This document shows, in pieces, positions 1-64,000 of a stretch of DNA of 64,000 nt. Under the pieces are notes generated by a model, which saw only the letters and a program-made list of their open reading frames with translations, did not search any database and was not told the origin of the DNA. The translations under genes were made by a program, and so were the position numbers. This stretch comes from Burkholderiaceae bacterium. GTDB lineage: Bacteria > Pseudomonadota > Gammaproteobacteria > Burkholderiales > Burkholderiaceae_B. Where the stretch lies: positions 62,001-126,000 of the forward strand of contig JANQYI010000012.1 of assembly GCA_030728985.1 (NCBI GenBank), given 5' to 3'. Numbering within the stretch: the first letter of the stretch is position 1; each line of letters opens with the position of its first letter.

Positions 1-3000
1 CGTGCCTTCAATCCAGACGCAAGCGGGATCGTTGTAGGCACGATTGCCATCTTGGCTCAGTTGCGACAATACATACAACTGTTGTTGCGCTTCGCTCAGG
101 GGATATTTCTTGTTTTGTGACACAGAGGCCGCGCTAAACATTTCTTTCAGGCGTGTGATGTTTGGAAGATTTTCCATGACTAGGCTAGTCGACACACCAA
201 AATCGACAAAGCATGCGATTTCATCGACACCCATCTCAACCAAGCGTTGAATCATCGGGACACAGGCCTCTGGCGAACCGATCAAAGCCCGAGTTGCGAC
301 ATAGCGCTCGTAGGCTTTGCGCACGACGTAGTCTTTGTCTTCCTGACTGGCCCGATTCACGTCTTTGAGGTGCGCTGGCAAGCTTTCCGCCATGCTTTGA
401 AAGAGTGACAGGCTCGACAACAGATAATTGCACATCGGTTCGCGAGCCTGTTCGACTGCGGTTTCGTTGTTTTCGCAGAGGTAGCTGTGCATCAATACGG
501 CGACATGTCCGACACTGGCAGGGTGCCCAGCCTCTGCAAGTGCTTGTCGATAAATAGTTAGATTTTTTTCAAGGTCTTCGAGCGATTGTCCAAGCAGGTT
601 GGTCAATACACCCAACCCCATCTCTCCCGCTTTGCGGTAGGTCTCAGGATTGGCAACGACTGTGAGCCAACCGGAAAGCTCTGGTTGCTTGGGTTGTGGG
701 TAGACGCGCAAAGAAACGTCTTTTCCATCGCCGCCCTTGAACGAGACGCTCTCGCCACGCCAGAGTCGACGCACGGTATCGATGCCTTCGAAAGTCAGTG
801 CACGGTTATTACTAAAATTATCAGGCGCCAAGGCGAAGTCATTGGGATGCCAGCCTGAAGCAAAACTGATCCCAGCGCGACCATTGGAAAGATTGTCAAC
901 GACTGCCCATTCCTCGGCCACTCTCAAGGGATGGTGCAGAGGCATGACAACACTACCGGCACGCAATTGAATGTGCTTTGTTTCGCGGGCAAGTGCTGCC
1001 GCGAGTAAGGAGGGGTTGGGAGAAAAGCCGCCAAATTTATCAAAATGTCGCTCAGGTAACCAAATCGCACTGAAGCCATTTTGGTCTGCGTAGCGTCCAC
1101 CTTGAATCATCAGGTCGTATTTGTCTTGAGAGAAGGCAGCGTCATAGTTGCCAAAGAAGTACAAGCCAAACTGCGCGCTTTTGTTGATCGCGCTGGTGGT
1201 GGCTGTCACGTTAGTGGAGGAGATTGCAGTGACAGCGGTCGCAATCGCGGCTTTGCTTGTATTAAGCGCCAGAGTAGGTTTGCTCTGACCGCTTTTTGGG
1301 GGGAAAAATCCCCCGTCACGCATTTCCTGAATCGTTTCTTTGATCGCCTGAATGACGAAATTGATATCCTCATCTGTATGTGCGGTCGAGAAAAAGCATG
1401 CGCGCCATTCCCAGATGTAGACGCCTTTATCAAGCAGGTGATAATAAAACACTTCGAGGTTACCCGGAAACTTAAAGCCGAACGTCGAGGCGAAGGTCAC
1501 GACTCTCAAGGCAATCTCTTCCTCTTGGAAGAAGGTATTGAGCGTCTGGGCGAATGCGGCAGTCCTCTGGGTTAGACGCTCTTGCAAGGCAGGACCTTCG
1601 GCCTTGAGGTGACGCAGCGTCGCTAGGCAAGCTGCCATGGAAAAAGGATGTTGACAGAAGGTGCCGCCGAAATAGGTCCGTTTAGCCGTCGGATAAGACG
1701 CGTCACCGTACTGCCACATACCGCCATCGATACCGTCTAAATAGCGTGCGTCACCAGCCACTGCACCGATCGGAGTGCCTCCACCTACAATTTTTCCATA
1801 GGTTGCGATATCTGCCTTGATATTAAAAAGACCCTGTACGCCAGCCGGATGTGCTCGAAAACCGCTGACCATTTCATCAAAAATCAGTGCGACATCGAGC
1901 GCTTTGGTAAGTGCGCGCAGCTCTCGCAGGAATTCAATCGGTTGTAGATCGAGACGTCTACTTTGGACAGGTTCGACCAAAACAGCGGCGAGTTCGTGCG
2001 CATATTGACGAATGGTGACGAGAGACTCAGGATTGCCATAATCCAAAACAATCACGTCTTTTGCCACGTTCTTTGGAATCCCTGCAGCGACAGGCTTAGA
2101 GATCAACTCTCCGTCAGGTCCGCGGAACGACTCGGCAAGCGTCCCATCGGAGTGTCCGTTATAGGCACGATCAAAAATAACGATTTTGTCACGACCTGTT
2201 GCCGCGCGAGCGAGGCGCAACGCAATCATGATGGCTTCCGTGCCGGAGTTGGTAAAGCCAACGCGCTCGTGACCGGTCAGTTCGCAAAAGAGCTGCGAAA
2301 TCTCCGCCATGTATTCAGTACGCGGACCTAGCTGAAAGCCACGCTTGATTTCTTCTTCGAGAATCCCTTTCATGTGATCGGGACGCGAGCCAAACAACAG
2401 GACGCCGAAACCCATTGTCAGGTCGACATATTCGTTTCCGTCCACATCGCGCATACGCGATCCTGTCGATTCGACGCCGGAAAGGGGATAGAGGATCTCT
2501 TTGGTGGAAAAGCGAAATCCAACACTCGCGCGGCTGTCAGCCAAGGTTGGGCGACATGCTTGAGCCAGTGCTTTTGATTTAGCGGTTTTCTGTTGGTATC
2601 GCTCCATCAACGCATTTTGATGCGCAGTTTGTTGCGCCGTCATGCCAGAAGCCGCGGATGGATTGATAGGTGTGTTCAAGGCGCGTAACGGTGAGGAGCG
2701 ATCCTCGACTGGTGAGGTAGCAGGCGAAGTTGCCACAGTGGTAGGAGGTGCCGGTGCGACAGCAGGGACAGGCATGGCTACCGGACTCTTGGTCGAACCG
2801 CTCAGCATGGCGAATTGCTGAGATATTAATTGTGACTGAGCAAAGATCAGTTGTTGCATGGCAGACAAATGATCTCCCGAAAACGTCGGAGCGCTCATGG
2901 GCTGCACTGCAGCGCTGAGTATCTGCATCGCAGGCGCTGCCTGTGGTGCGACCAACGGGGTGGGGGCAAGACCATAGGTCGAATTGGCTGCGATATAGCG

Positions 3001-6000
3001 CGCGATGGCATCGAGGTTTGTGATTTCTTCGAAAAACTGTCTGATTTCGAGTTTCACGCCAAAGTTATCATCGATGACGCTGACCCCTGAGACGAGGACC
3101 AGTGAGTCGGCGCCCATCTCAACGAGTTGAGCATTGACATTAATTTCGCTCGGATCAAGACGCAGCAAACTCGAAAAAAGCTCACACAGTTTGGTCAGCA
3201 AGACCTGATGTCGCTGTTCCGTATCAACCTGCTTTGCTGGGTTGTCAGCGTGGCTCAGGAAGGGGGTGGTCATAGTCAATTCGTTCTGGTTAATCCAATA
3301 GCGTTTTCGTTGAAAGGGGTACGTAGGTAAGGCAACGCGCGTTTGTTTGTTTCCGATTTCAAAGCCAGTCCAATTGATAGAGAGACCGTGGACATAGGCG
3401 CTTGCAACACTTGCAGACATGTTTGCGTTGTCATTTTTTTCACTCTCGATTGAGTTGAGCCACGTGAGATCGGCGTTCGCTTGTCGACCTAGTTTCGACA
3501 GGACATTGCCCGGTCCAATTTCAATGAAAAGGGTATGGCCTCGCTCAATCAGTGACTGAAGGGCGAGGGCATATTTGACGGACTCGCGACAATGTCGCGC
3601 CCAATACGCGCCATCAAGCTTATCTTCTTTGCCGATCGGTCCGCCATTCAAGGCGGACACGTAGTGCAGCTTGGGTGCAGATGCAGGGATATCTTGTGCA
3701 AAGCTCTGGTACTGCTCCAGCATAGGATCCATCAAAGGAGAATGGAATGCATGGGTCACGCTCAGCGGTACTGTTTGAATGCCCAAGATGCGAAGGCTCT
3801 CTAGCGCCTCCTGCAGATGTGCCTTGTCACCGGCCACGACCGTATTGCCCGAGCTATTGAGAACAGCGATGTCGAGCGTTTGTTCATAGCCGACGATAGC
3901 CTGACGAACAGTCTGTTCATCTGAAAAGACGGCGACCATGCCACCGGCGTTACCGAGCGTCTCCATGAGCTTGGCACGCTGCGCGACCAATTGAATCGCG
4001 TCTTCAAGTGTCAGGATCCCAGCGATACAGGCTGCGGCATACTCGCCGATGCTGTGTCCGAGTGCGGCTGTCGGCTCGATGCCAAAGGAGCGCCAAAGTT
4101 GAGCGAGGGCATACTGGACGGCAAACAGTGCGGGTTGAGCATGACTGGCGCGTTGCAACAAGAGGGCGTGATCATCATCCGTTTGATGCAACAGAGCAGT
4201 CAGAGGGACGCTGAGCCAAGATTCGAGCAGTGTCTCGCAGGCATCAATGGCTGTCTTGTAGACGGGTTGGGTGAGATATAAATCCCTGCCCATGCCACTG
4301 AAAACACCGCCTTGTCCTGTAAAAAGAAAAACCGGACGTAAGGTCTTGGCGGGAGCGGGAGGGCTTATTTTGACTGCAGGGTCGAATTTTCCTTGGCAAA
4401 CATCCGCCAACGCCGCCGTAAGAGCCAATTTATCTTGAGTCGTGATGGCGAGTCGATGCGCAAAATGACTCCGACCTGTATTCAAGTTGTAGCAGAGCTC
4501 AGCCAAAGAAATTTGCTTGCCCGCCGCACTCTGAAGGTACTGTCTGATTTGATTGCACAGTGCATCTAGGGCCGGTTTAGTTTTGGCCGAAAGGGCTAAC
4601 AAATGATACTGTTTATCGATTTGTGCGCTGAGTTCTTCGTGGTCTGTATGCGGGGATTCTTCGACGATAAGGTGTGCATTGCTCCCACTCGCTCCAAAAG
4701 CACTCACAGCTGCCAGTCTCGGGTGACGTTGATCGCGGCGCCACGCAAGTGTTTGCGCTACGGGTTCAAGGTTTAAACCCGTCCAATCGATACGTGTATT
4801 GGGTTGAGTAAGATGTAGCGTCGCAGGTAAAGACTCGTGCTTGAGTGCAAGCAAAAGCTTGATAAAGCCCATGACACCGGCCGCAGATTCAAGGTGTCCG
4901 ATGTTGGACTTGATCGAGCCGACTCTCAGGGGGGTCAGACGCCCAGGGACATTGCCCAGCACGATGCCAAGAGACTCTGCTTCGATGGGGTCGCCAAGCG
5001 AGGTCCCTGTACCATGTGCCTCAACATAATCGATATCTTTTGGATCAATCCCCGCTTTATCCAGCGTTCGGCGAATCAGTTGTTGTTGAGCAGCCCCATT
5101 GGGAACGGTAAAGCCACTACTGGTACCATCCTGATTGACGCTCGAAGCGCGAATCAAACCAAGAATCTGATCCCCTGCCGCGAGCGCATCTGAGTAGCGC
5201 TTGAGGACAACGATGCCGCAGCCTTCGCCACGCACGTATCCATCGGCGGCATTATCAAAGCTCTTGCAGCGACCATCCGGCGCCATCATGCCTGCAGCCG
5301 ACAATGTGACATAAAGCAAGGGTGAAAGCGTCAGATTGACACCGCCAGCAAGTGAAATATCGCATTCGCGTGCCCTTAAGGCCGTGCATGCAAGATGAAT
5401 CGCTGTCAAGGATGAGGAGCAAGCCGTATCAACGGCCATGCAGGGGCCTTGCAAACCCAGAACATAGGAGAGTCTACCGGCGCAGCCATTCAGAGGTGTG
5501 CCGGTGTTGAAGTAGGGGTTGACTTCGTCGTCGCGCGCATTGTTGGCTTGAAGCAAACCATAGTCGCTTGCAGTCACGCCGACAAATACACCGGTTTGCG
5601 TTCCTTTCAGTGCAGTGGCGGGAATGCCGGCATTCTCAAGCGCTTCCCAAGTGACTTCGAGTAAAATTCTTTGCTGCGGATCCATGCCTTCGGCTTCGCG
5701 CACGGAGATATTAAAAAAGTCAGGCTCGAATTGATCTGCGCCTTGGATAAACCCACCATGACGGGTGTAGGATTTTCCTGGTTTGCCAGGCTTTGGGTCG
5801 TAGTACTGATCGGCATTCCAGCGTTCGGCCGGCACTTTTTGAATCGCATCACGACCTTCACTGATCAGTTGCCACAATTCCTCAGGGTTGTTAGCCCCAG
5901 GCGCGCGACATCCTATGCCGACAACCGCGATCGATTCGCGTGCATCATGCTCAAGGCGATCAACTTTTTTTCGCAGCTTTGAAATCGCAGCGTACGCTTT

Positions 6001-6039
6001 TTGTAGGGGAGAGAGCGCCGAAGTCGTATTTTCGCTCAT
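1..6039 (-). CDS. Hybrid PKS-NRPS: KS-AT-ACP-aminotransferase-monooxygenase-C (3' end outside window)
   Basis: The reading frame is open from the ATG at 6039 to base 1 (2013 codons, no stop) and continues off the window. Domains by approximate residue: N-terminal docking helix 1-35; ketosynthase 37-460 with TACSSS near 205 and EAHGTGT; acyltransferase 570-870 with GHSIGEY and the HAFH signature typical of malonyl-CoA selection; ACP with MGADSL near 977; an Ala/Pro-rich linker; class III (GSA-type) aminotransferase 1170-1560 with the PLP lysine in TYGKIVGGG near 1415; luciferase-like monooxygenase 1620-1955 starting FGLYFFGNYD; then the first motif of an NRPS condensation domain (PLSEAQQQLYVLSQL). 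In microginin and puwainaphycin synthetases this order turns a beta-ketoacyl-ACP into a 3-amino-2-hydroxy acyl chain and passes it to an amino acid. The ATG overlaps the stop of the upstream PKS gene (ATGA), so the two are probably translationally coupled. Function is inferred from domain order; the adenylation domain and amino acid lie outside the window. Confidence 0.93.
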   Translation of the reverse strand, partial: MSENTTSALSPLQKAYAAISKLRKKVDRLEHDARESIAVVGIGCRAPGANNPEELWQLISEGRDAIQKVPAERWNADQYYDPKPGKPGKSYTRHGGFIQGADQFEPDFFNISVREAEGMDPQQRILLEVTWEALENAGIPATALKGTQTGVFVGVTASDYGLLQANNARDDEVNPYFNTGTPLNGCAGRLSYVLGLQGPCMAVDTACSSSLTAIHLACTALRARECDISLAGGVNLTLSPLLYVTLSAAGMMAPDGRCKSFDNAADGYVRGEGCGIVVLKRYSDALAAGDQILGLIRASSVNQDGTSSGFTVPNGAAQQQLIRRTLDKAGIDPKDIDYVEAHGTGTSLGDPIEAESLGIVLGNVPGRLTPLRVGSIKSNIGHLESAAGVMGFIKLLLALKHESLPATLHLTQPNTRIDWTGLNLEPVAQTLAWRRDQRHPRLAAVSAFGASGSNAHLIVEESPHTDHEELSAQIDKQYHLLALSAKTKPALDALCNQIRQYLQSAAGKQISLAELCYNLNTGRSHFAHRLAITTQDKLALTAALADVCQGKFDPAVKISPPAPAKTLRPVFLFTGQGGVFSGMGRDLYLTQPVYKTAIDACETLLESWLSVPLTALLHQTDDDHALLLQRASHAQPALFAVQYALAQLWRSFGIEPTAALGHSIGEYAAACIAGILTLEDAIQLVAQRAKLMETLGNAGGMVAVFSDEQTVRQAIVGYEQTLDIAVLNSSGNTVVAGDKAHLQEALESLRILGIQTVPLSVTHAFHSPLMDPMLEQYQSFAQDIPASAPKLHYVSALNGGPIGKEDKLDGAYWARHCRESVKYALALQSLIERGHTLFIEIGPGNVLSKLGRQANADLTWLNSIESEKNDNANMSASVASAYVHGLSINWTGFEIGNKQTRVALPTYPFQRKRYWINQNELTMTTPFLSHADNPAKQVDTEQRHQVLLTKLCELFSSLLRLDPSEINVNAQLVEMGADSLVLVSGVSVIDDNFGVKLEIRQFFEEITNLDAIARYIAANSTYGLAPTPLVAPQAAPAMQILSAAVQPMSAPTFSGDHLSAMQQLIFAQSQLISQQFAMLSGSTKSPVAMPVPAVAPAPPTTVATSPATSPVEDRSSPLRALNTPINPSAASGMTAQQTAHQNALMERYQQKTAKSKALAQACRPTLADSRASVGFRFSTKEILYPLSGVESTGSRMRDVDGNEYVDLTMGFGVLLFGSRPDHMKGILEEEIKRGFQLGPRTEYMAEISQLFCELTGHERVGFTNSGTEAIMIALRLARAATGRDKIVIFDRAYNGHSDGTLAESFRGPDGELISKPVAAGIPKNVAKDVIVLDYGNPESLVTIRQYAHELAAVLVEPVQSRRLDLQPIEFLRELRALTKALDVALIFDEMVSGFRAHPAGVQGLFNIKADIATYGKIVGGGTPIGAVAGDARYLDGIDGGMWQYGDASYPTAKRTYFGGTFCQHPFSMAACLATLRHLKAEGPALQERLTQRTAAFAQTLNTFFQEEEIALRVVTFASTFGFKFPGNLEVFYYHLLDKGVYIWEWRACFFSTAHTDEDINFVIQAIKETIQEMRDGGFFPPKSGQSKPTLALNTSKAAIATAVTAISSTNVTATTSAINKSAQFGLYFFGNYDAAFSQDKYDLMIQGGRYADQNGFSAIWLPERHFDKFGGFSPNPSLLAAALARETKHIQLRAGSVVMPLHHPLRVAEEWAVVDNLSNGRAGISFASGWHPNDFALAPDNFSNNRALTFEGIDTVRRLWRGESVSFKGGDGKDVSLRVYPQPKQPELSGWLTVVANPETYRKAGEMGLGVLTNLLGQSLEDLEKNLTIYRQALAEAGHPASVGHVAVLMHSYLCENNETAVEQAREPMCNYLLSSLSLFQSMAESLPAHLKDVNRASQEDKDYVVRKAYERYVATRALIGSPEACVPMIQRLVEMGVDEIACFVDFGVSTSLVMENLPNITRLKEMFSAASVSQNKKYPLSEAQQQLYVLSQLSQDGNRAYNDPACVWIEGT

Positions 6040-9000
6040 CGTGGCGTGTCCGTCTGGTTCAAAGCATCTAATTCTTGATCGATCAATAATACTAACTCAT
6101 CGTCTGAGAGCTCTTCAATCTTAGTTGGTGAGGCCGTTGAGCGCTTGTTTTTTGAAACGGCCTGGGTCTCAACAGCAGATGAACGCTCTTGTGTGAAAAT
6201 TTTCGTCAGTAAATGCGTGGTGAGTGTGTCAATCGTGGGGTAATCGAAAACAATCGAGGGGGGGAGGGTTTTGGCAACCAGATCTTCGAGAGACAGCCTG
6301 AAGTCAACCGATGAAATAGAATCCATGCCCATATCAAAAAAACCACGTGTGCGGTCGGGTAGTTGACCCGATGGAAAATGCAGCACCACCGCAAGAGCAT
6401 GCTGGAGCTTATGAGCGAGAAACTCTGGTTGCTCACTTTCGAGAATATCTGTTAATTCGACATGCAGAGAGGAGGGTGCAGTGGCGGCAATCGCCCCTTG
6501 AGGTTGAGAGGCCGTCGAGGCAGCACGTTTGGTGGTCAGCATATTAAAGAGGGGCTGAGGACAACGTGTTTCGAAGAGGTGACTGATTCGGCTCCAATCA
6601 GCCTGAACAACTGCAATTTGCGCGAGGTTGCTAAAAAATAGATGCGACATCGCCTCTTGCGTTAATGTGGGATCCAAGGGTGAAAATCCGTTTGAGGTGG
6701 CAAGCGCCAAAGACTTTTCGTCAACCATGCCACCCACTGACCAAGGACCCCAGTTAATACATACGGCTTTTAGACCTTGTTGTTGTCGATACTCTGATAA
6801 TCCATTTAAAAACTGATTGGCGGCCGTGTAATGTGACAGACCATGGGTGCCGATCAGACCCGCAATCGAACCATAAAGCACAAAACAGTCAAGATCGAGT
6901 GTCTGAGTCAATGTATGTAAATACCAGGCGCCAAGCGCCTTGGGTAACATGACGGCGTTCATAGCTTCTTGCGACATCTCTACCAAGGCATCATGACGTA
7001 TGGCACCGGCCGCATGAATGATGCCTCGTAAAGGCATCTTATCCGTACTCAATCGATTAAGGAGCTGAGCAAGCTGAGCCACATGAGTGATGTCAACAGC
7101 TTCACTTTGGATCAAACATCCCGTTAAACGAAGCCCCTCAATTTCCTGACGCACGTGTTCGGTCGGAGGTGTCCTGCTGATCAGTACGATTTTTCCTGCC
7201 CCTTGCCTAGCCAAGGTTTTCGCAGCTTGCAAGCCGAGAGCACCGTGACCACCCGTAATGAGATAGGTTGCATCGGCGCGCGCGGTACGTTTTGGTGAGT
7301 TCGACTTTACGTCGGATAAGGCCAATATCTCAGCAGACGCAGATTTGAGTCTTTTGACGAGACCCCTCGCGTGTTGATCTTGATCGATAAAAAGTGTTGC
7401 CACTTCAGCTTGATCAGCTAAAAGCGTTTCTGCTGCAAGTCGAAACTGTTGAATAGTAGGTTTCGTGTGTTTGCCTGACGAAAAACTCATGATGCCGCCT
7501 CGCAAGGCGGGATACTCAAGAAAAATAGAGCGCAGCAAGCCTTCTGCGGCAAAGGCAAAGGGTGCAGTCTCTGAGATCGTCGTCGCTAACGCACTTTGTC
7601 CAACACTGACGAGCCATAGCTTGGGTGGCGTTGGAGATATGGCGAGTTTTTGCGCGAGCTTCACCAGGTAACCGCAGAACTCAGTGAGTTTGAGCGGCTG
7701 TTCAATCAAGGTGTGTTGAGCGGGCCAGGACACCATCACATCTGTCGGGCGTCCCGTCTCATCAGACTGACTGAGAAGTGCCTCAGAACTTGGATAGGTG
7801 GATACAGTTGCACCCATGGACTTTAGCGCATCTGCAAACTCTGAGAGTCCATGATCGATGCAAAAGATGCGAGCAGAGTGAAAAGTACGTGATGCAGCTT
7901 CAGATGAGAAAGCGATGTCCTGCTCGACCCATTCAGTAATGAAGGCATTGGCCGCCAAAGCGGGATCGGTCAAGGTGATAGATGATTTTTCTCTATTCGA
8001 TTCGTAGACGGGTGAGCGGCTCCAGTAACGTTGACGGTCAAAAGCATAGAGTGGCAAGGTGATGCGTCGTTGCCCCTTCGGTCTCTCTGCATGTTGCCAG
8101 GCGAGATCTTGATCGGTGATGCACACTTCGGGCATTGGCTTGCCATCAACAAACGCTTTTAAGCCTTGAACCAATTCTTTCGCGCTGGATCCGGCGAGAG
8201 CGATTCGATGTTCAAAGCGGGTGCGTGTGGTGAGCGCAGACAGGCAAAAATTGTTCAGTGCATGCTCAGGCGTATTCTCGAGAGCTTCGATATAACGCTG
8301 AGCGAGTTGTCGCAAACTGGTGATTGAGCGGGCGGATAGGCAAAGTATGAAGGGCTTTACTGCTGATGGATCAGGGTCTTGCTTTGACGCGAGTGTATGC
8401 AACTCAGGCGTCGTCAAAGGGGGCTCCGCAATCACAATATGCGCATTGCTCCCGCTAAATCCAAAGGAGCTCAGCCCTGCATAGCGGGGCTTTTCACGTT
8501 TTGGCCACGCTGTCAGTGCTGTGAGTACTTCGATGGCAGGCTCACCCCACATAATGTGTGGATTCGGAGAGTGGAAGTGCAGATTTCCGGGGATTGCCTC
8601 ATGTTGCAAGGAAAGAATGATTTTCAATAATCCACCCAGACCTGCGACCGGCTCCATATGGCCGATATTTGATTTTGCCGACCCCACTTTAAGTGCTTGG
8701 GGTCTATTCGCTCCGAGTGTTTGTGAAAGTGCCTCGACTTCGATGGGGTCGCCAAGGCTGGTGCCCGTTCCATGGGCTTCTACATAGTCAATTTCTTGAC
8801 GTTGTAAGCCAGCATCCGCAAGGGCTTCCTGAATGACCGCTTGTTGGGCTCGGCCGCTCGGCGCGGCCAGTCCGCTGGTTTTTCCATCTTGATTGGTGGC
8901 TGAGCCTTTAATGAGTGCGAGGATACGATCTCCATCGCGCAGTGCATCGGCTTCGCGCTTGAGCAATACGAAGGCGCACCCTTCGCTTCTTACATAGCCA

Positions 9001-9830
9001 TTGGCTGCCGCGTCAAAGGTTCGGCATTTTCCGTCTGGAGAGATCGCTTGAAGTTTTGAAAAAGCGATGTGTACTTCGGGTGACAAAATCAAATTGACTC
9101 CGCCTACCAAGGCCATGTCAGATTCTTTGGCCCGCAAACTTCTTGTCGCGAGGTGTAAGGCGACCAGAGAGGATGAACATGCTGTGTCTAATGTAATACA
9201 AGGACCCTGCAAGCCAAGCGTGTAGGAAATTCGGCCTGCCGCTGTGCTGGAAGTGCTACCTGTCAAAGAGTAGGCATCGATACTGTCGAGATTGCCGGAG
9301 TGACGATGATGGCGAGAGTAGTCGTCGCCAGACATCCCCACATAAACCGCTGTCCTTGTATTCTTGAGAGAGTCGGGCGCAATACCCGCGTGCTCGATAG
9401 CCTCCCAGCTCAATTCGAGCAAGAGTCTTTGCTGCGGATCGAGCGCATTGGCTTCTTTTGGCGAGATCCCGAAAAAACTTGCATCGAAAGCATCGACTTC
9501 GATATCCAGAAAGCCCGCTTTTGAACAATACATCCGGCCTGGCGCGCTAGGATCTTCTGACAAGTAATCAGCGGCAATCCATCGTGAAGGAGGCACCTCA
9601 GAAATCGCATCACGTCCTGATTTCAAAAGATCCCAGTAAAGATCCGGACTATTCGCACCACCCGGAAAGCGACAGGACATGCCAATCACCGCAATGGATT
9701 CTTTGGCGCGCAAGTTGGCATTTTCTTCTAAAAGTTGACGGATCGTGAGACTTGCCTTTTCCAGTGCGGCGCGAAAAGCCGCTTCACGCTCATTGAGCTC
9801 TGGTGTGGGCTTAAGACTCGCGTCAGACAT
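6036..9830 (-). CDS. Type I PKS module lacking an acyltransferase: KS-KR-ACP (1264 aa)
   Basis: An N-terminal coiled docking segment (residues 10-45) precedes a ketosynthase (50-470) with TACSSS near 216, EAHGTGT and KSNIGH. The KS-to-AT linker (about 495-560) then runs straight into the post-AT linker LPLYAFDRQRYW near 597. The roughly 300-residue AT expected between them is absent, so malonyl must come from another AT, either the cis ATs of the neighbouring proteins or a trans AT. A ketoreductase follows (nucleotide motif TGGHGALG near 862; catalytic Ser in YGSIAG and Tyr in HYTAAN near 1001), then an ACP with DMGMDSI near 1168 and an acidic C-terminal docking tail. With no DH or ER, this module should leave a beta-hydroxyl. 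It sits between the loading PKS and the aminotransferase PKS and overlaps the next gene by 4 bases. Confidence 0.94.
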   Translation of the reverse strand: MSDASLKPTPELNEREAAFRAALEKASLTIRQLLEENANLRAKESIAVIGMSCRFPGGANSPDLYWDLLKSGRDAISEVPPSRWIAADYLSEDPSAPGRMYCSKAGFLDIEVDAFDASFFGISPKEANALDPQQRLLLELSWEAIEHAGIAPDSLKNTRTAVYVGMSGDDYSRHHRHSGNLDSIDAYSLTGSTSSTAAGRISYTLGLQGPCITLDTACSSSLVALHLATRSLRAKESDMALVGGVNLILSPEVHIAFSKLQAISPDGKCRTFDAAANGYVRSEGCAFVLLKREADALRDGDRILALIKGSATNQDGKTSGLAAPSGRAQQAVIQEALADAGLQRQEIDYVEAHGTGTSLGDPIEVEALSQTLGANRPQALKVGSAKSNIGHMEPVAGLGGLLKIILSLQHEAIPGNLHFHSPNPHIMWGEPAIEVLTALTAWPKREKPRYAGLSSFGFSGSNAHIVIAEPPLTTPELHTLASKQDPDPSAVKPFILCLSARSITSLRQLAQRYIEALENTPEHALNNFCLSALTTRTRFEHRIALAGSSAKELVQGLKAFVDGKPMPEVCITDQDLAWQHAERPKGQRRITLPLYAFDRQRYWSRSPVYESNREKSSITLTDPALAANAFITEWVEQDIAFSSEAASRTFHSARIFCIDHGLSEFADALKSMGATVSTYPSSEALLSQSDETGRPTDVMVSWPAQHTLIEQPLKLTEFCGYLVKLAQKLAISPTPPKLWLVSVGQSALATTISETAPFAFAAEGLLRSIFLEYPALRGGIMSFSSGKHTKPTIQQFRLAAETLLADQAEVATLFIDQDQHARGLVKRLKSASAEILALSDVKSNSPKRTARADATYLITGGHGALGLQAAKTLARQGAGKIVLISRTPPTEHVRQEIEGLRLTGCLIQSEAVDITHVAQLAQLLNRLSTDKMPLRGIIHAAGAIRHDALVEMSQEAMNAVMLPKALGAWYLHTLTQTLDLDCFVLYGSIAGLIGTHGLSHYTAANQFLNGLSEYRQQQGLKAVCINWGPWSVGGMVDEKSLALATSNGFSPLDPTLTQEAMSHLFFSNLAQIAVVQADWSRISHLFETRCPQPLFNMLTTKRAASTASQPQGAIAATAPSSLHVELTDILESEQPEFLAHKLQHALAVVLHFPSGQLPDRTRGFFDMGMDSISSVDFRLSLEDLVAKTLPPSIVFDYPTIDTLTTHLLTKIFTQERSSAVETQAVSKNKRSTASPTKIEELSDDELVLLIDQELDALNQTDTPR

Positions 9831-9833
9831 GAT

Positions 9834-10076
9834 TCATTTTCGACTATTCAACAGTCGTAGTCGTGAGAATCGAAAACTGCATGCGTTCAAGAGGAGCATG
9901 ATCGGCTTCGAAGACATAGCTATCGCAGAGTGAAAAATCGGCTCTAAGTGTGGGCAACAGAATTGGCGGTAGGCCGAAGCACTTCCACCGGTAAAGGGCA
10001 GGAAAAATAGTCTGATCTTTGCAGTAGGGTTTCGAGCAGGGCAAGTTACACAGCTATTAAATTTTGTGGATATCAC
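9834..10076 (-). pseudogene. Remnant of a type II thioesterase gene with an internal deletion and frameshift
   Basis: The frame opening at GTG 10076 (overlapping the upstream PKS stop as GTGA) encodes 80 residues. Residues 22-38 (RLFFLPFTGGSASAYRQ) match the start of type II thioesterases of the GrsT/SrfAD family. Beyond about base 9963 this frame stops resembling the family, but a second minus-strand frame in the same DNA reads LLPTLRADFSLCDSYVFE, which is the family segment normally about 130 residues further on. The GxSxG nucleophile region and the C-terminal Asp/His region are missing. I infer a deletion near 9963 that also shifted the frame, plus 3' truncation. An intact enzyme is about 240-250 residues and removes misprimed acyl groups from carrier proteins. 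The surviving frame still links the two PKS genes, overlapping one stop and ending three bases before the next ATG. Confidence 0.8.
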
Positions 10077-13000
10077 GGTTTAAGCAAGAGTTCTAAATCA
10101 TCAAGCATGGACTGGGCAGATTGCGCCACAGAGGCGGACGTCGCTGAAGCAGATGGGTCTTGTCCCTTATCACCAGCGCGGTTTGGCAGTTGCTTTTCCA
10201 CAAGTTCCCAAACGAACTGCACGAGTTCTGCTGCATTTGGATAGTTAAATACCAGACTGACGGGTAGGCGTTGACCAAGGCCTTTGCCGATTAGGTCGGC
10301 GAGCTGAACTGCCATCAGAGAGTCTAGTCCAAGATCGGTAAACGCTTGATTGGGTAAGAGTGTCGCAGTCGATGCCAAACCAAAAAGCTGTCTGATTTTG
10401 CGGTGTACGTATTGCTCAACAAGCTTTTGTTGTTGATCAAAGGGGGCGTGCTTGACCTCGTCCAACAGTTCGGTGCTTGATTTGGAGCCAGTCGGGCTGG
10501 AGCTTGACGCTTTCTCAGCACGGACCAATTGACTCAGGAAATGCGAGGAAGCTTCACTGGAAACCAGATATTGATCCCAGTCGCATTCGACAACGGACAG
10601 CTGAGGTTCGGTCGAGGCAATACATAAACTAAGCGCCTCAAGGCCAAGTTCAGGAGTGATCGGGGCAAAGCCTTGACGTTTGAGGTGCTGAGTGATTGCA
10701 ACATCGGACTGCGCCATCCCGACTTCTGCCCAGGGACCCCAATTAATACTGGTGGCCTTGAGTCCGAGTTGATGACGCCTTTGGGCAACGCCATCTAGAT
10801 AGGCGTTGGCTGCGGCATAGTTGGCTTGACCTCGATTACCTAAAATCGATGCGGCCGAGGAAAAGAGAACAAAGAAGTCAAGCGGCCGGGCTTGCGTCAG
10901 CGTATGGAGATTCCAAGCGCCTCGCGCTTTGCCAGAAAATACTTTCTCAAAACTTTCGACCGAAAGGTCTTCAATCAGATGATCATCGAGTACCCCGGCG
11001 CAATGCACGATGCCTGTAATTTCAGGAAGTTGTTGCTGTGCAGTCAGGATAACCTGCGACAGTGCATGGAGATCAGCGGTATCAACGAAATGTTGAGTCA
11101 CATGAATCCCTTGTTCTTTCCACGCGTCAATACGTTGCTGCGCTTCAGGTTTGCCTGATTTGCGACTCAACAGTAATAAATGATCTGCGCCTTGATCGAT
11201 CAACCATTGAGCTGTGGCTAATCCCAGACCGCCAGTCGCACCGGTTAGAAGGTAGGTTTGACCTTTGTGGATCGTAGCGTGCGAGGTGCTGATGGCTGTA
11301 GCAGCAGTCTTTGACAGGCGTGCGACATAGCGTTGATCTGAGCGCCATGCGCTGCGAGACTCTTGTGTCGCAGAGGTCAAAGATCGAAGCACTTGCTTGG
11401 CGGTATCCAGTTCTGATGAATCGTGGGGATCAAGATCGATACAGACGCAGGAAAGCTCAGGACGCTCGAGCATGGTCGACAAGCCAAGGCCCCAAAGCGG
11501 AGTTTGTTCAACACGCAATGCATGCTGATCATTTGCCACAGAGTATGCACCTTGAGTAAAGAGCCAGAGATGCGTGTCGATAGACAGATTGTCTTTGATG
11601 AGTGCCTGAATCAGACCCAGAGGTGTCAGCGCGCTGAGTTGTTGAGACGACGCCTCATCCTGAAGTTTTTCGTCGAGTCCCCAGAGGTAAAGAATTCCGT
11701 TGAGGGTCTTCGTTTTTCCGGCGGACTGCTGAATTAATTTTTCTAAGCCCTTCTGATCGCTTGGGTCAACATATTCAAACACATTCGTTTCCGTATGCGC
11801 TGCGACAGAAGGGCGTGCACCTGGCAGGACGACGATGCAAGTCTGTTTCTGAGCTTTCAAGGATTTGGCAATTTCTTGACCGATAGTTTGATGAGGCGCA
11901 AAAATCAACCAGCTCGTCTCAGACTCACTTAAAACGCTGGATGTTCCTGGAGAAGCATCGAGCTCCCAGTTCACTTGGTGTAAGAGTTTGGCGGATTGCG
12001 CGCGCAAACCTGATTTAAAAGCCGCAGGATCCGCTTGACGTGCTTGCAGGCCAAGCACTTGCAAGACGACATTGCCCATGGCATCACACAGCGCGACATC
12101 CGCGATGGCTTGCTCGGTGCCACCTGATTCTCTCAAGGCAAGTCTGGCCCACAGCGGCCCGCTGGGAATAGGCTGAGTCAAACGAATGCGTTCGATCGAA
12201 AAGGGCAACCAAGTGCGTCTCGCTTCGAGTGCGCCAGAAGCGAGCAATAGCGTAAAACATGCGTCAATCAAGCCAGGATGTAATTGCTCGGCAGGTAATC
12301 CTCCTAGTGACTTGGGAGGACTGATTTCTCCAATCGCCTCGCCTTTGGCGCGACGAATCGCTTTGATCCAACGATAACTTTCGCCGAGCGCGAAATGTCG
12401 CTCAGAGAGAGCGTCAAAAAACTGTGTGACATCCACGGACTCCAGGCAGCGTGCACTAATCGCTGCGTAGTCCAGCTTGGCAAGCGTCTCTTGTTCAATC
12501 CTATTGACCGATGCTTCAGCATGTATCAAAATTTCAACAGATTCATTCGACGGGATCGGTTGATTAAAACTCAGTAGTCGCGCAAACCAGTTTTTATTTG
12601 CATCGGGCTCGAGTACAACCTGCACGGTTCTGCTTTCATCTTCTTGCAGCACCAGGGGCGCAGGGAAATAGATATTCTCAATTTCGCATGGAGAGTCTGG
12701 ACTCACGCGTCGCGCGGCATCAAGCAGCATTGCGATGTGACACGCACCCGAGGCCACCACAGTGTGATTGATCAGATGATCTTTCAAGAAAGGCAAATGG
12801 TCGACGTTAAAGTCTCTCTGAAAAACCGTTGCGGACACTGTCGGCAGCGATAGGCGCTCTCCTAGCAAGGCCAGCTTTGCTGGGAATTGAGTCCCTTTGC
12901 GCGCATCTTTCGCCGGCGCTTCAAGCCAGTAAGGTGTGTGCTGAAAGGGGTAGGTTGGCAATGGCAGACGTCTGCGTTGGTAGCCTTGGTCGAAGCCTTT

Positions 13001-16000
13001 CCAGTCGATATTCGAACGCAGGGAAAGTTGTGCCAAGCTATGCAGGAGCGTATTCCAGTCCGAACTTCCTTGCTTGAGGCTAGGAAGCCAGAGAATCCCA
13101 TCCGTGATTGATTGCATGCCCAAGCTGATCAAGGTTGGTTTGGGACCAATCTCGATCATGACATCGCAGCCTTGTTCGGACATTGTTTCAATGCCCATTT
13201 TGAAGTTCACAGCTTGTCGGACATGTTGACGCCAGTATTGCGCCATCGTGACTTCTTCGCTCGCAAGCGTGCCCGTCAGATTGGAGATGAGCGGAATCTT
13301 GGGTAACTGAAGCTCAACGTTTTCGAAAGTCTCAGCAAAGGCATCAAGAATGGGAGTCATCAATGGAGAGTGAAACGCATGCGACGTGGCTAGACGCTGT
13401 GTTCTGATTTTTTGCTGTTGACAGTAGTCGATGATGCCTATAATTGTGCTTGCGTCACCGGAAATGACTGTACTCAATGGCCCATTCATTGCGGCGATCG
13501 AGACGGACTTTTCATGACCTTTCAAAAGTTTGCGTACGTCTGGCTCCGCAGCTTGAATCATCCACATTTCACCGCCTGACGGCAAAGCTTGCATCAGGCG
13601 AGCGCGCTGTGCGACGATTTTCACGCCATCCTCGAGCGTGAAGACTCCGGCAATGCAAGCTGCTGCAAACTCACCGAGGCTGTGACCGATAACGCAATCG
13701 GGCTGGACGCCCCAGCTTTGCCACAGTCTAGCTAAGGAATAGCCGATTGAAAACAGAGCTGGCTGCGCATAGCCCGTTTGATTCAGACGGGTGACATGGC
13801 TCTCTGAGGACTCCGCAAACATCACCTCAAGTAAGGAAATATCAAGCAAAGGAGTAAACAGTTGAGCGCAACGCTCGAGCTCTGCACGGAAAACAGGTTG
13901 AGTCTCAAATAACTCACGTCCCATGGCTAAATACTGTGCACCTTGACCTGTGAATAAAAAGCCGATTTTGGGTCGTTTTTTACCGGCCACAGCTCCACTA
14001 AACACGGAGGACGTGGAGTCATTATTGAGATGCGCTTGCAGGCTCCTAGCGAAATTGCTAGCGTCAGTACCTGCGACGCTGAGTCGGTGGTCAAATAATT
14101 TTCGACCGGTATTCGCGGTAAAACAGACATTATTCATATCGGCATCAGGCTTGCTATTGAGATAAGCCAGATAACGTTGCGTCAATTCACCCAATGCTTT
14201 TTCGTTGCGCGCACTCAATGTCAGAATATTTTGCGGACGAACGAAGGTGTTCTCGAGAGGGGGTAAGTCAGGTGCTTGTTCCAGAACGGCGTGAGCGTTC
14301 GTGCCACCAATGCCGAGCGAGTTGATGCCGGCGCGCCGCGGAGCACTTTGCTTTTTCCAAGGGACGGCAGTGGTGTTGATGAAAAAGGGACTTTGTTCGA
14401 GTCCGAGAGCGGGGTTTGGTGTGTTGAAATTCAGTAAAGGGGGGATCAGTGCATGATGCAAAGAAAGGGCTGTTTTAATAAAGCCAGCCGTTCCAGAGGT
14501 AATTTGCAAGTGGCCAACGTTTGTTTTGACAGAACCTAGAGCACAGTATCCGATCGCGTCGGTTTGTGTCCTAAAGACTTGCGTCAGACCGTTGACTTCA
14601 ATTGGGTCGCCGATCTCTGTGCCCGTGCCGTGTGCTTCAATCATGCCGATCGTGTCGGGAGAAACGCCCGCCATCGCGATCGCTTCGGCGACGACGCTGG
14701 CTTGTCCCTCGCTGCTAGGCGCCATGTAGCCGACCTTGATGCCACCGTCGTTATTGACAGCCGAGCCTTTAACTACAGCGTAAATATGATCACCGTCACG
14801 GATCGCATCGTCCAAGCGTTTAAGCAAAATCGCACCGACGCCACTACCAAAAATAGTGCCAGCGGCATTGGCATCGAAGGAACGGACGTGACCGTCGGGA
14901 GATACAATCATGCCGGGTTGATAAAGATGACCGGCATGTCCGGGAGACTGCACAGAGGCGCCGCCCGCCATAAACAAATCGGTCTCGCCAGAGAGCAATG
15001 ACTGGCAAGCCATATGAACGGTCACTAGGCCTGTCGAACAGGCCGTTTGTACATTGATGCTCGGACCACCGAGATTCAATTTGTATGAAACGCGAGTCGT
15101 CAGATAATCCTTGTCGTTGGCGACCATCATCATGAAGCCACCCATAGAATCAAGCGTAGTGACATCCATGCCATCATTGGGATCAATCTGATGCCGGTTG
15201 GGCATAACGTTATTCATGAGGTAGGTGTTCATGGCTGCGCCGGCATAGACACCCGTCACGCCAGGATAGGTGGTGGGTTCATAGCCCGCGACTTCGAAAG
15301 CCTCCCATGCGCACTCTAAAAAGAGACGATGCTGCGGATCCATTAACTCTGCATCGCGAGCGGTATAGCCAAAAAACTCCGCGTCAAAGCCTTTCGCGTC
15401 ATTCAGCAGGGGGCTGGCTTTGACATAGTCGTCTGAGGCGTATACTGAAGTTTCGAAACCACTATCTTTAAGCTCTTTGTCGCTAAAGAACGTGATGGAC
15501 TCCACGCCTTGCGCCAAATTTTTCCAGAAAGTATCGAGGTCATCGGCGCCGGGAAAGCGACACGACATACCAATGACGGCGATATCCTGACTACGATGCT
15601 GTTGCTGGCTGCGTGCCTGCGCTCTGGCGACGCCTTTTTCCGAGGGTGATTCAGAATCGTCCTTACCACTTAATTGCTGCACCAACGCTTCGATGCTTGG
15701 GTATTTGAATAAGTCCACCAAAGTCAGATTGAAGCCAAGCGTTTCATTCAGACGCTCGAGAGCTTGCACAAGCGAGATGGAATCTCCGCCCAACTCGAAA
15801 AAGTTGTCCTGCAGACTGATATGCTCGATGGACAACACGTCCTGCCAGATGCTAGCGATTTGTTGCTCGATTTGAGATCCCGGTTGCGCGCCACGAGATA
15901 TGTTGACTTCATGCAGACCATGCTGAGTCATCAGCGCTTCGATGCGCTGAGTGATTTCTTCAAATTGACCTGCTTGAAATGCCTGAATTAATCTTTTGTG

Positions 16001-17674
16001 TTGAATCTTGCCGATCGCAGTCTTGGGTATGACCTCTTTGTCGACAGGAATAAAAAAGTGCGGTTTGATACTCACTCGGCGGGTGAGGTGGGACTGTATT
16101 TGTTTTATTAAACCGACGAGCGCGTCATCATTGTGCGCCGCGTCCGCATGAAAAAAGAGCGCTAGCCTGAGGCGGTCACTACCTGGCGCAAACACAGCGC
16201 AAGCCGCCGCGTAAGAGGGTGTGACACCGTCGACTTGTTCTGCAGCCGCTTCGATTTCACTATTGGAAAGGTTGACGCCATTGACAATGATGCCAAGTTC
16301 GGAGCGTCCGATTAAAACCAGTTCGCCTTCAGAAATAAATCCAGCATCTCCCGTGTCGAACCAGCCATCACCAACAAAGGCTTCGTTCGCTTTCGGATTT
16401 TTGTAATACCCGGGCATGACAGCGTCGCCCTTAATTTGAAAACGTCCAACCGTGTTTTCATCAAGAATTTGATTATTTTCGTCCACGATGCGGATGGACA
16501 TGCCGGGAATAACGGGCCCTAGGCTCGCGAAAGAAATGCTGGAGGTCTCGGTCGGCTCAACCCGGGTCACGACACCGGTCATCGCATGACGATCGATATG
16601 ATGAAACTGCATGGCGTGACCGACTGTTGGCAAGTGATACGTCACACCCGAGCAAGCTTCAGCCATGCCAAAGGCTGAGATAAGCGCATCGGATCGCAGC
16701 CCGAAAGGCGATGCCGCAGCCAAGAATTCGTTGACCGTTGAGAAGGAAATGAGTTCTCCCGCACTCAAAAGTCCTTTGACGCAAGAGAGGTCCCAATGAC
16801 CGTTCTCGACCGTTTTGAGGGCTTTGCTGATCAGGGCAAAGGCAAAATTCGGTGCCCAGCCATGCGTCACGCGATAGGTGTCGATCAGATCGAGCCACCG
16901 CAAAGGTTTGGCCAGAACATATTCTTTGGGTGCGTAGACTAAAGCGCTTCCGGCGATGATAGGACTGAGATGGTATGCGGAGATGTTGCCGATGTGGTCA
17001 AAAGGCAGCCAACTCAAAATGACATCGCTGGCCTCATTTCGACAGAGGATATTGGAGCCTATGCCACGCGACAACATGTTGCGATGGGTCAGTGTGACAG
17101 CTTTTGATAGGCCTGTACTGCCTGAGGACAGTGTATAAAACGCTGTATCGTCCGGCTGAGCGTGATGAATGATCTCTGTAGGTCGATGCGTGCTGAGCTG
17201 CTCGATGCAGACAATATTCGCACGCGCAAGCGCAGGGGCGAAGCCAGAGGCTTTGATCGCAGGACTTAGGCTCTGCGTTGTGCAAATCAGAGGTTCGTCC
17301 AACAAACACCAAAGATGGAGCAGTTGCTCCAAGGAGCGACTTTCGATGTCGTAGCTGACAGGAATCGGAACAATGACCGGTTCAAAGCCACCGAATAAAC
17401 ATCCCCAAAAAGTCGGAAGAATATCTTCACTTGCAGCGAGTTGCAGGATGACTTTGTCTTTGGGGCGGAGTCCCGCTGCAATGAGTCCAGCGCATACACT
17501 CTTGGCGTGGGTAATCAACGAACCATAACTATGCGAGTACTCAACCCCGTTTTGATCAAGATAGATGATTGAAGTCAGAGGGTCAGCTGCGAGGAGAACG
17601 CCCGGTAACGTTTGAAGACTTTCCAATATTGTTGGAAGAGGGGCACCTTGAAGAAATGCTGCTTTGGCTGTCAT
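10073..17674 (-). CDS. Chain-initiating PKS: acyl ligase-ACP-KS-AT-DH-KR-ACP (2533 aa)
   Basis: This is the first protein of the assembly line. Residues 20-580 are an acyl-AMP/CoA ligase (AMP motif LSSGSTG near 185, WLPFDHIGNI) of the kind that activates fatty acids in lipopeptide synthesis. A carrier protein follows (FFELGGDSISL near 630), then a KS (693-1120, TACSTG near 878, EAHGTGT), an AT (1240-1530, FTGQGAQ, GHSLGEF near 1333, HAFH near 1433, malonyl type), a dehydratase (about 1620-1830), a ketoreductase (TGATGGLG near 2145, Tyr in NYAAAN near 2287) and an ACP (LGLDSL near 2450). The DH keeps the His (KDHLIN) and Asp (GLIDACF) positions, but its HxxxGxxxxP box reads HLINHTVVAS. There is no ER, so an enoyl product is expected. 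The starter fatty acid cannot be read from the sequence. No methyltransferase or thioesterase domain is present. Confidence 0.95.
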   Translation of the reverse strand: MTAKAAFLQGAPLPTILESLQTLPGVLLAADPLTSIIYLDQNGVEYSHSYGSLITHAKSVCAGLIAAGLRPKDKVILQLAASEDILPTFWGCLFGGFEPVIVPIPVSYDIESRSLEQLLHLWCLLDEPLICTTQSLSPAIKASGFAPALARANIVCIEQLSTHRPTEIIHHAQPDDTAFYTLSSGSTGLSKAVTLTHRNMLSRGIGSNILCRNEASDVILSWLPFDHIGNISAYHLSPIIAGSALVYAPKEYVLAKPLRWLDLIDTYRVTHGWAPNFAFALISKALKTVENGHWDLSCVKGLLSAGELISFSTVNEFLAAASPFGLRSDALISAFGMAEACSGVTYHLPTVGHAMQFHHIDRHAMTGVVTRVEPTETSSISFASLGPVIPGMSIRIVDENNQILDENTVGRFQIKGDAVMPGYYKNPKANEAFVGDGWFDTGDAGFISEGELVLIGRSELGIIVNGVNLSNSEIEAAAEQVDGVTPSYAAACAVFAPGSDRLRLALFFHADAAHNDDALVGLIKQIQSHLTRRVSIKPHFFIPVDKEVIPKTAIGKIQHKRLIQAFQAGQFEEITQRIEALMTQHGLHEVNISRGAQPGSQIEQQIASIWQDVLSIEHISLQDNFFELGGDSISLVQALERLNETLGFNLTLVDLFKYPSIEALVQQLSGKDDSESPSEKGVARAQARSQQQHRSQDIAVIGMSCRFPGADDLDTFWKNLAQGVESITFFSDKELKDSGFETSVYASDDYVKASPLLNDAKGFDAEFFGYTARDAELMDPQHRLFLECAWEAFEVAGYEPTTYPGVTGVYAGAAMNTYLMNNVMPNRHQIDPNDGMDVTTLDSMGGFMMMVANDKDYLTTRVSYKLNLGGPSINVQTACSTGLVTVHMACQSLLSGETDLFMAGGASVQSPGHAGHLYQPGMIVSPDGHVRSFDANAAGTIFGSGVGAILLKRLDDAIRDGDHIYAVVKGSAVNNDGGIKVGYMAPSSEGQASVVAEAIAMAGVSPDTIGMIEAHGTGTEIGDPIEVNGLTQVFRTQTDAIGYCALGSVKTNVGHLQITSGTAGFIKTALSLHHALIPPLLNFNTPNPALGLEQSPFFINTTAVPWKKQSAPRRAGINSLGIGGTNAHAVLEQAPDLPPLENTFVRPQNILTLSARNEKALGELTQRYLAYLNSKPDADMNNVCFTANTGRKLFDHRLSVAGTDASNFARSLQAHLNNDSTSSVFSGAVAGKKRPKIGFLFTGQGAQYLAMGRELFETQPVFRAELERCAQLFTPLLDISLLEVMFAESSESHVTRLNQTGYAQPALFSIGYSLARLWQSWGVQPDCVIGHSLGEFAAACIAGVFTLEDGVKIVAQRARLMQALPSGGEMWMIQAAEPDVRKLLKGHEKSVSIAAMNGPLSTVISGDASTIIGIIDYCQQQKIRTQRLATSHAFHSPLMTPILDAFAETFENVELQLPKIPLISNLTGTLASEEVTMAQYWRQHVRQAVNFKMGIETMSEQGCDVMIEIGPKPTLISLGMQSITDGILWLPSLKQGSSDWNTLLHSLAQLSLRSNIDWKGFDQGYQRRRLPLPTYPFQHTPYWLEAPAKDARKGTQFPAKLALLGERLSLPTVSATVFQRDFNVDHLPFLKDHLINHTVVASGACHIAMLLDAARRVSPDSPCEIENIYFPAPLVLQEDESRTVQVVLEPDANKNWFARLLSFNQPIPSNESVEILIHAEASVNRIEQETLAKLDYAAISARCLESVDVTQFFDALSERHFALGESYRWIKAIRRAKGEAIGEISPPKSLGGLPAEQLHPGLIDACFTLLLASGALEARRTWLPFSIERIRLTQPIPSGPLWARLALRESGGTEQAIADVALCDAMGNVVLQVLGLQARQADPAAFKSGLRAQSAKLLHQVNWELDASPGTSSVLSESETSWLIFAPHQTIGQEIAKSLKAQKQTCIVVLPGARPSVAAHTETNVFEYVDPSDQKGLEKLIQQSAGKTKTLNGILYLWGLDEKLQDEASSQQLSALTPLGLIQALIKDNLSIDTHLWLFTQGAYSVANDQHALRVEQTPLWGLGLSTMLERPELSCVCIDLDPHDSSELDTAKQVLRSLTSATQESRSAWRSDQRYVARLSKTAATAISTSHATIHKGQTYLLTGATGGLGLATAQWLIDQGADHLLLLSRKSGKPEAQQRIDAWKEQGIHVTQHFVDTADLHALSQVILTAQQQLPEITGIVHCAGVLDDHLIEDLSVESFEKVFSGKARGAWNLHTLTQARPLDFFVLFSSAASILGNRGQANYAAANAYLDGVAQRRHQLGLKATSINWGPWAEVGMAQSDVAITQHLKRQGFAPITPELGLEALSLCIASTEPQLSVVECDWDQYLVSSEASSHFLSQLVRAEKASSSSPTGSKSSTELLDEVKHAPFDQQQKLVEQYVHRKIRQLFGLASTATLLPNQAFTDLGLDSLMAVQLADLIGKGLGQRLPVSLVFNYPNAAELVQFVWELVEKQLPNRAGDKGQDPSASATSASVAQSAQSMLDDLELLLKP

Positions 17675-17793
17675 GGCAGTTATGTAATGATCTTATCCTA
17701 CGGAAATTCATGTTATCCGCACCGCTTGGCGGAAAACTCGCAAATCCTCATAGGTAAATCAGGCTTAAACCCAATGCCACTGGGACTAATCGC

Positions 17794-18408
17794 TTATGCG
17801 GTCTTTCTAGATAAGCGTTGCACGATTTGATAAATGGCGAAGCGAATAATCGAGAAGAACATCACAAAGAAAATAGTCGCTCCAAGTACTAGCCAGATCC
17901 TGGAAACGGCATCGGGTATTTCTTCCATTCTTCCAAGGGTATAGGACACGGCATCTTGAACGCCGATGGCGGCTCCTATGCTCGAAGACATCACCAAAAT
18001 GGTGAAGATTCTGAACAAGTTAGGAATCAGAAGGAGCGCTTGAGCATAATCGTCGCGCCGCCAATACTCCCAACTGTCTTGGGCCGCATCAGAGACCACT
18101 GCTGTTGAGTAGGCGGATAGTGCAATAATTAGCACCAATTTTGGGATATCCAGTGAGAAATGCTGTGTCACATAGGTTGAGTGAGACAGGAAGTTCAGAA
18201 GAGCAAACATCAGCACAAATACTGGAAACGCTCTGAGGAGTGTGATAAATCCCTCGGACACCTTTTTAGGCCATCCTCCTTTAATACGTAGCCAAGTTAG
18301 GGAAAAACCCAGCAAAACACCTCCGAAGAGCGAGTATAGGCCAACCTCCAAATTGATTCGGAAGGCAAAAAGAAACCCGGCAGCTAGATTAAGAAATAAC
18401 TCAAACAT
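17794..18408 (-). CDS. Polar amino-acid type ABC transporter permease (204 aa)
   Basis: A hydrophobic protein of the HisM/GlnP permease type (BPD_transp_1), with about five membrane segments and a conserved cytoplasmic loop (AYSTAVVSDAAQDS) in the position of the EAA loop that contacts the ATPase. The usual EAA-G consensus is only partly recognisable (Ala/Ser-rich, then SIGAAIGVQDAVSY). The start overlaps the end of the fused binding protein-permease gene by 8 bases, so the two probably form a heterodimeric membrane unit. No ATP-binding subunit lies nearby. The gap to the first PKS gene is only 119 bases on the same strand and shows no hairpin with a T-run, so readthrough into the PKS genes is possible. 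The substrate is unknown. Confidence 0.8.
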   Translation of the reverse strand: MFELFLNLAAGFLFAFRINLEVGLYSLFGGVLLGFSLTWLRIKGGWPKKVSEGFITLLRAFPVFVLMFALLNFLSHSTYVTQHFSLDIPKLVLIIALSAYSTAVVSDAAQDSWEYWRRDDYAQALLLIPNLFRIFTILVMSSSIGAAIGVQDAVSYTLGRMEEIPDAVSRIWLVLGATIFFVMFFSIIRFAIYQIVQRLSRKTA

Positions 18409-20017
18409 GTTGATTCATCCTAGCAGCAAGACGTCCACTCACAACTACAACCGTTTGTACAAGCGTTAGATAGAAAACGGACAGGATTGCGTAGGTGGTG
18501 ATGCGTTCGCCCGAAAAGGAGGTGATATCAGTCAACACAGCCAAAAGCTCGGGTGCACCAATGAAGGCAGCGACAGGACTCGCTTTCGCGGCATTGATGA
18601 TAGCGGCTCTTAATTGGATATTTGCCTTGATGGCGATCGTGAGAGTACTGATACCTTTTTCTGAAACCATGGCTGATTCTTTCATCGCAGAGCCACCATT
18701 GGCACCATTATTTAATCCGATCACCACGATTGCAACCAAAACAGCCAGAATAGGAGAGTAGGGTGTCATGAACGTGATGATCAAATAACCCATAACTAGC
18801 AGTAGGATGATGGGACTATTTTGAAAAAATTGAACCACGATATTGCCGAATATCCGAGCGATGAAAAAGCGTGCGTTGAGCAGCTTGAAGAATAAAAGGG
18901 CAAAGATGATGGTTGAAAAAATGGATCCCGCGACCAGCAGCAAGGATACGAAGATGCCAAGGACGAATAAATCCGCAGCACTTTCCCCAACGAACATTGG
19001 AAACTTGAGCTTAAGGCCGACATGTGTATTAAGCCATTTTTCAAAAAGATTGACTGATGGTGCGATGATGGTAGGGGGGTCAGAGAGATCAGCAGGTGCA
19101 CCTAAACACGCTTGGGCCACATGGTTTTTATCTACACATTTGGCATTCGATAACAGTTCCCGTTGCTCGGAGAGAAAATCGATATCCAATTGGTGTGCAC
19201 GCGCTAAGTTTTGAAGGACTCCTGATTGATGGAGGTCAGCCATGATTAAAGAGAGAACGGTACCTAAATCATCCTTTGCTTCTTTGTGAACGCCTATTCC
19301 CCAAGGTACATCATTAAAAGACAGTTTTTCTTCGAAGCGATTTGACAATTCCTTGGGCGCCGTGGGACCAAAGACGTTTGCCAACAAAAGAGATCTGTCA
19401 TGGGCAATCATGCCGCAGGCACCCATACGAAGGGCGTCGATCATTCGATCGGGGCGGTCATAGATTAAAAGCCTCACACGATGCTGCGAAAAAACAATAT
19501 TTGAAAAGTTGCCTAGAGGCACGCACACCGACTTGCCAGAGAGGTCTTCCCAGCCTTGAATATTCAGACCCTTAGGACCGACCACCGTGGTGGGAGAGGA
19601 GTAGTAGTGTGGCTTGATAAAGTGGATGACAGAGTCTCGCGCCACTGTGTGAGCCATAGTGGCCAGGACAACATCAATCTGCCGATCTAGCAGTTTTTCA
19701 ATACGGTCTGATGCTGTTACGGGGAAAAGCACGGCGTTAACGCCGAGTCGCTTGGCGAGAAGATGGGACAGATCAATTTCAAAGCCCTTGAACTCTTTGT
19801 TGGCAAACTCTCCGAAAAGCCGATAATTAGCCCGCACACCAAATCTTATCGTTTGTCGACATAAAATCTCTGCGAGCGAAGAGTCAGGCTTTTCGCAGCC
19901 AGCTTTCCTAGTTTCTTCGATTTTTTGCTGTGCCGCTTGTGCGAACGTATCCGCGGAAGCATTCGAGACAGATAAAAAAGCCGTCAGTAGCAAAACTGCT
20001 ATTAATCCAAACTTCAC
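18401..20017 (-). CDS. Fused periplasmic solute-binding protein and ABC permease (538 aa)
   Basis: A signal peptide (residues 1-22, ending SNASA) leads into a family 3 solute-binding domain (about 50-275; FGVRANYR, FKGFEIDLSHLLAKRLG, a PF00497-like fold). A periplasmic linker follows and then, from about 340, a membrane domain of the HisM/GlnP permease type. Such binding protein-permease fusions are known in glutamine and arginine systems. The start is GTG at 20017, directly after the TAA of the methyltransferase gene, and the 3' end overlaps the second permease gene. The domain suggests uptake or sensing of an amino acid or small polar compound at the inner membrane. The ATPase must be encoded elsewhere or may be missing. 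Confidence 0.82.
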   Translation of the reverse strand: MKFGLIAVLLLTAFLSVSNASADTFAQAAQQKIEETRKAGCEKPDSSLAEILCRQTIRFGVRANYRLFGEFANKEFKGFEIDLSHLLAKRLGVNAVLFPVTASDRIEKLLDRQIDVVLATMAHTVARDSVIHFIKPHYYSSPTTVVGPKGLNIQGWEDLSGKSVCVPLGNFSNIVFSQHRVRLLIYDRPDRMIDALRMGACGMIAHDRSLLLANVFGPTAPKELSNRFEEKLSFNDVPWGIGVHKEAKDDLGTVLSLIMADLHQSGVLQNLARAHQLDIDFLSEQRELLSNAKCVDKNHVAQACLGAPADLSDPPTIIAPSVNLFEKWLNTHVGLKLKFPMFVGESAADLFVLGIFVSLLLVAGSIFSTIIFALLFFKLLNARFFIARIFGNIVVQFFQNSPIILLLVMGYLIITFMTPYSPILAVLVAIVVIGLNNGANGGSAMKESAMVSEKGISTLTIAIKANIQLRAAIINAAKASPVAAFIGAPELLAVLTDITSFSGERITTYAILSVFYLTLVQTVVVVSGRLAARMNQHV

Positions 20018-20707
20018 TTAAGTGGCCTTTGTCATGTTGCGATCGCTTTTACGCTGGATCGCCAGAATTCGCGCTTCAACGAAAGCATAGCCACCGAAAT
20101 ATTGTAGTGAATCACTGCTTGTGGCGATTGTTTGCGCAGAAACAGCGCCCAGTCTTTCTGGTGGCTCAAAGACTGTCCATTGCGTGACTGTCTCACAATC
20201 AAGTCCGTAGGAGTCAGCATATTCAGTGGTGTGTTTTAGGCCCACCAAGTCGTTGTGGGTGATAAAAGCAGTCCCGTCCTGGGTCAGTTTGAGAGGAAGT
20301 GCTTCAATAAAGCGATCGATCATTTTTCTACCGTCTCCACCTGTCCAGGTCTTGGGCCGGTCGATGGCATCTACATGCGCGGGGAAGTGGGGTAAGTTGG
20401 CAACAATCACATCAAAATGTTGCTCGGGTGCGATTGGAGCCCACATGTCACCCCTTAGCAAGTGCCTGGGAGTATGGCTGGAGTGTTCCGAGAGAAGATG
20501 CTCAGCAGCGCTGAGGGCTTCAGGGTTGATGTCGACGCCCCATAATTCTTGAGCGCCTAACTGTCCAAGCGCTGCTAGAAGCACGCCACTGCCCACGCCG
20601 ACATCCAGAACGCTACGTAATCTTCGACCAGGGCAGTGTTCTTGGATAGCGCGAAGGAGAGCTGTCGTATAGAGGCTAGGCCGAAGATCGTGAAAGTAGG
20701 CTGGCAT
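20018..20707 (-). CDS. Class I SAM-dependent methyltransferase, PrmC/HemK-like fold (229 aa)
   Basis: A cytosolic protein with motif I VLDVGVGSGVLLAALG (about residues 38-53), the acidic motif WGVDINPEAL, and ANLPHFP in the place of the (N/D)PPY motif of N5-glutamine and N6-adenine methyltransferases. A GGDGRKMIDRFIEAL stretch resembles the GG-DG segment of PrmC. The NLPH variant weakens a strict PrmC assignment, so the acceptor could be protein, RNA or a small molecule. The ATG overlaps the TAA of the upstream solute-binding gene by one base and the stop abuts the next GTG. It is thus embedded in a transporter operon, which is unusual for a housekeeping release-factor methylase. Confidence 0.75.
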   Translation of the reverse strand: MPAYFHDLRPSLYTTALLRAIQEHCPGRRLRSVLDVGVGSGVLLAALGQLGAQELWGVDINPEALSAAEHLLSEHSSHTPRHLLRGDMWAPIAPEQHFDVIVANLPHFPAHVDAIDRPKTWTGGDGRKMIDRFIEALPLKLTQDGTAFITHNDLVGLKHTTEYADSYGLDCETVTQWTVFEPPERLGAVSAQTIATSSDSLQYFGGYAFVEARILAIQRKSDRNMTKAT

Positions 20708-21504
20708 TATTGTTTTTTAAGTACCACTAATGATTCATTAAAAATATTGCGATACTTATTTGTTAGCAAATAGAAGAGGTTCTTTTGTTTTGCGACTTCA
20801 ATTTCCTTGGAAAGACTCGGTCCGATCAATCCTGCGCATTTCGAACGCTTAGAAATTGCTATATAAGTCTCTGCATAAAAAGGATATGTCGAAATTACAT
20901 CGATTTTATCACCAAGGTTATTTGTAAAAATCTCACTGTTAGCGGCATTCTCATATGCGAGGATGTATTCAACTTTACCGTCCAAAAGAAGTTCAAATGA
21001 GCGACTAATAGTTGGACTGCGCTCAAGATTAAGTTTGTTTTGAATGAACAAGCCAAACTTGCTGTTTCCAAAAGTTTCACCCTGACCCGCCAAGCCTTTA
21101 CGACCTTCGAGGTCCGAGTATTTTCTGAGCGGAAAACCCTGTCCTTTGCGAACGATCACCAAAAGATATTGGCCGGCATAACTAGGTTGAATGAAGTTCA
21201 AAAAGCGCGCGCGCTCTTCAGACCAAGCAGCAGAGAAAATTAAATCTACCTCTCCTCGTTGCGTCGCGTCTAGTGACTTGGCCCAACTATCGTAAGCCTT
21301 AGTTTCAACGGTTTTGACACCTGCTGCAAGGGCAACTTGCTTGACAAAGTCAACTGAGGCACCCACGAGTTTTCCGTCATCCAACCAAGAGGAGGGTGGT
21401 CCGGCCGGGGGCCCCGTGATAACAAGTTTTTCGCATACTTGGGCCGTAGCCAAAGAGCACCAAATACTCGTTACCAAACAAATAGAGAAATACCGAATGT
21501 TCAT
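20707..21504 (-). CDS. Periplasmic family 3 solute-binding protein (265 aa)
   Basis: The signal peptide (residues 1-21, ending LATA) is followed by a PF00497-like domain: CEKLVITGPPAGPPSSW, ASVDFVKQVALAAGV, then GEVDLIFSAAWSEERARFLNF, a typical binding-cleft motif. Two or three cysteines (C24, C223) could form a disulfide. It is the first gene of the four-gene minus-strand operon that ends with the lone permease and precedes the PKS genes. Homologous domains bind amino acids, opines or other small cationic compounds; the ligand cannot be predicted. It is the second binding domain in the operon, so either the ligands differ or one of the two acts as a sensor. Confidence 0.8.
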   Translation of the reverse strand: MNIRYFSICLVTSIWCSLATAQVCEKLVITGPPAGPPSSWLDDGKLVGASVDFVKQVALAAGVKTVETKAYDSWAKSLDATQRGEVDLIFSAAWSEERARFLNFIQPSYAGQYLLVIVRKGQGFPLRKYSDLEGRKGLAGQGETFGNSKFGLFIQNKLNLERSPTISRSFELLLDGKVEYILAYENAANSEIFTNNLGDKIDVISTYPFYAETYIAISKRSKCAGLIGPSLSKEIEVAKQKNLFYLLTNKYRNIFNESLVVLKKQ

Positions 21505-21658
21505 ATCAATGCTAAGGGCAGCTGTAGACTGCTAAGTGATTTCAGTTAGAGGGTTGTAACGGATGCCGACACTCGAATCTAGCTCTAATACCCGAATCAA
21601 GTGGTCGTTGTGAGTATTTGTGAGGTTTTGCCAAGTGTTTGAAATAGGATTTGAGAAT

Positions 21659-21702
21659 GTCGTGTTTAATAGATTGTCGTGTTTGATAGCTACTAAGCTA
21701 TC
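21659..21702. promoter_or_regulatory. 17-bp-spaced direct repeat plus palindrome in a divergent intergenic region
   Basis: GTCGTGTTTAATAG (21659-21672) is repeated as GTCGTGTTTGATAG (21676-21689), 13 of 14 identical with a period of 17. The second copy runs into a perfect inverted repeat, GATAGCT-ACTA-AGCTATC (21685-21702). The site lies 52 bases before the start of the secreted protein at 21754 and about 155 bases from the divergent solute-binding gene. It could be an operator or an RNA hairpin in the 5' leader. No T-run follows, so it is not an intrinsic terminator. Confidence 0.4.
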
Positions 21703-21753
21703 GGGTTGCATGGAAAATCCTTTTAAATCCTCTACGTTACTTAGATTGTTTTT

Positions 21754-22611
21754 ATGCTTAAGTTAAAGCTATTGGTTGCATATATTTTGATGCAGAGTTC
21801 AGTGTTTGCTTGGAGTCAACCGACGAAGCAAGCACAAACAAGTCCGCCTGCCGCAGCGTCTGGGCAGTCTGGGTTGGCTTCAAATGCGTCCGGCGCACAA
21901 TCAGAACTGAATGCCCCACCAATGCTCGAGATGGATGGAGGTACTTCTAGTAATGTCACCGGCTTAGCGTGCACGGTCTTTATTAGTAATTTTGACTGGC
22001 TTTCGTTGAGTTTTGTTTTGTCAACCTACTCGACTTATAAAGTGGAGCCGAGCTGTAAGGAAGACTATTATTACGGACTGACGATGGCTTCTATTACGGC
22101 GCAATCTAGGGTTGTTAGTGGTTCGACAAAAACGTTTAGAGGCGGTGTGCACGCCTACACGATGGATGTCAATCTCTCTCCTGTCTCCAATCCTTTTTTC
22201 TTGATTGGGAACTTAAGGTTTTCAAAAGTCGGCGAAGTCAAGATCGGGTTGATCAGCGCATTTAAGAAAAAAACCTACGATATAGCGAACGTCGTCAATG
22301 TGACTTACAGTCCTTCCAAGCTAGAGAGCAAGATTCACTACATCTGGAATATTGGCACGCTTATCCATCGTTTGGTCGCTCCGAATGGGGATACATATAT
22401 TATGTATGCGTACACCAACGAAGTCTCTGCAGAAATCAAACGCGAAACTCTCATTGATCTGGGGGGGCAACTCAGGTTGCCAGAGGGGTGGCGATACGAA
22501 AATACGCTGCTCCATAAAACAATCACTGTTCGACCAACAGCTTTAAATGACTATGGTGTTGACGTGTTGTTCGATGAGTTAAATAATTTTTACATCAAAT
22601 ATCAAAAGTAA
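21754..22611 (+). CDS. Secreted protein of unknown function (285 aa)
   Basis: A clear signal peptide (residues 1-21, ending FAWSQ) is followed by a low-complexity Gln/Ser/Ala/Pro segment (23-62) and then a beta-rich domain to the C-terminus. The distal part (YIMYAYTNEV, then LPEGWRYENTLL, then a DELNNFYIKYQK ending) resembles a family of small secreted proteins of proteobacteria with no known role; I recall the pattern but cannot name the family. It is probably periplasmic or surface-associated. It stands alone, divergent from the transporter operon, with a repeat-rich promoter region upstream. Confidence 0.7.
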   Translation: MLKLKLLVAYILMQSSVFAWSQPTKQAQTSPPAAASGQSGLASNASGAQSELNAPPMLEMDGGTSSNVTGLACTVFISNFDWLSLSFVLSTYSTYKVEPSCKEDYYYGLTMASITAQSRVVSGSTKTFRGGVHAYTMDVNLSPVSNPFFLIGNLRFSKVGEVKIGLISAFKKKTYDIANVVNVTYSPSKLESKIHYIWNIGTLIHRLVAPNGDTYIMYAYTNEVSAEIKRETLIDLGGQLRLPEGWRYENTLLHKTITVRPTALNDYGVDVLFDELNNFYIKYQK

Positions 22612-23181
22612 TTACTTAAGAATCCAGCCGCTGTTCAGCAATAATTGATGCGTGGGAGCGTGGTCCAAAATGCCCGTTACACGCATCAAATGCAGAGGAT
22701 TCACGATACTCTTCAGTAAACGTGTTTTCCAGCAAGCACAAAAGGGTTGTCTCGGCGATAGCTTCCAAATGCTTGGGAACTGCACTTTTGAAGAAGTCGA
22801 GGGGTGGGACTTTCTCACCGAAATCGCCACTTGTTTGGCGGACTCAGGCAAAACGATAACGATATTCTGGTTTGCGATCTTCGCGCAAAGATGCGCGACG
22901 AAATCGATTTCAAAATTCGCAACGCTTTGAAATAAATGACTGGCGGCTTGTAGTGAAAAATCATGCACGGCTCTAGGACCCAAGGCGATCACGGCCTCAT
23001 GTTGTAGAAAGGGCTAACCAATTTACGCTGTCTGAATGCATTTGGGTGCAACACCACGTTCGAAATCAGGTTGAGCCAGAGAACAATGCGAGCATTTGCG
23101 AGGAGGCAGGGGCTTTAAGGCGGTTCAATAGAATTTCAGTTTCACTTTCTACAAAGATATTCCGCTCGGAGATCTTCTTCA
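22612..23181. other. 570-base stretch without a convincing gene
   Basis: A 126-codon minus-strand frame (22992 to 22612) and a 92-codon plus-strand frame (22652-22930) both exist, but neither resembles a family I know and neither has a good ribosome binding site. In the last 70 bases (from about 23115) an out-of-frame reading, LRRFNRISVSLSTKIF, resembles the segment that precedes the SxtJ C-terminus. This suggests that part of the stretch is decayed sequence of the following gene. I see no tRNA, terminator or repeat here. Confidence 0.4.
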
Positions 23182-23382
23182 ATGATTGGTTGTTTGCTTA
23201 AATTCCCTAGCTCTTTTGCACTGTGGCTTGTTTTCTTTGTCATTGTGACTCCGATTGGATTCACTGCGAGGCTCTTTGGTCGTGACTCCTTGGGTTTAAA
23301 ACCTCGCGCGACTTCATCCTACTGGATCGAGAGAAAATCCTCTAATGAGGCCGAAACAACAGCGTTTGATAAGCAGTATTGA
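23182..23382 (+). CDS. SxtJ-like small membrane protein, N-terminally shortened (66 aa)
   Basis: One transmembrane helix (FALWLVFFVIVTPIGF) is followed by TARLFGRDSLGLKP and SYWIER. This is the C-terminal signature of the SxtJ family, found beside carbamoyltransferases in saxitoxin and polysaccharide loci. Usual members are about 130 residues with two or three helices, so only the last half is encoded. A stop at 23116 and a frame change just upstream suggest loss or frameshift of the N-terminal half. It ends six bases before the ATG of the carbamoyltransferase. The molecular role of the family is not established. It may be a working short form or a remnant. Confidence 0.6.
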   Translation: MIGCLLKFPSSFALWLVFFVIVTPIGFTARLFGRDSLGLKPRATSSYWIERKSSNEAETTAFDKQY

Positions 23383-23387
23383 GCACC

Positions 23388-25226
23388 ATGTACGTCTTAG
23401 GGATATCGGCTTATTACCATGACGCCGCAGCATGTTTGATTAAAGATGGCGAAATTATCTCTGCCGCGCAAGAGGAGCGCTTCACGCGTAAAAAGCATGA
23501 TTCAGCCTTCCCTGTAAATGCGATCGTTTATTGTTTGACGCATGCCAGTATTACTCCCGAGCAGGTAAACCATATTGTTTTTTATGACAAGCCTTACTTG
23601 AAGTTTCATCGCTTGATTGAAACTTATCTGGCGTATGCCCCGAGAGGATTTGAGAGTTTCGTCAAAGCGATTCCGATCTGGTTGAAAGACAAGCTGTTTC
23701 AGCGTGCAGCGATTATCAAGGCGCTGAAAGCTTTGTGGGGTTCAGGCTGTGACTGGGATCAACGTCTGTTGTTTTCAGAGCATCATCTGAGTCATGCCGC
23801 TAGTGCATTTTTTCCTTCACCCTTCGAACGCGCCGCGGTGTTGACAATGGATGGTGTCGGAGAGTGGACTACGACGTCTTTGGCGCTTGGCCAGGGCGCG
23901 AATCTTACGGTCACCAAGGAAATTCATTTTCCTCACTCGCTCGGTCTGCTGTATTCGGCCATGACGTATTACACAGGTTTTAAGGTCAATAGCGGTGAGT
24001 ACAAGGTGATGGGTTTAGCCCCTTATGGTCAACCCAAGTATGTCAAACTGATTAAAGATCATCTCATCGATATTAAGGATGACGGCTCATTCGCTTTGGA
24101 TATGAGCTACTTTAATTACTGTACTGGTTTAACCATGACAAACGACAAGTTTGATGCATTGTTTGGTGGTCCACCTCGTGCACAGGAGGGTGAACTCACG
24201 CAACGCGAAATGGATCTTGCGGCGTCTATTCAGGTGGTGACAGAAGATGTGGTGATCAAGCTCGCCAGAAATATTGCTAAAACAACAGGTGAGAGGAACC
24301 TCTGTCTCGCGGGCGGTGTAGCGCTGAACTGTGTTGCCAACGGAAAATTATTACGCGAAAATATCTTTGATAATATCTGGATTCAGCCTGCTGCGGGAGA
24401 TGCAGGTGGTGCACTTGGGGCAGCTCTGGCTGCCTATCATTTGATGCTCAAAGGTCCGCGTCATGTCACGCCTAGTCGTGATGCAATGAAAGGTTCCTAT
24501 CTTGGGCCAGAGTTTTCCTCTACGGACGTGGCAGAGAGGCTGGCTCAATCCGGCGCTGTATTCAGTATGCATTCGGATGATGAAATCACCGAGTTAACGG
24601 CACAAGCGCTTGCTGATGGTAAAGCGGTCGGTTGGCATTGTGGTCGTATGGAGTTCGGTCCTCGAGCGCTTGGCGCCCGAAGCATCATTGCGGATCCGCG
24701 TTCGGGCAACATGCAAAAAACCTTGAATCTCAAGGTTAAATACCGAGAGTCTTTCAGGCCATTCGCGCCCAGCGTATTGAGAGAGGATGTCTCGCAGTGG
24801 TTTGAAATGAATGTTGACAGTCCCTACATGCTGTTGGTTGCAGACATTGTGAAAGACAAACGCCGCGTGATGACAGCGCAGGAAGAGTCTTTGTTCGGGA
24901 TCGATAAACTCAACATACCGCGTTCTGATATTCCTGCTGTGACGCATGTGGACTACTCGGCTCGCATTCAGACTGTTCACTCTGGTACCAATCCACGCTA
25001 TCACCAGTTGCTGAAACGCTTTAAAGCGTTAACGGGCTGTCCGGTATTGGTTAATACCTCTTTCAACGTCAGGGGAGAGCCGATTGTCTCCTCACCTGAA
25101 GATGCGTTCCGATGTTTCATGGGGACTGAACTAGACGTGTTGGTAGTTGGCCATGCTTTTTTGCGTAAAGAAGATCAATCTCAAAGCCTGTTGGCAGACT
25201 ATAAGCTGCAATATGAACTTGACTAA
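23388..25226 (+). CDS. Carbamoyltransferase of the NodU/CmcH/TobZ family (612 aa)
   Basis: The N-terminal YrdC/Kae1-like catalytic domain starts MYVLGISAYYHDAAACLI and carries the metal- and nucleotide-binding motifs SEHHLSHAASAFFPSPF, LTMDGVGEW and KVMGLAPYG. The C-terminal half has CLAGGVALNCVANGKLL, EFGPRALGARSIIADPR, KYRESFRPFAPSVL and VNTSFNVRGEPIV, all standard for the family. These enzymes transfer a carbamoyl group from carbamoyl phosphate to a hydroxyl of a sugar or natural product. ATG 23388 was chosen because the family begins at this MYxLGISA motif; the TTG nine bases upstream is also in frame. The following gene starts inside the 3' end. The acceptor is unknown. A link to the nearby lipopeptide genes is possible, but the same operon type is common in surface-polysaccharide loci. 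Confidence 0.95.
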   Translation: MYVLGISAYYHDAAACLIKDGEIISAAQEERFTRKKHDSAFPVNAIVYCLTHASITPEQVNHIVFYDKPYLKFHRLIETYLAYAPRGFESFVKAIPIWLKDKLFQRAAIIKALKALWGSGCDWDQRLLFSEHHLSHAASAFFPSPFERAAVLTMDGVGEWTTTSLALGQGANLTVTKEIHFPHSLGLLYSAMTYYTGFKVNSGEYKVMGLAPYGQPKYVKLIKDHLIDIKDDGSFALDMSYFNYCTGLTMTNDKFDALFGGPPRAQEGELTQREMDLAASIQVVTEDVVIKLARNIAKTTGERNLCLAGGVALNCVANGKLLRENIFDNIWIQPAAGDAGGALGAALAAYHLMLKGPRHVTPSRDAMKGSYLGPEFSSTDVAERLAQSGAVFSMHSDDEITELTAQALADGKAVGWHCGRMEFGPRALGARSIIADPRSGNMQKTLNLKVKYRESFRPFAPSVLREDVSQWFEMNVDSPYMLLVADIVKDKRRVMTAQEESLFGIDKLNIPRSDIPAVTHVDYSARIQTVHSGTNPRYHQLLKRFKALTGCPVLVNTSFNVRGEPIVSSPEDAFRCFMGTELDVLVVGHAFLRKEDQSQSLLADYKLQYELD

Positions 25227-26499
25227 GGTCGATGCGCTGCAAGACGAAGCTGTTCGTGACTTGCCCGAAGCAAGTCATCAAGATGCGATCGCTGCTTTTG
25301 GCGATCAGTTTATTGGTAGGCTCTCCATGCAGGGCTTGCTTGATAATATTCGTAACTCTAGGAGAGCCTTTGTTCCCACGTCCTACTATGGATATCGAAT
25401 GGGTACGAATGTGGGCTTTGTCATTACTGCAGGAGAAGGTGCTCAACCTGAGGGCGCTCCGGCAATAGGGAGTGATTTTTTTGTGACGGATGCGTGCGGT
25501 ATACTTAAAAATGCTCCAGACGCCGACGATACAGTAGAACGAATTTCAAGGGCTCGCGCGCGTGGCGATCAGATCGTCGTGTTGTATGGTGGTTCGACTA
25601 TGATGGGGATTGGTTCGCGCGTGCCGAACTTTACGATCGCGTCCTTGGTTGAAAAAATATTAGAACAGGATCATGGCATTCGCGCAGTATGCGTCAATCG
25701 CGGTATCGCAGGTGCCTATTGCCAAGATGCCTTGAACGTGATGATGGCGGAGCTTCACAACGATCAACCCGATTGCGTCGTTTTTTATGATGGATGGAAC
25801 TGTTGCCATAACTTAATGCTTAACAAATTCTTTAGGGATACGGGTCCTTTCGAAGGGAAAATTCCTATTTATCGAGGCATGAGTTTGCGTCACTTAGAGC
25901 ACGATACTATTTTGCATCATCATTTTGATATCCAACAAGTATTTCGGCACGGTTGGCGGCTTGTCGGGACTGGCCTGTTGACGAGCATTTCAAGACTTAT
26001 TCCTTTTCAGGCTGTCAACCGCTCATGCGCCGCACTCGCCGATAGATTTTTTTCACTCAAAAACAATATCCACTTTGATGCGAATGCATTGTGGCAATCA
26101 GCCGAAAGCGAAGCCTTGGCGCGTGAGTCTGCCGAGGATTATTGGCGGATTCATCGTTACTCAAAGGGGGTTTGTGATGTCGCGGACGTGAAGTTCGTGA
26201 CTTACTTTCAGCCGGTTACATGGTGGGGAGAAAAACCTTTTTCGAGCTCCGAACTGGCTTATATTGAGGCTTCTAGAGCCGTCGAGGACGATCATGTCAG
26301 GTTTTATCATGAAGTGTCCCGACTTCGCGACCAAGAATGGTTCGTTGATTTATCCGATACTTTTAAAAACGTTGCCGACGATGTTTATATCGACTCCGGG
26401 CATTTGAATCGTCTGGGTAACTTGTTCGTAGCAAGGGCGATGGCTGCTGATCTGGCGGTCAGGCTCGGAGTGGAGAGATTAAATGAGAGCAAAACATGA
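25213..26499 (+). CDS. SGNH/GDSL-hydrolase-like protein of the carbamoyltransferase operon (428 aa)
   Basis: Cytosolic, with no signal peptide. SGNH-type blocks are visible: VVLYGGSTMMGIGSR (nucleophile Ser in block I), VNRGIAGAYCQDAL (block II Gly), FYDGWNCCHN (block III Asn) and, near the C-terminus, DSGHLNRLGN (Asp and His of block V). Such proteins are regular partners of SxtJ and carbamoyltransferase genes, probably acting as an esterase or acyltransferase on the same product; no substrate is known. The start at 25213 (MNLTKVDALQ) overlaps the carbamoyltransferase end by 14 bases. Longer in-frame starts from 25147 would lie deep inside that gene and are unlikely. The stop overlaps the next small gene as ATGA. 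Confidence 0.82.
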   Translation: MNLTKVDALQDEAVRDLPEASHQDAIAAFGDQFIGRLSMQGLLDNIRNSRRAFVPTSYYGYRMGTNVGFVITAGEGAQPEGAPAIGSDFFVTDACGILKNAPDADDTVERISRARARGDQIVVLYGGSTMMGIGSRVPNFTIASLVEKILEQDHGIRAVCVNRGIAGAYCQDALNVMMAELHNDQPDCVVFYDGWNCCHNLMLNKFFRDTGPFEGKIPIYRGMSLRHLEHDTILHHHFDIQQVFRHGWRLVGTGLLTSISRLIPFQAVNRSCAALADRFFSLKNNIHFDANALWQSAESEALARESAEDYWRIHRYSKGVCDVADVKFVTYFQPVTWWGEKPFSSSELAYIEASRAVEDDHVRFYHEVSRLRDQEWFVDLSDTFKNVADDVYIDSGHLNRLGNLFVARAMAADLAVRLGVERLNESKT

Positions 26500-26594
26500 A
26501 ATTTATTAAAAAATTACTAGGTCGTATTAAAGGTATTTTTTCTCGAAAGAAAGATAAGAAAAAGCCACATAACGCCATTTACCCTCTTTGGTAA
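26496..26594 (+). CDS. 32-residue strongly basic small protein
   Basis: Too short for a standard ORF search. The ATG overlaps the TGA of the hydrolase gene (ATGA), the typical arrangement for coupled translation. The peptide has 9 Lys and 2 Arg in 32 residues against one Asp. It starts with an amphipathic helix-like segment (FIKKLLGRIKGIF), then a Lys cluster, then an aromatic tail (AIYPLW). Operons of this kind often carry a small DUF5989 protein of about 50 residues with a basic N-terminus, a membrane helix and an aromatic end. This peptide resembles such a protein with the helix missing. It may bind membrane or another operon product. No homologue is recognised with certainty. Confidence 0.55.
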   Translation: MKFIKKLLGRIKGIFSRKKDKKKPHNAIYPLW

Positions 26595-26693
26595 TCACCA
26601 GTATTAATTGGGGTATTTTGAGAGTTTATCAAGTGATGCGCATTTTACGGGTGCTGGGATGACCTCGCTTAATCACTTAATAGGTGCGCATAT

Positions 26694-27857
26694 ATGATCG
26701 ACGTCAAAAGTTTTTTTGGTCGTATAAACGACCTAGATACACACATTCAACCTTCACCACTCACTTATGAGATCGCGGCAGGGGAATTGGGGCGTCAGTT
26801 CGGCAACATGTACAAAGAATTGTTAGCCAAGTTGCCACCTGAAGAAGCAGCCAAAATCGCCGCGCGTTCGACCGATGAGGTTAACGTTTATAACGACGAT
26901 ACGGTCTGGAAAATTAAGGGTTCAGCAGCACCGGGATCCTTTACGCCTGGAGGCCGTATCAAGACGCTTGATTACATGGGCGTCAATCGCTCGATGATCA
27001 TTTCCGATATCGGTATTCAGGGCGAAGCATTTTCAAAAAATACGTTGAGTCTCCCGACGATGCGCCATTGGAATGATTTCGCAATCAATTACTCCAAGAC
27101 GAATCGCGATCGTTTGCGTATGGTAGCGATTTTGAACACGCACGATATCGATGTGGCGACAGCCGAGGCAGAGCGTGTATTGAAAGCAGGAGGCAATGCT
27201 TTTGTGTTGGCGAGCTCGGTACCGCCCGGTGGCCTATCTCCTGCCCATGAAAAAATGGACAAGCTCTGGGGCATGATTCAGGAAGCAAACGCCACGGCGA
27301 TCCTTCATCTGGGAGGTGAGGGCGGTTTTCTGGGCTCTGACGCCTGGAGCAAGGGCATTAAACATCTCGGTGTGCAGGAAACGGATGTGACGGCAGAAGG
27401 TGATCAGATGGATACCTTCACGTTCTCCTGGATGCACATGTCGGCGCAGAACTTTATATCTGCCATGGTGCTTGGGGGTGTTTTCGAGAAGTTTCCGCAT
27501 TTGCGTTTCGCCGCGGTGGAGCTGGGTGCGCACTGGTTTGGTCCGATGGCGAAACATCTGGATACGGTGGCACATATTTTTCGTCGACGTATCGATACTT
27601 CGCTGTCAATGAAACCCTCGGAGTACATTCGTCGCAACATTCGCGTGACACCATATTATTTCGAGCCTGTCGCTGAGTTTATCGAGCATCATGGCATGGA
27701 CGAATGTTATTGCTACAGCAGCGATTTTCCGCATCCAGAGGGGGGCGCGCGCCCCCTCCAGGAGTTCACCCAGCGCATCGAGCGTCTGGGTCAGGTGAAT
27801 GCGGAAAAGTTCTTCGTGACGAACTCTGACTGGGTATTGCCTAAAGTCGCAGCGTGA
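26694..27857 (+). CDS. Amidohydrolase-2 family metal-dependent hydrolase (387 aa)
   Basis: This is a TIM-barrel enzyme of the PF04909 type (decarboxylases and hydrolases such as ACMSD and gamma-resorcylate decarboxylase). The N-terminal DLDTHIQP replaces the usual D-x-H-x-H metal motif, with only one His clearly present. HLGGEGG lies in the middle and YSSDFPHPEGG near the C-terminus supplies the catalytic Asp. It is cytosolic. The start has AGGTG nine bases before the ATG. A 7-bp inverted repeat (AAGTGAT at 26631, ATCACTT at 26672) sits in its leader. The partly missing HxH pair means catalytic metal binding may differ from well-studied members. The substrate is unknown. Confidence 0.85.
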   Translation: MIDVKSFFGRINDLDTHIQPSPLTYEIAAGELGRQFGNMYKELLAKLPPEEAAKIAARSTDEVNVYNDDTVWKIKGSAAPGSFTPGGRIKTLDYMGVNRSMIISDIGIQGEAFSKNTLSLPTMRHWNDFAINYSKTNRDRLRMVAILNTHDIDVATAEAERVLKAGGNAFVLASSVPPGGLSPAHEKMDKLWGMIQEANATAILHLGGEGGFLGSDAWSKGIKHLGVQETDVTAEGDQMDTFTFSWMHMSAQNFISAMVLGGVFEKFPHLRFAAVELGAHWFGPMAKHLDTVAHIFRRRIDTSLSMKPSEYIRRNIRVTPYYFEPVAEFIEHHGMDECYCYSSDFPHPEGGARPLQEFTQRIERLGQVNAEKFFVTNSDWVLPKVAA

Positions 27858-27864
27858 GAATTTT

Positions 27865-28491
27865 TTATTGAATGCCGTGTAATGGTGCGACCTTTTTCAC
27901 CGCAGGAATGTCTAACATCCTCTTGTAGTGATCGGTTAGTCTTGGAAACTGAGAGATATCCACGCCATCACCCGTCATCCAGCTTGTCATCGTAAAAAGA
28001 TAAGCATCAGCGACGGTGAACTGATCTCCCATGACCCAGGGGCCGCGCAATATTTCACGTTCGATGAGTGTTGCGCAGTCCGTCATGTTTTGAGCGACTT
28101 TGTCTTTCATGGTTTTTTGCGCATCGAGATCATCGGACCAGCGACGACCTCTTGAGCCGTGTGCGTGGTGGACATGAACGGTAGAGCAAAACCAGCTATT
28201 GATGGATTGCATTTGAGCTAAAGAAAAAATGTCGTCGAATGGCGCCAACTTGGTCTCTGGGTAAGCTTGCGCGAGGTACAACAAAATCGCAGGGGTTTCG
28301 GTCAGGATGCCATGCTTTGTGACAAGCGCCGGCACACGCCCCTTGGGGTTAATCGCTAAATAATCTGGTGCATTTTGGTCATTTTCGCGAAGGTTCAGTT
28401 TCTCGGCCGCGTAATCAGCACCGATATGCTCAAGCACAATATGTGTAGCGAGGGCGCAACTCAGTGGGGCGTAATAAAAGCGCATCGACAT
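27865..28491 (-). CDS. Glutathione S-transferase (208 aa)
   Basis: The thioredoxin-fold N-terminus (MRFYYAPLSCALATHIVLEHIGADY) carries the Tyr/Ser/Cys region of bacterial beta-class enzymes. NPKGRVPALV (cis-Pro loop) and LTETPAILLYLAQ (glutathione gamma-Glu binding) follow. The helical C-terminal domain includes FTVADAYLFTMTSW with the N-capping Asp. The length is normal. These enzymes conjugate glutathione to electrophiles or act as peroxidases in the cytosol. The start at 28491 has AGGAG seven bases upstream. It converges with the amidohydrolase gene, with seven bases between stops. Confidence 0.93.
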   Translation of the reverse strand: MSMRFYYAPLSCALATHIVLEHIGADYAAEKLNLRENDQNAPDYLAINPKGRVPALVTKHGILTETPAILLYLAQAYPETKLAPFDDIFSLAQMQSINSWFCSTVHVHHAHGSRGRRWSDDLDAQKTMKDKVAQNMTDCATLIEREILRGPWVMGDQFTVADAYLFTMTSWMTGDGVDISQFPRLTDHYKRMLDIPAVKKVAPLHGIQ

Positions 28492-28513
28492 GTCTTGACT
28501 CCTTTAGTCTTTA

Positions 28514-29593
28514 TTAGTCTAACGTTTGTTCTTTGATCCAGCGTTTGAGTCCAGCGTCTGTTTTAACGCTAGTCAGCTCATCGTTCAAGCGTCTGAGCTC
28601 GAGCAACATTTCGCGTTTGCGACTGTTAAGGTGATTTTTGAGCGAGGCCTCATGGATGGTCATGGATGCCGGCAATACAAATTCGGCGGTCGCCTGCAAT
28701 TCGGTATCGCGAATTTCACGATGCAAGGCTGTCAGGCGTTCACGCATCAGGTCAGTCAGTGCAGCGAGTTTTTTGCGTGCCAAGGCTGAAGTCAAGGTGG
28801 CTTCGGGAAGCTGAGCTTTGGACTGAAGCTCGAGCAGTGCGAGTAGGTCGCGTCGCTCGTAGGCGGTATTCGCCTCGCTCATTAATTGGGTTTTGTAGGC
28901 GCGGGCTTGCTCGTCGCTTTCGCGGTCTGGGTGCAAAGCGCTTGCCAGTTTGCGGTAAAGGCTGCGTAGGGCGCTTTCGACATCGTCCGCGGCCTGAAGG
29001 TCGGCGGGAGACATTTTTTTCTTTTTCGCCCGTCGTGCTTCTCTGTTGCGCGCGCGCGCCTCGGCCTCTTTGCGCATAAAATCAAACTTAGCGTGCAGCA
29101 CGTCATCAAGGTTTTCAAACACCTGGTCTTCGCCAAACTCTTCGCCCATGGCTTCTTTGAGATAGGCCTGCGCTTCGGCGGCTTGCGCGCGCTCTATATC
29201 AGCAAGTTTTTCTTCGCTGTGGACATCGTGTAAGGCGCGCATGACGCGATCACCCACGAGCGCGAACTCCATGGCGATGCTGCAGATCAAACGTCTAATC
29301 AGACGCTCGTGTCGGGCGGTCAGTCCTTCGCCTTTGAGACGTTGGTCGAGCCACAACACCATGGCGCGGCGCAGGCTGTCTTGTTTCTTTTGCAGGACGG
29401 GAACCGTGCTTAAGTAAAGCCGTCGATGCTGATCGATCAGGATTTTGAGCGCCTCGAGCTTATTGGAGAGCGTTTTACCCTGTTCAATCAAGAAATCGAA
29501 TTCTGCTTGTTCCAGTGAATCAGGTGCTTCGTCTTGTTCGACGGCACTCAATGCGTGGATTGCGGTCGTGCTGGAGGTCGTGTTTTTTTTCAA
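28514..29593 (-). CDS. J-domain (DnaJ-like) protein with atypical C-terminal J domain (359 aa)
   Basis: Mostly helical and charged, with long coiled-coil-prone segments (30-180). It has a J-like domain around residues 208-265 (SALRSLYRKLASALHPDRE, then EANTAYERRDLLALLEL) that includes the HPD motif needed to stimulate DnaK ATPase. There is no Gly/Phe region or zinc finger. A similar architecture is seen in uncharacterised proteins of Burkholderiales annotated as molecular chaperone DnaJ. The annotated start is TTG, next to a run of eight T (29583-29590, plus strand), with no good ribosome binding site. An ATG-initiated frame just upstream would join this gene if the run changed length, so the true N-terminus is uncertain. 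Confidence 0.75.
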   Translation of the reverse strand: MKKNTTSSTTAIHALSAVEQDEAPDSLEQAEFDFLIEQGKTLSNKLEALKILIDQHRRLYLSTVPVLQKKQDSLRRAMVLWLDQRLKGEGLTARHERLIRRLICSIAMEFALVGDRVMRALHDVHSEEKLADIERAQAAEAQAYLKEAMGEEFGEDQVFENLDDVLHAKFDFMRKEAEARARNREARRAKKKKMSPADLQAADDVESALRSLYRKLASALHPDRESDEQARAYKTQLMSEANTAYERRDLLALLELQSKAQLPEATLTSALARKKLAALTDLMRERLTALHREIRDTELQATAEFVLPASMTIHEASLKNHLNSRKREMLLELRRLNDELTSVKTDAGLKRWIKEQTLD

Positions 29594-29714
29594 AAGGCTG
29601 CAGTGGGTCTGAATCTGTGGAGTGTTTGAGATGGAATCGATGAATCATCTTAAACGCTCTCTAGTTTAGCCGCTCTCAGGGCTAAATCGGGTCAACACAG
29701 ACAATCTCGGTCGT

Positions 29715-30326
29715 TTAAAGCTCAGGGATCGGTGCGACCTCCTCTGGCAGGGGGGTGCGATTGACATTGAGCACCATCGATACCATCACATAATAGCCAC
29801 TGACAACCATCAAATCGACCGCCCCTTGTTCACCAAACAGGTCGACGACAGCCTTGTAGTGCTGGTCGCTGACTTGATGTGTTTCGTGAAGTTCATGACA
29901 AAAATTATAGACAGCCTCTTCGTCAGCTTGCATATTTTTCGGGCGCTGGCCTTGGGCGAGAGCAGCGGCCAGATCGGGATTAAGCCCTTCTTTAAGTGCG
30001 AGGCGCAGATGCGCATGCCACTCATATTGCGCCGTCCAGGTTCGCGCGGTAATTAAAATCGCCCATTCATTCAGATGTTTCGGGATACTGCTGTCAAAAC
30101 GCAAGTATTCGCCCACCATCCGTAAACGCTCGGCTAAAACAGGGCTTCGCAACAGAACATTAAAAGGCGCACCTAGGCTCGTTGCACCTTGCACTACGCC
30201 TTTGCTGCCTGTGCCCGACACCCTGCCTGACATCAAGCCATCAAAGTATTTTTTTTGATCAACCGACATTTCGTCGACCAGAAGACGTTTGAAGCGTTGT
30301 TGATCGTTGGGCTTGCTTTGGCTCAT
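29715..30326 (-). CDS. Carboxymuconolactone decarboxylase (CMD) family protein (203 aa)
   Basis: An all-helical AhpD/CMD-fold protein. The segment HLNEWAILITARTWTAQYEWHAHLRLALKEGL is the conserved core with the E-W-x-x-H signature. The Cys pair of AhpD-type peroxidases is absent, so it belongs with the cysteine-free 4-carboxymuconolactone decarboxylase-like group. The start ATG at 30326 has GAGG nine bases upstream. It is transcribed towards the J-domain gene with a gap of about 120 bases. Its substrate is unknown. The neighbours (GST, amidohydrolase) suggest aromatic or xenobiotic metabolism, but that is inference only. Confidence 0.87.
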   Translation of the reverse strand: MSQSKPNDQQRFKRLLVDEMSVDQKKYFDGLMSGRVSGTGSKGVVQGATSLGAPFNVLLRSPVLAERLRMVGEYLRFDSSIPKHLNEWAILITARTWTAQYEWHAHLRLALKEGLNPDLAAALAQGQRPKNMQADEEAVYNFCHELHETHQVSDQHYKAVVDLFGEQGAVDLMVVSGYYVMVSMVLNVNRTPLPEEVAPIPEL

Positions 30327-30521
30327 GGGATGGATCCTCTTGGTTCGTTGGGTGTTTAAAACAGTTTAATGGTTTGTTTGCCGAGTGAGACCGTGGTGGG
30401 GTGTTTCTGATTTCAAGTCTCTAAAGCCATTATGGAATTGGGGTTAATGCCCTCTACACAAACGAAAAGACTTCAAATTAAATAGATTAATCAGATTAAC
30501 GCCCAAATGGGTAGGTGCCCT

Positions 30522-30935
30522 ATGAAGAACCCTTTGTCTTTAAAGCGCTATGCGCATGTCGCTTTTTTGAGTATGGCTCTACTTGCTAGCGCAGCCCATG
30601 CGCAATGGCTCAATTTGCATGAAGACGCCAATCAGGTGACTTACACGGAGCGTGGCGAGATTGTGCGAACCGATATTTTCGTCAATGTTGCCGAAATGCT
30701 GGACTACAAACAAAAGATGCGCGATCAAAAAGGGTTGGTTTTCCACTCCGTGGTGATTCGAGCCCAATACAACTGTCGTGATAATCGTGTGCGCACCTAC
30801 ACCATTGATTTTCATGAAGCGCGTATGGCGGGCGGTCAGGTTGTCAAAACTGAAAAGGTCTATAGCAAGTGGCAGCCGATCAACCCCCGCAGCGTTGAGC
30901 AAAATTTAAAAAATTACGCCTGTGATCCAAAGTAG
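30522..30935 (+). CDS. Surface-adhesin E-like secreted protein (137 aa)
   Basis: A signal peptide (hydrophobic segment VAFLSMALLASAAHA) leads to a small domain starting QWLNLHEDANQVTY, with VWxxxDY-like features (VAEMLDYKQKM) and two conserved cysteines (NCRDNRVRTY and YACDPK) likely to form a disulfide. This matches the adhesin protein E domain (PF16747), which is common in proteobacteria as a small periplasmic or surface protein. Most members are uncharacterised. ATG 30522 was preferred over ATG 30507 because AGGTG lies just before it and none precedes the other. Confidence 0.8.
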   Translation: MKNPLSLKRYAHVAFLSMALLASAAHAQWLNLHEDANQVTYTERGEIVRTDIFVNVAEMLDYKQKMRDQKGLVFHSVVIRAQYNCRDNRVRTYTIDFHEARMAGGQVVKTEKVYSKWQPINPRSVEQNLKNYACDPK

Positions 30936-30978
30936 TTTTCAAGTTATTTAAGCGAATGCTGATTGGGCCGCGGTTAAC

Positions 30979-31794
30979 TTAAAGCTTGGCGCCACAGTCC
31001 CTGCAAAAGCGATCTTGTTTGTCTATTTGATCGCTCTCGCATTCGGGACAAGACATCTGACTATGACGTCGATGCCCTCGCGCACGTGATATTTCCGCCG
31101 TCACAATGCCCGTCGGGACGGCCAACGTTCCCCAACCCATCAGCATCATGACCGAAGCGATGAGTTTGCCCACATCGGTTTGTGGCGTGATGTCGCCAAA
31201 GCCAACCGTGGTCATTGTGGTGATGGCCCAATAGGTTGCGATGGGAATGCTGGTGAATCCGTGCTGAGGACCCTCGACCACATACATCAGCGTGCCCATG
31301 ACGAGTACGATCATCAGGACAAAAGATAAGAAAACAAGAATCTTTTTTCGGCTTGCATTGAGCGCGCTCGCGAGATGGGCGTATTCCTGCATATAGGCAG
31401 TGAGCTTGAAGACTCGAAAAATACGGATCAGTCTCAACACGCGGACATCAATCAAAGCGTGTAATTCCGGGAAGAACAGCGCTAGGTAGGTCGGCAACAC
31501 AGCAAGCAAGTCAATCACGCCAAAAAAACTGGTCGCGTATTTTCTGCGGTTTTTGGCGCAATACAGTCGTGCGGCATATTCCACGCTAAAGAGAATGGTG
31601 AAAATCCATTCCAGCACGAACAATAGGGTGTGATGGCTGGCCCTGATGTGCTGCGCGCTATCCAAAACCACCACGACAAGTGAGATTAGAATCAGCGCGA
31701 TCAGGGTCTTGTCGAAAAGGCGGCCGGCTGCGGTTTCATTTGTGAAGACCAGCGTGTACATCTGATCTTTAAGTGAATGTTTTGCGCGCGTCAT
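30979..31794 (-). CDS. Voltage-gated potassium-channel-like protein with C-terminal zinc ribbon (271 aa)
   Basis: Six membrane segments with an S4-like voltage sensor (VLRLIRIFRVFKL, Arg/Lys every third residue) and a pore loop with the K+ filter TTVGFGD. After S6 (IASVMMLMGWGTLAVPTGIV) a short linker leads to MSCPECESDQIDKQDRFCRDCGAKL, a four-cysteine zinc ribbon. It should sit in the inner membrane with the ribbon in the cytosol. Prokaryotic Kv-type channels usually end in a coiled coil or a ligand domain. The metal-ribbon ending is known from a set of proteobacterial channels, but its role is not described. The start overlaps the stop of the FAD protein gene as ATGA. Confidence 0.9.
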   Translation of the reverse strand: MTRAKHSLKDQMYTLVFTNETAAGRLFDKTLIALILISLVVVVLDSAQHIRASHHTLLFVLEWIFTILFSVEYAARLYCAKNRRKYATSFFGVIDLLAVLPTYLALFFPELHALIDVRVLRLIRIFRVFKLTAYMQEYAHLASALNASRKKILVFLSFVLMIVLVMGTLMYVVEGPQHGFTSIPIATYWAITTMTTVGFGDITPQTDVGKLIASVMMLMGWGTLAVPTGIVTAEISRARGHRRHSQMSCPECESDQIDKQDRFCRDCGAKL

Positions 31795-32789
31795 GTTGAT
31801 GTGGTGTCAAACGTTCGGAAAATATCTTGGGCGAGGGCTTGGCCGCTGAGCCAGGCGCCTTCGACTTTTTCAGTACTGGTCCAGTCGCCGCACAAGCCAA
31901 GCTGGAGGTCTGGATTAAACAGTTGGCCGTGCTGCGAGGCGTGACCGAGTCTGGCAAAACGCCAAAGATGAGTTTGAATGTTTTGTGGTCGATAGCCTGT
32001 CAGCGCTTCAAATCCCGCGCTGAGTAGGGGAGCGGCTTGGTCTTTGGTCAGATGCTCATGCGCCAGACTCCATTCGGTGGTCGCATGGGCGAGCCACGCT
32101 TCGCCGGATTGGCGTTGCGGTTTGCTTGAGCTTCTGGCGAGCCAGATGAACATCCCTTGGTTGATGAATGCGGCATCAAATGCCAACGGAAGTCTCTCGT
32201 TTGCATACACCATCAAGGCCCAGCTCGGCACCATGACGGCATCCTGACAGCGCGTATAAAGTGTCGCGCTGTGGGGTTGAACGAGAGGTTCTGCTTGTTT
32301 GGAGGGAATGGCGAGCACGAGGGTATCAAAGTGCGTCTCAAGCAGGCCGCGCTCCTTGCAGTGCAGTTTCCACACCTGATCCTGACGGAGCAGTTGATCA
32401 ATCGTGGTCGAAAAATGAATCTCCAATCCGCGCGCGAGGTGTTTGGCCGGTGCAGTCATGGACGGCGTCCCGACGTAGCGTCCTGAGGAGGATTGAATGG
32501 TTTGCCAGCCCTGAGCGTCAAAGCTGGTGATCTGCGCATCCCAAAGCGCCGCAGCGCCCGCTTTTAGCCAAATATCGACCTGCTGCGCAAAAGAGGGATC
32601 CCGGGCGGTAAAGTATTGAGCGCCGTGATCACAGGCCCAACTTTCAAAGTTGCGTGTGCTCATGCGGCCACCGACGCCGCGGCTTTTTTCAAACACTTGG
32701 ACGCGGTGGCCTTGCTCGCGCAGCGCGGTGGCACAACTCAACCCCGCGAGACCGGCACCGATGACTGCGATAGAACGTGTTGCATGCAT
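31791..32789 (-). CDS. FAD-dependent amine-oxidase-like protein, renalase type (332 aa)
   Basis: The N-terminal dinucleotide fold AVIGAGLAGLSCATALREQGH is followed by VFEKSRGVGGRMSTR, the FAD-binding signature of renalase-like and other amine-oxidase family proteins, and by DHGAQYFTARD. The C-terminus has LGLCGDWTSTEKVEGAWLSG, the second FAD contact. Bacterial renalases oxidise isomeric forms of NAD(P)H; whether this one does is unknown. It is cytosolic and overlaps the downstream channel gene by four bases. It is divergent from the TctC gene at 32970. Confidence 0.88.
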   Translation of the reverse strand: MHATRSIAVIGAGLAGLSCATALREQGHRVQVFEKSRGVGGRMSTRNFESWACDHGAQYFTARDPSFAQQVDIWLKAGAAALWDAQITSFDAQGWQTIQSSSGRYVGTPSMTAPAKHLARGLEIHFSTTIDQLLRQDQVWKLHCKERGLLETHFDTLVLAIPSKQAEPLVQPHSATLYTRCQDAVMVPSWALMVYANERLPLAFDAAFINQGMFIWLARSSSKPQRQSGEAWLAHATTEWSLAHEHLTKDQAAPLLSAGFEALTGYRPQNIQTHLWRFARLGHASQHGQLFNPDLQLGLCGDWTSTEKVEGAWLSGQALAQDIFRTFDTTST

Positions 32790-32969
32790 AGCGTGTTGTG
32801 CCTAAAAAACCGCGAAGAAAACATGCCCGCGAAGAAAGTGATCGTCAATTCGTCATTTTATGGGTTTCAGTTCATTCATGTCTCCACATGGTATAGGGTT
32901 TATGCCAATGATCTGTTGGACTAGCTCGGTTTATTCTTCGGGATGCTGTTAATTTCAAAGAGGTCTCTA

Positions 32970-34082
32970 GTGCGTGCAACTTTAAATAAACAACCCATGA
33001 ATACGATTCTGAAGGGCTTGGCCGGCTTAGCCGCCTCCGCGGCATTGATCTTACCTGCTACGGCGACTGCACAGAAAGTTGATTTCGCGGGCAAGACGAT
33101 CGAATTTGTGATTCCTTTTGGTGTGGGTGGTGGTTCGGATGTCTGGGCACGCTTTAATGCTCCGTTTCTAACGAAGTATTTACCCGGTAACCCCAACGTG
33201 GTTGTTAAAAACGTACCTGGCGGTGGCTCCACGATCGGCGCTAACCAGTTCGCCGCGAGCGCCAAGCCTGATGGCCTGACGATTATGGGCACTTCCGGTT
33301 CGACCCAGTTCCCCTATCTGCTCGGCGATAAGCGTGTGCGCTATGACTACAAAGACTGGAATATGATCATGGCGGCCCCGACCGGTGGCGTGGCCTACAT
33401 CAGCCCCAAGTTTGGCGTGAAATCCGTCAAGGATCTGGGCAAGCTCAAGGGTCAAAAACTTGTTTATGCCAGCCAAGGCGCAACTTCGCTTGATTTGGTG
33501 CCTATATTGGCCTTCCGTCAGCTTGGTTTGGATGTCCAGCACGTTTTCGGTATGAAGAGCCGAGGCGAGGGACGTTTGGCTTTCGAGCGCGGTGAAGCTA
33601 CGATCGACTACCAGACAAGCTCTGCTTATCTTAAAAACTCAATGCCTTTAGTCAAGGAAGGCAAAGCGGTGCCTTTGTTTAGTTGGGGTGTGACGGACGC
33701 GAACGGTAATTTGATTCGTGATCCCGCTTTCCCCGATTTGCCGCACGTTGGCGAAGCGATTGAAATCGTTACAGGCAAAGCTCCTTCAGGCAAAGAGTGG
33801 GAGGCCTTCAAGGCGTTCTTGATCGCAGGTTTCCCTGCTCAGAAATTGCTGGTGTTGCCTAAAGGCACTTCTAAGGAGATCGTAGAGGCTTATCGCCAAG
33901 CGATTCGCCAGATGCTGAATGATCCTGAGTACAAAAAGGGTGTCTCTAAAGCACTGGGTGGCTACAATCAGGTGACGGACAAGGCCGGTGACGCGCTGTA
34001 TCGCGAAGGTACGACGATTTCGCCCGAGGCTCGCGAATTGGTTCGTCAATATCTGATCAAAAACCACAACGTCAAATTCTAA
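32970..34082 (+). CDS. Bug-family (TctC) periplasmic tricarboxylate-type binding protein
   Basis: A signal peptide (LAGLAASAALILPATATA) precedes the Bug domain. IEFVIPFGVGGGSDVWAR contains the ligand-loop motif, and VVKNVPGGGSTIGANQFA and the following TSGSTQFPYL are typical. The protein delivers a carboxylate or related solute to the TctAB permease encoded next. GTG 32970 was chosen because AAAGAGG lies six bases before it; ATG 32997 (MNTILKGLAG) is a good alternative with a tighter signal peptide. It is longer than a usual Bug protein (about 320 residues), with an extended C-terminal helix-rich part. The ligand is unknown. Confidence 0.9.
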   Translation: MRATLNKQPMNTILKGLAGLAASAALILPATATAQKVDFAGKTIEFVIPFGVGGGSDVWARFNAPFLTKYLPGNPNVVVKNVPGGGSTIGANQFAASAKPDGLTIMGTSGSTQFPYLLGDKRVRYDYKDWNMIMAAPTGGVAYISPKFGVKSVKDLGKLKGQKLVYASQGATSLDLVPILAFRQLGLDVQHVFGMKSRGEGRLAFERGEATIDYQTSSAYLKNSMPLVKEGKAVPLFSWGVTDANGNLIRDPAFPDLPHVGEAIEIVTGKAPSGKEWEAFKAFLIAGFPAQKLLVLPKGTSKEIVEAYRQAIRQMLNDPEYKKGVSKALGGYNQVTDKAGDALYREGTTISPEARELVRQYLIKNHNVKF

Positions 34083-34102
34083 AAAATAGTTGGTTTAGTT
34101 GG

Positions 34103-34156
34103 CCCCTTGCTTTGGGTTCACTCTTTTGGGTGGGGACTCGAGCAAGGGGTTGTTTT
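34103..34156 (+). terminator. Intergenic hairpin between tctC and tctAB (attenuator or partial terminator)
   Basis: CCCCTTGCT (34103-34111) pairs perfectly with AGCAAGGGG (34141-34149), with 29 bases between, followed by TTGTTTT. It lies in the 113-base gap between the binding-protein and permease genes. It could end part of the transcripts or protect the 3' end of the tctC message, giving more binding protein than permease. Confidence 0.6.
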
Positions 34157-34195
34157 ATTTAAGGTACAGAGTTTTAGGTTGAGAAAAGGAACGTT

Positions 34196-36226
34196 ATGTT
34201 AGAAGCCATGCACACTGCACTTACTGGCCTCATGGCCTGGCAGCATCTTGGTTTCATGATGCTGGGTATCGCAGTCGGTTTGGCCGTGGGAATTTTGCCT
34301 GGTCTCGGGGGGATCGCCGGGATGTCTTTGCTCATGCCTTTTATTTACGGCATGGATTTGATTTCGGCGATTGCCATGTTGATTGGCATGGTGGCGGTGA
34401 TCCCCACGGGCGATACCTTTACTTCCGTGTTGATGGGGATTCCCGGCTCCAGCGCGAGTCAAGCGACCGTGCTGGATGGTTATCCATTGGCTAAAAAAGG
34501 TCAGGCTGCGCGTGCGTTGAGCGCTGCTTTTACGTCGTCGATGCTGGGCGGCTTGTTTGGCGCAGTGTTGTTAACAGGTTTTGTCGTGGTGGCGAGACCT
34601 CTGATCTTGGCGTTCTCCACTGCTGAGCTCTTTATGTTGGCCGTGTTGGGTCTGTCGGTGGTGGGTGTCTTGTCCGGCGCCAGTGTCATTCGAGGTATGG
34701 TGGCGTGCGGCTTAGGGATTATGGTGGGCGCCATTGGTGGTGCGCCGGCGACAGGCGAAAGTCGTTTTGATCTAGAGTTGGAGTATTTGCAAGACGGAAT
34801 TCCGCTCGTCATTATCGGGCTGGGTTTGTTCGCGATTCCCGAGTTGTGCGATTTGATGCGTCGAAACAAACCAATTGCGAACTCCTCCAAACTTGGAGCT
34901 GGTTGGCTTCAAGGGATGAAAGATACGTTTAAAAATTGGTTTTTAGTGTTGCGGTGTTCTTCTCTTGGTACGATTATTGGCGCGATTCCCGGATTGGGTG
35001 GCGGTGTCGTGGATTGGATTGCTTATGGACACGTTGTTCAATCATCCAAAGATCCCTCGCAATTTGGCAAAGGCGATATTCGAGGTGTCATCGCGCCCGA
35101 AGCCGCTAATAATGCTTTGCAAGGCGGGGCGCTGATGCCGACGTTATTGTTTGGTATCCCAGGTTCGGGCAGCATGGCGGTGTTTTTGGGCGGTATGGCT
35201 TTGTTGGGCATGCAACCTGGGCCGAGTATGGTCACCACTGACCTGAACTTGACCTATACGATCGCTTGGACACTCGCGCTGGCCAGCATCATCGGCGCGT
35301 TGATTTGCTTTTTTCTGGCCTCGCCGATTTCGAAGCTGACACATGTGCCTTTCAATCTGATCGCGCCATTCATGCTGATGATTATTTGTTTTGCGGCCTT
35401 TCAGGCGCGTCGCGATTTGAATGATTTGCTGCTGTTGTTTGTCGTTGGCATGTTAGGTATTTATATGCGGCGTTTCGGTTGGCCGCGACCCGCATTTCTG
35501 GTCGGCTTCGTGTTGTCGGGGCAGGTCGAAAACTACCTCTATCAGGCCATTCAGTTTTATGGCTGGGGCTTTGTTCAGCGTCCTGGCGTATTGATTATCG
35601 GCGCGCTGGCTGCGATTTCTCTACTTCTCGCCGTTCGTACCCGAGTGTCTGACGATGGTGCTGTATCAGCGAGCAAAGACGCCACAAAGAATGATGCTGC
35701 ACCTCCTGTATCAACGGGTCCCTTGGGTGGACTGACGGTACGCGAGCGTTTGCCGCAGTTGATCTTTACGAGCATTATTTTTGTGGTTTTTGGTTATGCG
35801 GTGATCGATACGATCAAGCTATCGTTTTTGGGGGCCGTTTTTCCTCTGTCGACTTCGGTCTTGATGGTTGTGTTCTCCCTTTGGCTTGTGTGGACACAGT
35901 GGTCAGGTAAGCCGGGGCACAGTTCACACTACGATCAAGAGGTTGCTGCGCACGCCTCTGGTGCTTCGGATGGAACAACACTCTGGCCCTCACTGCGCTG
36001 GTTTATTTTCCTATTTGGAATGACGGCATTGATCGGTTTTATGTTGTCGGTCACAATATTCATCATGTCCTTCTTGCTGGCCCGCACACAACTCGGCTGG
36101 CTCAAAAGTATTTTTTATACTTCGTTCTGTATCGGCTTCATGGTGTTTCTCGGTCATTTCCTGGTGCTTGATTTCCCAGCGGGTGTATTGCAGCACTATG
36201 TTGCCATGCCCTGGCCGTTAAAGTGA
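34196..36226 (+). CDS. Fused TctA-TctB tripartite tricarboxylate transporter permease (676 aa)
   Basis: Residues 1-490 form the large TctA subunit: about 12 helices with GILPGLGGIAGM, GIPGSSASQATVLDGYPLAKKGQAARAL and a second AIPGLGGGVVDW repeat, the conserved Gly/Pro motifs of the family. After a polar linker (about 490-515) four helices follow (518-676), which correspond to the small TctB subunit (DUF1468). TctA and TctB are more often separate proteins; the fused form keeps their ratio at 1:1. It works with the TctC protein encoded just upstream, driven by an ion gradient. AAAGGA lies six bases before the ATG. Confidence 0.93.
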   Translation: MLEAMHTALTGLMAWQHLGFMMLGIAVGLAVGILPGLGGIAGMSLLMPFIYGMDLISAIAMLIGMVAVIPTGDTFTSVLMGIPGSSASQATVLDGYPLAKKGQAARALSAAFTSSMLGGLFGAVLLTGFVVVARPLILAFSTAELFMLAVLGLSVVGVLSGASVIRGMVACGLGIMVGAIGGAPATGESRFDLELEYLQDGIPLVIIGLGLFAIPELCDLMRRNKPIANSSKLGAGWLQGMKDTFKNWFLVLRCSSLGTIIGAIPGLGGGVVDWIAYGHVVQSSKDPSQFGKGDIRGVIAPEAANNALQGGALMPTLLFGIPGSGSMAVFLGGMALLGMQPGPSMVTTDLNLTYTIAWTLALASIIGALICFFLASPISKLTHVPFNLIAPFMLMIICFAAFQARRDLNDLLLLFVVGMLGIYMRRFGWPRPAFLVGFVLSGQVENYLYQAIQFYGWGFVQRPGVLIIGALAAISLLLAVRTRVSDDGAVSASKDATKNDAAPPVSTGPLGGLTVRERLPQLIFTSIIFVVFGYAVIDTIKLSFLGAVFPLSTSVLMVVFSLWLVWTQWSGKPGHSSHYDQEVAAHASGASDGTTLWPSLRWFIFLFGMTALIGFMLSVTIFIMSFLLARTQLGWLKSIFYTSFCIGFMVFLGHFLVLDFPAGVLQHYVAMPWPLK

Positions 36227-36233
36227 GTTGTCG

Positions 36234-37373
36234 ATGAATCCCGTTTCTGCCAATGCGCTCCCTGCAGGTGTCCGTTCAAGGTTGATCCATGACGTCAATG
36301 GCATCACGTTACACATTTTGGAAGCGGGCTTTGACGCGCCAGGTCGCCCGCTGATCGTTTTGCTGCATGGTTTTCCTGAGTTGGCCTATAGCTGGCGAAA
36401 AGTGTTGGCGCCTTTGGCGGCAAGTGGCTTTCACGTGGTCGCTCCGGATGTGCGTGGTTACGGTCGCAGTGGTGGAGCGGGGGTTTCCTATGGTGATGAT
36501 TTGCGCCCCTACAGCACGCTCAACAAGGCACATGATGTGTTGGCCTTGGTATCGGCGCTGGGGTATCGCTCGGTTGCCGCTGTCGTGGGGCATGATCAAG
36601 GTTCGCCGCTCGCAGGCTGGTGCGCCTTGATGCGGCCAGATATTTTTCGCTCAGTAGTGATGATGAGTTCCCCTTTCCGGGGCGGTCCGGTGGCGTTGCC
36701 TTTCAATACCGCCAACGAGGTTGTCAAGCCAGTTGCGCCGAACTTGATCGACGAAGAGCTCAAGCTGCTCGATCCGCCCAGAAAATATTACATGCGGTAT
36801 TACGCGACCGAGCCTGCCAATGAAAATATCTGGCATCCGCAACAAGGTTTGCATGACTTTATGCGTGCTTACTATCACATGAAAAGTGCGGACTGGGCGC
36901 CTAATCAACCCTTTCGCTTGCAAGGTTTGATCGCCAGCGAGTGGGAAAAATTACCGCGCTATTACGTGATGGATTTGGATCAAGGGATGGCTGAGTCGGT
37001 CGCCCCAGAAATGCCCTCCGAGCAAGAGATCGCCGCCTGCACATGGTTGACTGAGTCTGAATTGAAATTTTATGTCCAAGAGTATGCGCGCACGGGCTTT
37101 CAAGGTGGTTTACAAGGGTACCGCACCAATCCGGGTGATAAGGATCTAGCCGTCTTTGCAGGAAAAACAATCGATGTGCCGTCGATGTTTATCGGTGGCC
37201 AGCAGGATTGGGGTGTTTATCAAACACCGGGCGGTCTTGAGCGTGTCGAGGGCTCACTGACCACGCGCTATCAAGGAAGCTTTTTAGTTGAGGGCGCAGG
37301 TCACTGGGTGCAGCAAGAGCAGCCAGAAAAGGTCACTCAATTGTTACTGGATTTTGTAAAGAGAAATACTTGA
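36234..37373 (+). CDS. Alpha/beta hydrolase, epoxide-hydrolase type (379 aa)
   Basis: HGFPELAYSWRKVL supplies the oxyanion-hole HGxP motif and VVGHDQGSPLAGW has Asp as nucleophile, as in epoxide hydrolases and haloalkane dehalogenases rather than the Ser of esterases. A long cap domain follows (residues 150-300), and GAGHWVQQEQPE near the C-terminus gives the catalytic His. Length and motifs fit the epoxide hydrolase group. It starts eight bases after the permease stop, so it is probably co-transcribed with the TctC/TctAB genes. ATG 36234 was preferred to an in-frame TTG at 36228. The substrate taken up by the transporter and acted on here is unknown. Confidence 0.88.
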   Translation: MNPVSANALPAGVRSRLIHDVNGITLHILEAGFDAPGRPLIVLLHGFPELAYSWRKVLAPLAASGFHVVAPDVRGYGRSGGAGVSYGDDLRPYSTLNKAHDVLALVSALGYRSVAAVVGHDQGSPLAGWCALMRPDIFRSVVMMSSPFRGGPVALPFNTANEVVKPVAPNLIDEELKLLDPPRKYYMRYYATEPANENIWHPQQGLHDFMRAYYHMKSADWAPNQPFRLQGLIASEWEKLPRYYVMDLDQGMAESVAPEMPSEQEIAACTWLTESELKFYVQEYARTGFQGGLQGYRTNPGDKDLAVFAGKTIDVPSMFIGGQQDWGVYQTPGGLERVEGSLTTRYQGSFLVEGAGHWVQQEQPEKVTQLLLDFVKRNT

Positions 37374-37448
37374 TGTTGAGGTAGCATAGGCCCAAAGGCT
37401 GAGTATGCTCGTTTGGCTCTGGCTGCATCCCTTTGTGGAGTCCCTCAT

Positions 37449-38876
37449 ATGAGTATCACCAGTATTAATTCAGACAATACGCGCTCAGAGCATGACTTGC
37501 TCGGTAATCGCGATGTACCTTTTCAAGCGTATTACGGGGTGCACACGCTGCGTGCGATTGAAAATTTCCCGATTACAGGATTACCGATTTCGCACTATCC
37601 GGACTTGGTGCGCGCGCTGGCTGAAATCAAAATCGCGGCGGCACTCACCAATCAAGAATTGGGGATGCTGGATGCCAAGAAGTGTGAGGCGATCGTGGCG
37701 GCTTCCCGGGAAATCCTGCAGGGAAATCTCCACGAGCAGTTTGTGGTGGATTTGATCCAGGGCGGCGCGGGTACGTCGACCAATATGAACGCCAACGAAG
37801 TGATTGCCAACCGTGCCCTGGAGTTGTTAGGGCATCAGCGCGGACAATATGGATTTTTGCATCCCAACGAAGACGTCAATATGAGTCAGTCGACCAATGA
37901 TGTCTATCCAACTTCACTCAAACTTGCCACCTATCGCGGTTGTCAACGTTTGCTCACTCGCATGTTGAGTTTGCAAGAGGCTTTCGAACTTAAAGCCGAA
38001 GAATTCAAAGACATCATTAAGGTCGGTCGCACGCAATTGCAGGATGCCGTCCCGATGACCTTGGGCCAAGAGTTTCGAACTTATGCGGTGATGTTGGGCG
38101 AGGATGTGTTGAGGTTACGCGAGGCCTTGCCTTTGATTTGTGAAATCAATTTGGGTGCTACCGCGATCGGTACCGGCATCAATACACACCCGGCGTATGC
38201 TCAAAAAGTGAAAGAGCATTTAGTAAATATCACGGGACTGCCGCTTGAAACAGCCCCTAATCTCATCGAGGCAACGCAAGACTGTGGCGCGTTTGTACAA
38301 ATGTCTGGGATACTCAAGCGCATCGCCGTCAAGATTTCCAAGATCTGTCATGACCTGCGCTTGTTGTCGAGCGGGCCGCGCGCGGGGATTGGTGAAATCA
38401 ATCTGCCGGCGGTGCAGGCCGGTTCGAGCATCATGCCAGGCAAGGTCAACCCTGTCATCCCCGAGGTCGTGAATCAGGTTGCCTACGAGGTGATTGGTAA
38501 TGACGTCACGATTAGTTTCGCCGCAGAAGCAGGGCAGCTGCAACTCAATGCCTTCGAGCCTGTGATCGCGTATTCGATGTTTCGCAGCGTGACGCACTTA
38601 ACGAATGCGTTTCATACACTGGAGCACAAGTGTGTGCGCGGGATCACGGCTAATGAATCAAGGATTAAAGAGCTGTTTGATCGCTCGATTGTTTTGGTCA
38701 CGGCCTTGAATCCCTATATCGGTTATCAGCACGCCACCGAGGTGGCGCAAGAGGCCTTGATCACAGGCAAGCGTGTCTACGATATTGTTCTTGAGCGAGG
38801 GTTGTTAACAGCAGAACAACTCGACGACATCTTGAAACCTGAATCCATGACGATGCCAAGGTTTCCTCGACCTTAG
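37449..38876 (+). CDS. aspA: Aspartate ammonia-lyase (475 aa)
   Basis: Fumarase/aspartase superfamily. The N-terminus SEHDLLGNRDVPFQAYYGVHTLRA is typical of aspartase (and differs from fumarase), with GAGTSTNMNANEVIANRA, SQSTNDVYPTS and the signature loop GSSIMPGKVNPV bearing the catalytic Ser. It releases ammonia from L-aspartate to give fumarate in the cytosol. The start at 37449 follows GGAG by eight bases; an upstream in-frame start at 37413 lacks a site. The stop overlaps the convergent queD stop by four bases. Confidence 0.94.
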   Translation: MSITSINSDNTRSEHDLLGNRDVPFQAYYGVHTLRAIENFPITGLPISHYPDLVRALAEIKIAAALTNQELGMLDAKKCEAIVAASREILQGNLHEQFVVDLIQGGAGTSTNMNANEVIANRALELLGHQRGQYGFLHPNEDVNMSQSTNDVYPTSLKLATYRGCQRLLTRMLSLQEAFELKAEEFKDIIKVGRTQLQDAVPMTLGQEFRTYAVMLGEDVLRLREALPLICEINLGATAIGTGINTHPAYAQKVKEHLVNITGLPLETAPNLIEATQDCGAFVQMSGILKRIAVKISKICHDLRLLSSGPRAGIGEINLPAVQAGSSIMPGKVNPVIPEVVNQVAYEVIGNDVTISFAAEAGQLQLNAFEPVIAYSMFRSVTHLTNAFHTLEHKCVRGITANESRIKELFDRSIVLVTALNPYIGYQHATEVAQEALITGKRVYDIVLERGLLTAEQLDDILKPESMTMPRFPRP

Positions 38877-39286
38877 GGCCGTTCTCGTAAAACGCAGCGA
38901 TCGCCACTCGCTTTACGCTCAACCGTGACGGAAGAAAGCTGCGGCAGGGCGGACTTTAACTGTTTTCTGATAAAGCCGCAGAGATTTTCAAGTGTCGCCG
39001 GACCGAGCTGTTCGATGTCATCGAGAAAGCGGTGGTCCAGCATTTCTTTGACGCGTGCGACCTGTTGACGCAGTTCGCCAAGGTCGACGAGCATACCGGT
39101 CTTTGGGTCGGCATAGCCCGAAACCGTGATCTCGGCCTCGTAAGTGTGGCCATGGATGCGCAAACTGCCCTCTGTTTCGATCTTTCGACGCAGGGTGTGT
39201 GCAGCCTCAAAATAAAACCGTTGAGAAAGTTCGTACCATGGCTTTTCGTCTGTTTGCTTTGTGTCTTGGGGTTGGGTCGGGCTCAT
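38873..39286 (-). CDS. queD: 6-pyruvoyltetrahydropterin/6-carboxytetrahydropterin synthase family protein (QueD-like)
   Basis: The PTPS fold shows FYFEAAHTLRR and RIHGHTYEAEITVSG (zinc His triad), TGMLVDLGELRQQV, DHRFLDDI (catalytic Asp-His) and VERKAS (catalytic Glu region). Canonical QueD turns dihydroneopterin triphosphate into 6-carboxytetrahydropterin on the way to queuosine. The cysteine that normally lies four residues before the HGH motif (as in KCGRLHGH) is Ser here (GSLRIHGH), so the reaction may be altered or the site arranged differently. The ATG at 39286 shares one base with the queE stop, giving a compact operon and a protein of 137 residues. A longer start at 39349 would lie inside queE. 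Confidence 0.85.
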   Translation of the reverse strand: MSPTQPQDTKQTDEKPWYELSQRFYFEAAHTLRRKIETEGSLRIHGHTYEAEITVSGYADPKTGMLVDLGELRQQVARVKEMLDHRFLDDIEQLGPATLENLCGFIRKQLKSALPQLSSVTVERKASGDRCVLRERP

Positions 39287-39918
39287 CAACGAATCTCTAA
39301 AACTTTGTGTGTTTGTACCGATAGGCGCCAGACGGGATTGTTCTGACAATAGGCGATCGCCGCGCGGGTATTAGCGAGTCTGTCTGGGCCATCCATGGCT
39401 TGGAGCAGGTAATGTTCAAAACGACTGGCGCCAAGTTGATCCGGCATCAGTGCTGGCTGAGGAAAGACAAGCTTGAGCTCGTGCCCTTCGCGTTGGATCC
39501 ATTCTGCGCCTGCTTTCGGGCTGACACAAATCCAGTCGATGCCTGGAGGAACCTCAAGAGTGCCATTGGTTTCGACCGCGATCTCAAAGCCTAGGGCTTG
39601 AAGCGCTTGGATGAGGGCTTGATCGACCTGCAGCAGGGGTTCGCCGCCAGTCAGCACAACGTATTGGTGTGCATGGCCTGCTGGCCAAAGCGCGGCGATT
39701 TGTTCGGCAAGGACCTGCGCTGAGTGAAATTTACCGCCGAGCGTGCCGTCCGTACCGACAAAATCCGTATCGCAAAATTGGCATACAGCGCTCGCGCGAT
39801 CTTCTTCGCGACCGGTCCAGAGGTTGCAGCCAGCGAAACGACAAAAGACCGCAGGCCGTCCGGCGCGCAGCCCTTCGCCTTGCAGTGTGTAAAAAATTTC
39901 TTTGACGCTATAGGTCAT
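39286..39918 (-). CDS. queE: 7-carboxy-7-deazaguanine synthase QueE (210 aa)
   Basis: A radical-SAM enzyme of queuosine synthesis that converts 6-carboxytetrahydropterin to the deazapurine. The N-terminus MTYSVKEIFYTLQGEG is standard. The [4Fe-4S] motif is CX14CX2C (Cys in RFAGCN, then CQFCDTDF), the extended form known from Burkholderia QueE rather than the classic CX3CX2C. LTGGEPLLQ binds SAM and VETNGT and CVSPKAG follow. ATG 39918 fits the family start; an in-frame TTG at 39945 would add nine residues. It is operonic with queD and divergent from acr3. Confidence 0.94.
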   Translation of the reverse strand: MTYSVKEIFYTLQGEGLRAGRPAVFCRFAGCNLWTGREEDRASAVCQFCDTDFVGTDGTLGGKFHSAQVLAEQIAALWPAGHAHQYVVLTGGEPLLQVDQALIQALQALGFEIAVETNGTLEVPPGIDWICVSPKAGAEWIQREGHELKLVFPQPALMPDQLGASRFEHYLLQAMDGPDRLANTRAAIAYCQNNPVWRLSVQTHKVLEIR

Positions 39919-40073
39919 CGAGGTCAATGCTTCATCAAAATGCAACCTGGGTATTGTAAACGGAGCCTTAGCGGCTTGCTTCGAGGGCGCTGTTTTTTTA
40001 AGAAGTCGTTTTAAAGTAAGCTGTTCCAGACAACGCCTTGCCCTGCTGGCGACCGCATATCTGACAATTTTCC

Positions 40074-41096
40074 TTGCGAGGTGGTGTTTTGGGCTTGTTT
40101 GAACGTTTTTTGACTGTCTGGGTCGGGCTTGGCATCCTGGCGGGCGTGGGTGTGGGGCTTTGGATTCCTGGGGTCTTTGCTCTCATCGCAGCCATCGAGT
40201 TCGCGCATGTCAATCTGGTGGTGGCCGTGCTGATTTGGATCATGATTTACCCCATGATGATTCAGATCGACTGGTCGTCGATCAAACAAGTCGGTCAAAA
40301 GCCCCGCGGATTGTTGTTGACCCTGGTGGTCAATTGGCTGATCAAGCCTTTTTCGATGGCTGCACTCGGCGTTTTGTTTTTTGAATACCTCTTTGCACCC
40401 TGGGTGGATCCGCAGACTGCGAGTGAGTATATCGCTGGCATGATCTTACTCGGGGTAGCGCCTTGTACAGCGATGGTGTTTGTCTGGAGTCAGCTCGTCA
40501 AAGGCGATGCCAGCTACACGCTTGTTCAAGTTTCAGTCAACGACATCATCATGGTGTTCGCGTTCGCGCCGATCGCGGCGTTTTTATTGGGCGTCACCTC
40601 TTTGACAGTGCCCTGGGAAACGTTGTTGCTATCGACCTTGTTGTATGTGGTGTTGCCACTGATCGCAGGGGTGTTGACACGCGAGCTGTTGTTGCGCAAG
40701 TCGTCCACGGCGGTCAAGGGCTTTGTCGCGGCGCTTAAGCCCTGGTCGATTGTGGGTTTGATCGCGACCGTGGTGTTGTTATTCGGCTTTCAGGCTGAGA
40801 CGATCGTCGCAAAACCTTTAGTCATTGGCATGATTGCCATTCCTTTGATTTTGCAGACCTACGGTATTTTTGCGGTGAGTTGGCTCGGTGCGCGCTGGCT
40901 CAAGCTCCCCAAAAATATCGCTGGACCCGCCTGTCTGATCGGGACGTCCAATTTTTTCGAACTCGCTGTCGCCGTAGCGATTTCATTGTTTGGTTTGAAC
41001 TCGGGTGCTGCGTTGGCCACGGTCGTTGGTGTTTTAGTCGAGGTGCCCGTGATGTTGTCGCTGGTTTGGCTAATCAATCGGAGTCGGATTGCTTGA
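40074..41096 (+). CDS. acr3: Arsenite efflux permease of the ACR3 family (340 aa)
   Basis: Ten membrane helices with the family signatures [31 protein letters not shown] (the conserved Cys for arsenite) and [13 protein letters not shown]. It exports arsenite or antimonite across the inner membrane. No ATG is available at the N-terminus: a stop lies at 40062 and the in-frame candidates are TTG at 40074, 40089 and 40095. TTG 40074 keeps the usual N-terminal [11 protein letters not shown] segment. No ArsR repressor or arsenate reductase is adjacent, which is unusual, although the arsJ-gapdh pair lies 2.4 kb away. The 3' end overlaps the convergent DMT gene by 23 bases. Confidence 0.92.
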
Positions 41097-41970
41097 GCAT
41101 AGGCGCGCGCCTCTTGAGTAAGCCGTTGGCGAGCGCGAGACCTGTAAAAATTAGTAGCACACCAACTAGTGTGCGTAGGCTGAAGTGCTCATCCATCAGT
41201 GTCCAGCCCCAGAACAGCCCAACCACGGGGACGAGGTAGGAGACGGTCATCGCGCGCGCGGGTCCGATATGCTGAATCAAACGGTAGTACAGCACGTAGG
41301 CGACGGCCGAGCAGAGTACCGCTAGAACAAGCGCCGCACTCCAGGCCATCGTGCTGATGGGCTCGGTCGGCCACCAGTACCAGGCCAGAGGCATGAGTAA
41401 TACGCCGCTCGTGAGCGAGGACCCCGTTGCGTTTACAAACGGGCTAAACGAGGACAGATATTTTCTGGCGTAGCAGGCGGAGAGTGCATAGCAAACAGGA
41501 CCTAAGATGGCGGCGGCGAGTGCCAGAGTCGAATCGCTCAACGCTAGTTCGAAACGATCCCAGACTAGAAAAATAATGCCCACCAGACCGATGAGCAAGC
41601 CGATTGCGCCCGAGATGGTCAGGCGGATACCCAGCCAGAGCCAGGCGACGAGTGCCCCCCAAAGTGGGGTCACCGCATTGATAACCGAGATCGTGCCAGA
41701 CGGGATGTGGAGAGCGGCGTAGGCCGACAGCATGTAGGGCAGGCTGGAGTCCAAGAGCCCGAGCGGGATGAAATTTTTCCAGTGTTTAAGCAGCATCCAA
41801 ACTTCGCGCCTGAAGATCAGCACCAGCAAGATCATCAGTCCGGCCAGCATGGTTCTCAAAAACATCAGGGGGGCGGGGCCAAACTCGGCGACACCGATTT
41901 GAATCAATAAAAATGAGCTGCCCCAGAAAAAGGACAGCAGCAAAAGCTCGAAAACACTATGTGGACGCAT
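41074..41970 (-). CDS. DMT-superfamily (EamA) transporter (298 aa)
   Basis: Ten hydrophobic helices in two EamA repeats: [27 protein letters not shown] at the start, and [35 protein letters not shown] as the second-repeat signature. It is an inner-membrane exporter of metabolites or amino acids; the substrate cannot be predicted. ATG 41970 was preferred because the EamA repeat begins a few residues later; longer starts to 42018 add a charged tail that overlaps the divergent gene. It converges with acr3, with overlapping 3' ends. Confidence 0.88.
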
Positions 41971-42063
41971 GCGACATAGTATCCGCTTAAAATGCCTAGA
42001 TTCATTTAAATGCCGCACTTGAGCGTGGCAACCTCCGCCCAGGCGACCTTTTTTTTCTTGGCT

Positions 42064-43575
42064 ATGACATACCGAAACTTATTGTGGTTTATTTTTGCGG
42101 CCGCCGTCGTGCGCTTGCTCTTGCTTGGGCTTTCGCCCTTGATGGATACGACCGAGGCGCGCTATGGCGAAATATCGCGCCTCATGGTCGAGCTCAATGA
42201 CTGGGTGACGCCCTGGTTTACTTACGATATGCCGTTTTGGGGCAAGCCGCCCCTAGCGTTTTGGATATCAGCCTTGAGCTTCAAGGTGTTTGGGATCAAT
42301 GAGTTCGCCGCCCGTTTTCCGCATTGGCTGGCCGGCATGGTGGTGTTGTGGATCCTCTGGGGTATGCGACCCCGCAGTGGTCCGACGGGCGCGACTTACG
42401 CGATCGCGCTGCTGCTTGGCTCGGTCATGTTTTTCGTGGCCTCGGGCATGGTGATGATGGATATGGCATTGGTGATTGGTACTACCTTGGCCATGCGCGG
42501 CTTTTGGAATGGTTTACATGGCGAACCGTCGCGCCGCGGGTCAGAGCGCTGGTTGCTGTTTATAGGCCTGGGTATTGCCTTGCTCGCCAAGGGGCCGGTA
42601 GGCGTGGTGTTGACGGGTCTGCCTTGCGGAATCTGGGCCTTGGTGTCAGGCAACCTGCGCATGATCTGGCGGGACTTGCCTTGGGTACGAGGTTGTTTAC
42701 TCACGCTGCTGATCGCGCTACCTTGGTATGTCATTGCCGAGTTACGCTCACCAGGATTTATCAATTATTTCATCGTAGGCGAGCATTTTCACCGTTTTGT
42801 GACGCCTGGCTGGCAAGGCGATCTGTACGGTACAGCGCACAAGTATCCCTACGGGACGATCTGGTTATTTATGCTGGCCGATGTGCTGCCCTGGACGATT
42901 CTTTTTCCCATCATTGCCTGGCAGACTCGGGGCGCCAAGGCCGCACAACCGTTGCATCCTGAGAAGATCGCCGACGATGCGAAACCGTCCTCGTGGCGCA
43001 ATTATTTGCTTTTATGGGCCTTCATGCCTGCTGTCTTTTTCACCATGGCGGGCAATATCATCTGGCCTTATGTCCTGCCGGGTATGCCCGCTCTAGCCTT
43101 GCTGGTGGGGGGCTGGTTGGCTTCGCGCGCTCAGCAAAACCTGGTGCGCCTCAATCTTGCTGTCGGCTTGTCGATCACGATGGTGTTAGCCGCGGGTTTT
43201 AACGCCAGTATGCCGTTTACGGGCCGCAGCAACGATCTGGCGGCTAAGACCTTGATCGAGGACTATCGTTCACGCACGCCTTCGGGACTGCCGTTGATTT
43301 ACCTGGAGCATCGTCCTTTTTCCGCATCTTTTTACAGCCAAGGCCAAGCCTTGCTCGAAAAGACGCCGGAGACTTTGATCAAGAGGTTGGAGTCCACGCC
43401 AGCCTATGTCGCGATTCGAACCTCAAGCCTAGACTATATGCCCCCGGCGCTCATGAGCCGTCTAGAGCGTCTCAGCAAGCAAGGCTACTTTACGTTGTAT
43501 CTGAGGAAGGGGTCGCAGGCTGCGGTGCCAGAGGCTTCGCCAGCGGCAGCGCCAGTGTCACCAACCAGCAAATAA
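42064..43575 (+). CDS. ArnT/PMT-like membrane glycosyltransferase (503 aa)
   Basis: GT39/GT83-type protein with about 11 helices. The periplasmic catalytic loop after helix 1 has MDTTEARYGEISRLM (the Asp/Glu motif of polyprenyl-phosphate sugar transferases) and FWGKPPLAFWISALSF. The EHFHRFVTPGWQG loop is also conserved. Members transfer a sugar such as 4-amino-arabinose from undecaprenyl phosphate to lipid A or another acceptor in the periplasm; the acceptor here is unknown. ATG 42064 fits the family N-terminus. Its last 86 bases overlap the 3' end of the convergent arsJ gene. Confidence 0.88.
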   Translation: MTYRNLLWFIFAAAVVRLLLLGLSPLMDTTEARYGEISRLMVELNDWVTPWFTYDMPFWGKPPLAFWISALSFKVFGINEFAARFPHWLAGMVVLWILWGMRPRSGPTGATYAIALLLGSVMFFVASGMVMMDMALVIGTTLAMRGFWNGLHGEPSRRGSERWLLFIGLGIALLAKGPVGVVLTGLPCGIWALVSGNLRMIWRDLPWVRGCLLTLLIALPWYVIAELRSPGFINYFIVGEHFHRFVTPGWQGDLYGTAHKYPYGTIWLFMLADVLPWTILFPIIAWQTRGAKAAQPLHPEKIADDAKPSSWRNYLLLWAFMPAVFFTMAGNIIWPYVLPGMPALALLVGGWLASRAQQNLVRLNLAVGLSITMVLAAGFNASMPFTGRSNDLAAKTLIEDYRSRTPSGLPLIYLEHRPFSASFYSQGQALLEKTPETLIKRLESTPAYVAIRTSSLDYMPPALMSRLERLSKQGYFTLYLRKGSQAAVPEASPAAAPVSPTSK

Positions 43576-44740
43576 TCAGCATCAGGGCGGAGCCTAGTAA
43601 TGCAGATAGCAGGCCGCCCCATTGATACAGCAAGCCTGACAACAGGGTGCCAATAAAGCGACCCAAGGCATTAGCAGCATAATAAAAGCCAACGTCTTCG
43701 GCCGCTTTTTCAGAACCGGCATAGGCCAGAATCAAATATGAGTGGACAGATGAGTTGACGGCAAAAGCAAAGCCAAACACGCCTAAGCCTGCGACGACGA
43801 CCCATTCAAGATGTTTGACATCAAGCCAGACGAGCACGCAAAGCGTGACGGTCACCAAGGCGAGAATCGCCGACCAGTGTCGTGCGGCCGGTACCTCATT
43901 GCTCAAGCCATCGTCGCTGCGTCGCACGAGCGAGGGGGCGATGGCCTGGACAAAGCCATAGCTGATCGTCCAGGCGGCGAGAAAGCCGCCCACCATCGTA
44001 AAGGTCCAGCCGGAAGCGTAAAGAAAAACGGGTACACCCACCACAAACCAGACGTCGCGCGCGCCAAATAGCACCACACGTGCGGCGGCCAACAGATTGA
44101 TACCTTTATTTTTCGCAAAAAGCTCTTTGGCGGATTTGGAGGCTTTGCTTTTGCCCATCATGGGGGGGAGGGAAAGCACGACGCCCACCAAAATCAGTGC
44201 CAACAAGCCCGCCATCACCCAGAGCGAGCCTTGAAAGCCAACCTGGTCGAGTAATAGGCCTCCAAGAAAGAAACCCACACCTTTCATCGCATTTTTACTG
44301 CCAGTGAACCACGCGACCCATTTAAAAAGTTGTCCGGAGGCTTGCCCGGCAGTGATTTTGATGGCGGATTTGCTGGCGGTCTTGGTCAAGTCCTTGGCGA
44401 CGCCGCAAACACCTTGCGCCATGACGACCCAAGCAACAGACATCGCAGCGGTCCATTCGGGCGACAGTGCGGAGAGAAGGAGAAAGCCGATAATCTGTGT
44501 GGTCAACCCCACCATTAACATTCGCGAGATGCCAAAGCGGGTGGCGAGCCAGCCCCCCAGTAGGTTTGCCACGACACCTGCGGCTTCGTAGAGCAAAAAC
44601 AGGAAAGCTAAGGCAAAAGGCGAATAACCCAAGCGATAAAAATGAAGCAATACCAGCATGCGTAACGCGCCGTCGGTCAGTGTGAATCCCCAATAAGCCG
44701 AGGTGACGATGGCATAGTTGCGTGCAGCGTGTGTGGACAT
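43490..44740 (-). CDS. arsJ: Organoarsenical efflux MFS transporter ArsJ (416 aa)
   Basis: Twelve-helix MFS protein with ArsJ features: NYAIVTSAYWGFTLTDGALRMLVLLHF at the N-terminus and the GVAKDLTKTASKSAIK motif after helix 4. ArsJ exports 1-arseno-3-phosphoglycerate, which breaks down to arsenate outside, giving arsenate resistance with its partner GAPDH. The partner gene lies directly upstream, six bases away, so the assignment rests on both sequence and context. The 3' end overlaps the convergent glycosyltransferase gene by 86 bases. Confidence 0.94.
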   Translation of the reverse strand: MSTHAARNYAIVTSAYWGFTLTDGALRMLVLLHFYRLGYSPFALAFLFLLYEAAGVVANLLGGWLATRFGISRMLMVGLTTQIIGFLLLSALSPEWTAAMSVAWVVMAQGVCGVAKDLTKTASKSAIKITAGQASGQLFKWVAWFTGSKNAMKGVGFFLGGLLLDQVGFQGSLWVMAGLLALILVGVVLSLPPMMGKSKASKSAKELFAKNKGINLLAAARVVLFGARDVWFVVGVPVFLYASGWTFTMVGGFLAAWTISYGFVQAIAPSLVRRSDDGLSNEVPAARHWSAILALVTVTLCVLVWLDVKHLEWVVVAGLGVFGFAFAVNSSVHSYLILAYAGSEKAAEDVGFYYAANALGRFIGTLLSGLLYQWGGLLSALLGSALMLIICWLVTLALPLAKPLAPQPATPSSDTT

Positions 44741-44746
44741 AGATGT

Positions 44747-45793
44747 TTAAATACCTTTTGCTTGCATATGGCAGGCGAGGTCGATCATGCGGCAGGCGTA
44801 ACCCATTTCGTTATCGTACCAAGCATAGACCTTGAGCAATGTGCCATCGGTCACCATGGTAGAAAGCGCATCAATGACGGCGCTCCGGGTATCGCCCGCA
44901 TAGTCGACGCTGACGAGGGGGCGCGTCTCCACACCAAGAATCCCGGCCAGTGCGCCAGTCGCCGCCTCAGTAAATAAGGCGTTGACTTCTTCGGCCGTGG
45001 TTTCGCGCTTGAGCTCAAACACGCAGTCGGTCAGCGAGGCGTTGAGCACAGGCGCACGCACGGCGTGGCCATTGAGCTTGCCTTTCAAGTCTGGGTAAAT
45101 CAAGGTGATCGCGGTCGCGCTGCCTGTCGTCGTGGGGGCCAGGCTCTGCATCGCGCTGCGCGCGCGACGCAGGTCTTTGTGCGGAGCATCGACCACGAGA
45201 TTGGTGTTGGTTGGGTCGTGGATTGTGGTGATCTGTCCATGACGAATACCAATGCTTTCATGAATGACTTTGACGACGGGTGCTAGGCAATTGGTGGTGC
45301 AAGAAGCCGCTGTCACGATGATATGTTGTGCGGGATCATAGAGATGCTCATTGATGCCCACCACGATGTTCAGTACGTTGCCGACCTTGACGGGCGCGGC
45401 GACGATGACGCGTTTGGCGCCTCGGTCGAGGTGACCCTGAATAGTTTCGGGGGTTAAAAATTTACCGGTACATTCCAGCACCACCTCGACACCGAGGTCT
45501 CCCCAAGGAATATCACCGGGATTAGCGTGCGACGAAAAGGACACCGCATGCTGGCCAATTCGAATAGTGTCTTCGCTTTCGACTTCAATGTTCTCTTTCC
45601 AGCGTCCCTGAACAGAGTCAAATGTCAATAGATGGGCCGTCGCAGCGATCCCGCCTTTGAGCTCATTGAGATGGACGACTTCAAGGCGATGGTCGCGGCG
45701 GGGATCGTCGTGTGGACGATGCGCGGCGCCCAAGGCGGCTCTGAGGGCTAACCGACCGATTCTGCCCATGCCATTGATACCGACTTTCATCAT
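44747..45793 (-). CDS. ArsJ-associated glyceraldehyde-3-phosphate dehydrogenase (348 aa)
   Basis: NAD-binding [14 protein letters not shown], catalytic [15 protein letters not shown] (Cys nucleophile), and the C-terminal [15 protein letters not shown]. The Arg/His-rich insertion near residues 22-40 and the pairing with arsJ mark the arsenate-resistance type. This type uses arsenate in place of phosphate to make 1-arseno-3-phosphoglycerate for ArsJ to export. It is cytosolic and the first gene of the gapdh-arsJ operon. The promoter region (45794-45911) holds two copies of an AATAGA/ATTAGA-type box (45819-45840) but no recognisable ArsR gene nearby. Confidence 0.93.
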
Positions 45794-45818
45794 GGATTCT
45801 CCGTCTGTGTTTTGATTT

Positions 45819-45840
45819 CAATCTAATTAATTCTATTAAA
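45819..45840. promoter_or_regulatory. Possible regulator boxes upstream of gapdh-arsJ
   Basis: Read on the minus strand, this AT-rich 22-base segment is two roughly 10-11-base units, TTTAATAGAA and TTAATTAGATT. They resemble the tandem TTGAATAGAT repeats before the MerR-type gene at 47269-47290. The spacing and partial match suggest a shared regulator, but AT-rich promoters produce such resemblance easily. Confidence 0.2.
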
Positions 45841-45911
45841 CGGTTAAGATTGCAAAATCATGACAGCTCCATGACACTGGGAAACATCGAGCAATTCGAT
45901 GGTCTTGACAT

Positions 45912-46277
45912 CTAGCGTTGCGGGCTCGGGGCTGCACACGACTGCAACCACTCTAGCGAGACAAAATCCAGTGCGCGTTTGTGCGTGGACTCCAGAAATA
46001 CCTGAGGTGCGACGCCGGCTTCAAAAGCCTCTTTCCATCTGAGTGCACACAAACACCAACGATCGCCGGCTTCTAGACCCGGGAAACGATAATGAGGCAT
46101 CGGGGTCGTTAAATCGTTGCCGCGCTGCTTGGAAAACTCCAGAAACTCTTGCGTCATTTTCGCGCAAATGACGTGGGATCCCAGATCGTCGGCTTGCGTG
46201 TTGCAACAGCCGTCCCTGAAGTATCCCGTTAGTGGGTCATAAGAGCAGGCGATGAGTTCGGTGCCTAGGACATTCAT
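45912..46277 (-). CDS. DUF2237 family protein (121 aa)
   Basis: A small cytosolic protein with the family hallmarks: NVLGTELIACSYDPLTGYFRDGCCNT, HVICAKMTQEFLEFSKQRGNDLTTPMP, and PGLEAGDRWCLCALRWKEA. It has seven or more conserved cysteines (CC and CLC motifs), compatible with metal or thiol chemistry, though the function is unknown. The ATG overlaps the stop of the MerR-type regulator gene by four bases, so the two form an operon. Confidence 0.92.
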   Translation of the reverse strand: MNVLGTELIACSYDPLTGYFRDGCCNTQADDLGSHVICAKMTQEFLEFSKQRGNDLTTPMPHYRFPGLEAGDRWCLCALRWKEAFEAGVAPQVFLESTHKRALDFVSLEWLQSCAAPSPQR

Positions 46278-47245
46278 AATTCAATCCCTTCGTGTTGTGC
46301 CACTTTTTCCAAGGCATGCTCAAAGAGCGCACGGGCCGAGCCGGAAACCGAGGTGAGGTAGGCGTGTAAATGTGCATCCTCGGTGCTTTTATTCAGACAT
46401 TCCAGACTGTACTGCTCAAAGCTGGCGAGTTGAGCGATGATTTCCGCTACATGGCGGGGACATTCGCATAAAACATTGGTTGAAATACCTGCGACCCGAG
46501 CGAGCGTCTCATCAGAGTATTTGCGGGCCGGAATCATCGAGCTTGATGTGGCTTCGCTTAGCGAGTGATTCGCATCCACGTTAAGAACTGAGCGAATGAG
46601 TTCGGCTAACTCATAGTCGGTGATGGGCTCACGCCTCACAAGCATCCCGGCTGTACGCATGGCATGCGCGACCTGTTCCCGACCGTAGTTGTAGAGCACG
46701 ATGACTTTCGTGGCGGTATTTTTCACGGTGATACGTTGAATATCGCGCATGACAATTTCATGCAGGGTGTTGACTTTTAACAGCAGTATTTCTGCAGGCT
46801 GTTCAAAAGGACCGATTTGGGCTGCGTCAACATCGGCAAAGATATTGGTTACTTCGATGCTGCAGCCAAGCAAGTTGGAGGAAAAGTTTTTAGTTTCGAT
46901 GCGTCCGGCCAAAGCCAAGCCAATCACCGCCATTTTTACGCTTTGCGGTTGCTTTTGTCTGGGCACAAACGCGCCGCCATGACGGTGTTTGTTGTGGAGC
47001 TGACTAAGCGCGTGAATATCCAGATTCGCAATGGTACTAATTGCGTGCCCTTCATCGCATAACTGTTTCATGAGGGTCGCGCGCAGGAGATCTTCCTCGC
47101 CGTACATCCGATGTTGACCCCCGGTTTTGACAGGCTTAAAGGCCGCATAGCGGGATTCCCAAACTCTCAAGGTCGGAACGGGAATGCCGGCCAGTTTGGA
47201 AATGGTTCCGATCCGATAGCTGTGGTTTTTTTCACTAACAGGCAT
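46274..47245 (-). CDS. MerR-type regulator with a large C-terminal domain (323 aa)
   Basis: The N-terminal winged helix YRIGTISKLAGIPVPTLRVWESRY, followed by GGQHRMYGEEDLLRA, is the MerR-family DNA-binding unit of the CarH/LitR/CarA branch (the W-E-x-RY form). The C-terminal part (about 95-320) has a Rossmann-like segment in the place of a cobalamin-binding domain. I see no E/DxHxxG cobalamin His motif, so B12 or light sensing is not supported. ATG 47245 was preferred over TTG 47260. It is divergent from the Rrf2-type gene and coupled to DUF2237. A tandem 11-bp repeat lies just upstream and may be its own operator. Confidence 0.85.
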   Translation of the reverse strand: MPVSEKNHSYRIGTISKLAGIPVPTLRVWESRYAAFKPVKTGGQHRMYGEEDLLRATLMKQLCDEGHAISTIANLDIHALSQLHNKHRHGGAFVPRQKQPQSVKMAVIGLALAGRIETKNFSSNLLGCSIEVTNIFADVDAAQIGPFEQPAEILLLKVNTLHEIVMRDIQRITVKNTATKVIVLYNYGREQVAHAMRTAGMLVRREPITDYELAELIRSVLNVDANHSLSEATSSSMIPARKYSDETLARVAGISTNVLCECPRHVAEIIAQLASFEQYSLECLNKSTEDAHLHAYLTSVSGSARALFEHALEKVAQHEGIEL

Positions 47246-47268
47246 GGTTTTTTTCTGCAAAGAGTATT

Positions 47269-47290
47269 TTGAATAGATATTGAATAGATT
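47269..47290. repeat. Tandem 11-bp direct repeat, probable operator
   Basis: TTGAATAGATA and TTGAATAGATT follow each other directly (10 of 11 bases identical), a period of one helical turn. They lie 24 bases upstream of the MerR-type ATG at 47245. Related boxes occur further along the same intergenic region in both orientations (AATCTAATAGG at 47318, TTTATTAGAAA at 47341). MerR proteins of the CarH type are known to bind 11-bp direct repeats, which makes autoregulation plausible. Confidence 0.5.
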
Positions 47291-47404
47291 AAATCATATT
47301 TTTAACAAAATATGCAAAATCTAATAGGTTTTGAGTGGAATTTATTAGAAATTGACGTATATTTAAGTTTCTAAATCTACTCGTCACAGGACTAAGGATT
47401 AAAA

Positions 47405-47899
47405 ATGAGCGCCAATGAATCCAAGCATGCTCTGGGCCTAGTGGTTTTGCTTGCTGCATTGCCAAACGGCGAGGCTTTGACCACGCAAGATCTCGCTCGA
47501 CATCTCGGGCTATCTGTGTCTTATGTTGAAAATTTGTTGAAAGGTTTGCGGACAAAAAACCTGTTGAGATCTAATCGAGGACCTCGCGGTGGACACCGTT
47601 TTGATGGTGAATTGACCAGCTTGAGCGTATGGGATGTGGTCTCAATTTTTGGTGGATCAGAGCTACCGCCCGCTGAGCCGAACGATCAGGGACACGTGAC
47701 GGCTTGGCTCGAAGCTGAATACGAGCATATCAAAAACGAGTTCTTGAAAGCCGTGCCCTTATACAAGCTCATCGGAAAGCCTGGTGATTATGATTTGTCG
47801 CTCGAATGGGAACTCACGGCCGATGATTTCCAGCCGATGCTGCATACCTTGGCGACAAGAGCCCTTGAGCATGACGAAGACTACGCTCACACGGAGTGA
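47405..47899 (+). CDS. Rrf2-family transcriptional regulator without cysteines (164 aa)
   Basis: N-terminal winged helix: HALGLVVLLAALPNGEALTTQDLARHLGLSVSYVENLLKGLRTKNLLRSNRGPRGGHRF, the Rrf2 layout with the RGPxGG wing. Iron-sulfur Rrf2 proteins (IscR, NsrR) carry three cysteines in the region after the wing; this protein has none at all, so it cannot bind a cluster in that way. It may sense another signal or act as a partner protein. Its 3' end overlaps the TIGR03643 gene by 29 bases, suggesting an operon with that gene and the small Cys-rich gene. Confidence 0.9.
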   Translation: MSANESKHALGLVVLLAALPNGEALTTQDLARHLGLSVSYVENLLKGLRTKNLLRSNRGPRGGHRFDGELTSLSVWDVVSIFGGSELPPAEPNDQGHVTAWLEAEYEHIKNEFLKAVPLYKLIGKPGDYDLSLEWELTADDFQPMLHTLATRALEHDEDYAHTE

Positions 47900-48146
47900 G
47901 ATTTCAAGAGTGATCGAGATGGCGTGGGAAGATCGCACTCCATTTGAGGCGATCGAGCGTCAGTTTGGCCTCGATGAAAGCCGGGTTATTTCTTTGATGC
48001 GCACTGAACTTAAACTTTCGTCCTTTAAACTGTGGAGAGCGCGCGTCACGGGCCGTCGTACCAAGCATGCCGCACGGCGTCCTGCTGCCATGATTGATGG
48101 CAGTCGACATACTGCCTGCCTGGGACAACCTTCGAGACCCCAATAG
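47871..48146 (+). CDS. TIGR03643 family protein (91 aa)
   Basis: The core SRVIEMAWEDRTPFEAIERQFGLDESRVISLMRTELKLSSFKLWRARVTGRRTKH matches the TIGR03643 family of small basic proteins with a helix-turn-helix-like pattern. The function is unknown. The C-terminal tail (about 22 residues) is unconserved. ATG 47871 places the family start directly and overlaps the end of the Rrf2 gene; the in-frame ATG at 47784 lies further inside that gene. Confidence 0.85.
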   Translation: MTKTTLTRSEISRVIEMAWEDRTPFEAIERQFGLDESRVISLMRTELKLSSFKLWRARVTGRRTKHAARRPAAMIDGSRHTACLGQPSRPQ

Positions 48147-48167
48147 AAATCACTTTAAAGGATCGCC

Positions 48168-48320
48168 ATGCAAGAGGACAAAAGATGTTGTGGATCTGGT
48201 ACCTGCATCATTAACGAAGAAGGGGTATGCTGGTGTGGACAGCGTTGGGACGGAGAGAAGATGTGTTTTGATCCACCACCCGAGCCGTCCCCCGATAAGT
48301 CAGGTGTCGAAAAAACCTAG
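48168..48320 (+). CDS. Small Cys-rich protein (50 aa)
   Basis: Below the usual ORF length cut-off. The N-terminal 35 residues have six cysteines arranged CC-x4-C-x7-C-x-C-x9-C, with WCGQRWDGEKMC as the most distinctive block, and a Pro-rich polar tail. The spacing suggests a small metal-binding or disulfide-knotted module. I recall similar short proteins with an E-C-W-C-G-Q-x-W-D-G block in Burkholderiales but cannot name a family. It lies 21 bases after TIGR03643 and 20 bases before the dioxygenase, so it is probably co-transcribed with both. Confidence 0.7.
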   Translation: MQEDKRCCGSGTCIINEEGVCWCGQRWDGEKMCFDPPPEPSPDKSGVEKT

Positions 48321-48340
48321 CCCACTCCTCTGAGACTCCA

Positions 48341-49108
48341 ATGTCCATTCAAACGCTCGAACCTCCGCTCACTGCCGCCACCGAGCTGAGTGCGACGCTG
48401 AAAAAGCAGGGTTTTGCGGTTCTTGATTCGCAAAGTGTGGTCGAACTCAGTGGTACGACGCTCGAAGCTTTGCGTGCGTTAGAAAGTACGTGGTCAGCGT
48501 TGGCGCCCGACCAATACCTCAAAGATGGGGGGCGTTATCGTTATCGCCGCCACGGCAGTTTCACGGTTAATGGTAAAGACGTAACCGCTGTGGCGCATCG
48601 AGCGCATTGGCAACCCCTTTCTTATAACGCTTTGCATGGCGGAATGCACAGATGGTTTGAGCCTATCGAAGCGCATGTTTCACAAGCGCCCGCCTGGCAA
48701 GCACTGTTACGTTTTTTGGGCGGCGTCGCCTCCGAGATGCGCGGACTTCAACCATGGTTTGTTGAAGCCCATCAGTTTAAAATCGATACGGCTGATGGGA
48801 TTGGTCGCCCCACGCCCGAGGGAGCGCATCGGGATGGTGTACAACTTGTCGCGGTATTTTTAATCGGACGTCACGACATCAAAGGTGGTGAAACCCGAGT
48901 CTTTGACATGGCCACGCCTTTCGGTCAGCGCTTTACTCTGACAGAACCTTGGTCTGTGCTTTTGCTCGATGATGAGCGCGTCATCCATGAAACGACTCCA
49001 ATACAGCCTGCCGATAAAAATGGTTGGCGAGATACCTTGGTAGTCACTCTCAGAGCGGGATCATTTCTCGACGATCCCGCCCTTGTGCTGAAAAAAATTA
49101 AACTTTAA
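48341..49108 (+). CDS. 2-oxoglutarate/Fe(II)-dependent dioxygenase family protein, PF10014 type (255 aa)
   Basis: The core has PEGAHRDGVQLVAVFLIGR (HxD iron ligands), GGETRVFD, LLLDDERVIHETTPI (distal His) and RDTLVVTLR (Arg for 2-oxoglutarate). This matches the 2OG-Fe dioxygenase family that includes the Bacillus L-isoleucine 4-hydroxylase. RYRYRRHGSF near residue 70 is also conserved in the family. It probably hydroxylates a free amino acid or related compound in the cytosol; the substrate is not known. It is the last gene before a hairpin terminator at 49122. Confidence 0.88.
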   Translation: MSIQTLEPPLTAATELSATLKKQGFAVLDSQSVVELSGTTLEALRALESTWSALAPDQYLKDGGRYRYRRHGSFTVNGKDVTAVAHRAHWQPLSYNALHGGMHRWFEPIEAHVSQAPAWQALLRFLGGVASEMRGLQPWFVEAHQFKIDTADGIGRPTPEGAHRDGVQLVAVFLIGRHDIKGGETRVFDMATPFGQRFTLTEPWSVLLLDDERVIHETTPIQPADKNGWRDTLVVTLRAGSFLDDPALVLKKIKL

Positions 49109-49121
49109 AAATTTAAAATCG

Positions 49122-49144
49122 AAACGTCAGTACGTTTATTTTTT
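49122..49144 (+). terminator. Short hairpin terminator after the dioxygenase gene
   Basis: AAACGT-CAGT-ACGTTT (49122-49137) is a perfect 6-bp stem with a four-base loop, followed by ATTTTTT. The stem is AT-rich, so it is weak. The right arm overlaps the stop of the convergent cusF-like gene (49136), leaving room for little else between the two genes. Confidence 0.5.
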
Positions 49145-49432
49145 CTTTATTTTTCCTACCGAGTATTGACCGTTCGCTTCAAAGGCTTCGAAAAGTATTT
49201 CGTCACCGGGCGCGAGATTTTTCAATTGAGCGGGTTGTTTGGCGACAAACACCATGGTCATTGGCGGCATATCGAGCGCCTTGATTTCGCCGTGACGGAT
49301 CGTGATTTTATTGTTGTCTAGGTCGATGCGGCGAACGACGCCCTCTGCCATGGCTTGAGCCAAGGCGCTTGCACTGAAACCAAGCGTGGCGAGTGTGAGT
49401 GAAATGTTGATCAATGATTGTTTAAGATTCAT
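49136..49432 (-). CDS. CusF-like periplasmic copper-binding protein (98 aa)
   Basis: A signal peptide (ending ASALAQA) leads to the small OB-like domain of PF11604. It has ITIRHGEIKALDMPPMTMVFVAK: the His, the two Met and the nearby residues form the Cu(I)/Ag(I) site of CusF, although the Trp of the E. coli site is not obvious here. It carries Cu(I) in the periplasm. It is the last gene of the minus-strand copper operon; the ATG shares one base with the stop of the cupredoxin gene. Confidence 0.9.
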   Translation of the reverse strand: MNLKQSLINISLTLATLGFSASALAQAMAEGVVRRIDLDNNKITIRHGEIKALDMPPMTMVFVAKQPAQLKNLAPGDEILFEAFEANGQYSVGKIKKK

Positions 49433-49932
49433 TACTTTGCTCCTGCGATCACGTTAATTTTTCCGACCATGCCTGCCTCGTAATGTCCGGGCAGCAGACA
49501 GGCAAAGTCAAACTGACCTGCGCGATTGAAGTTCCAGATGATGTCGGCGTTTTTGCCGGGAGAGACGTGCGCCATATAGGGCTCGTCGTGCTCCATATTC
49601 GGATGTTTCTTCATCATCTGAGCATGCGTATCGAGCTCTTGTTTGGTGCCGATCACCAGTTCGTGCATCACTTTGCCGACATTTTTAACGGTCAGCCTAA
49701 CCGTTTCGCCTTGTTTGACGGTGATTTGAGCTGGCACGAAGCGCATGGTGTCGAGCATCGTGATCTCAATGGTCCGAGTCACGGCTTTCGCGTCGCCGCC
49801 GATGCCCCAGTCCTTTTGCTCCTTGGGCATATCGTGGTGCGCTTTATGACTCGCTTGGTGAGCCAGCGCAGGAAGAGCCATGGTCGCAAAAGAAAGAGCA
49901 ACGAGCGGGGGAGTGAATATTTTTTTCATCAT
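49432..49932 (-). CDS. Periplasmic cupredoxin (166 aa)
   Basis: A signal peptide (ending LPALA) is followed by a His-rich segment (HQASHKAHHDMPKEQKDW) and then a cupredoxin domain. MRFVPAQITVKQGETVRLTVKNVGKVMHELVIG supplies the first His, and FDFACLLPGHYEAGMVGKI supplies the Cys, His and Met of a type 1 site. A Met/His-rich loop (QMMKKHPNMEHDEPYM) may bind further copper. It is similar to the cupredoxins found beside multicopper oxidases in copper resistance operons, and probably passes electrons or copper to the oxidase encoded just upstream. Confidence 0.9.
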   Translation of the reverse strand: MMKKIFTPPLVALSFATMALPALAHQASHKAHHDMPKEQKDWGIGGDAKAVTRTIEITMLDTMRFVPAQITVKQGETVRLTVKNVGKVMHELVIGTKQELDTHAQMMKKHPNMEHDEPYMAHVSPGKNADIIWNFNRAGQFDFACLLPGHYEAGMVGKINVIAGAK

Positions 49933-49960
49933 GGTGATACCTGTACGAAGAGAGACTTAA

Positions 49961-51394
49961 TCAATGTTTATGTGAACCGCTGGTTGAGCCGCTAGGTTTG
50001 CGAACCCGTGCATTGCCATCGCCCGCTGCGGGAGTCGCTGCAGAGGGGGCAGATTGAGCGCCACTATTTCGACTGATTGTAGGCGTGGTGCCTTTGTATT
50101 CGTAAGACTTTGTTCCTGGGGGTTGTTTATACCAGCCTGGATCGGAGTAGTCGTTGGGTTTTAGATCTTCACGCACTTTGAGCGTAGTGAACATGCCGCC
50201 CATCCCGATGGGCCCATAAGGTCCTGTGCCGGCCATCATGGGTATCGTGTTTGGGGGCAACTCCATTTCCATTTCCTTCATGTCGTACATGCCGCGTTCG
50301 CCCATCACCATGTAGTCGGGTACGACTTTCTGGAGTCGTCCAACCAGGCCTTGATGGTTGATGCCGATCATGGTCGGAACATCGTGACCCATCGCGCCCA
50401 TGGTGTGGTGGCTCTTGTGGCAATGCACAGCCCAGTCGCCAGGTTCGTCGGCGATGAATTCGATTTGGCGCATCTGGCCAACTGCGATGTCCTCAGTGAC
50501 TTCAGGCCAGCGCGCAGAAACAGGAACTGGACCGCCGTCGGTTCCAGTGACTTCAAATTCGATGCCATGAACATGAAACGGGTGGTTGGTCATGGTTAAG
50601 TTGCCAATCCGGATTCGTACACGATCACCTAGCTTTGCGACCATGGGCGAAATGCCCGGATAGACGCGGCTGTTAAAAGACCAGATATTAAAGTCCAACA
50701 TCGTGTTGACCTTTGGGGTCTTACTGCCTGGTTCGACATCAAAGGCATTAAGTAAAAGACAATAGTCACGATCGACTACGCTGATATTGGGGTGATTGCC
50801 TTTAGGATGTGTCACCCAAAATCCCATCATTCCCATCGCCATTTGCGTCATTTCATCAGCATGTGGGTGATACATGAAGGTACCGGGGCGCTTGGCCACG
50901 AATTCGTAAACAAAGGTTTTACCCACGGGAATAGGGGGTTGATTTAAGCCGCTCACACCATCCATTCCATTGGGTAGTCGCTGGCCATGCCAGTGGATCG
51001 TCGTTTTTTCAGGGAGTCGATTGGTCACAAAAATGCGGACTCGATCACCCTCGACCACTTCGATGGTGGGACCTGGGCTCTGGCCGTTGTAGCCCCACAT
51101 GTTGACCTTGAAACCGGGTGACATTTCGCGAACGACAGGTTCTGCGACTAGGTGAAACTCTTTGACACCCTCGTTCAGACGATAGGGTAAGGTCCAGCCA
51201 TTCAGGGTCACGACGGGCCGATAACGGGCCTCGAGACCTTCGGTTTCAGGACCGCGCCAGGGCGGTGCTGTGCCAGCGCTCGGTTGATAAACGGGTTCAG
51301 GCACACTGGCCAGTGCATGCTTGCCAACGGCCGTTGCGGTGACCGTACCGGCTAAACCGATGAGGGCGTTGTGGATAAAGTCTCTACGTTCCAT
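49961..51394 (-). CDS. Multicopper oxidase, copper-resistance type (477 aa)
   Basis: A twin-arginine-like leader (MERRDFIHNALIGLAG) suggests folded export to the periplasm. Copper sites are visible: TTIHWHGQRLP and MYHPHADEM (trinuclear cluster), MTNHPFHVHGIEF, and VHCHKSHHTMGAMGHD (type 1 plus cluster His-Cys-His). Met-rich stretches (MTQMAMGMMGF; MKEMEMELPP) fit a Cu(I) oxidase of the CopA/CueO function, but the domain layout is closer to a shorter CopA-like group. The C-terminal tail is Ser/Ala-rich and ends SGSHKH. It oxidises Cu(I) to the less toxic Cu(II). The gap to the TolC gene is six bases. Confidence 0.92.
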   Translation of the reverse strand: MERRDFIHNALIGLAGTVTATAVGKHALASVPEPVYQPSAGTAPPWRGPETEGLEARYRPVVTLNGWTLPYRLNEGVKEFHLVAEPVVREMSPGFKVNMWGYNGQSPGPTIEVVEGDRVRIFVTNRLPEKTTIHWHGQRLPNGMDGVSGLNQPPIPVGKTFVYEFVAKRPGTFMYHPHADEMTQMAMGMMGFWVTHPKGNHPNISVVDRDYCLLLNAFDVEPGSKTPKVNTMLDFNIWSFNSRVYPGISPMVAKLGDRVRIRIGNLTMTNHPFHVHGIEFEVTGTDGGPVPVSARWPEVTEDIAVGQMRQIEFIADEPGDWAVHCHKSHHTMGAMGHDVPTMIGINHQGLVGRLQKVVPDYMVMGERGMYDMKEMEMELPPNTIPMMAGTGPYGPIGMGGMFTTLKVREDLKPNDYSDPGWYKQPPGTKSYEYKGTTPTISRNSGAQSAPSAATPAAGDGNARVRKPSGSTSGSHKH

Positions 51395-51400
51395 GATTTT

Positions 51401-52687
51401 TTAGTGGCCTTTGCCAGAAGAGCTGTTGGTGTCGGGGCCGCCAACGTTACTGCCAGGGCCCGCATACGGTGCGCCTGCGAGCAGTGCCCGCATGTCCGTC
51501 AAAGCGATCCAGAAGGATTGTTTGGCCTGCGCGACGGCGAGCTCGGACTGCATCTTGGTTTGCGCTTTAGCGATCAGCTCCCAGGTGCTGATGAACATAC
51601 CGTTGTAGCGCATGAGGGCTTCCTCTTCTGCACCGCTGTAGAGGCGTTGGAGTTTGTTCAAAATGTCTGAAGCCTGCGTGTGGACTGCGCGTAAATGTTC
51701 GCGTGCTTGCAGCAAGTCTGATTTTGTTTTGATGCTCAAACGCAGCGCTTCTGCACGCGCTTTGATCGCTTTGTCGAGGTCATGATTCCATAGTATTTTT
51801 GTGCGATCTACCGTGGGAATCGCGCTGGTCCAGTTGGTGCTGGCGCTCAACAGCGTATCGAGCTGCTGCCGCCATTGCTCCAGCATGGCAGGACCGACGA
51901 TCCGTTCGTAGTACTGCACCTCTTTTTCCAGCAAACTGTAGTGAGGATGACGGGCGAGAATTTCAGTGAGTTGTTGCTCAAGTGGAATGAGCAATTCGGA
52001 CAAGCCACTCAGACTCGCGGGCTTTGGCAGTGCGTTAGGTAAGCGCCAGTGATCAGAACCAATTTGTGCGAAGAGTTTTTGGCGAGCATTAAACGCAGCC
52101 TGATCCGCGAGCATCAGTTGGTTGCGTGCGGACTGGTAGCCGATCTCGACATCGATCAGTCTGTTGCGTCCCCAATTGCCGACCTTTTCCATCCGTTTGG
52201 CGAGCTCAAGAGAGACGCTGGCTGCTTCAGCAATGCGTTGCTGGATGTTGAGTTGTTCTTTTGCGGAGACGGCTTCGACCCAGAGTTTTTGGGTGGTTAG
52301 TTGTAGGGCGAGTAGCTGTGAATCTCGGGAAAAGCGTTCAACGCTACTGATCGCCTGACTTGTCAAGAGGTCGGCATGCAGAACGAGGGCGGCTTTGCGC
52401 GCGGCTTCTTCTGTGAGTTCCGGCGCTGCGGTGTCTTCTTTAAAAGCACCGATTGACAAGCCCGGGTCACGCTCGACCAGTCCACTGCGAAGGTTGCGTT
52501 CGGCTTTCAGCAGATCGATGTGTCCGCGTGGATAGCGACCCACCTCGGTGTTGGCGTTACGCCATTGCTTAAGGTCTGCCTGTTGAGAGGGTTGACCCTG
52601 CGCATGTGCGGGCGGATTGAGGGCTGTCACGCTGAGTAAAGCCGTGAGCCATAAGCGAATGCCGGGTCGGGCTGTAGGTAAATGCAT
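51401..52687 (-). CDS. TolC-family outer membrane protein (428 aa)
   Basis: A signal peptide (ending PPAHAQ) is followed by long amphipathic alpha-helices with repeated Leu/Gln/Ala patterns (for instance LERQLLALQL- and LLQAREHLRAV-type stretches). This is the outer membrane efflux protein fold, although the beta-barrel strands are hard to see. In copper operons such proteins pair with CusBA; neither cusB nor cusA is in this window, so it may work with components encoded elsewhere. It is the first gene of the minus-strand copper operon, divergent from copR. Confidence 0.82.
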   Translation of the reverse strand: MHLPTARPGIRLWLTALLSVTALNPPAHAQGQPSQQADLKQWRNANTEVGRYPRGHIDLLKAERNLRSGLVERDPGLSIGAFKEDTAAPELTEEAARKAALVLHADLLTSQAISSVERFSRDSQLLALQLTTQKLWVEAVSAKEQLNIQQRIAEAASVSLELAKRMEKVGNWGRNRLIDVEIGYQSARNQLMLADQAAFNARQKLFAQIGSDHWRLPNALPKPASLSGLSELLIPLEQQLTEILARHPHYSLLEKEVQYYERIVGPAMLEQWRQQLDTLLSASTNWTSAIPTVDRTKILWNHDLDKAIKARAEALRLSIKTKSDLLQAREHLRAVHTQASDILNKLQRLYSGAEEEALMRYNGMFISTWELIAKAQTKMQSELAVAQAKQSFWIALTDMRALLAGAPYAGPGSNVGGPDTNSSSGKGH

Positions 52688-52791
52688 CGTTGCCTGTGCC
52701 GTTTTAGTGCGTTGATAGGCTTTCCCAAGAGCAATCCTGAGTCAGAATACGCTACTGTAGTGTCCGGTGGGCAAAGCACACGTGACGCCAA

Positions 52792-52809
52792 CATTACAAA
52801 ATTGTTATG
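52792..52809. promoter_or_regulatory. Palindromic Cop/Cus-type response-regulator box
   Basis: CATTACAAAATTGTTATG is palindromic at 14 of 18 positions and matches the CopR/CusR box pattern (inverted TTACA-type half sites around an AT centre). It lies in the 225-base gap between the TolC gene (start 52687) and copR (start 52913), so one site could control both divergent operons. Confidence 0.7.
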
Positions 52810-52912
52810 TTTGAGTGGGCGTAACGTGCCGACTGAGAGCTGGGGTTATAGTCCCTCAGGGCCGTGGCGTGGCGCTTAAAATCACAGAAGCAAATAAAGG
52901 GAGTCCGACCTG

Positions 52913-53596
52913 TTGAAAATCTTGATCGTCGAGGATGAGCCTAAAACAGGCGATTACTTGCGCCAAGGCTTGCGCGAGGCCGGTTTTTCCGTCGATCTTG
53001 TCCAAGATGGACTCGATGGCTTGCATTTAGGTATAGAGGGCGATCAGGATTTGATCATTCTGGATGTGATGTTGCCTCGCATGGATGGCTGGGGTGTTTT
53101 CCAGGCGCTGACTCAAGCAGGGATCACAACGCCCGTGATATTTCTGACAGCCAAGGATCAAGTCGAAGAACGCGTACGTGGGCTCGAGCTCGGTGCTGCG
53201 GACTATCTGGTCAAGCCCTTTTCGTTCGCCGAATTGCTGGCGCGCGTACGTAATGTCTTGCGGCGCGGCCCGGCTTCTGTAGAAAGTGCAACCCTGAAGG
53301 TAGCGGATCTGGAGGTTGATTTGCTGCGTCGACGCGTCACCCGAGCCGGGCGCCGAATTGATTTGACGCCCAAGGAGTTTGGTTTATTGGAATTGTTGGT
53401 GCGCCGTCAGGGAGAAGTGTTACCGCGCTCTTTGATCGCTTCACTCGTTTGGGATATGAACTTTGATAGCGACACCAATGTTATTGAGGTCGCAATGCGT
53501 CGATTACGTGCCAAGGTCGATGAAGGTTTCGAAGTACGGCTAATTCAGACCGTGCGCGGCATGGGTTATGTGCTCGAGGTTCACGAGGCAAACTGA
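52913..53596 (+). CDS. copR: Heavy-metal response regulator, CopR/CusR type (227 aa)
   Basis: OmpR/PhoB family: receiver [23 protein letters not shown] with the phospho-acceptor Asp in [15 protein letters not shown] and Lys in DYLVKPFSF, then a winged-helix DNA-binding domain ([31 protein letters not shown]). The heavy-metal subfamily is recognised by [10 protein letters not shown]. The start codon is TTG at 52913, preceded by AAAGGGAG. It should bind the palindrome at 52792 and activate the copper operon. Its stop and the copS start share one base (TGATG). Confidence 0.94.
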
Positions 53597-54948
53597 TGCT
53601 CAAACGGTTGACGCTCATATCCCGTCTAACGATTTTATACGCCTTAATCTCGGCTCTGGTGTTGTGTGGTCTCGGAGTGATGGTTGCGCGCGCAAGCTAT
53701 TTGCATTTCGTTGATTTGGATTTGGCTTATCTGCAGGGCAAGGCAAGTTTGGTGGAGCGCGGTTTGGCACAGACCTCTGAACCTAGTGCCGTGCGCGCGT
53801 TACTAGCGCAACAGATGGATAGTCATGAGGGTCTTTACATTGGGCGGAGTGACGGCACAGGCCCCGGGCCTGTGATCCAGGGCATGGATTTTTCCGCCTT
53901 AAACACCGCAGTGCTCGCGCCCGGTACTTCTTTTGACTGGCAAACAGGCGGGGTCACTTTGCGAGGCATTAAAGTTCCGATGCAGAGCGGAGGTTCTCTA
54001 CTTCTAGGCTTGGATATGCACCATCATGCGCACTTTATGACGCAGCTTCATTACACGCTTGCTATTTATCTGTTTGTCGCCACCATACTCAGTGGTCTGT
54101 TAGGTTGGTGGGCCGCGCGACGTGGACTCGCGCCCCTTCGTGTCATGCGCGAACGCGCCCGTAATATCGATGCGCGCCAGTTAAATGTTCGAATGCCTAT
54201 CGCAGACAGTTCGGCTGAGCTTGTCGAGTTGGCGCAGGGTTTGAATCTCATGCTCGAACGTCTGGAGCAGGATTTTGAGCGTCTCTCCGAGTTTTCAAGT
54301 GATCTGGCGCACGAGCTTCGAACACCGATCACAAATTTGCTCACGCAGACGCAGGTCACGCTGACACGAGAGCGTGAGGTCGAAGCGTATCGAGATATTT
54401 TGGCGTCCAATGCCGAAGAATTCCAGCGGCTGGCTCGCATGGTGTCTGACATGTTGTATCTGGCCAAAACAGAGCACGGTCTGGAGTTGCCTCACCGCGA
54501 ACAATTGTCTCTTGCCACAGAAGTACAGGCGCTTTTTGATTTTTATGAAGCTGTTGCTGAGGAGGCCGAGGTTGGTTTGACGCTTGAAGGCGAGGCCATG
54601 ATCGTCGGCGATCGCTTGATGCTTAGACGCGCGATCGGGAACTTGCTTTCCAACGCGCTGCGCCATGCTTTTAAGCACTCCGTGGTCGAGGTGCTGATTC
54701 GACGCCTACCCGATGCCGTGGAGTTAACGGTCAAAAACGCTGGTCAACCGATTGCGGAGTCGGACATTCCACGTTTGTTCGATCGCTTTTATCGCACTCA
54801 AAAATCTCGACCTCATCCGGAGCATAGTGGCACGGGTCTGGGCCTTTCCATCACAAGATCCTTGATGTTGGCGCACGGGGGAACCATCAAGGTGGTCTCG
54901 GACAAAAAAAATACCAGCTTTACGCTGGTATTTCCCGTGCGGCCATGA
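53596..54948 (+). CDS. copS: Heavy-metal sensor histidine kinase, CopS/CusS type (450 aa)
   Basis: Two membrane helices (about 12-32 and 150-172) flank a periplasmic sensor domain that contains a HHHAHFM segment (residues 138-144) as a possible metal site. A HAMP linker is followed by the DHp domain SDLAHELRTPITNL with the phospho-His, the N-box IGNLLSNALRHAF and the G-box GTGLGLSITRSLM. It senses periplasmic copper or silver and phosphorylates CopR. Its last 30 bases also encode, on the other strand, a terminator for the convergent gene. Confidence 0.93.
   Translation: MLKRLTLISRLTILYALISALVLCGLGVMVARASYLHFVDLDLAYLQGKASLVERGLAQTSEPSAVRALLAQQMDSHEGLYIGRSDGTGPGPVIQGMDFSALNTAVLAPGTSFDWQTGGVTLRGIKVPMQSGGSLLLGLDMHHHAHFMTQLHYTLAIYLFVATILSGLLGWWAARRGLAPLRVMRERARNIDARQLNVRMPIADSSAELVELAQGLNLMLERLEQDFERLSEFSSDLAHELRTPITNLLTQTQVTLTREREVEAYRDILASNAEEFQRLARMVSDMLYLAKTEHGLELPHREQLSLATEVQALFDFYEAVAEEAEVGLTLEGEAMIVGDRLMLRRAIGNLLSNALRHAFKHSVVEVLIRRLPDAVELTVKNAGQPIAESDIPRLFDRFYRTQKSRPHPEHSGTGLGLSITRSLMLAHGGTIKVVSDKKNTSFTLVFPVRP
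54904..54931 (-). terminator. Rho-independent terminator inside the 3' end of copS
   Basis: Read on the minus strand, ATACCAGC-GTAAA-GCTGGTAT forms a perfect 8-bp stem with a five-base loop, followed by a run of eight T (the A-run at 54904-54911). It ends the transcript of the gene at 56068-54962. The sequence is at the same time coding for copS on the plus strand. Confidence 0.8.
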
Positions 54949-54961
54949 AGCGCCTGTGGCC

Positions 54962-56068
54962 TTATGGTTTGCGTCGAGCGACCATCAGCACATAGTTACC
55001 GTCTTTGTAGTAACCCACACGAAAATTCAAAGGCTGGATGTCTGTCCGCTGAGCATATGCGCGCACAAGATCGGCTTGATAACTCAAAAACGCATGATGC
55101 GGAATCGTGAATTTACCAAAGAGCGTGCTGTTGAAATGTTGACTCAGCATGGTGTAGTTAATCCCCGTTTCGTCTTGAACAATGAAGGGTGAGTGAGTGA
55201 GCACCGCGCGGGCGATCATGTTGAAATTGGCATTTTGAGGCAAGTGTGAGGCTGCTTTGAACAGTGTGGGGTAAACCGCCATCTGTTGAACAAGCTTGGC
55301 GTGAGCCGGAGCTGCCTGAAGACCTTCGTTGGATAAGTCCATTCGGAGATAGTCCAATACGATGGACTTACCATTTTTGGTCGCATTGAAGCGTACCGAG
55401 TTCCATTGTTGGGTCTCGGAAGGAAGTTCTTCGACGTCACCTTGCGCACCCACTCTGATGGGCGTGACGCGTTCAATGTCAAAACCTTGGAGCTTGAGGA
55501 AAATAGCTATAAAGGTGCTCGCGCCGATTTTTCCTTGGCTCGCGTAATAATAGCGATCGAGATACGAGGTCACAAAAAAACCGTGAGTGCCGTAGAGCTG
55601 CCAGGCCGAGGTCAGTTGCTCAAGACTTTGGTCTGTGATCAAGGGGGAGTAAGCACCCAGATTCATGGGACGACCAGCATGTTGTATGGCCACCATGACA
55701 TAACGCTTGGCCTGCGGAAAGAGCTGATAAACCGTGGTGAAGTCTGGACCCGAGAAGGGGTAAAAAATAGTATCGGCGCTGATGTCGATATGTTGCTTGG
55801 CCCAGCCTTCCATTGGCACGCCAATTTTTTCGGTGTACTCGGCCCAGTTGTTTTGTACTTCTTGGGTATAGATTTTCCACTTTAGGTTGTCGCGAATCGC
55901 GCTTGGCAAGCCTGATGCGGGCTCTTTGCCGATGAGCAAGGTCGCCACGTCCTGAAGCTGCGTGGGTGTTAGTGCCTGAGCCGGTAGCGTTTGCGCATGA
56001 ACACCTAGGGAGACGGTCAGTGCGACGACAAGGAGGCCGATCTGTCTGTTGATGAGGGTCGTTATCAT
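54962..56068 (-). CDS. Secreted conserved protein of unknown function (368 aa)
   Basis: A signal peptide (ending LGVHAQ) is followed by a globular domain with the motif DTIFYPFSGPDFTTVYQLFPQAKRYVMVAIQHAGRP, which I recall from a family of uncharacterised periplasmic proteins, and a C-terminal part with VGYYKDGNYVLMVARR. No catalytic signature is clear. It probably acts in the periplasm. It lies convergent to copS and downstream of the Na/Pi cotransporter gene on the same strand, with a gap of about 90 bases. A terminator follows at 54904. Confidence 0.8.
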   Translation of the reverse strand: MITTLINRQIGLLVVALTVSLGVHAQTLPAQALTPTQLQDVATLLIGKEPASGLPSAIRDNLKWKIYTQEVQNNWAEYTEKIGVPMEGWAKQHIDISADTIFYPFSGPDFTTVYQLFPQAKRYVMVAIQHAGRPMNLGAYSPLITDQSLEQLTSAWQLYGTHGFFVTSYLDRYYYASQGKIGASTFIAIFLKLQGFDIERVTPIRVGAQGDVEELPSETQQWNSVRFNATKNGKSIVLDYLRMDLSNEGLQAAPAHAKLVQQMAVYPTLFKAASHLPQNANFNMIARAVLTHSPFIVQDETGINYTMLSQHFNSTLFGKFTIPHHAFLSYQADLVRAYAQRTDIQPLNFRVGYYKDGNYVLMVARRKP

Positions 56069-56159
56069 TATTTTAGGAAATTTAAAGCGCTTTTTTCTTG
56101 CGAGTAAGCGCGTTGTTTTGTAAAAAAAAGAGGATTTTAGATTAAATATTGACTGGCAA

Positions 56160-57395
56160 TCAGGAATTTGACTGGCTTACAGGGTTTCCTCTCCTCCCTT
56201 CACACAGGTAATAGCTGATTCGCGAGATATGCTGCGCAGTGCGCTCCAGCCAACGCAGGGTATCGGTGACACGCAAAAGCACCTCGGATGGGTGGACGGA
56301 CAGCTCGGTCGTAAGTCCGGTGAGGACGTGTTCGCGTGCCTCCAGGGCGTGCGCCGCGACCGTCGTGGCTTCTGTCGAGAGCAGGGAAAGTTGTCCCTCG
56401 AGGTTTTTTTGCGCGAGGCCAAGCTGCGCGCGCGTGATCATGTTGTTGAGTGTGTCGAGCGTGTTTGAACACACGGGGTGTTCAAAGGCTTCGCGCGTGA
56501 GCGTGGGATCTTGCAGCCGGTTTTTGAGCCGGATGAGGTGATCAATCGCATGGAGTTGGGAGATACGTTGAGCGCTAAAGCGCGCATCACCGGCTGGTAT
56601 GGAGATACGACTCACAAAACTAAAGGTTTTATCCAAGAGTCTCTTGGCTTGTGCTAGATCGACCTCATTGCGGGTCGAGGGTTCGAGAGTCAGTAAATTT
56701 TCTGCATGACCCAGAAAGCTATGGCTGATTTGTTCGAGGGCGCGTTGTGAAGCTTCGAGGGCAACCTCTGGCAGAGACACTAGTGTGTCGTCGAGATGGT
56801 CGGTAAACACAGGGTTTCTGTGGGGTAGGATCCGTTGTACGATTGTGGCGAAATAGGCGGTCGCGGGGAGAAACAACAAAACGCCGAGTCCGATAAACAT
56901 CGAGTGAAAGACTGCAAGGCTTAGCGCACCGGGACGCAAGGAAAACCAATGATCAGTGCTCTCAAATAACAAAAGAAACATGGGTAGCAACAAGACCGCA
57001 ATGAGACCGGTCATGGCGTTAAAGAGAATATGAGCGAGAACAGTGCGTTTGGCGTGAATGGTGATCGCTTGAGTAAATGTAATGAAGCCTGCGCTGACAA
57101 AGCCAATCAGAGTGGCGGTCGTTGCCGTCGAGGACTGGACCAGCGCAGTGATCAGCGCTCCAGACAAAAAGGCTTTGAATGGGGTGCCGGTAAAGCGCGC
57201 GAGAGCTTGTTGCAGCGCACTGCCGCTGAAAGCGACTAGACCATTGGTGAGTAGCATCATGCCAATTAAGAACAGACCAATGCCGCCAGCGATCTGAAAG
57301 GGAACTTCGGTCATGATGTCGAATCCCTTAGATAGAAGGCTCAACAAAATTTGAGCCTTCGTGACCAGAATGCCCGGAGAGTCTGGAGGATTCAT
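56160..57395 (-). CDS. Na/Pi-cotransporter family protein (411 aa)
   Basis: PF02690-type permease: GGIGLFLIGMMLLTNGLVAFSG, ALVQSSTATTATLIGFVSAG (the QSS repeat) and further membrane helices to about residue 210. A soluble, helical PhoU-like C-terminal domain follows (residues 230-411). It is an inner-membrane Na+-dependent phosphate transporter or a related anion exporter. The start is uncertain: ATG 57395 and ATG 57314 (MTEVPFQ) both fit, while longer starts would overlap the divergent malonyl-CoA decarboxylase gene. Confidence 0.88.
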   Translation of the reverse strand: MNPPDSPGILVTKAQILLSLLSKGFDIMTEVPFQIAGGIGLFLIGMMLLTNGLVAFSGSALQQALARFTGTPFKAFLSGALITALVQSSTATTATLIGFVSAGFITFTQAITIHAKRTVLAHILFNAMTGLIAVLLLPMFLLLFESTDHWFSLRPGALSLAVFHSMFIGLGVLLFLPATAYFATIVQRILPHRNPVFTDHLDDTLVSLPEVALEASQRALEQISHSFLGHAENLLTLEPSTRNEVDLAQAKRLLDKTFSFVSRISIPAGDARFSAQRISQLHAIDHLIRLKNRLQDPTLTREAFEHPVCSNTLDTLNNMITRAQLGLAQKNLEGQLSLLSTEATTVAAHALEAREHVLTGLTTELSVHPSEVLLRVTDTLRWLERTAQHISRISYYLCEGRRGNPVSQSNS

Positions 57396-57435
57396 GTTAA
57401 CTTGATTTTTATAGTCGACTGAAGAGAGTTTCCCA

Positions 57436-58719
57436 ATGTTTGAACGGTTTCTGAAGGGTCGGTCGCTTGAAACGGCTAAAAAAACGGCCTTGCATTTGCT
57501 TTCCGAAAAAGGGGAGGCCAACGCACAAAATGTGTCTGCGAAACTTTTGGAAACCTTTCACGCTCTGGATCGCGCTGAGCAGCTCAATTTCTTTGAGTTT
57601 ATGGCGGCTAGTTTTAGTCCGAATCCAGCTGACGTCCTCGCAGCTGCTCAGCGTTACGCGCAAAGTCCCGATTACGCCAGTCTGAGCCACCTTTTTCGTA
57701 CAGTCGAACCACCGCGTCAAGAACTACTCAGGCGCATCAATCGGGCGTTGGGTGGCACACACTCGATTGTGCAGATGCGTGAGCGTTTATTAGGTCATTT
57801 AAAAACGCATCCTGAGCTCAAGTCCGTTGACGCGGACATACAACATGTTTTTAGTTCTTGGTTTAACCCCGGATTTTTAGAGTTGCATGAGATCACATGG
57901 TCGTCGCCGGCCATTTTGTTGGAAAAGATCATCAAACACGAATCGGTGCACGCCATCGATGGCTGGGATGATCTGCGTCGTCGTCTCCAGCCGGATCGTC
58001 GATGTTTTGCCTTTTTTCATCCTCAGTTACCCGGCGAGCCATTGATTTTTGTCGAGGTGGCGCTGGTCCCTTCGATTGCTCGGGAAATTGGACCTCTCCT
58101 AGATAAAAAGGCTGAGCCTCTCGAGGCCAAGAAGTTTAAAACGGCGATTTTTTATTCGATTAGCAATTGCCAGCCTGGCCTCAAGGGTGTATCGCTCGGC
58201 AATTTTTTAATCAAGCGCGTCGCGGAAAAAATCCAAAAAGAAATCCCTTCCGTCAAAACATTTTGCACTTTGTCGCCCATCCCTGGTTTTACGAAATGGC
58301 TGGACTCGGGCGTCAAGACAGAACGGTTTGATCTGAGTCCGGCCAAGCGCGCAAAAGTTGAGGACGCTTTCAGGCTTCTTCGCGCCAAGGGCCAGACTTG
58401 GGCAAAAACGTTGTCGGCAGGCTGGTCGAGTTTGAATGTGAGCGAAGAGGAAAAAGCAGCCTTGATGCGTTTGTGCTTCCTGTATCTTTCTCAGGATACT
58501 TGTACGCGAGAAGGTGATGCGGTGGCGAAATTCCATCTCTCCAACGGTGCTCAACTCTTCAACGTTAATTGGGCGGCAGACTTGTCGAAAAAAGGCGTGT
58601 CGCAAGCCAGCAGCTTGATGGTGAACTACCTATATGAATTGGATGAGATCGAAAATAATCACGAGGCCTTCGTCAACAAGAAGGTGGTGTTTGCGAAAAA
58701 TCTAGAAAAGCTGTTGTAA
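57436..58719 (+). CDS. Malonyl-CoA decarboxylase (427 aa)
   Basis: An MCD family protein with a helical N-terminal domain and an acetyltransferase-like catalytic domain. FFHPQLPGEPLIFVEVAL, NCQPGLKGVSLGNFLIKRV (acyl-CoA-binding loop), TLSPIPGFTKWL (catalytic Ser) and VAKFHLSNGA (catalytic His) line up with the human enzyme. It decarboxylates malonyl-CoA to acetyl-CoA in the cytosol. This affects the pool used by the malonyl-type PKS at the other end of the window, though no functional link is shown. The Bug protein gene follows on the same strand after 148 bases. Confidence 0.93.
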   Translation: MFERFLKGRSLETAKKTALHLLSEKGEANAQNVSAKLLETFHALDRAEQLNFFEFMAASFSPNPADVLAAAQRYAQSPDYASLSHLFRTVEPPRQELLRRINRALGGTHSIVQMRERLLGHLKTHPELKSVDADIQHVFSSWFNPGFLELHEITWSSPAILLEKIIKHESVHAIDGWDDLRRRLQPDRRCFAFFHPQLPGEPLIFVEVALVPSIAREIGPLLDKKAEPLEAKKFKTAIFYSISNCQPGLKGVSLGNFLIKRVAEKIQKEIPSVKTFCTLSPIPGFTKWLDSGVKTERFDLSPAKRAKVEDAFRLLRAKGQTWAKTLSAGWSSLNVSEEEKAALMRLCFLYLSQDTCTREGDAVAKFHLSNGAQLFNVNWAADLSKKGVSQASSLMVNYLYELDEIENNHEAFVNKKVVFAKNLEKLL

Positions 58720-58867
58720 GAGTGGCACGCTGATATTTACAGGCATTCTGTGGACATCGCCCAAAACTTAGGGTTTATAGGGAGGTGTTGGGTTTAACTA
58801 TCGGTTTAAACTATTAAATCATGAAGGCTGATAGCGCTTTCAAATTAAATCAAGCAAGGAGTTAACC

Positions 58868-59848
58868 GTGGTGAATAAACTCATTCGTAATATCGGTTTG
58901 GCGCTCGGCGTATTGGCCGTTGCTGCCTCGCCGATTGCTTCGGCGCAGCAGTGGCCTGCTAAGCCCGTCACTTTCGTTTCGCCATTTCCTCCTGGAGGCT
59001 CTGTTGATCCTTTAGCTCGTTTATTTGCAGCTAAGTTGTCTGAAGCCCTTGGCCAGCAGTTTATCGTTGAGAACCGGACTGGCGCGTCGGGTTCCATTGG
59101 AACTGCTTACGTCGCCAAGGCACCTGCCGATGGCTACACGTTCTTGTTCGCGTTTGATATGCACGCGACTAATCCGTACTTGATATCTAAATTGACTTTT
59201 GACACAGCCAAAGACTTTTCGCCAGTGATGTTGGTCGGTACCGCGCCCATGGCGTTCGCGACGGCTCCATCCAAGCCATACAAAAATTTCAACGACTATG
59301 TCAAAGCAGCTAAAGCCAAGCCAGATACGTTGAGCTACGGTTCTGTGGGCAGTGGCAGCTTGGGTCATTTGGCGTTGACGTTGCTACAAAAAGAGGGTGG
59401 ATTCAAAATCATCCATATCCCTTACAAAGGCGGTGGCCCAATGACCATCGACATGTTGGGTGGTCAGGTTGATGCTGGTATTGGTACCGTTGCTTTGTTG
59501 GGTAACAATATCCGCGCAGGCAAGTTGCGCGCACTCGCAGTCACTGGTGACAAACGTGCTGCTTCACTGCCAGATGTTCCCACAATGGCAGAACTTGGTT
59601 ACAAGGGCTTTTCAGCCGAAGCTTGGTGGGCAATTTATGCGCCTACCGGCACACCCAAGGCCATTATCGATAAGCTCAATGCTGAGATCGTCAAAATCAC
59701 CAAGCAACCCGATGTCAACAAGCAGTTGACCGTGACAATGGGCATGAACTTGAAAGCGAGCTCACCAGAAGAGTTAGGTAAGTTCACAGCCTCAGAGATG
59801 GCGCGCTGGTCCAAAGTGATCAAAGACAACGGTATTAAGCGTGATTGA
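58868..59848 (+). CDS. Bug-family (TctC) periplasmic binding protein (326 aa)
   Basis: A signal peptide (ending ASPIASA) is followed by the Bug domain with VTFVSPFPPGGSVDPLARLFA, FIVENRTGASGSIGTAYVAKAPADGYTFLFAF and IHIPYKGGGPMTIDMLGGQVDAG, all standard. GTG 58868 was chosen because AAGGAG lies six bases before it. No TctAB permease is adjacent, so this is an orphan Bug protein, common in Burkholderiales. The neighbouring malonyl-CoA decarboxylase hints at malonate or a related dicarboxylate as ligand, but that is only inference. A good terminator follows at 59877. Confidence 0.94.
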   Translation: MVNKLIRNIGLALGVLAVAASPIASAQQWPAKPVTFVSPFPPGGSVDPLARLFAAKLSEALGQQFIVENRTGASGSIGTAYVAKAPADGYTFLFAFDMHATNPYLISKLTFDTAKDFSPVMLVGTAPMAFATAPSKPYKNFNDYVKAAKAKPDTLSYGSVGSGSLGHLALTLLQKEGGFKIIHIPYKGGGPMTIDMLGGQVDAGIGTVALLGNNIRAGKLRALAVTGDKRAASLPDVPTMAELGYKGFSAEAWWAIYAPTGTPKAIIDKLNAEIVKITKQPDVNKQLTVTMGMNLKASSPEELGKFTASEMARWSKVIKDNGIKRD

Positions 59849-59876
59849 TCACCAAGGCCTTTGATTGTTTGAAAGT

Positions 59877-59898
59877 CGCTCCTTCGGGGGCGTTTTTT
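59877..59898 (+). terminator. Rho-independent terminator after the Bug protein gene
   Basis: CGCTCC-TTCG-GGGGCG (59877-59892), a 6-bp stem capped by a stable TTCG loop, followed by six T. It lies 28 bases after the stop of the Bug gene and just before the convergent HDIG gene end. Confidence 0.85.
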
Positions 59899-59904
59899 AT
59901 GATG

Positions 59905-60438
59905 TCAAAGAATGATAGCGGAGGCTCTGTCGAGAAAATAATGCAAGGGTAATGTTTTTTTTCCAGGAGTTTTAGCCATATCATCCCAACGTCTAAGCTC
60001 GATTGCATCCTTTGAATACGGAGTATTTAAAAAGTTATCGAGTTCAGACTCACTAAAAATACCCCCTTGCAATGTCAAACTTCTCTTGGAGTCTTCTGAG
60101 AGTTTTTCATAATAGTGATGATCTAGCGCGCACAACGCTCTTTTGGCATCCACATGAAGTCGAATAGGTGAGCAGACGCTAGCTGGAAAAAAATCTTTTA
60201 AAAAATGTGCGGCAAAAAATTGGTGTTGATCATCAATGCCATGGGCGCTCGGTGTTTCCCCTTTTTTATTAAGAAGGTGACCAAGGTCATGTAAGAGCGC
60301 TGCCGTGACAAGCTCCGTAGACGCTTGAGCTTCAAGTGCAAGCGTCGCTGTTTGTAAAGCATGTTCTAGTTGACTGACACCCTCGCCGGAATATTGGATA
60401 TCGCCCGAGGTATTGAATAACGCTTCAATCTGGTTCAT
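59905..60438 (-). CDS. Phosphonate-degradation-associated HDIG-domain protein (177 aa)
   Basis: HD-domain protein with VTAALLHDLGHLL (the HD metal motif), an upstream His in QLEHALQTA, and HVDAKRALCALDHHYYEKL. This corresponds to the TIGR03276 group found in phosphonatase operons and related to PhnZ, a mixed-valence diiron oxygenase that cleaves C-P bonds. PhnZ works on 2-amino-1-hydroxyethylphosphonate; whether this shorter protein does is unknown. The ATG overlaps the phnX stop (ATGA), and it is the last gene of the operon. Confidence 0.88.
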   Translation of the reverse strand: MNQIEALFNTSGDIQYSGEGVSQLEHALQTATLALEAQASTELVTAALLHDLGHLLNKKGETPSAHGIDDQHQFFAAHFLKDFFPASVCSPIRLHVDAKRALCALDHHYYEKLSEDSKRSLTLQGGIFSESELDNFLNTPYSKDAIELRRWDDMAKTPGKKTLPLHYFLDRASAIIL

Positions 60439-61268
60439 TCTTCAGACCCGTAGTGCGACTTTAGGCGTAGCGCATCAATTTGTTTTAATACTCTAGGAAA
60501 ATCTGCGACGGTATCAATGAGAAAATTTGGCTTGCCTGCCGATAGTTTTTCGGCAACTTGCGTGCGAACACTTTCTTTTTCCTCATCATCTAAGCTGATC
60601 CACTCTTTATGCGTCAGACCAGCTTCATTTCCACTTGCAATCACGCCGACCGTCCAGCAACCACTGTTATAACCTTCGAGCAATCCAGGAACGGTGTCAT
60701 CGACTTTGATCACTGAAGTCGCGGGCCAGACATTGAGATCCAGAAAACATTTGTACATCCCAAGCGGGCTAGGACGAGACTCGTGCAGATCGTCGGCGCA
60801 CACGAGATTGTCCGGGATAAATCCCTGTTGTTTGACCAACGGCAATACGACGTTCATGATCTCACGATTGTAGCCAGTGGTCGTGCCGACCTTGATGCCT
60901 TGGTCGCGCAAGATTTCAAGCGTCTTCAAGAAACCAGGGATGAGTTGCGAATGATCTACCACAGCTGCGGCGTTCATCGGGGTAAACACAGCATAGAGCT
61001 CGTCCGTATCAGAGGTCGTAAAGGGTCGATTGAATTTATCTTCCCACTGCTGAAGAGTATGAGGGAGATTTCCAAGTGCATTGATGTGCTTCCATTTGGG
61101 TAAACCCATCGGGCCGCGAGCGTCTTCGATGCTGAGCTCGATGCCATACTGCGCAAACAGGCGAACGAAAGCCTGCATCGGAGCATGACTGCCAAAATCG
61201 ATAATCGTACCTGCCCAGTCAAATACAACCGCACTGATATTCGGATTTTTATAAGCGTGATGATTCAA
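60435..61268 (-). CDS. phnX: Phosphonoacetaldehyde hydrolase (277 aa)
   Basis: HAD-superfamily enzyme: AVVFDWAGTIIDFGS with the nucleophile Asp, PMGLPKWKHI with the Schiff-base Lys, TTGYNREIM and VKVDDTVPGLLEGYNSGCWTVGV. It cleaves phosphonoacetaldehyde to acetaldehyde and phosphate. The start is assigned to TTG 61268, two bases after the TAA of the FAD oxidoreductase gene and preceded by a GGGGA-type site, because this gives a family-length protein. A longer frame to 61364 would overlap the upstream gene by 95 bases. Confidence 0.93.
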   Translation of the reverse strand: MNHHAYKNPNISAVVFDWAGTIIDFGSHAPMQAFVRLFAQYGIELSIEDARGPMGLPKWKHINALGNLPHTLQQWEDKFNRPFTTSDTDELYAVFTPMNAAAVVDHSQLIPGFLKTLEILRDQGIKVGTTTGYNREIMNVVLPLVKQQGFIPDNLVCADDLHESRPSPLGMYKCFLDLNVWPATSVIKVDDTVPGLLEGYNSGCWTVGVIASGNEAGLTHKEWISLDDEEKESVRTQVAEKLSAGKPNFLIDTVADFPRVLKQIDALRLKSHYGSEE

Positions 61269-61269
61269 T

Positions 61270-62400
61270 TTAGATTCCCCATTGATGCATGACTTCCTCG
61301 GCAAGACCGAAGGCCGTGCTGGCCCCGGTTCCACTGATGACGCTGACGACACGGGTATGAGCATTAGGCGCTAAAACCAGCGCATCTGTGTCGGAACGCC
61401 CGACTGGATATTTGCCGATCCAGCGTTGCGTGACTTGATAACTGTCGATGCGAAGCGTTCGACAGAGTTGCTCGAGGATGAGCGTGTCGACACTTTCTTG
61501 CGCAAAGGGCTCGACATCCTGAGCAGGATGATGAGAGTCACCGACGACTAAGCTGCCATCTTGGCTTTGCACAACGATCAAATGTATGCCGGCATCAAGA
61601 CACGCCTTTTCTTCTTGATTCAGTCGATTTAAAAGGTGTTGATGGCAATTTAAACCTGTGTAACCGGCATAACGCACCAAACTCAAGTCTGACATCACAG
61701 CGGCCTGAAGTCGTATAGGATTGTTCGGTCTGACCCTTAGCATTTGGAGCTGGGTATGAGTCAAGTTGTGAGATGCAAGGTACTGGTCCGCGACGCCATT
61801 GAGCTCTGTACCAGGGCATAAAACTAATTTATCAGTTTGAAAAATGCGATTGGCTGTTCGTAATTGCGGTAGATGGATGTCAAGTAATTCATGACCAAAG
61901 AAAAAATCAACATTCAAATGTTGTCTGAGCCATTGCGCTAATTGACCAATCGCATCTTTTGACTCCACGCGTAACTCATGAGGACTGTATAGCGCTCCGA
62001 GGGCAAGTTCACCTCTAATTTCTGGAAAGCGCTCACGGATGACCCCGGCAGTTAAAAGCGAACAGTGTTCGCCCATGTCTGACTTTTTAAATGATTCAAG
62101 GATATCGATGGTCTCAGCCCGCTGGCCGACGACAATGAGTCCTTGATGACAAATTGGAATGCCGGCGAGTGGGGCGACTTCAGCCCATAGGTCTCTGGAC
62201 CGCATAGCACGCCGCCAGGTGTCTCCTGCGCGTTGTCCAGTCACGGTAATAAAGCCGAAGTTGCGCACTGAGGCGCCCGTGCAATGACTATTTTTTTCGA
62301 GTACGGCAACACGTAAGCCACGTTTGGCAGCCATCCAGGCGTGAGCTAAACCAACGATCCCGGCTCCCACCACCACGACATCATAATTAGTGGAGTGCAT
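61270..62400 (-). CDS. FAD-dependent oxidoreductase of the phosphonate-associated TIGR03364 group (376 aa)
   Basis: DAO-type fold: YDVVVVGAGIVGLAHAWMAAKRGLRVAVLEKN, SVRNFGFITVTGQ, and SVISGTGASTAFGLAEEV at the C-terminus. The TIGR03364 group occurs in operons for 2-aminoethylphosphonate use and has been linked, as far as I recall, to oxidation of N-methylated aminoethylphosphonate (PbfD). That would yield phosphonoacetaldehyde for PhnX. The ATG at 62400 starts just before the FAD motif and overlaps the Fe-ADH stop by 14 bases; a longer start at 62487 lies inside that gene. Confidence 0.88.
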   Translation of the reverse strand: MHSTNYDVVVVGAGIVGLAHAWMAAKRGLRVAVLEKNSHCTGASVRNFGFITVTGQRAGDTWRRAMRSRDLWAEVAPLAGIPICHQGLIVVGQRAETIDILESFKKSDMGEHCSLLTAGVIRERFPEIRGELALGALYSPHELRVESKDAIGQLAQWLRQHLNVDFFFGHELLDIHLPQLRTANRIFQTDKLVLCPGTELNGVADQYLASHNLTHTQLQMLRVRPNNPIRLQAAVMSDLSLVRYAGYTGLNCHQHLLNRLNQEEKACLDAGIHLIVVQSQDGSLVVGDSHHPAQDVEPFAQESVDTLILEQLCRTLRIDSYQVTQRWIGKYPVGRSDTDALVLAPNAHTRVVSVISGTGASTAFGLAEEVMHQWGI

Positions 62401-63469
62401 ACACCGATTCCGAAGTGACAAAGTTTTTGCCGCGTGTTGATTGCAGCGCCACTTTGATGCGCGCCTCAATCGCCTGGTTATCGTCACTCAACAAAATAGG
62501 TTGATAGCCGAGACGAATCAGCCATTCTTGAAGTTCCCTTTCATCGTTAATGATGGGTTCCATCGATGCTCTCAAGTAAATACCAAGCTCTTCGGAAGAT
62601 TCCCTCGCGATTTTGTAAACGCGGGGTAACCATTTGGCGCAGGCTTCACCATGAGACATGCCGCGCTGTGTGGTTTCTTCATAGGAAAGTGCGTGGACAA
62701 GTGCTGTTTCAGTCAGTGCCATGGCTTGACCAGCCCAAAGAGCAGCCTGACTCATTTCAGCTCTTAGTGAGATGTCATGGGGGTGTTCAATTAATCCAGG
62801 TAATACCCGGGTAATTTGTTGTGCGGCCGACATTGCAAACGCAAACGCTTTTGGGACACGTCGTCGGTTCCAAATAGACTCGAGTGCATGCGCGAGGGCA
62901 TCGACACCGCTATCACGCGTCACCGTCCAAGGTGCGGTAAGACAGAGTTCTGGATCTATCACTGCCCAGTCTGCGGTGGCAGCGCTACCAAAAAATGAAT
63001 GTTTTGTGCCGCGTTGTAAATCCCAAAGAGTCGCAGTCGATGACACCTCGCTGCCGGTTCCTGCTGTTGTCGGCATGAGCAAGAGTGGACAAGCAATAAA
63101 TTCTCCGATGTCGCATACCCGATCCAACACCTGCGTGATAGAAGTGTTGGGCGCAAGAGCGATGCGCATGGATTTAGCTAAGTCCAGCGTGCTGCCCCCT
63201 CCAATGGCGATGAGTGTCGGTAAATCTCTGCCAGCATGACGAGACCAGAATTGATCGCGCAGACGATCCGCGACATCGATTGTCAATAGTCCATCTGGGC
63301 AATACAGGATATCTTTTAAGCGTGTCCCAAACATAGACCTCATCTCATCGATTAGTAATCTATTTGCATTGGAATGCAATAAGATCACGACGGCTCTGTC
63401 ACCGATCAATGATGGCGCAAGGTGACGCGCGCCGATACTAAAAGAGATCTCAGGTTTAGCTTCACTCAT
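62387..63469 (-). CDS. Iron-containing alcohol dehydrogenase, phosphonoacetaldehyde reductase-like (360 aa)
   Basis: Fe-ADH fold: [17 protein letters not shown] (NAD(P) binding), [37 protein letters not shown] (metal Asp and His) and [19 protein letters not shown] (metal His region). The position between phnE and the phosphonate-associated oxidoreductase fits the phosphonate-metabolism-associated Fe-ADHs, which reduce phosphonoacetaldehyde to 2-hydroxyethylphosphonate or run in reverse. It is cytosolic. The ATG overlaps the phnE stop by four bases. Confidence 0.88.
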
Positions 63470-64000
63470 GTCACGCGACTCCGCAGATAGGCTGAAATGA
63501 CATCAATCAAGGTGACGGTACCTACTAAAATAATGAGTACCGCACATGTTTCTGCGTATTGAAAACCGCGAATCACTTCATACAAAATCACGCCAATTCC
63601 ACCAGCGCCGACCATGCCCACCACTGAGGCTGAACGGACATTAGACTCAAAACGATACAGGCAGAATGAAATCCACATCGGTAGCACTTGGGGAAGGATG
63701 CCAAAGACGATTTCAGCAATTTTTGAGCCACCCGCAGCTCGAATGCCTTCGACGGGTCTGGGATCAATCGCTTCGACGGCTTCTGAAAATAATTTTGTAA
63801 GAGTGCCTGTCGTATGTACAAATAGAGCCAGTACTCCGGCGAAAGGACCTAGACCAACCGCGACAATAAACAGCAAGGCAAATACCATTTCATTGACTGC
63901 TCGAAGTGCATCCATGATGCGGCGCAGGGGTTGGTATATCCAGGGGCGCACAACATTGGAGGCGCATAAAAAACCGAGTGGAATAGAGGCAAGAACAGCA
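63466..64000 (-). CDS. phnE: Phosphonate ABC transporter permease PhnE (5' end outside window)
   Basis: The frame is open to the window edge, so the N-terminal part is missing here (178 codons seen). [33 protein letters not shown] and [22 protein letters not shown] (the EAA loop contacting the ATPase PhnC) are diagnostic, followed by [24 protein letters not shown]. It forms the membrane channel for phosphonate uptake. Its downstream partners in the same operon are the Fe-ADH, FAD oxidoreductase, phnX and HDIG genes. phnC and phnD probably lie beyond the right edge. Confidence 0.94.

Follow-up and report, generated by a model that had tools for sequence, protein, structure and literature searches.

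A shortened PKS/NRPS assembly line with microsclerodermin-like module order in a bacterium of the Sheuella genus

The window, a stretch of 64,000 nucleotides, corresponds to positions 62001-126000 of contig C12 (contig coordinate = window + 62000) in a 2.35 Mb genome (G000) that is assembled into 44 contigs and is 86.7% complete. At its left end three polyketide synthase (PKS) genes, A, B and C, form a single run on the minus strand with all three frames open (Table 1). A preliminary description of this DNA had read the domain order of the three proteins from the sequence, and Pfam annotation reproduces it. The same description covered positions 1-17674. The three PKS genes are indeed found there, but the assembly line is longer: it spans C12:33514-79674 (window -28486 to 17674) and therefore continues left of the window, while conserved companions of the line lie to the right at 17794-22611, possibly up to 27857. 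Five large open reading frames, A to E, are intact and comprise 12,532 codons in total, and the contig runs on for 33 kb past E. Genome comparison places the host in the same genus as Sheuella amnicola (Alcaligenaceae, Betaproteobacteria), in accordance with the betaproteobacterial host proposed earlier; no 16S rRNA gene was found in the assembly. Genome size and GC content had first suggested Mycoavidus or some other endosymbiont, a host that this placement led us to reject. Sheuella belongs to the freshwater GKS98 cluster (PMC10535154).

Table 1 Features of the assembly line and its neighbourhood in window coordinates.
Feature	Position	Strand	Basis
Protein C, first 2013 of 3069 aa: KS-AT-ACP-AmT-MOX-start of C	1..6039	-	Pfam
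Luciferase-like monooxygenase (MOX) domain of C, putatively 2-hydroxylating	220..1122	-	PF00296
Class III aminotransferase (AmT) domain of C	1402..2475	-	PF00202; AmT-MOX tree
Protein B, 1264 aa: KS-KR-ACP, AT excised in frame	6036..9830	-	Pfam; alignment to three AT-bearing orthologues
Relic of type II thioesterase gene, first 38 codons and a later piece in another frame	9895..10073	-	tblastn
Protein A, 2533 aa: AMP-binding-ACP-KS-AT-DH-KR-ACP	10073..17674	-	Pfam
Loader adenylation domain of A, McyG-like (aromatic/keto-acid type)	15929..17629	-	phmmer against PDB
Permease-like gene, two solute-binding-protein-like genes and one methyltransferase gene	17794..21504	-	Pfam; permease match below cut-off
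285-aa protein with signal-peptide-like start, no Pfam family	21754..22611	+	Conserved; immediately precedes A in Sheuella and G002
Carbamoyltransferase, possible tailoring enzyme, tied to the line by position only	23379..25226	+	PF02543, PF16861
GDSL/SGNH-hydrolase-like protein (motif reading), no Pfam family	25147..26499	+	Homologue in G001, 40% over 419 aa
Amidohydrolase, candidate MscE counterpart (pyrrolidone formation)	26694..27857	+	PF04909

Extending the contig to the left completes the C domain of protein C, whose remainder (C-A-PCP) lies there, and adds two further synthase genes. D (C12:54238-58833, 1531 aa) has the order KS-AT-KR-ACP, and E (C12:33514-45921, 4135 aa) reads C-A-nMT-PCP-C-A-PCP-E-C-A-PCP without a thioesterase. 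NRPS genes had been predicted beyond this edge, and the extended contig holds four adenylation (A) domains. The code of the A domain in C, DASKVGEVGK, which appears as DATK[IV]GEVGK in all eight relatives read, is presumably Asn-like. We take the codes of the first and third A domains of E, DILQLGLIWK and DILQFGLVWK, to specify Gly, the former in a module that carries an N-methyltransferase. For the middle code, DVGVIGEIMK, we make no assignment to Trp; an epimerisation domain follows its module. The modules left of the window are thus ordered Asn, ketide with a dead KR, N-methyl-Gly, D-configured residue and Gly. The KR of D lacks its catalytic Tyr in all D orthologues that have a KR (9/9; His in seven, Ser in two), and the 12 KRs of types A, B and F that were aligned with them all keep it. 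The ketone of the module after Asn would accordingly be kept in the product, as far as the active site tells. The second C domain of E shows HHIISDE in place of HHxxxDG, but this is not peculiar to the window since the same motif is present in Sheuella and in G001.

Homologous lines occur in the congeneric S. amnicola (G003), two Methylobacter genomes, an Acidimicrobiia metagenome-assembled genome (MAG; G010) and other MAGs. S. amnicola NBD-18 matches a 500-aa AmT-MOX query from the window with 67% identity; in the comparison within the genus the same place (C5:132741-134264) gives 68%. Of the 28 other genomes of the genus that were listed, eight give a match at 1e-60, but G011 and G013 match in the monooxygenase part only (41%), which leaves six with the AmT-MOX block. 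Judged from domain annotation of the fetched stretches, the module order of the window's line is found in Sheuella and in the MAGs G001, G002 and G009, and as far as the stretches reach also in G004, G008 and G030, with D not followed by E in G004 and G030. In Methylobacter SV96 (G005) and in G007, E and a further protein, F, lie upstream of A. F is present in six relatives (G001, G003, G005, G007, G009 and G010). In Sheuella it consists of C-A-PCP-KS-AT-KR-ACP-TE with an N-terminal docking domain, and the A code of F is that of Gly in 3/3 read. The thioesterase (TE) of F was identified by Pfam in G003 and by motif or match in G001, G005 and G009; the C-terminus of F in G010 aligns with TEs at 29-33% only, and the G007 stretch ends before the TE. 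The line of the Acidimicrobiia MAG is whole; two of its modules are AT-less, and its D shows no KR. Sheuella lacks the stretch KR-ACP-KS-AT of module 2, and its remaining AT shows GNDIG at the position of the expected GHSxG. ATs with the GHSxG motif in the alignment carry HAFH, a signature that is usually read as malonyl.

The AmT-MOX block of protein C had been likened to that of microginin and puwainaphycin. In a tree of 18 AmT-MOX rows, rooted at the midpoint, the window groups within its own family of 11 rows, and these separate with 100/99 support from seven rows of cyanobacterial or myxobacterial origin. In search of an msc-like reference, 108 genomes from the family to which one Polyangium belongs were compared, with no positive control, and gave no AmT-MOX match at 1e-125.

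As evidenced by its matches in the PDB, the loader of protein A is McyG-like. With phmmer it scores 398.7 bits against 6ulw, which we take to be a keto-acid-selecting module, and 369.8 bits against McyG (4r0m), while the best entry named as a fatty acyl ligase, 3pbk, reaches 140.2 bits. Control loaders from two cyanobacterial AmT-MOX loci (L021/L022) show the reverse, with 161/169 bits against McyG, 236/297 against 3pbk and 626/693 against 7r7g, named 'Polyketide synthase' in the PDB and presumably a fatty-acyl ligase. The Sheuella loader resembles that of the window (McyG 367, 3pbk 149 bits). On these scores we rejected a fatty-acyl-AMP-ligase loader, which is how the AL domain had first been read; because the loader is McyG-like, the terms 'fatty acyl' and 'lipopeptide' lose their support as well. 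Among the NCBIfam matches listed, the best are acyl-CoA and fatty-acyl-AMP ligase models, all below their cut-offs. Of the three starter classes described in PMC13252402, the aromatic one fits best, as the loader of protein A is joined to its ACP with no KR in between, whereas the Methylobacter SV96 line has one there. The starter is therefore more likely aromatic than fatty acyl, a substrate assignment drawn from the class of the loader rather than from pocket residues.

Protein A is 55-57% identical to its orthologues in three genomes of the same genus (G001-G003). Its DH keeps the catalytic His and Asp, which would allow the predicted 6,7 double bond, but the proline of HxxxGxxxxP is Ser in all five aligned A orthologues and the window's motif has lost the glycine as well, leaving the double bond uncertain. 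The 5-hydroxy group predicted from protein B is plausible in that the KR of B retains its catalytic residues, although B is without an AT of its own. In the alignment the KS-side linker of B passes straight to the post-AT linker after residue 577 (8099/8100). The other ATs of the assembly are those of A, C and D and a stand-alone protein on contig C33, a FabD by size; a fourth PKS AT was not found in the assembly.

Between A and B, three relatives of the same genus (G001, G002 and G003) carry an intact type II thioesterase (TEII) gene, and two of the three scanned match PF00975. In the window this gene, which would correspond to MscJ of the microsclerodermin system, is present as a relic only, with 61% identity over 38 aa (tblastn E value 9e-13 when the 450-base gap region is searched, 2e-9 when 126 kb are). 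Its 38 codons are 57-61% identical to the genes of the relatives, and the three intact genes share 78-89% among themselves.

F was not found in the window's genome, where the PF00668 matches number five, all in C and E. An NRPS-type TE was likewise not found in the genome, PF00975 giving only two weak partial matches in small open frames elsewhere, one of them over the cut-off. Beyond base 1 the line does continue into NRPS modules, while all that is left of its final protein is a relic: about 110 bp behind the stop of E, at C12:33404-33219, lie some 62 codons that match the TE of F. Four TE queries found it with E values of 3e-12, 1e-15, 3e-17 and 2e-9, compared with 0.065 as the best value for reversed sequence. 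With the TEs of G001, G003 and G005 the relic has an identity of 41-51%, the range among these three being 44-51%; with the TEs of G009 and G010 the values are 35 and 32%. Since it is as similar to the relatives' TEs as these are to each other, the loss of F may be recent, a suggestion drawn from 63 columns only. E still ends in an acidic tail, like E of Sheuella and of G009, where F comes next.

Paralogous PKS modules can collapse during assembly. Such a collapse is unlikely here because exact repeats shared by any two of the five genes reach no more than 19 bp and the longest stretch around the AT junction that is repeated elsewhere in 126 kb is 14 bp; with no repeat of at least 20 bp between the five genes, we rejected it. 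With the assembly 86.7% complete, a displaced F or TEII gene could be absent from it, and in G005 and G007 both E and F are placed elsewhere relative to A-D.

To the right of A, all four genes of the minus-strand group, including the methyltransferase gene (20018-20707 by Pfam), have homologues beside the line in G002, and three of them in the fetched stretch of Sheuella. The homologue of the GDSL-like protein in G001 sits after F and an amidohydrolase. PF13472 matches this homologue at an E value of 0.08 only, and the predicted structure of the 450-aa protein was not usable (mean pLDDT 33). Homologues of the amidohydrolase follow directly after F in G001 (62%) and G005 (66%) and lie just before E in G007 (55%), and the enzyme is a candidate for the role of MscE. 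The gap between D and E contains, on the plus strand at C12:46502-53824, genes for a PPTase, a 460-aa protein that matches no Pfam family and whose N-terminus reads like that of a lipoprotein, two DUF697 proteins, a ParA-like ATPase, an ABC exporter and an SPFH/Band 7 protein. The exporter scores 287.6 bits against a cut-off of 286.2 for the NCBIfam cyclic peptide export family. Next to the lines of G002, G005 and G007 the ABC-SPFH pair is found again, there together with DUF697, and it is also present in L017. The msc gene set includes a Trp halogenase, an Fe(II)/2-oxoglutarate oxygenase, an MFS transporter and a methyltransferase; genes for the first three were not seen among the neighbours scanned with Pfam.

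Taken together, the window probably holds the first half of a truncated, microsclerodermin-type PKS/NRPS line whose starter is aromatic. The sequence itself shows the order of domains, the A-domain codes, the losses at active sites and the relics, and the kinship with the microsclerodermin (msc) system is one of order and codes, not of sequence. Up to the Gly module the line follows the order of the microsclerodermin family. Of the terminal Gly and malonyl modules with KR (GABOB) and thioesterase, only the TE relic is left in the window's genome, and we do not class the line as a member. As the last protein, TEII and the AT of B are lost, and the assembly does not contain the enzymes for a full macrocycle, the line is best described as a truncated derivative.

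From this order we infer the following substrates and chemistry. An aromatic acid of the phenylacetate or phenylpropanoid type would be adenylated and loaded by A, and three malonyl extensions would lead to a 3-amino-2,5-dihydroxy-8-aryl-oct-6-enoyl chain if the starter is of the phenylacetyl type. Asn and one malonyl unit would follow, with the ketone kept, and this part could close to a pyrrolidone; N-methylglycine, a D-configured residue and Gly would come next. In the relatives the last protein would add Gly and a malonyl unit with reduction (GABOB), and the thioesterase would release the chain, presumably by ring closure on the β-amine. In the window's genome the last protein, TEII and the AT of B appear to have been lost by deletion.

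The intact reading frames argue for present activity of the line and the loss of both thioesterases argues against it. Because the five large frames are intact, the line has either been disabled newly or uses an AT in trans and another release route. A possible, though less favoured, reading is that the shortened line still works. It shares the family assignment and differs on activity: FabD or an adjacent AT would supply malonyl in trans to the ACP of B, and the chain on the last carrier of E would leave without a cis thioesterase, as a shorter peptide that is either linear or closed in a different way. This is consistent with the 12,532 intact codons, the stand-alone AT and the exporter just over its cut-off, as well as with AT losses that recur in Sheuella and G010. 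Identities of the window's proteins to outgroups are, moreover, near those of the relatives in most comparisons. On the other hand, both thioesterases are gone with no substitute identified, and E has kept its acidic tail, as though F had disappeared not long ago. Protein B also has an identity of 0.421 to G005 compared with 0.454-0.470 for the relatives, although it is not clearly lower against G009 and G007. Somewhat more doubtful still is a rebuilt line in which the loss of one AT and both TEs is met by malonyl supply in trans, TE-free release and export through the ABC-SPFH-DUF697-ParA set, giving a shorter linear aryl-β-amino peptide.

The product that was first proposed, a lipopeptide like microginin or puwainaphycin with a 3-amino-2-hydroxy fatty acyl chain, is improbable. 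The AmT-MOX block and the NCBIfam ligase matches of the loader would suit it, and ralstonins show that such an acid exists in a betaproteobacterium (PMC9659194), but the loader scores (370-399 bits for McyG and 6ulw, 140 for 3pbk, reversed in the two controls) and the separate clade in the AmT-MOX tree speak against it. Least probable of all, the missing AT, TEII and F could be assembly or binning artefacts of a fragmented, incomplete genome, a view at odds with the short repeats, the 33 kb of contig beyond E and the partial TE and TEII relics, the latter frame-broken, which a collapse would not make.

Marine sponges were the first source of the antifungal microsclerodermins, followed by myxobacteria from soil, and homologous lines are now seen in a freshwater genus of Alcaligenaceae, in methanotrophs and in an Acidimicrobiia MAG. 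As one owner, S. amnicola NBD-18, is a named and sequenced type strain, a search for the product is practical. The genus also displays steps of mega-synthase change: Sheuella lacks a module stretch and has a disabled AT, and the window's genome shows further steps, with an AT excised and the terminal protein lost while the relics can still be read.

Occidiofungin and the burkholdines had been named as the nearest known products; by module and residue order the nearest are instead microsclerodermin and pedein (msc, from Jahnella and Sorangium). There the ring is built from β-amino acid-Pyrr-Sar-Trp-Gly-GABOB, with GABOB acylating the β-amine (PMC5132153), and the msc genes provide Asn incorporation, an AmT/MOX module, the amidohydrolase MscE, the type II thioesterase MscJ and the NRPS/PKS protein MscI (PMC6163206, section 5.2). 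The window's line shares AmT-MOX before the first C-A, Asn followed by a ketide, an N-methylating module, an epimerising module and Gly, and thus follows the microsclerodermin order up to Gly, with the middle E code not assigned to Trp. An amidohydrolase lies nearby, and the relatives add a terminal NRPS/PKS protein with TE and a nearby type II TE. It differs in a loader fused to the first PKS module, three PKS extensions, the absence of a halogenase or oxygenase among the scanned genes, the loss of the terminal protein, TEII and one module's AT, and its host in the Sheuella genus. For betaproteobacterial or freshwater microsclerodermin lines, our survey of the literature, partial and no proof of absence, gave an antiSMASH label with 21% similarity in Variovorax sp. 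S12S4 (PMC10946135).

Microginin and puwainaphycin have the KS-AT-ACP-AmT-MOX-C block in common with the window and differ in a fatty-acyl ligase loader (for puwainaphycin see PMC4219810) and in the peptide. The preliminary description knew of no betaproteobacterial product with exactly this set of groups and overlooked the ralstonins (ralsolamycin) of Ralstonia solanacearum, betaproteobacterial peptides with 3-amino-2-hydroxyoctadecanoic acid (PMC9659194). Likened by description, they differ from the window's predicted product in being lipodepsipeptides with a long fatty acid and 11 amino acids. For the front part of the line, nostophycin offers a parallel. Its acid is 3-amino-2,5-dihydroxy-8-phenyloctanoic acid. 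The nostophycin and tychonamide lines have a ligase-type loader for an aromatic acid, as predicted for the window, followed by PKS modules and late amination and oxygenation (PMC13252402), while their peptide part is different and the AmT-MOX of five cyanobacterial loci falls in another clade. The loader class and the three PKS extensions with AmT-MOX fit a nostophycin-type aryl β-amino acid line, the aryl substrate being the one predicted above.

An ABC exporter with an adjoining SPFH/Band 7 protein and one or more DUF697 proteins is repeatedly found beside microsclerodermin-type lines, in four genomes including that of the window, and in two of these four the set is joined by a ParA-like ATPase. 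The set is a putative exporter with membrane-organising parts.

Location of the ABC-SPFH-DUF697 set beside the assembly lines
Genome	Coordinates	Remark
Window's genome	C12:46502-53824 (contig)	left of the window
MAG G002	C122:12767-19337	
Methylobacter SV96 (G005)	C2:800205-803756	
MAG G007	C13:93880-97617	

Module 2 of the Sheuella amnicola line is without the KR-ACP-KS-AT stretch (locus L096:12408-14921 and L096:14938 onward), and the remaining AT in that protein reads GNDIG where GHSxG is expected. The same genome carries a second PKS run (C2:14076-36969; L113, L114), whose last block is KS-AT-ACP-AmT; the AmT-ending protein itself has no monooxygenase, and two amidohydrolase genes lie close to the run. 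In the Acidimicrobiia MAG (G010, C9:60541-78812; L133, L134) two PKS modules, KS-KR-ACP and KS-ACP-AmT-MOX, lack an AT, alongside modules that have one. The third adenylation domain seems to be absent from the NRPS protein E of MAG G007 (C13:48588-59273; L138, L139), in which the carrier comes about 475 aa after the last C domain.

Finally, the public labels of two MAGs, 'Candidatus Methylopumilus' (L013) and 'Bordetella parapertussis' (L019), look wrong, as both match, by contig number and position, genomes placed in the genus of Sheuella.
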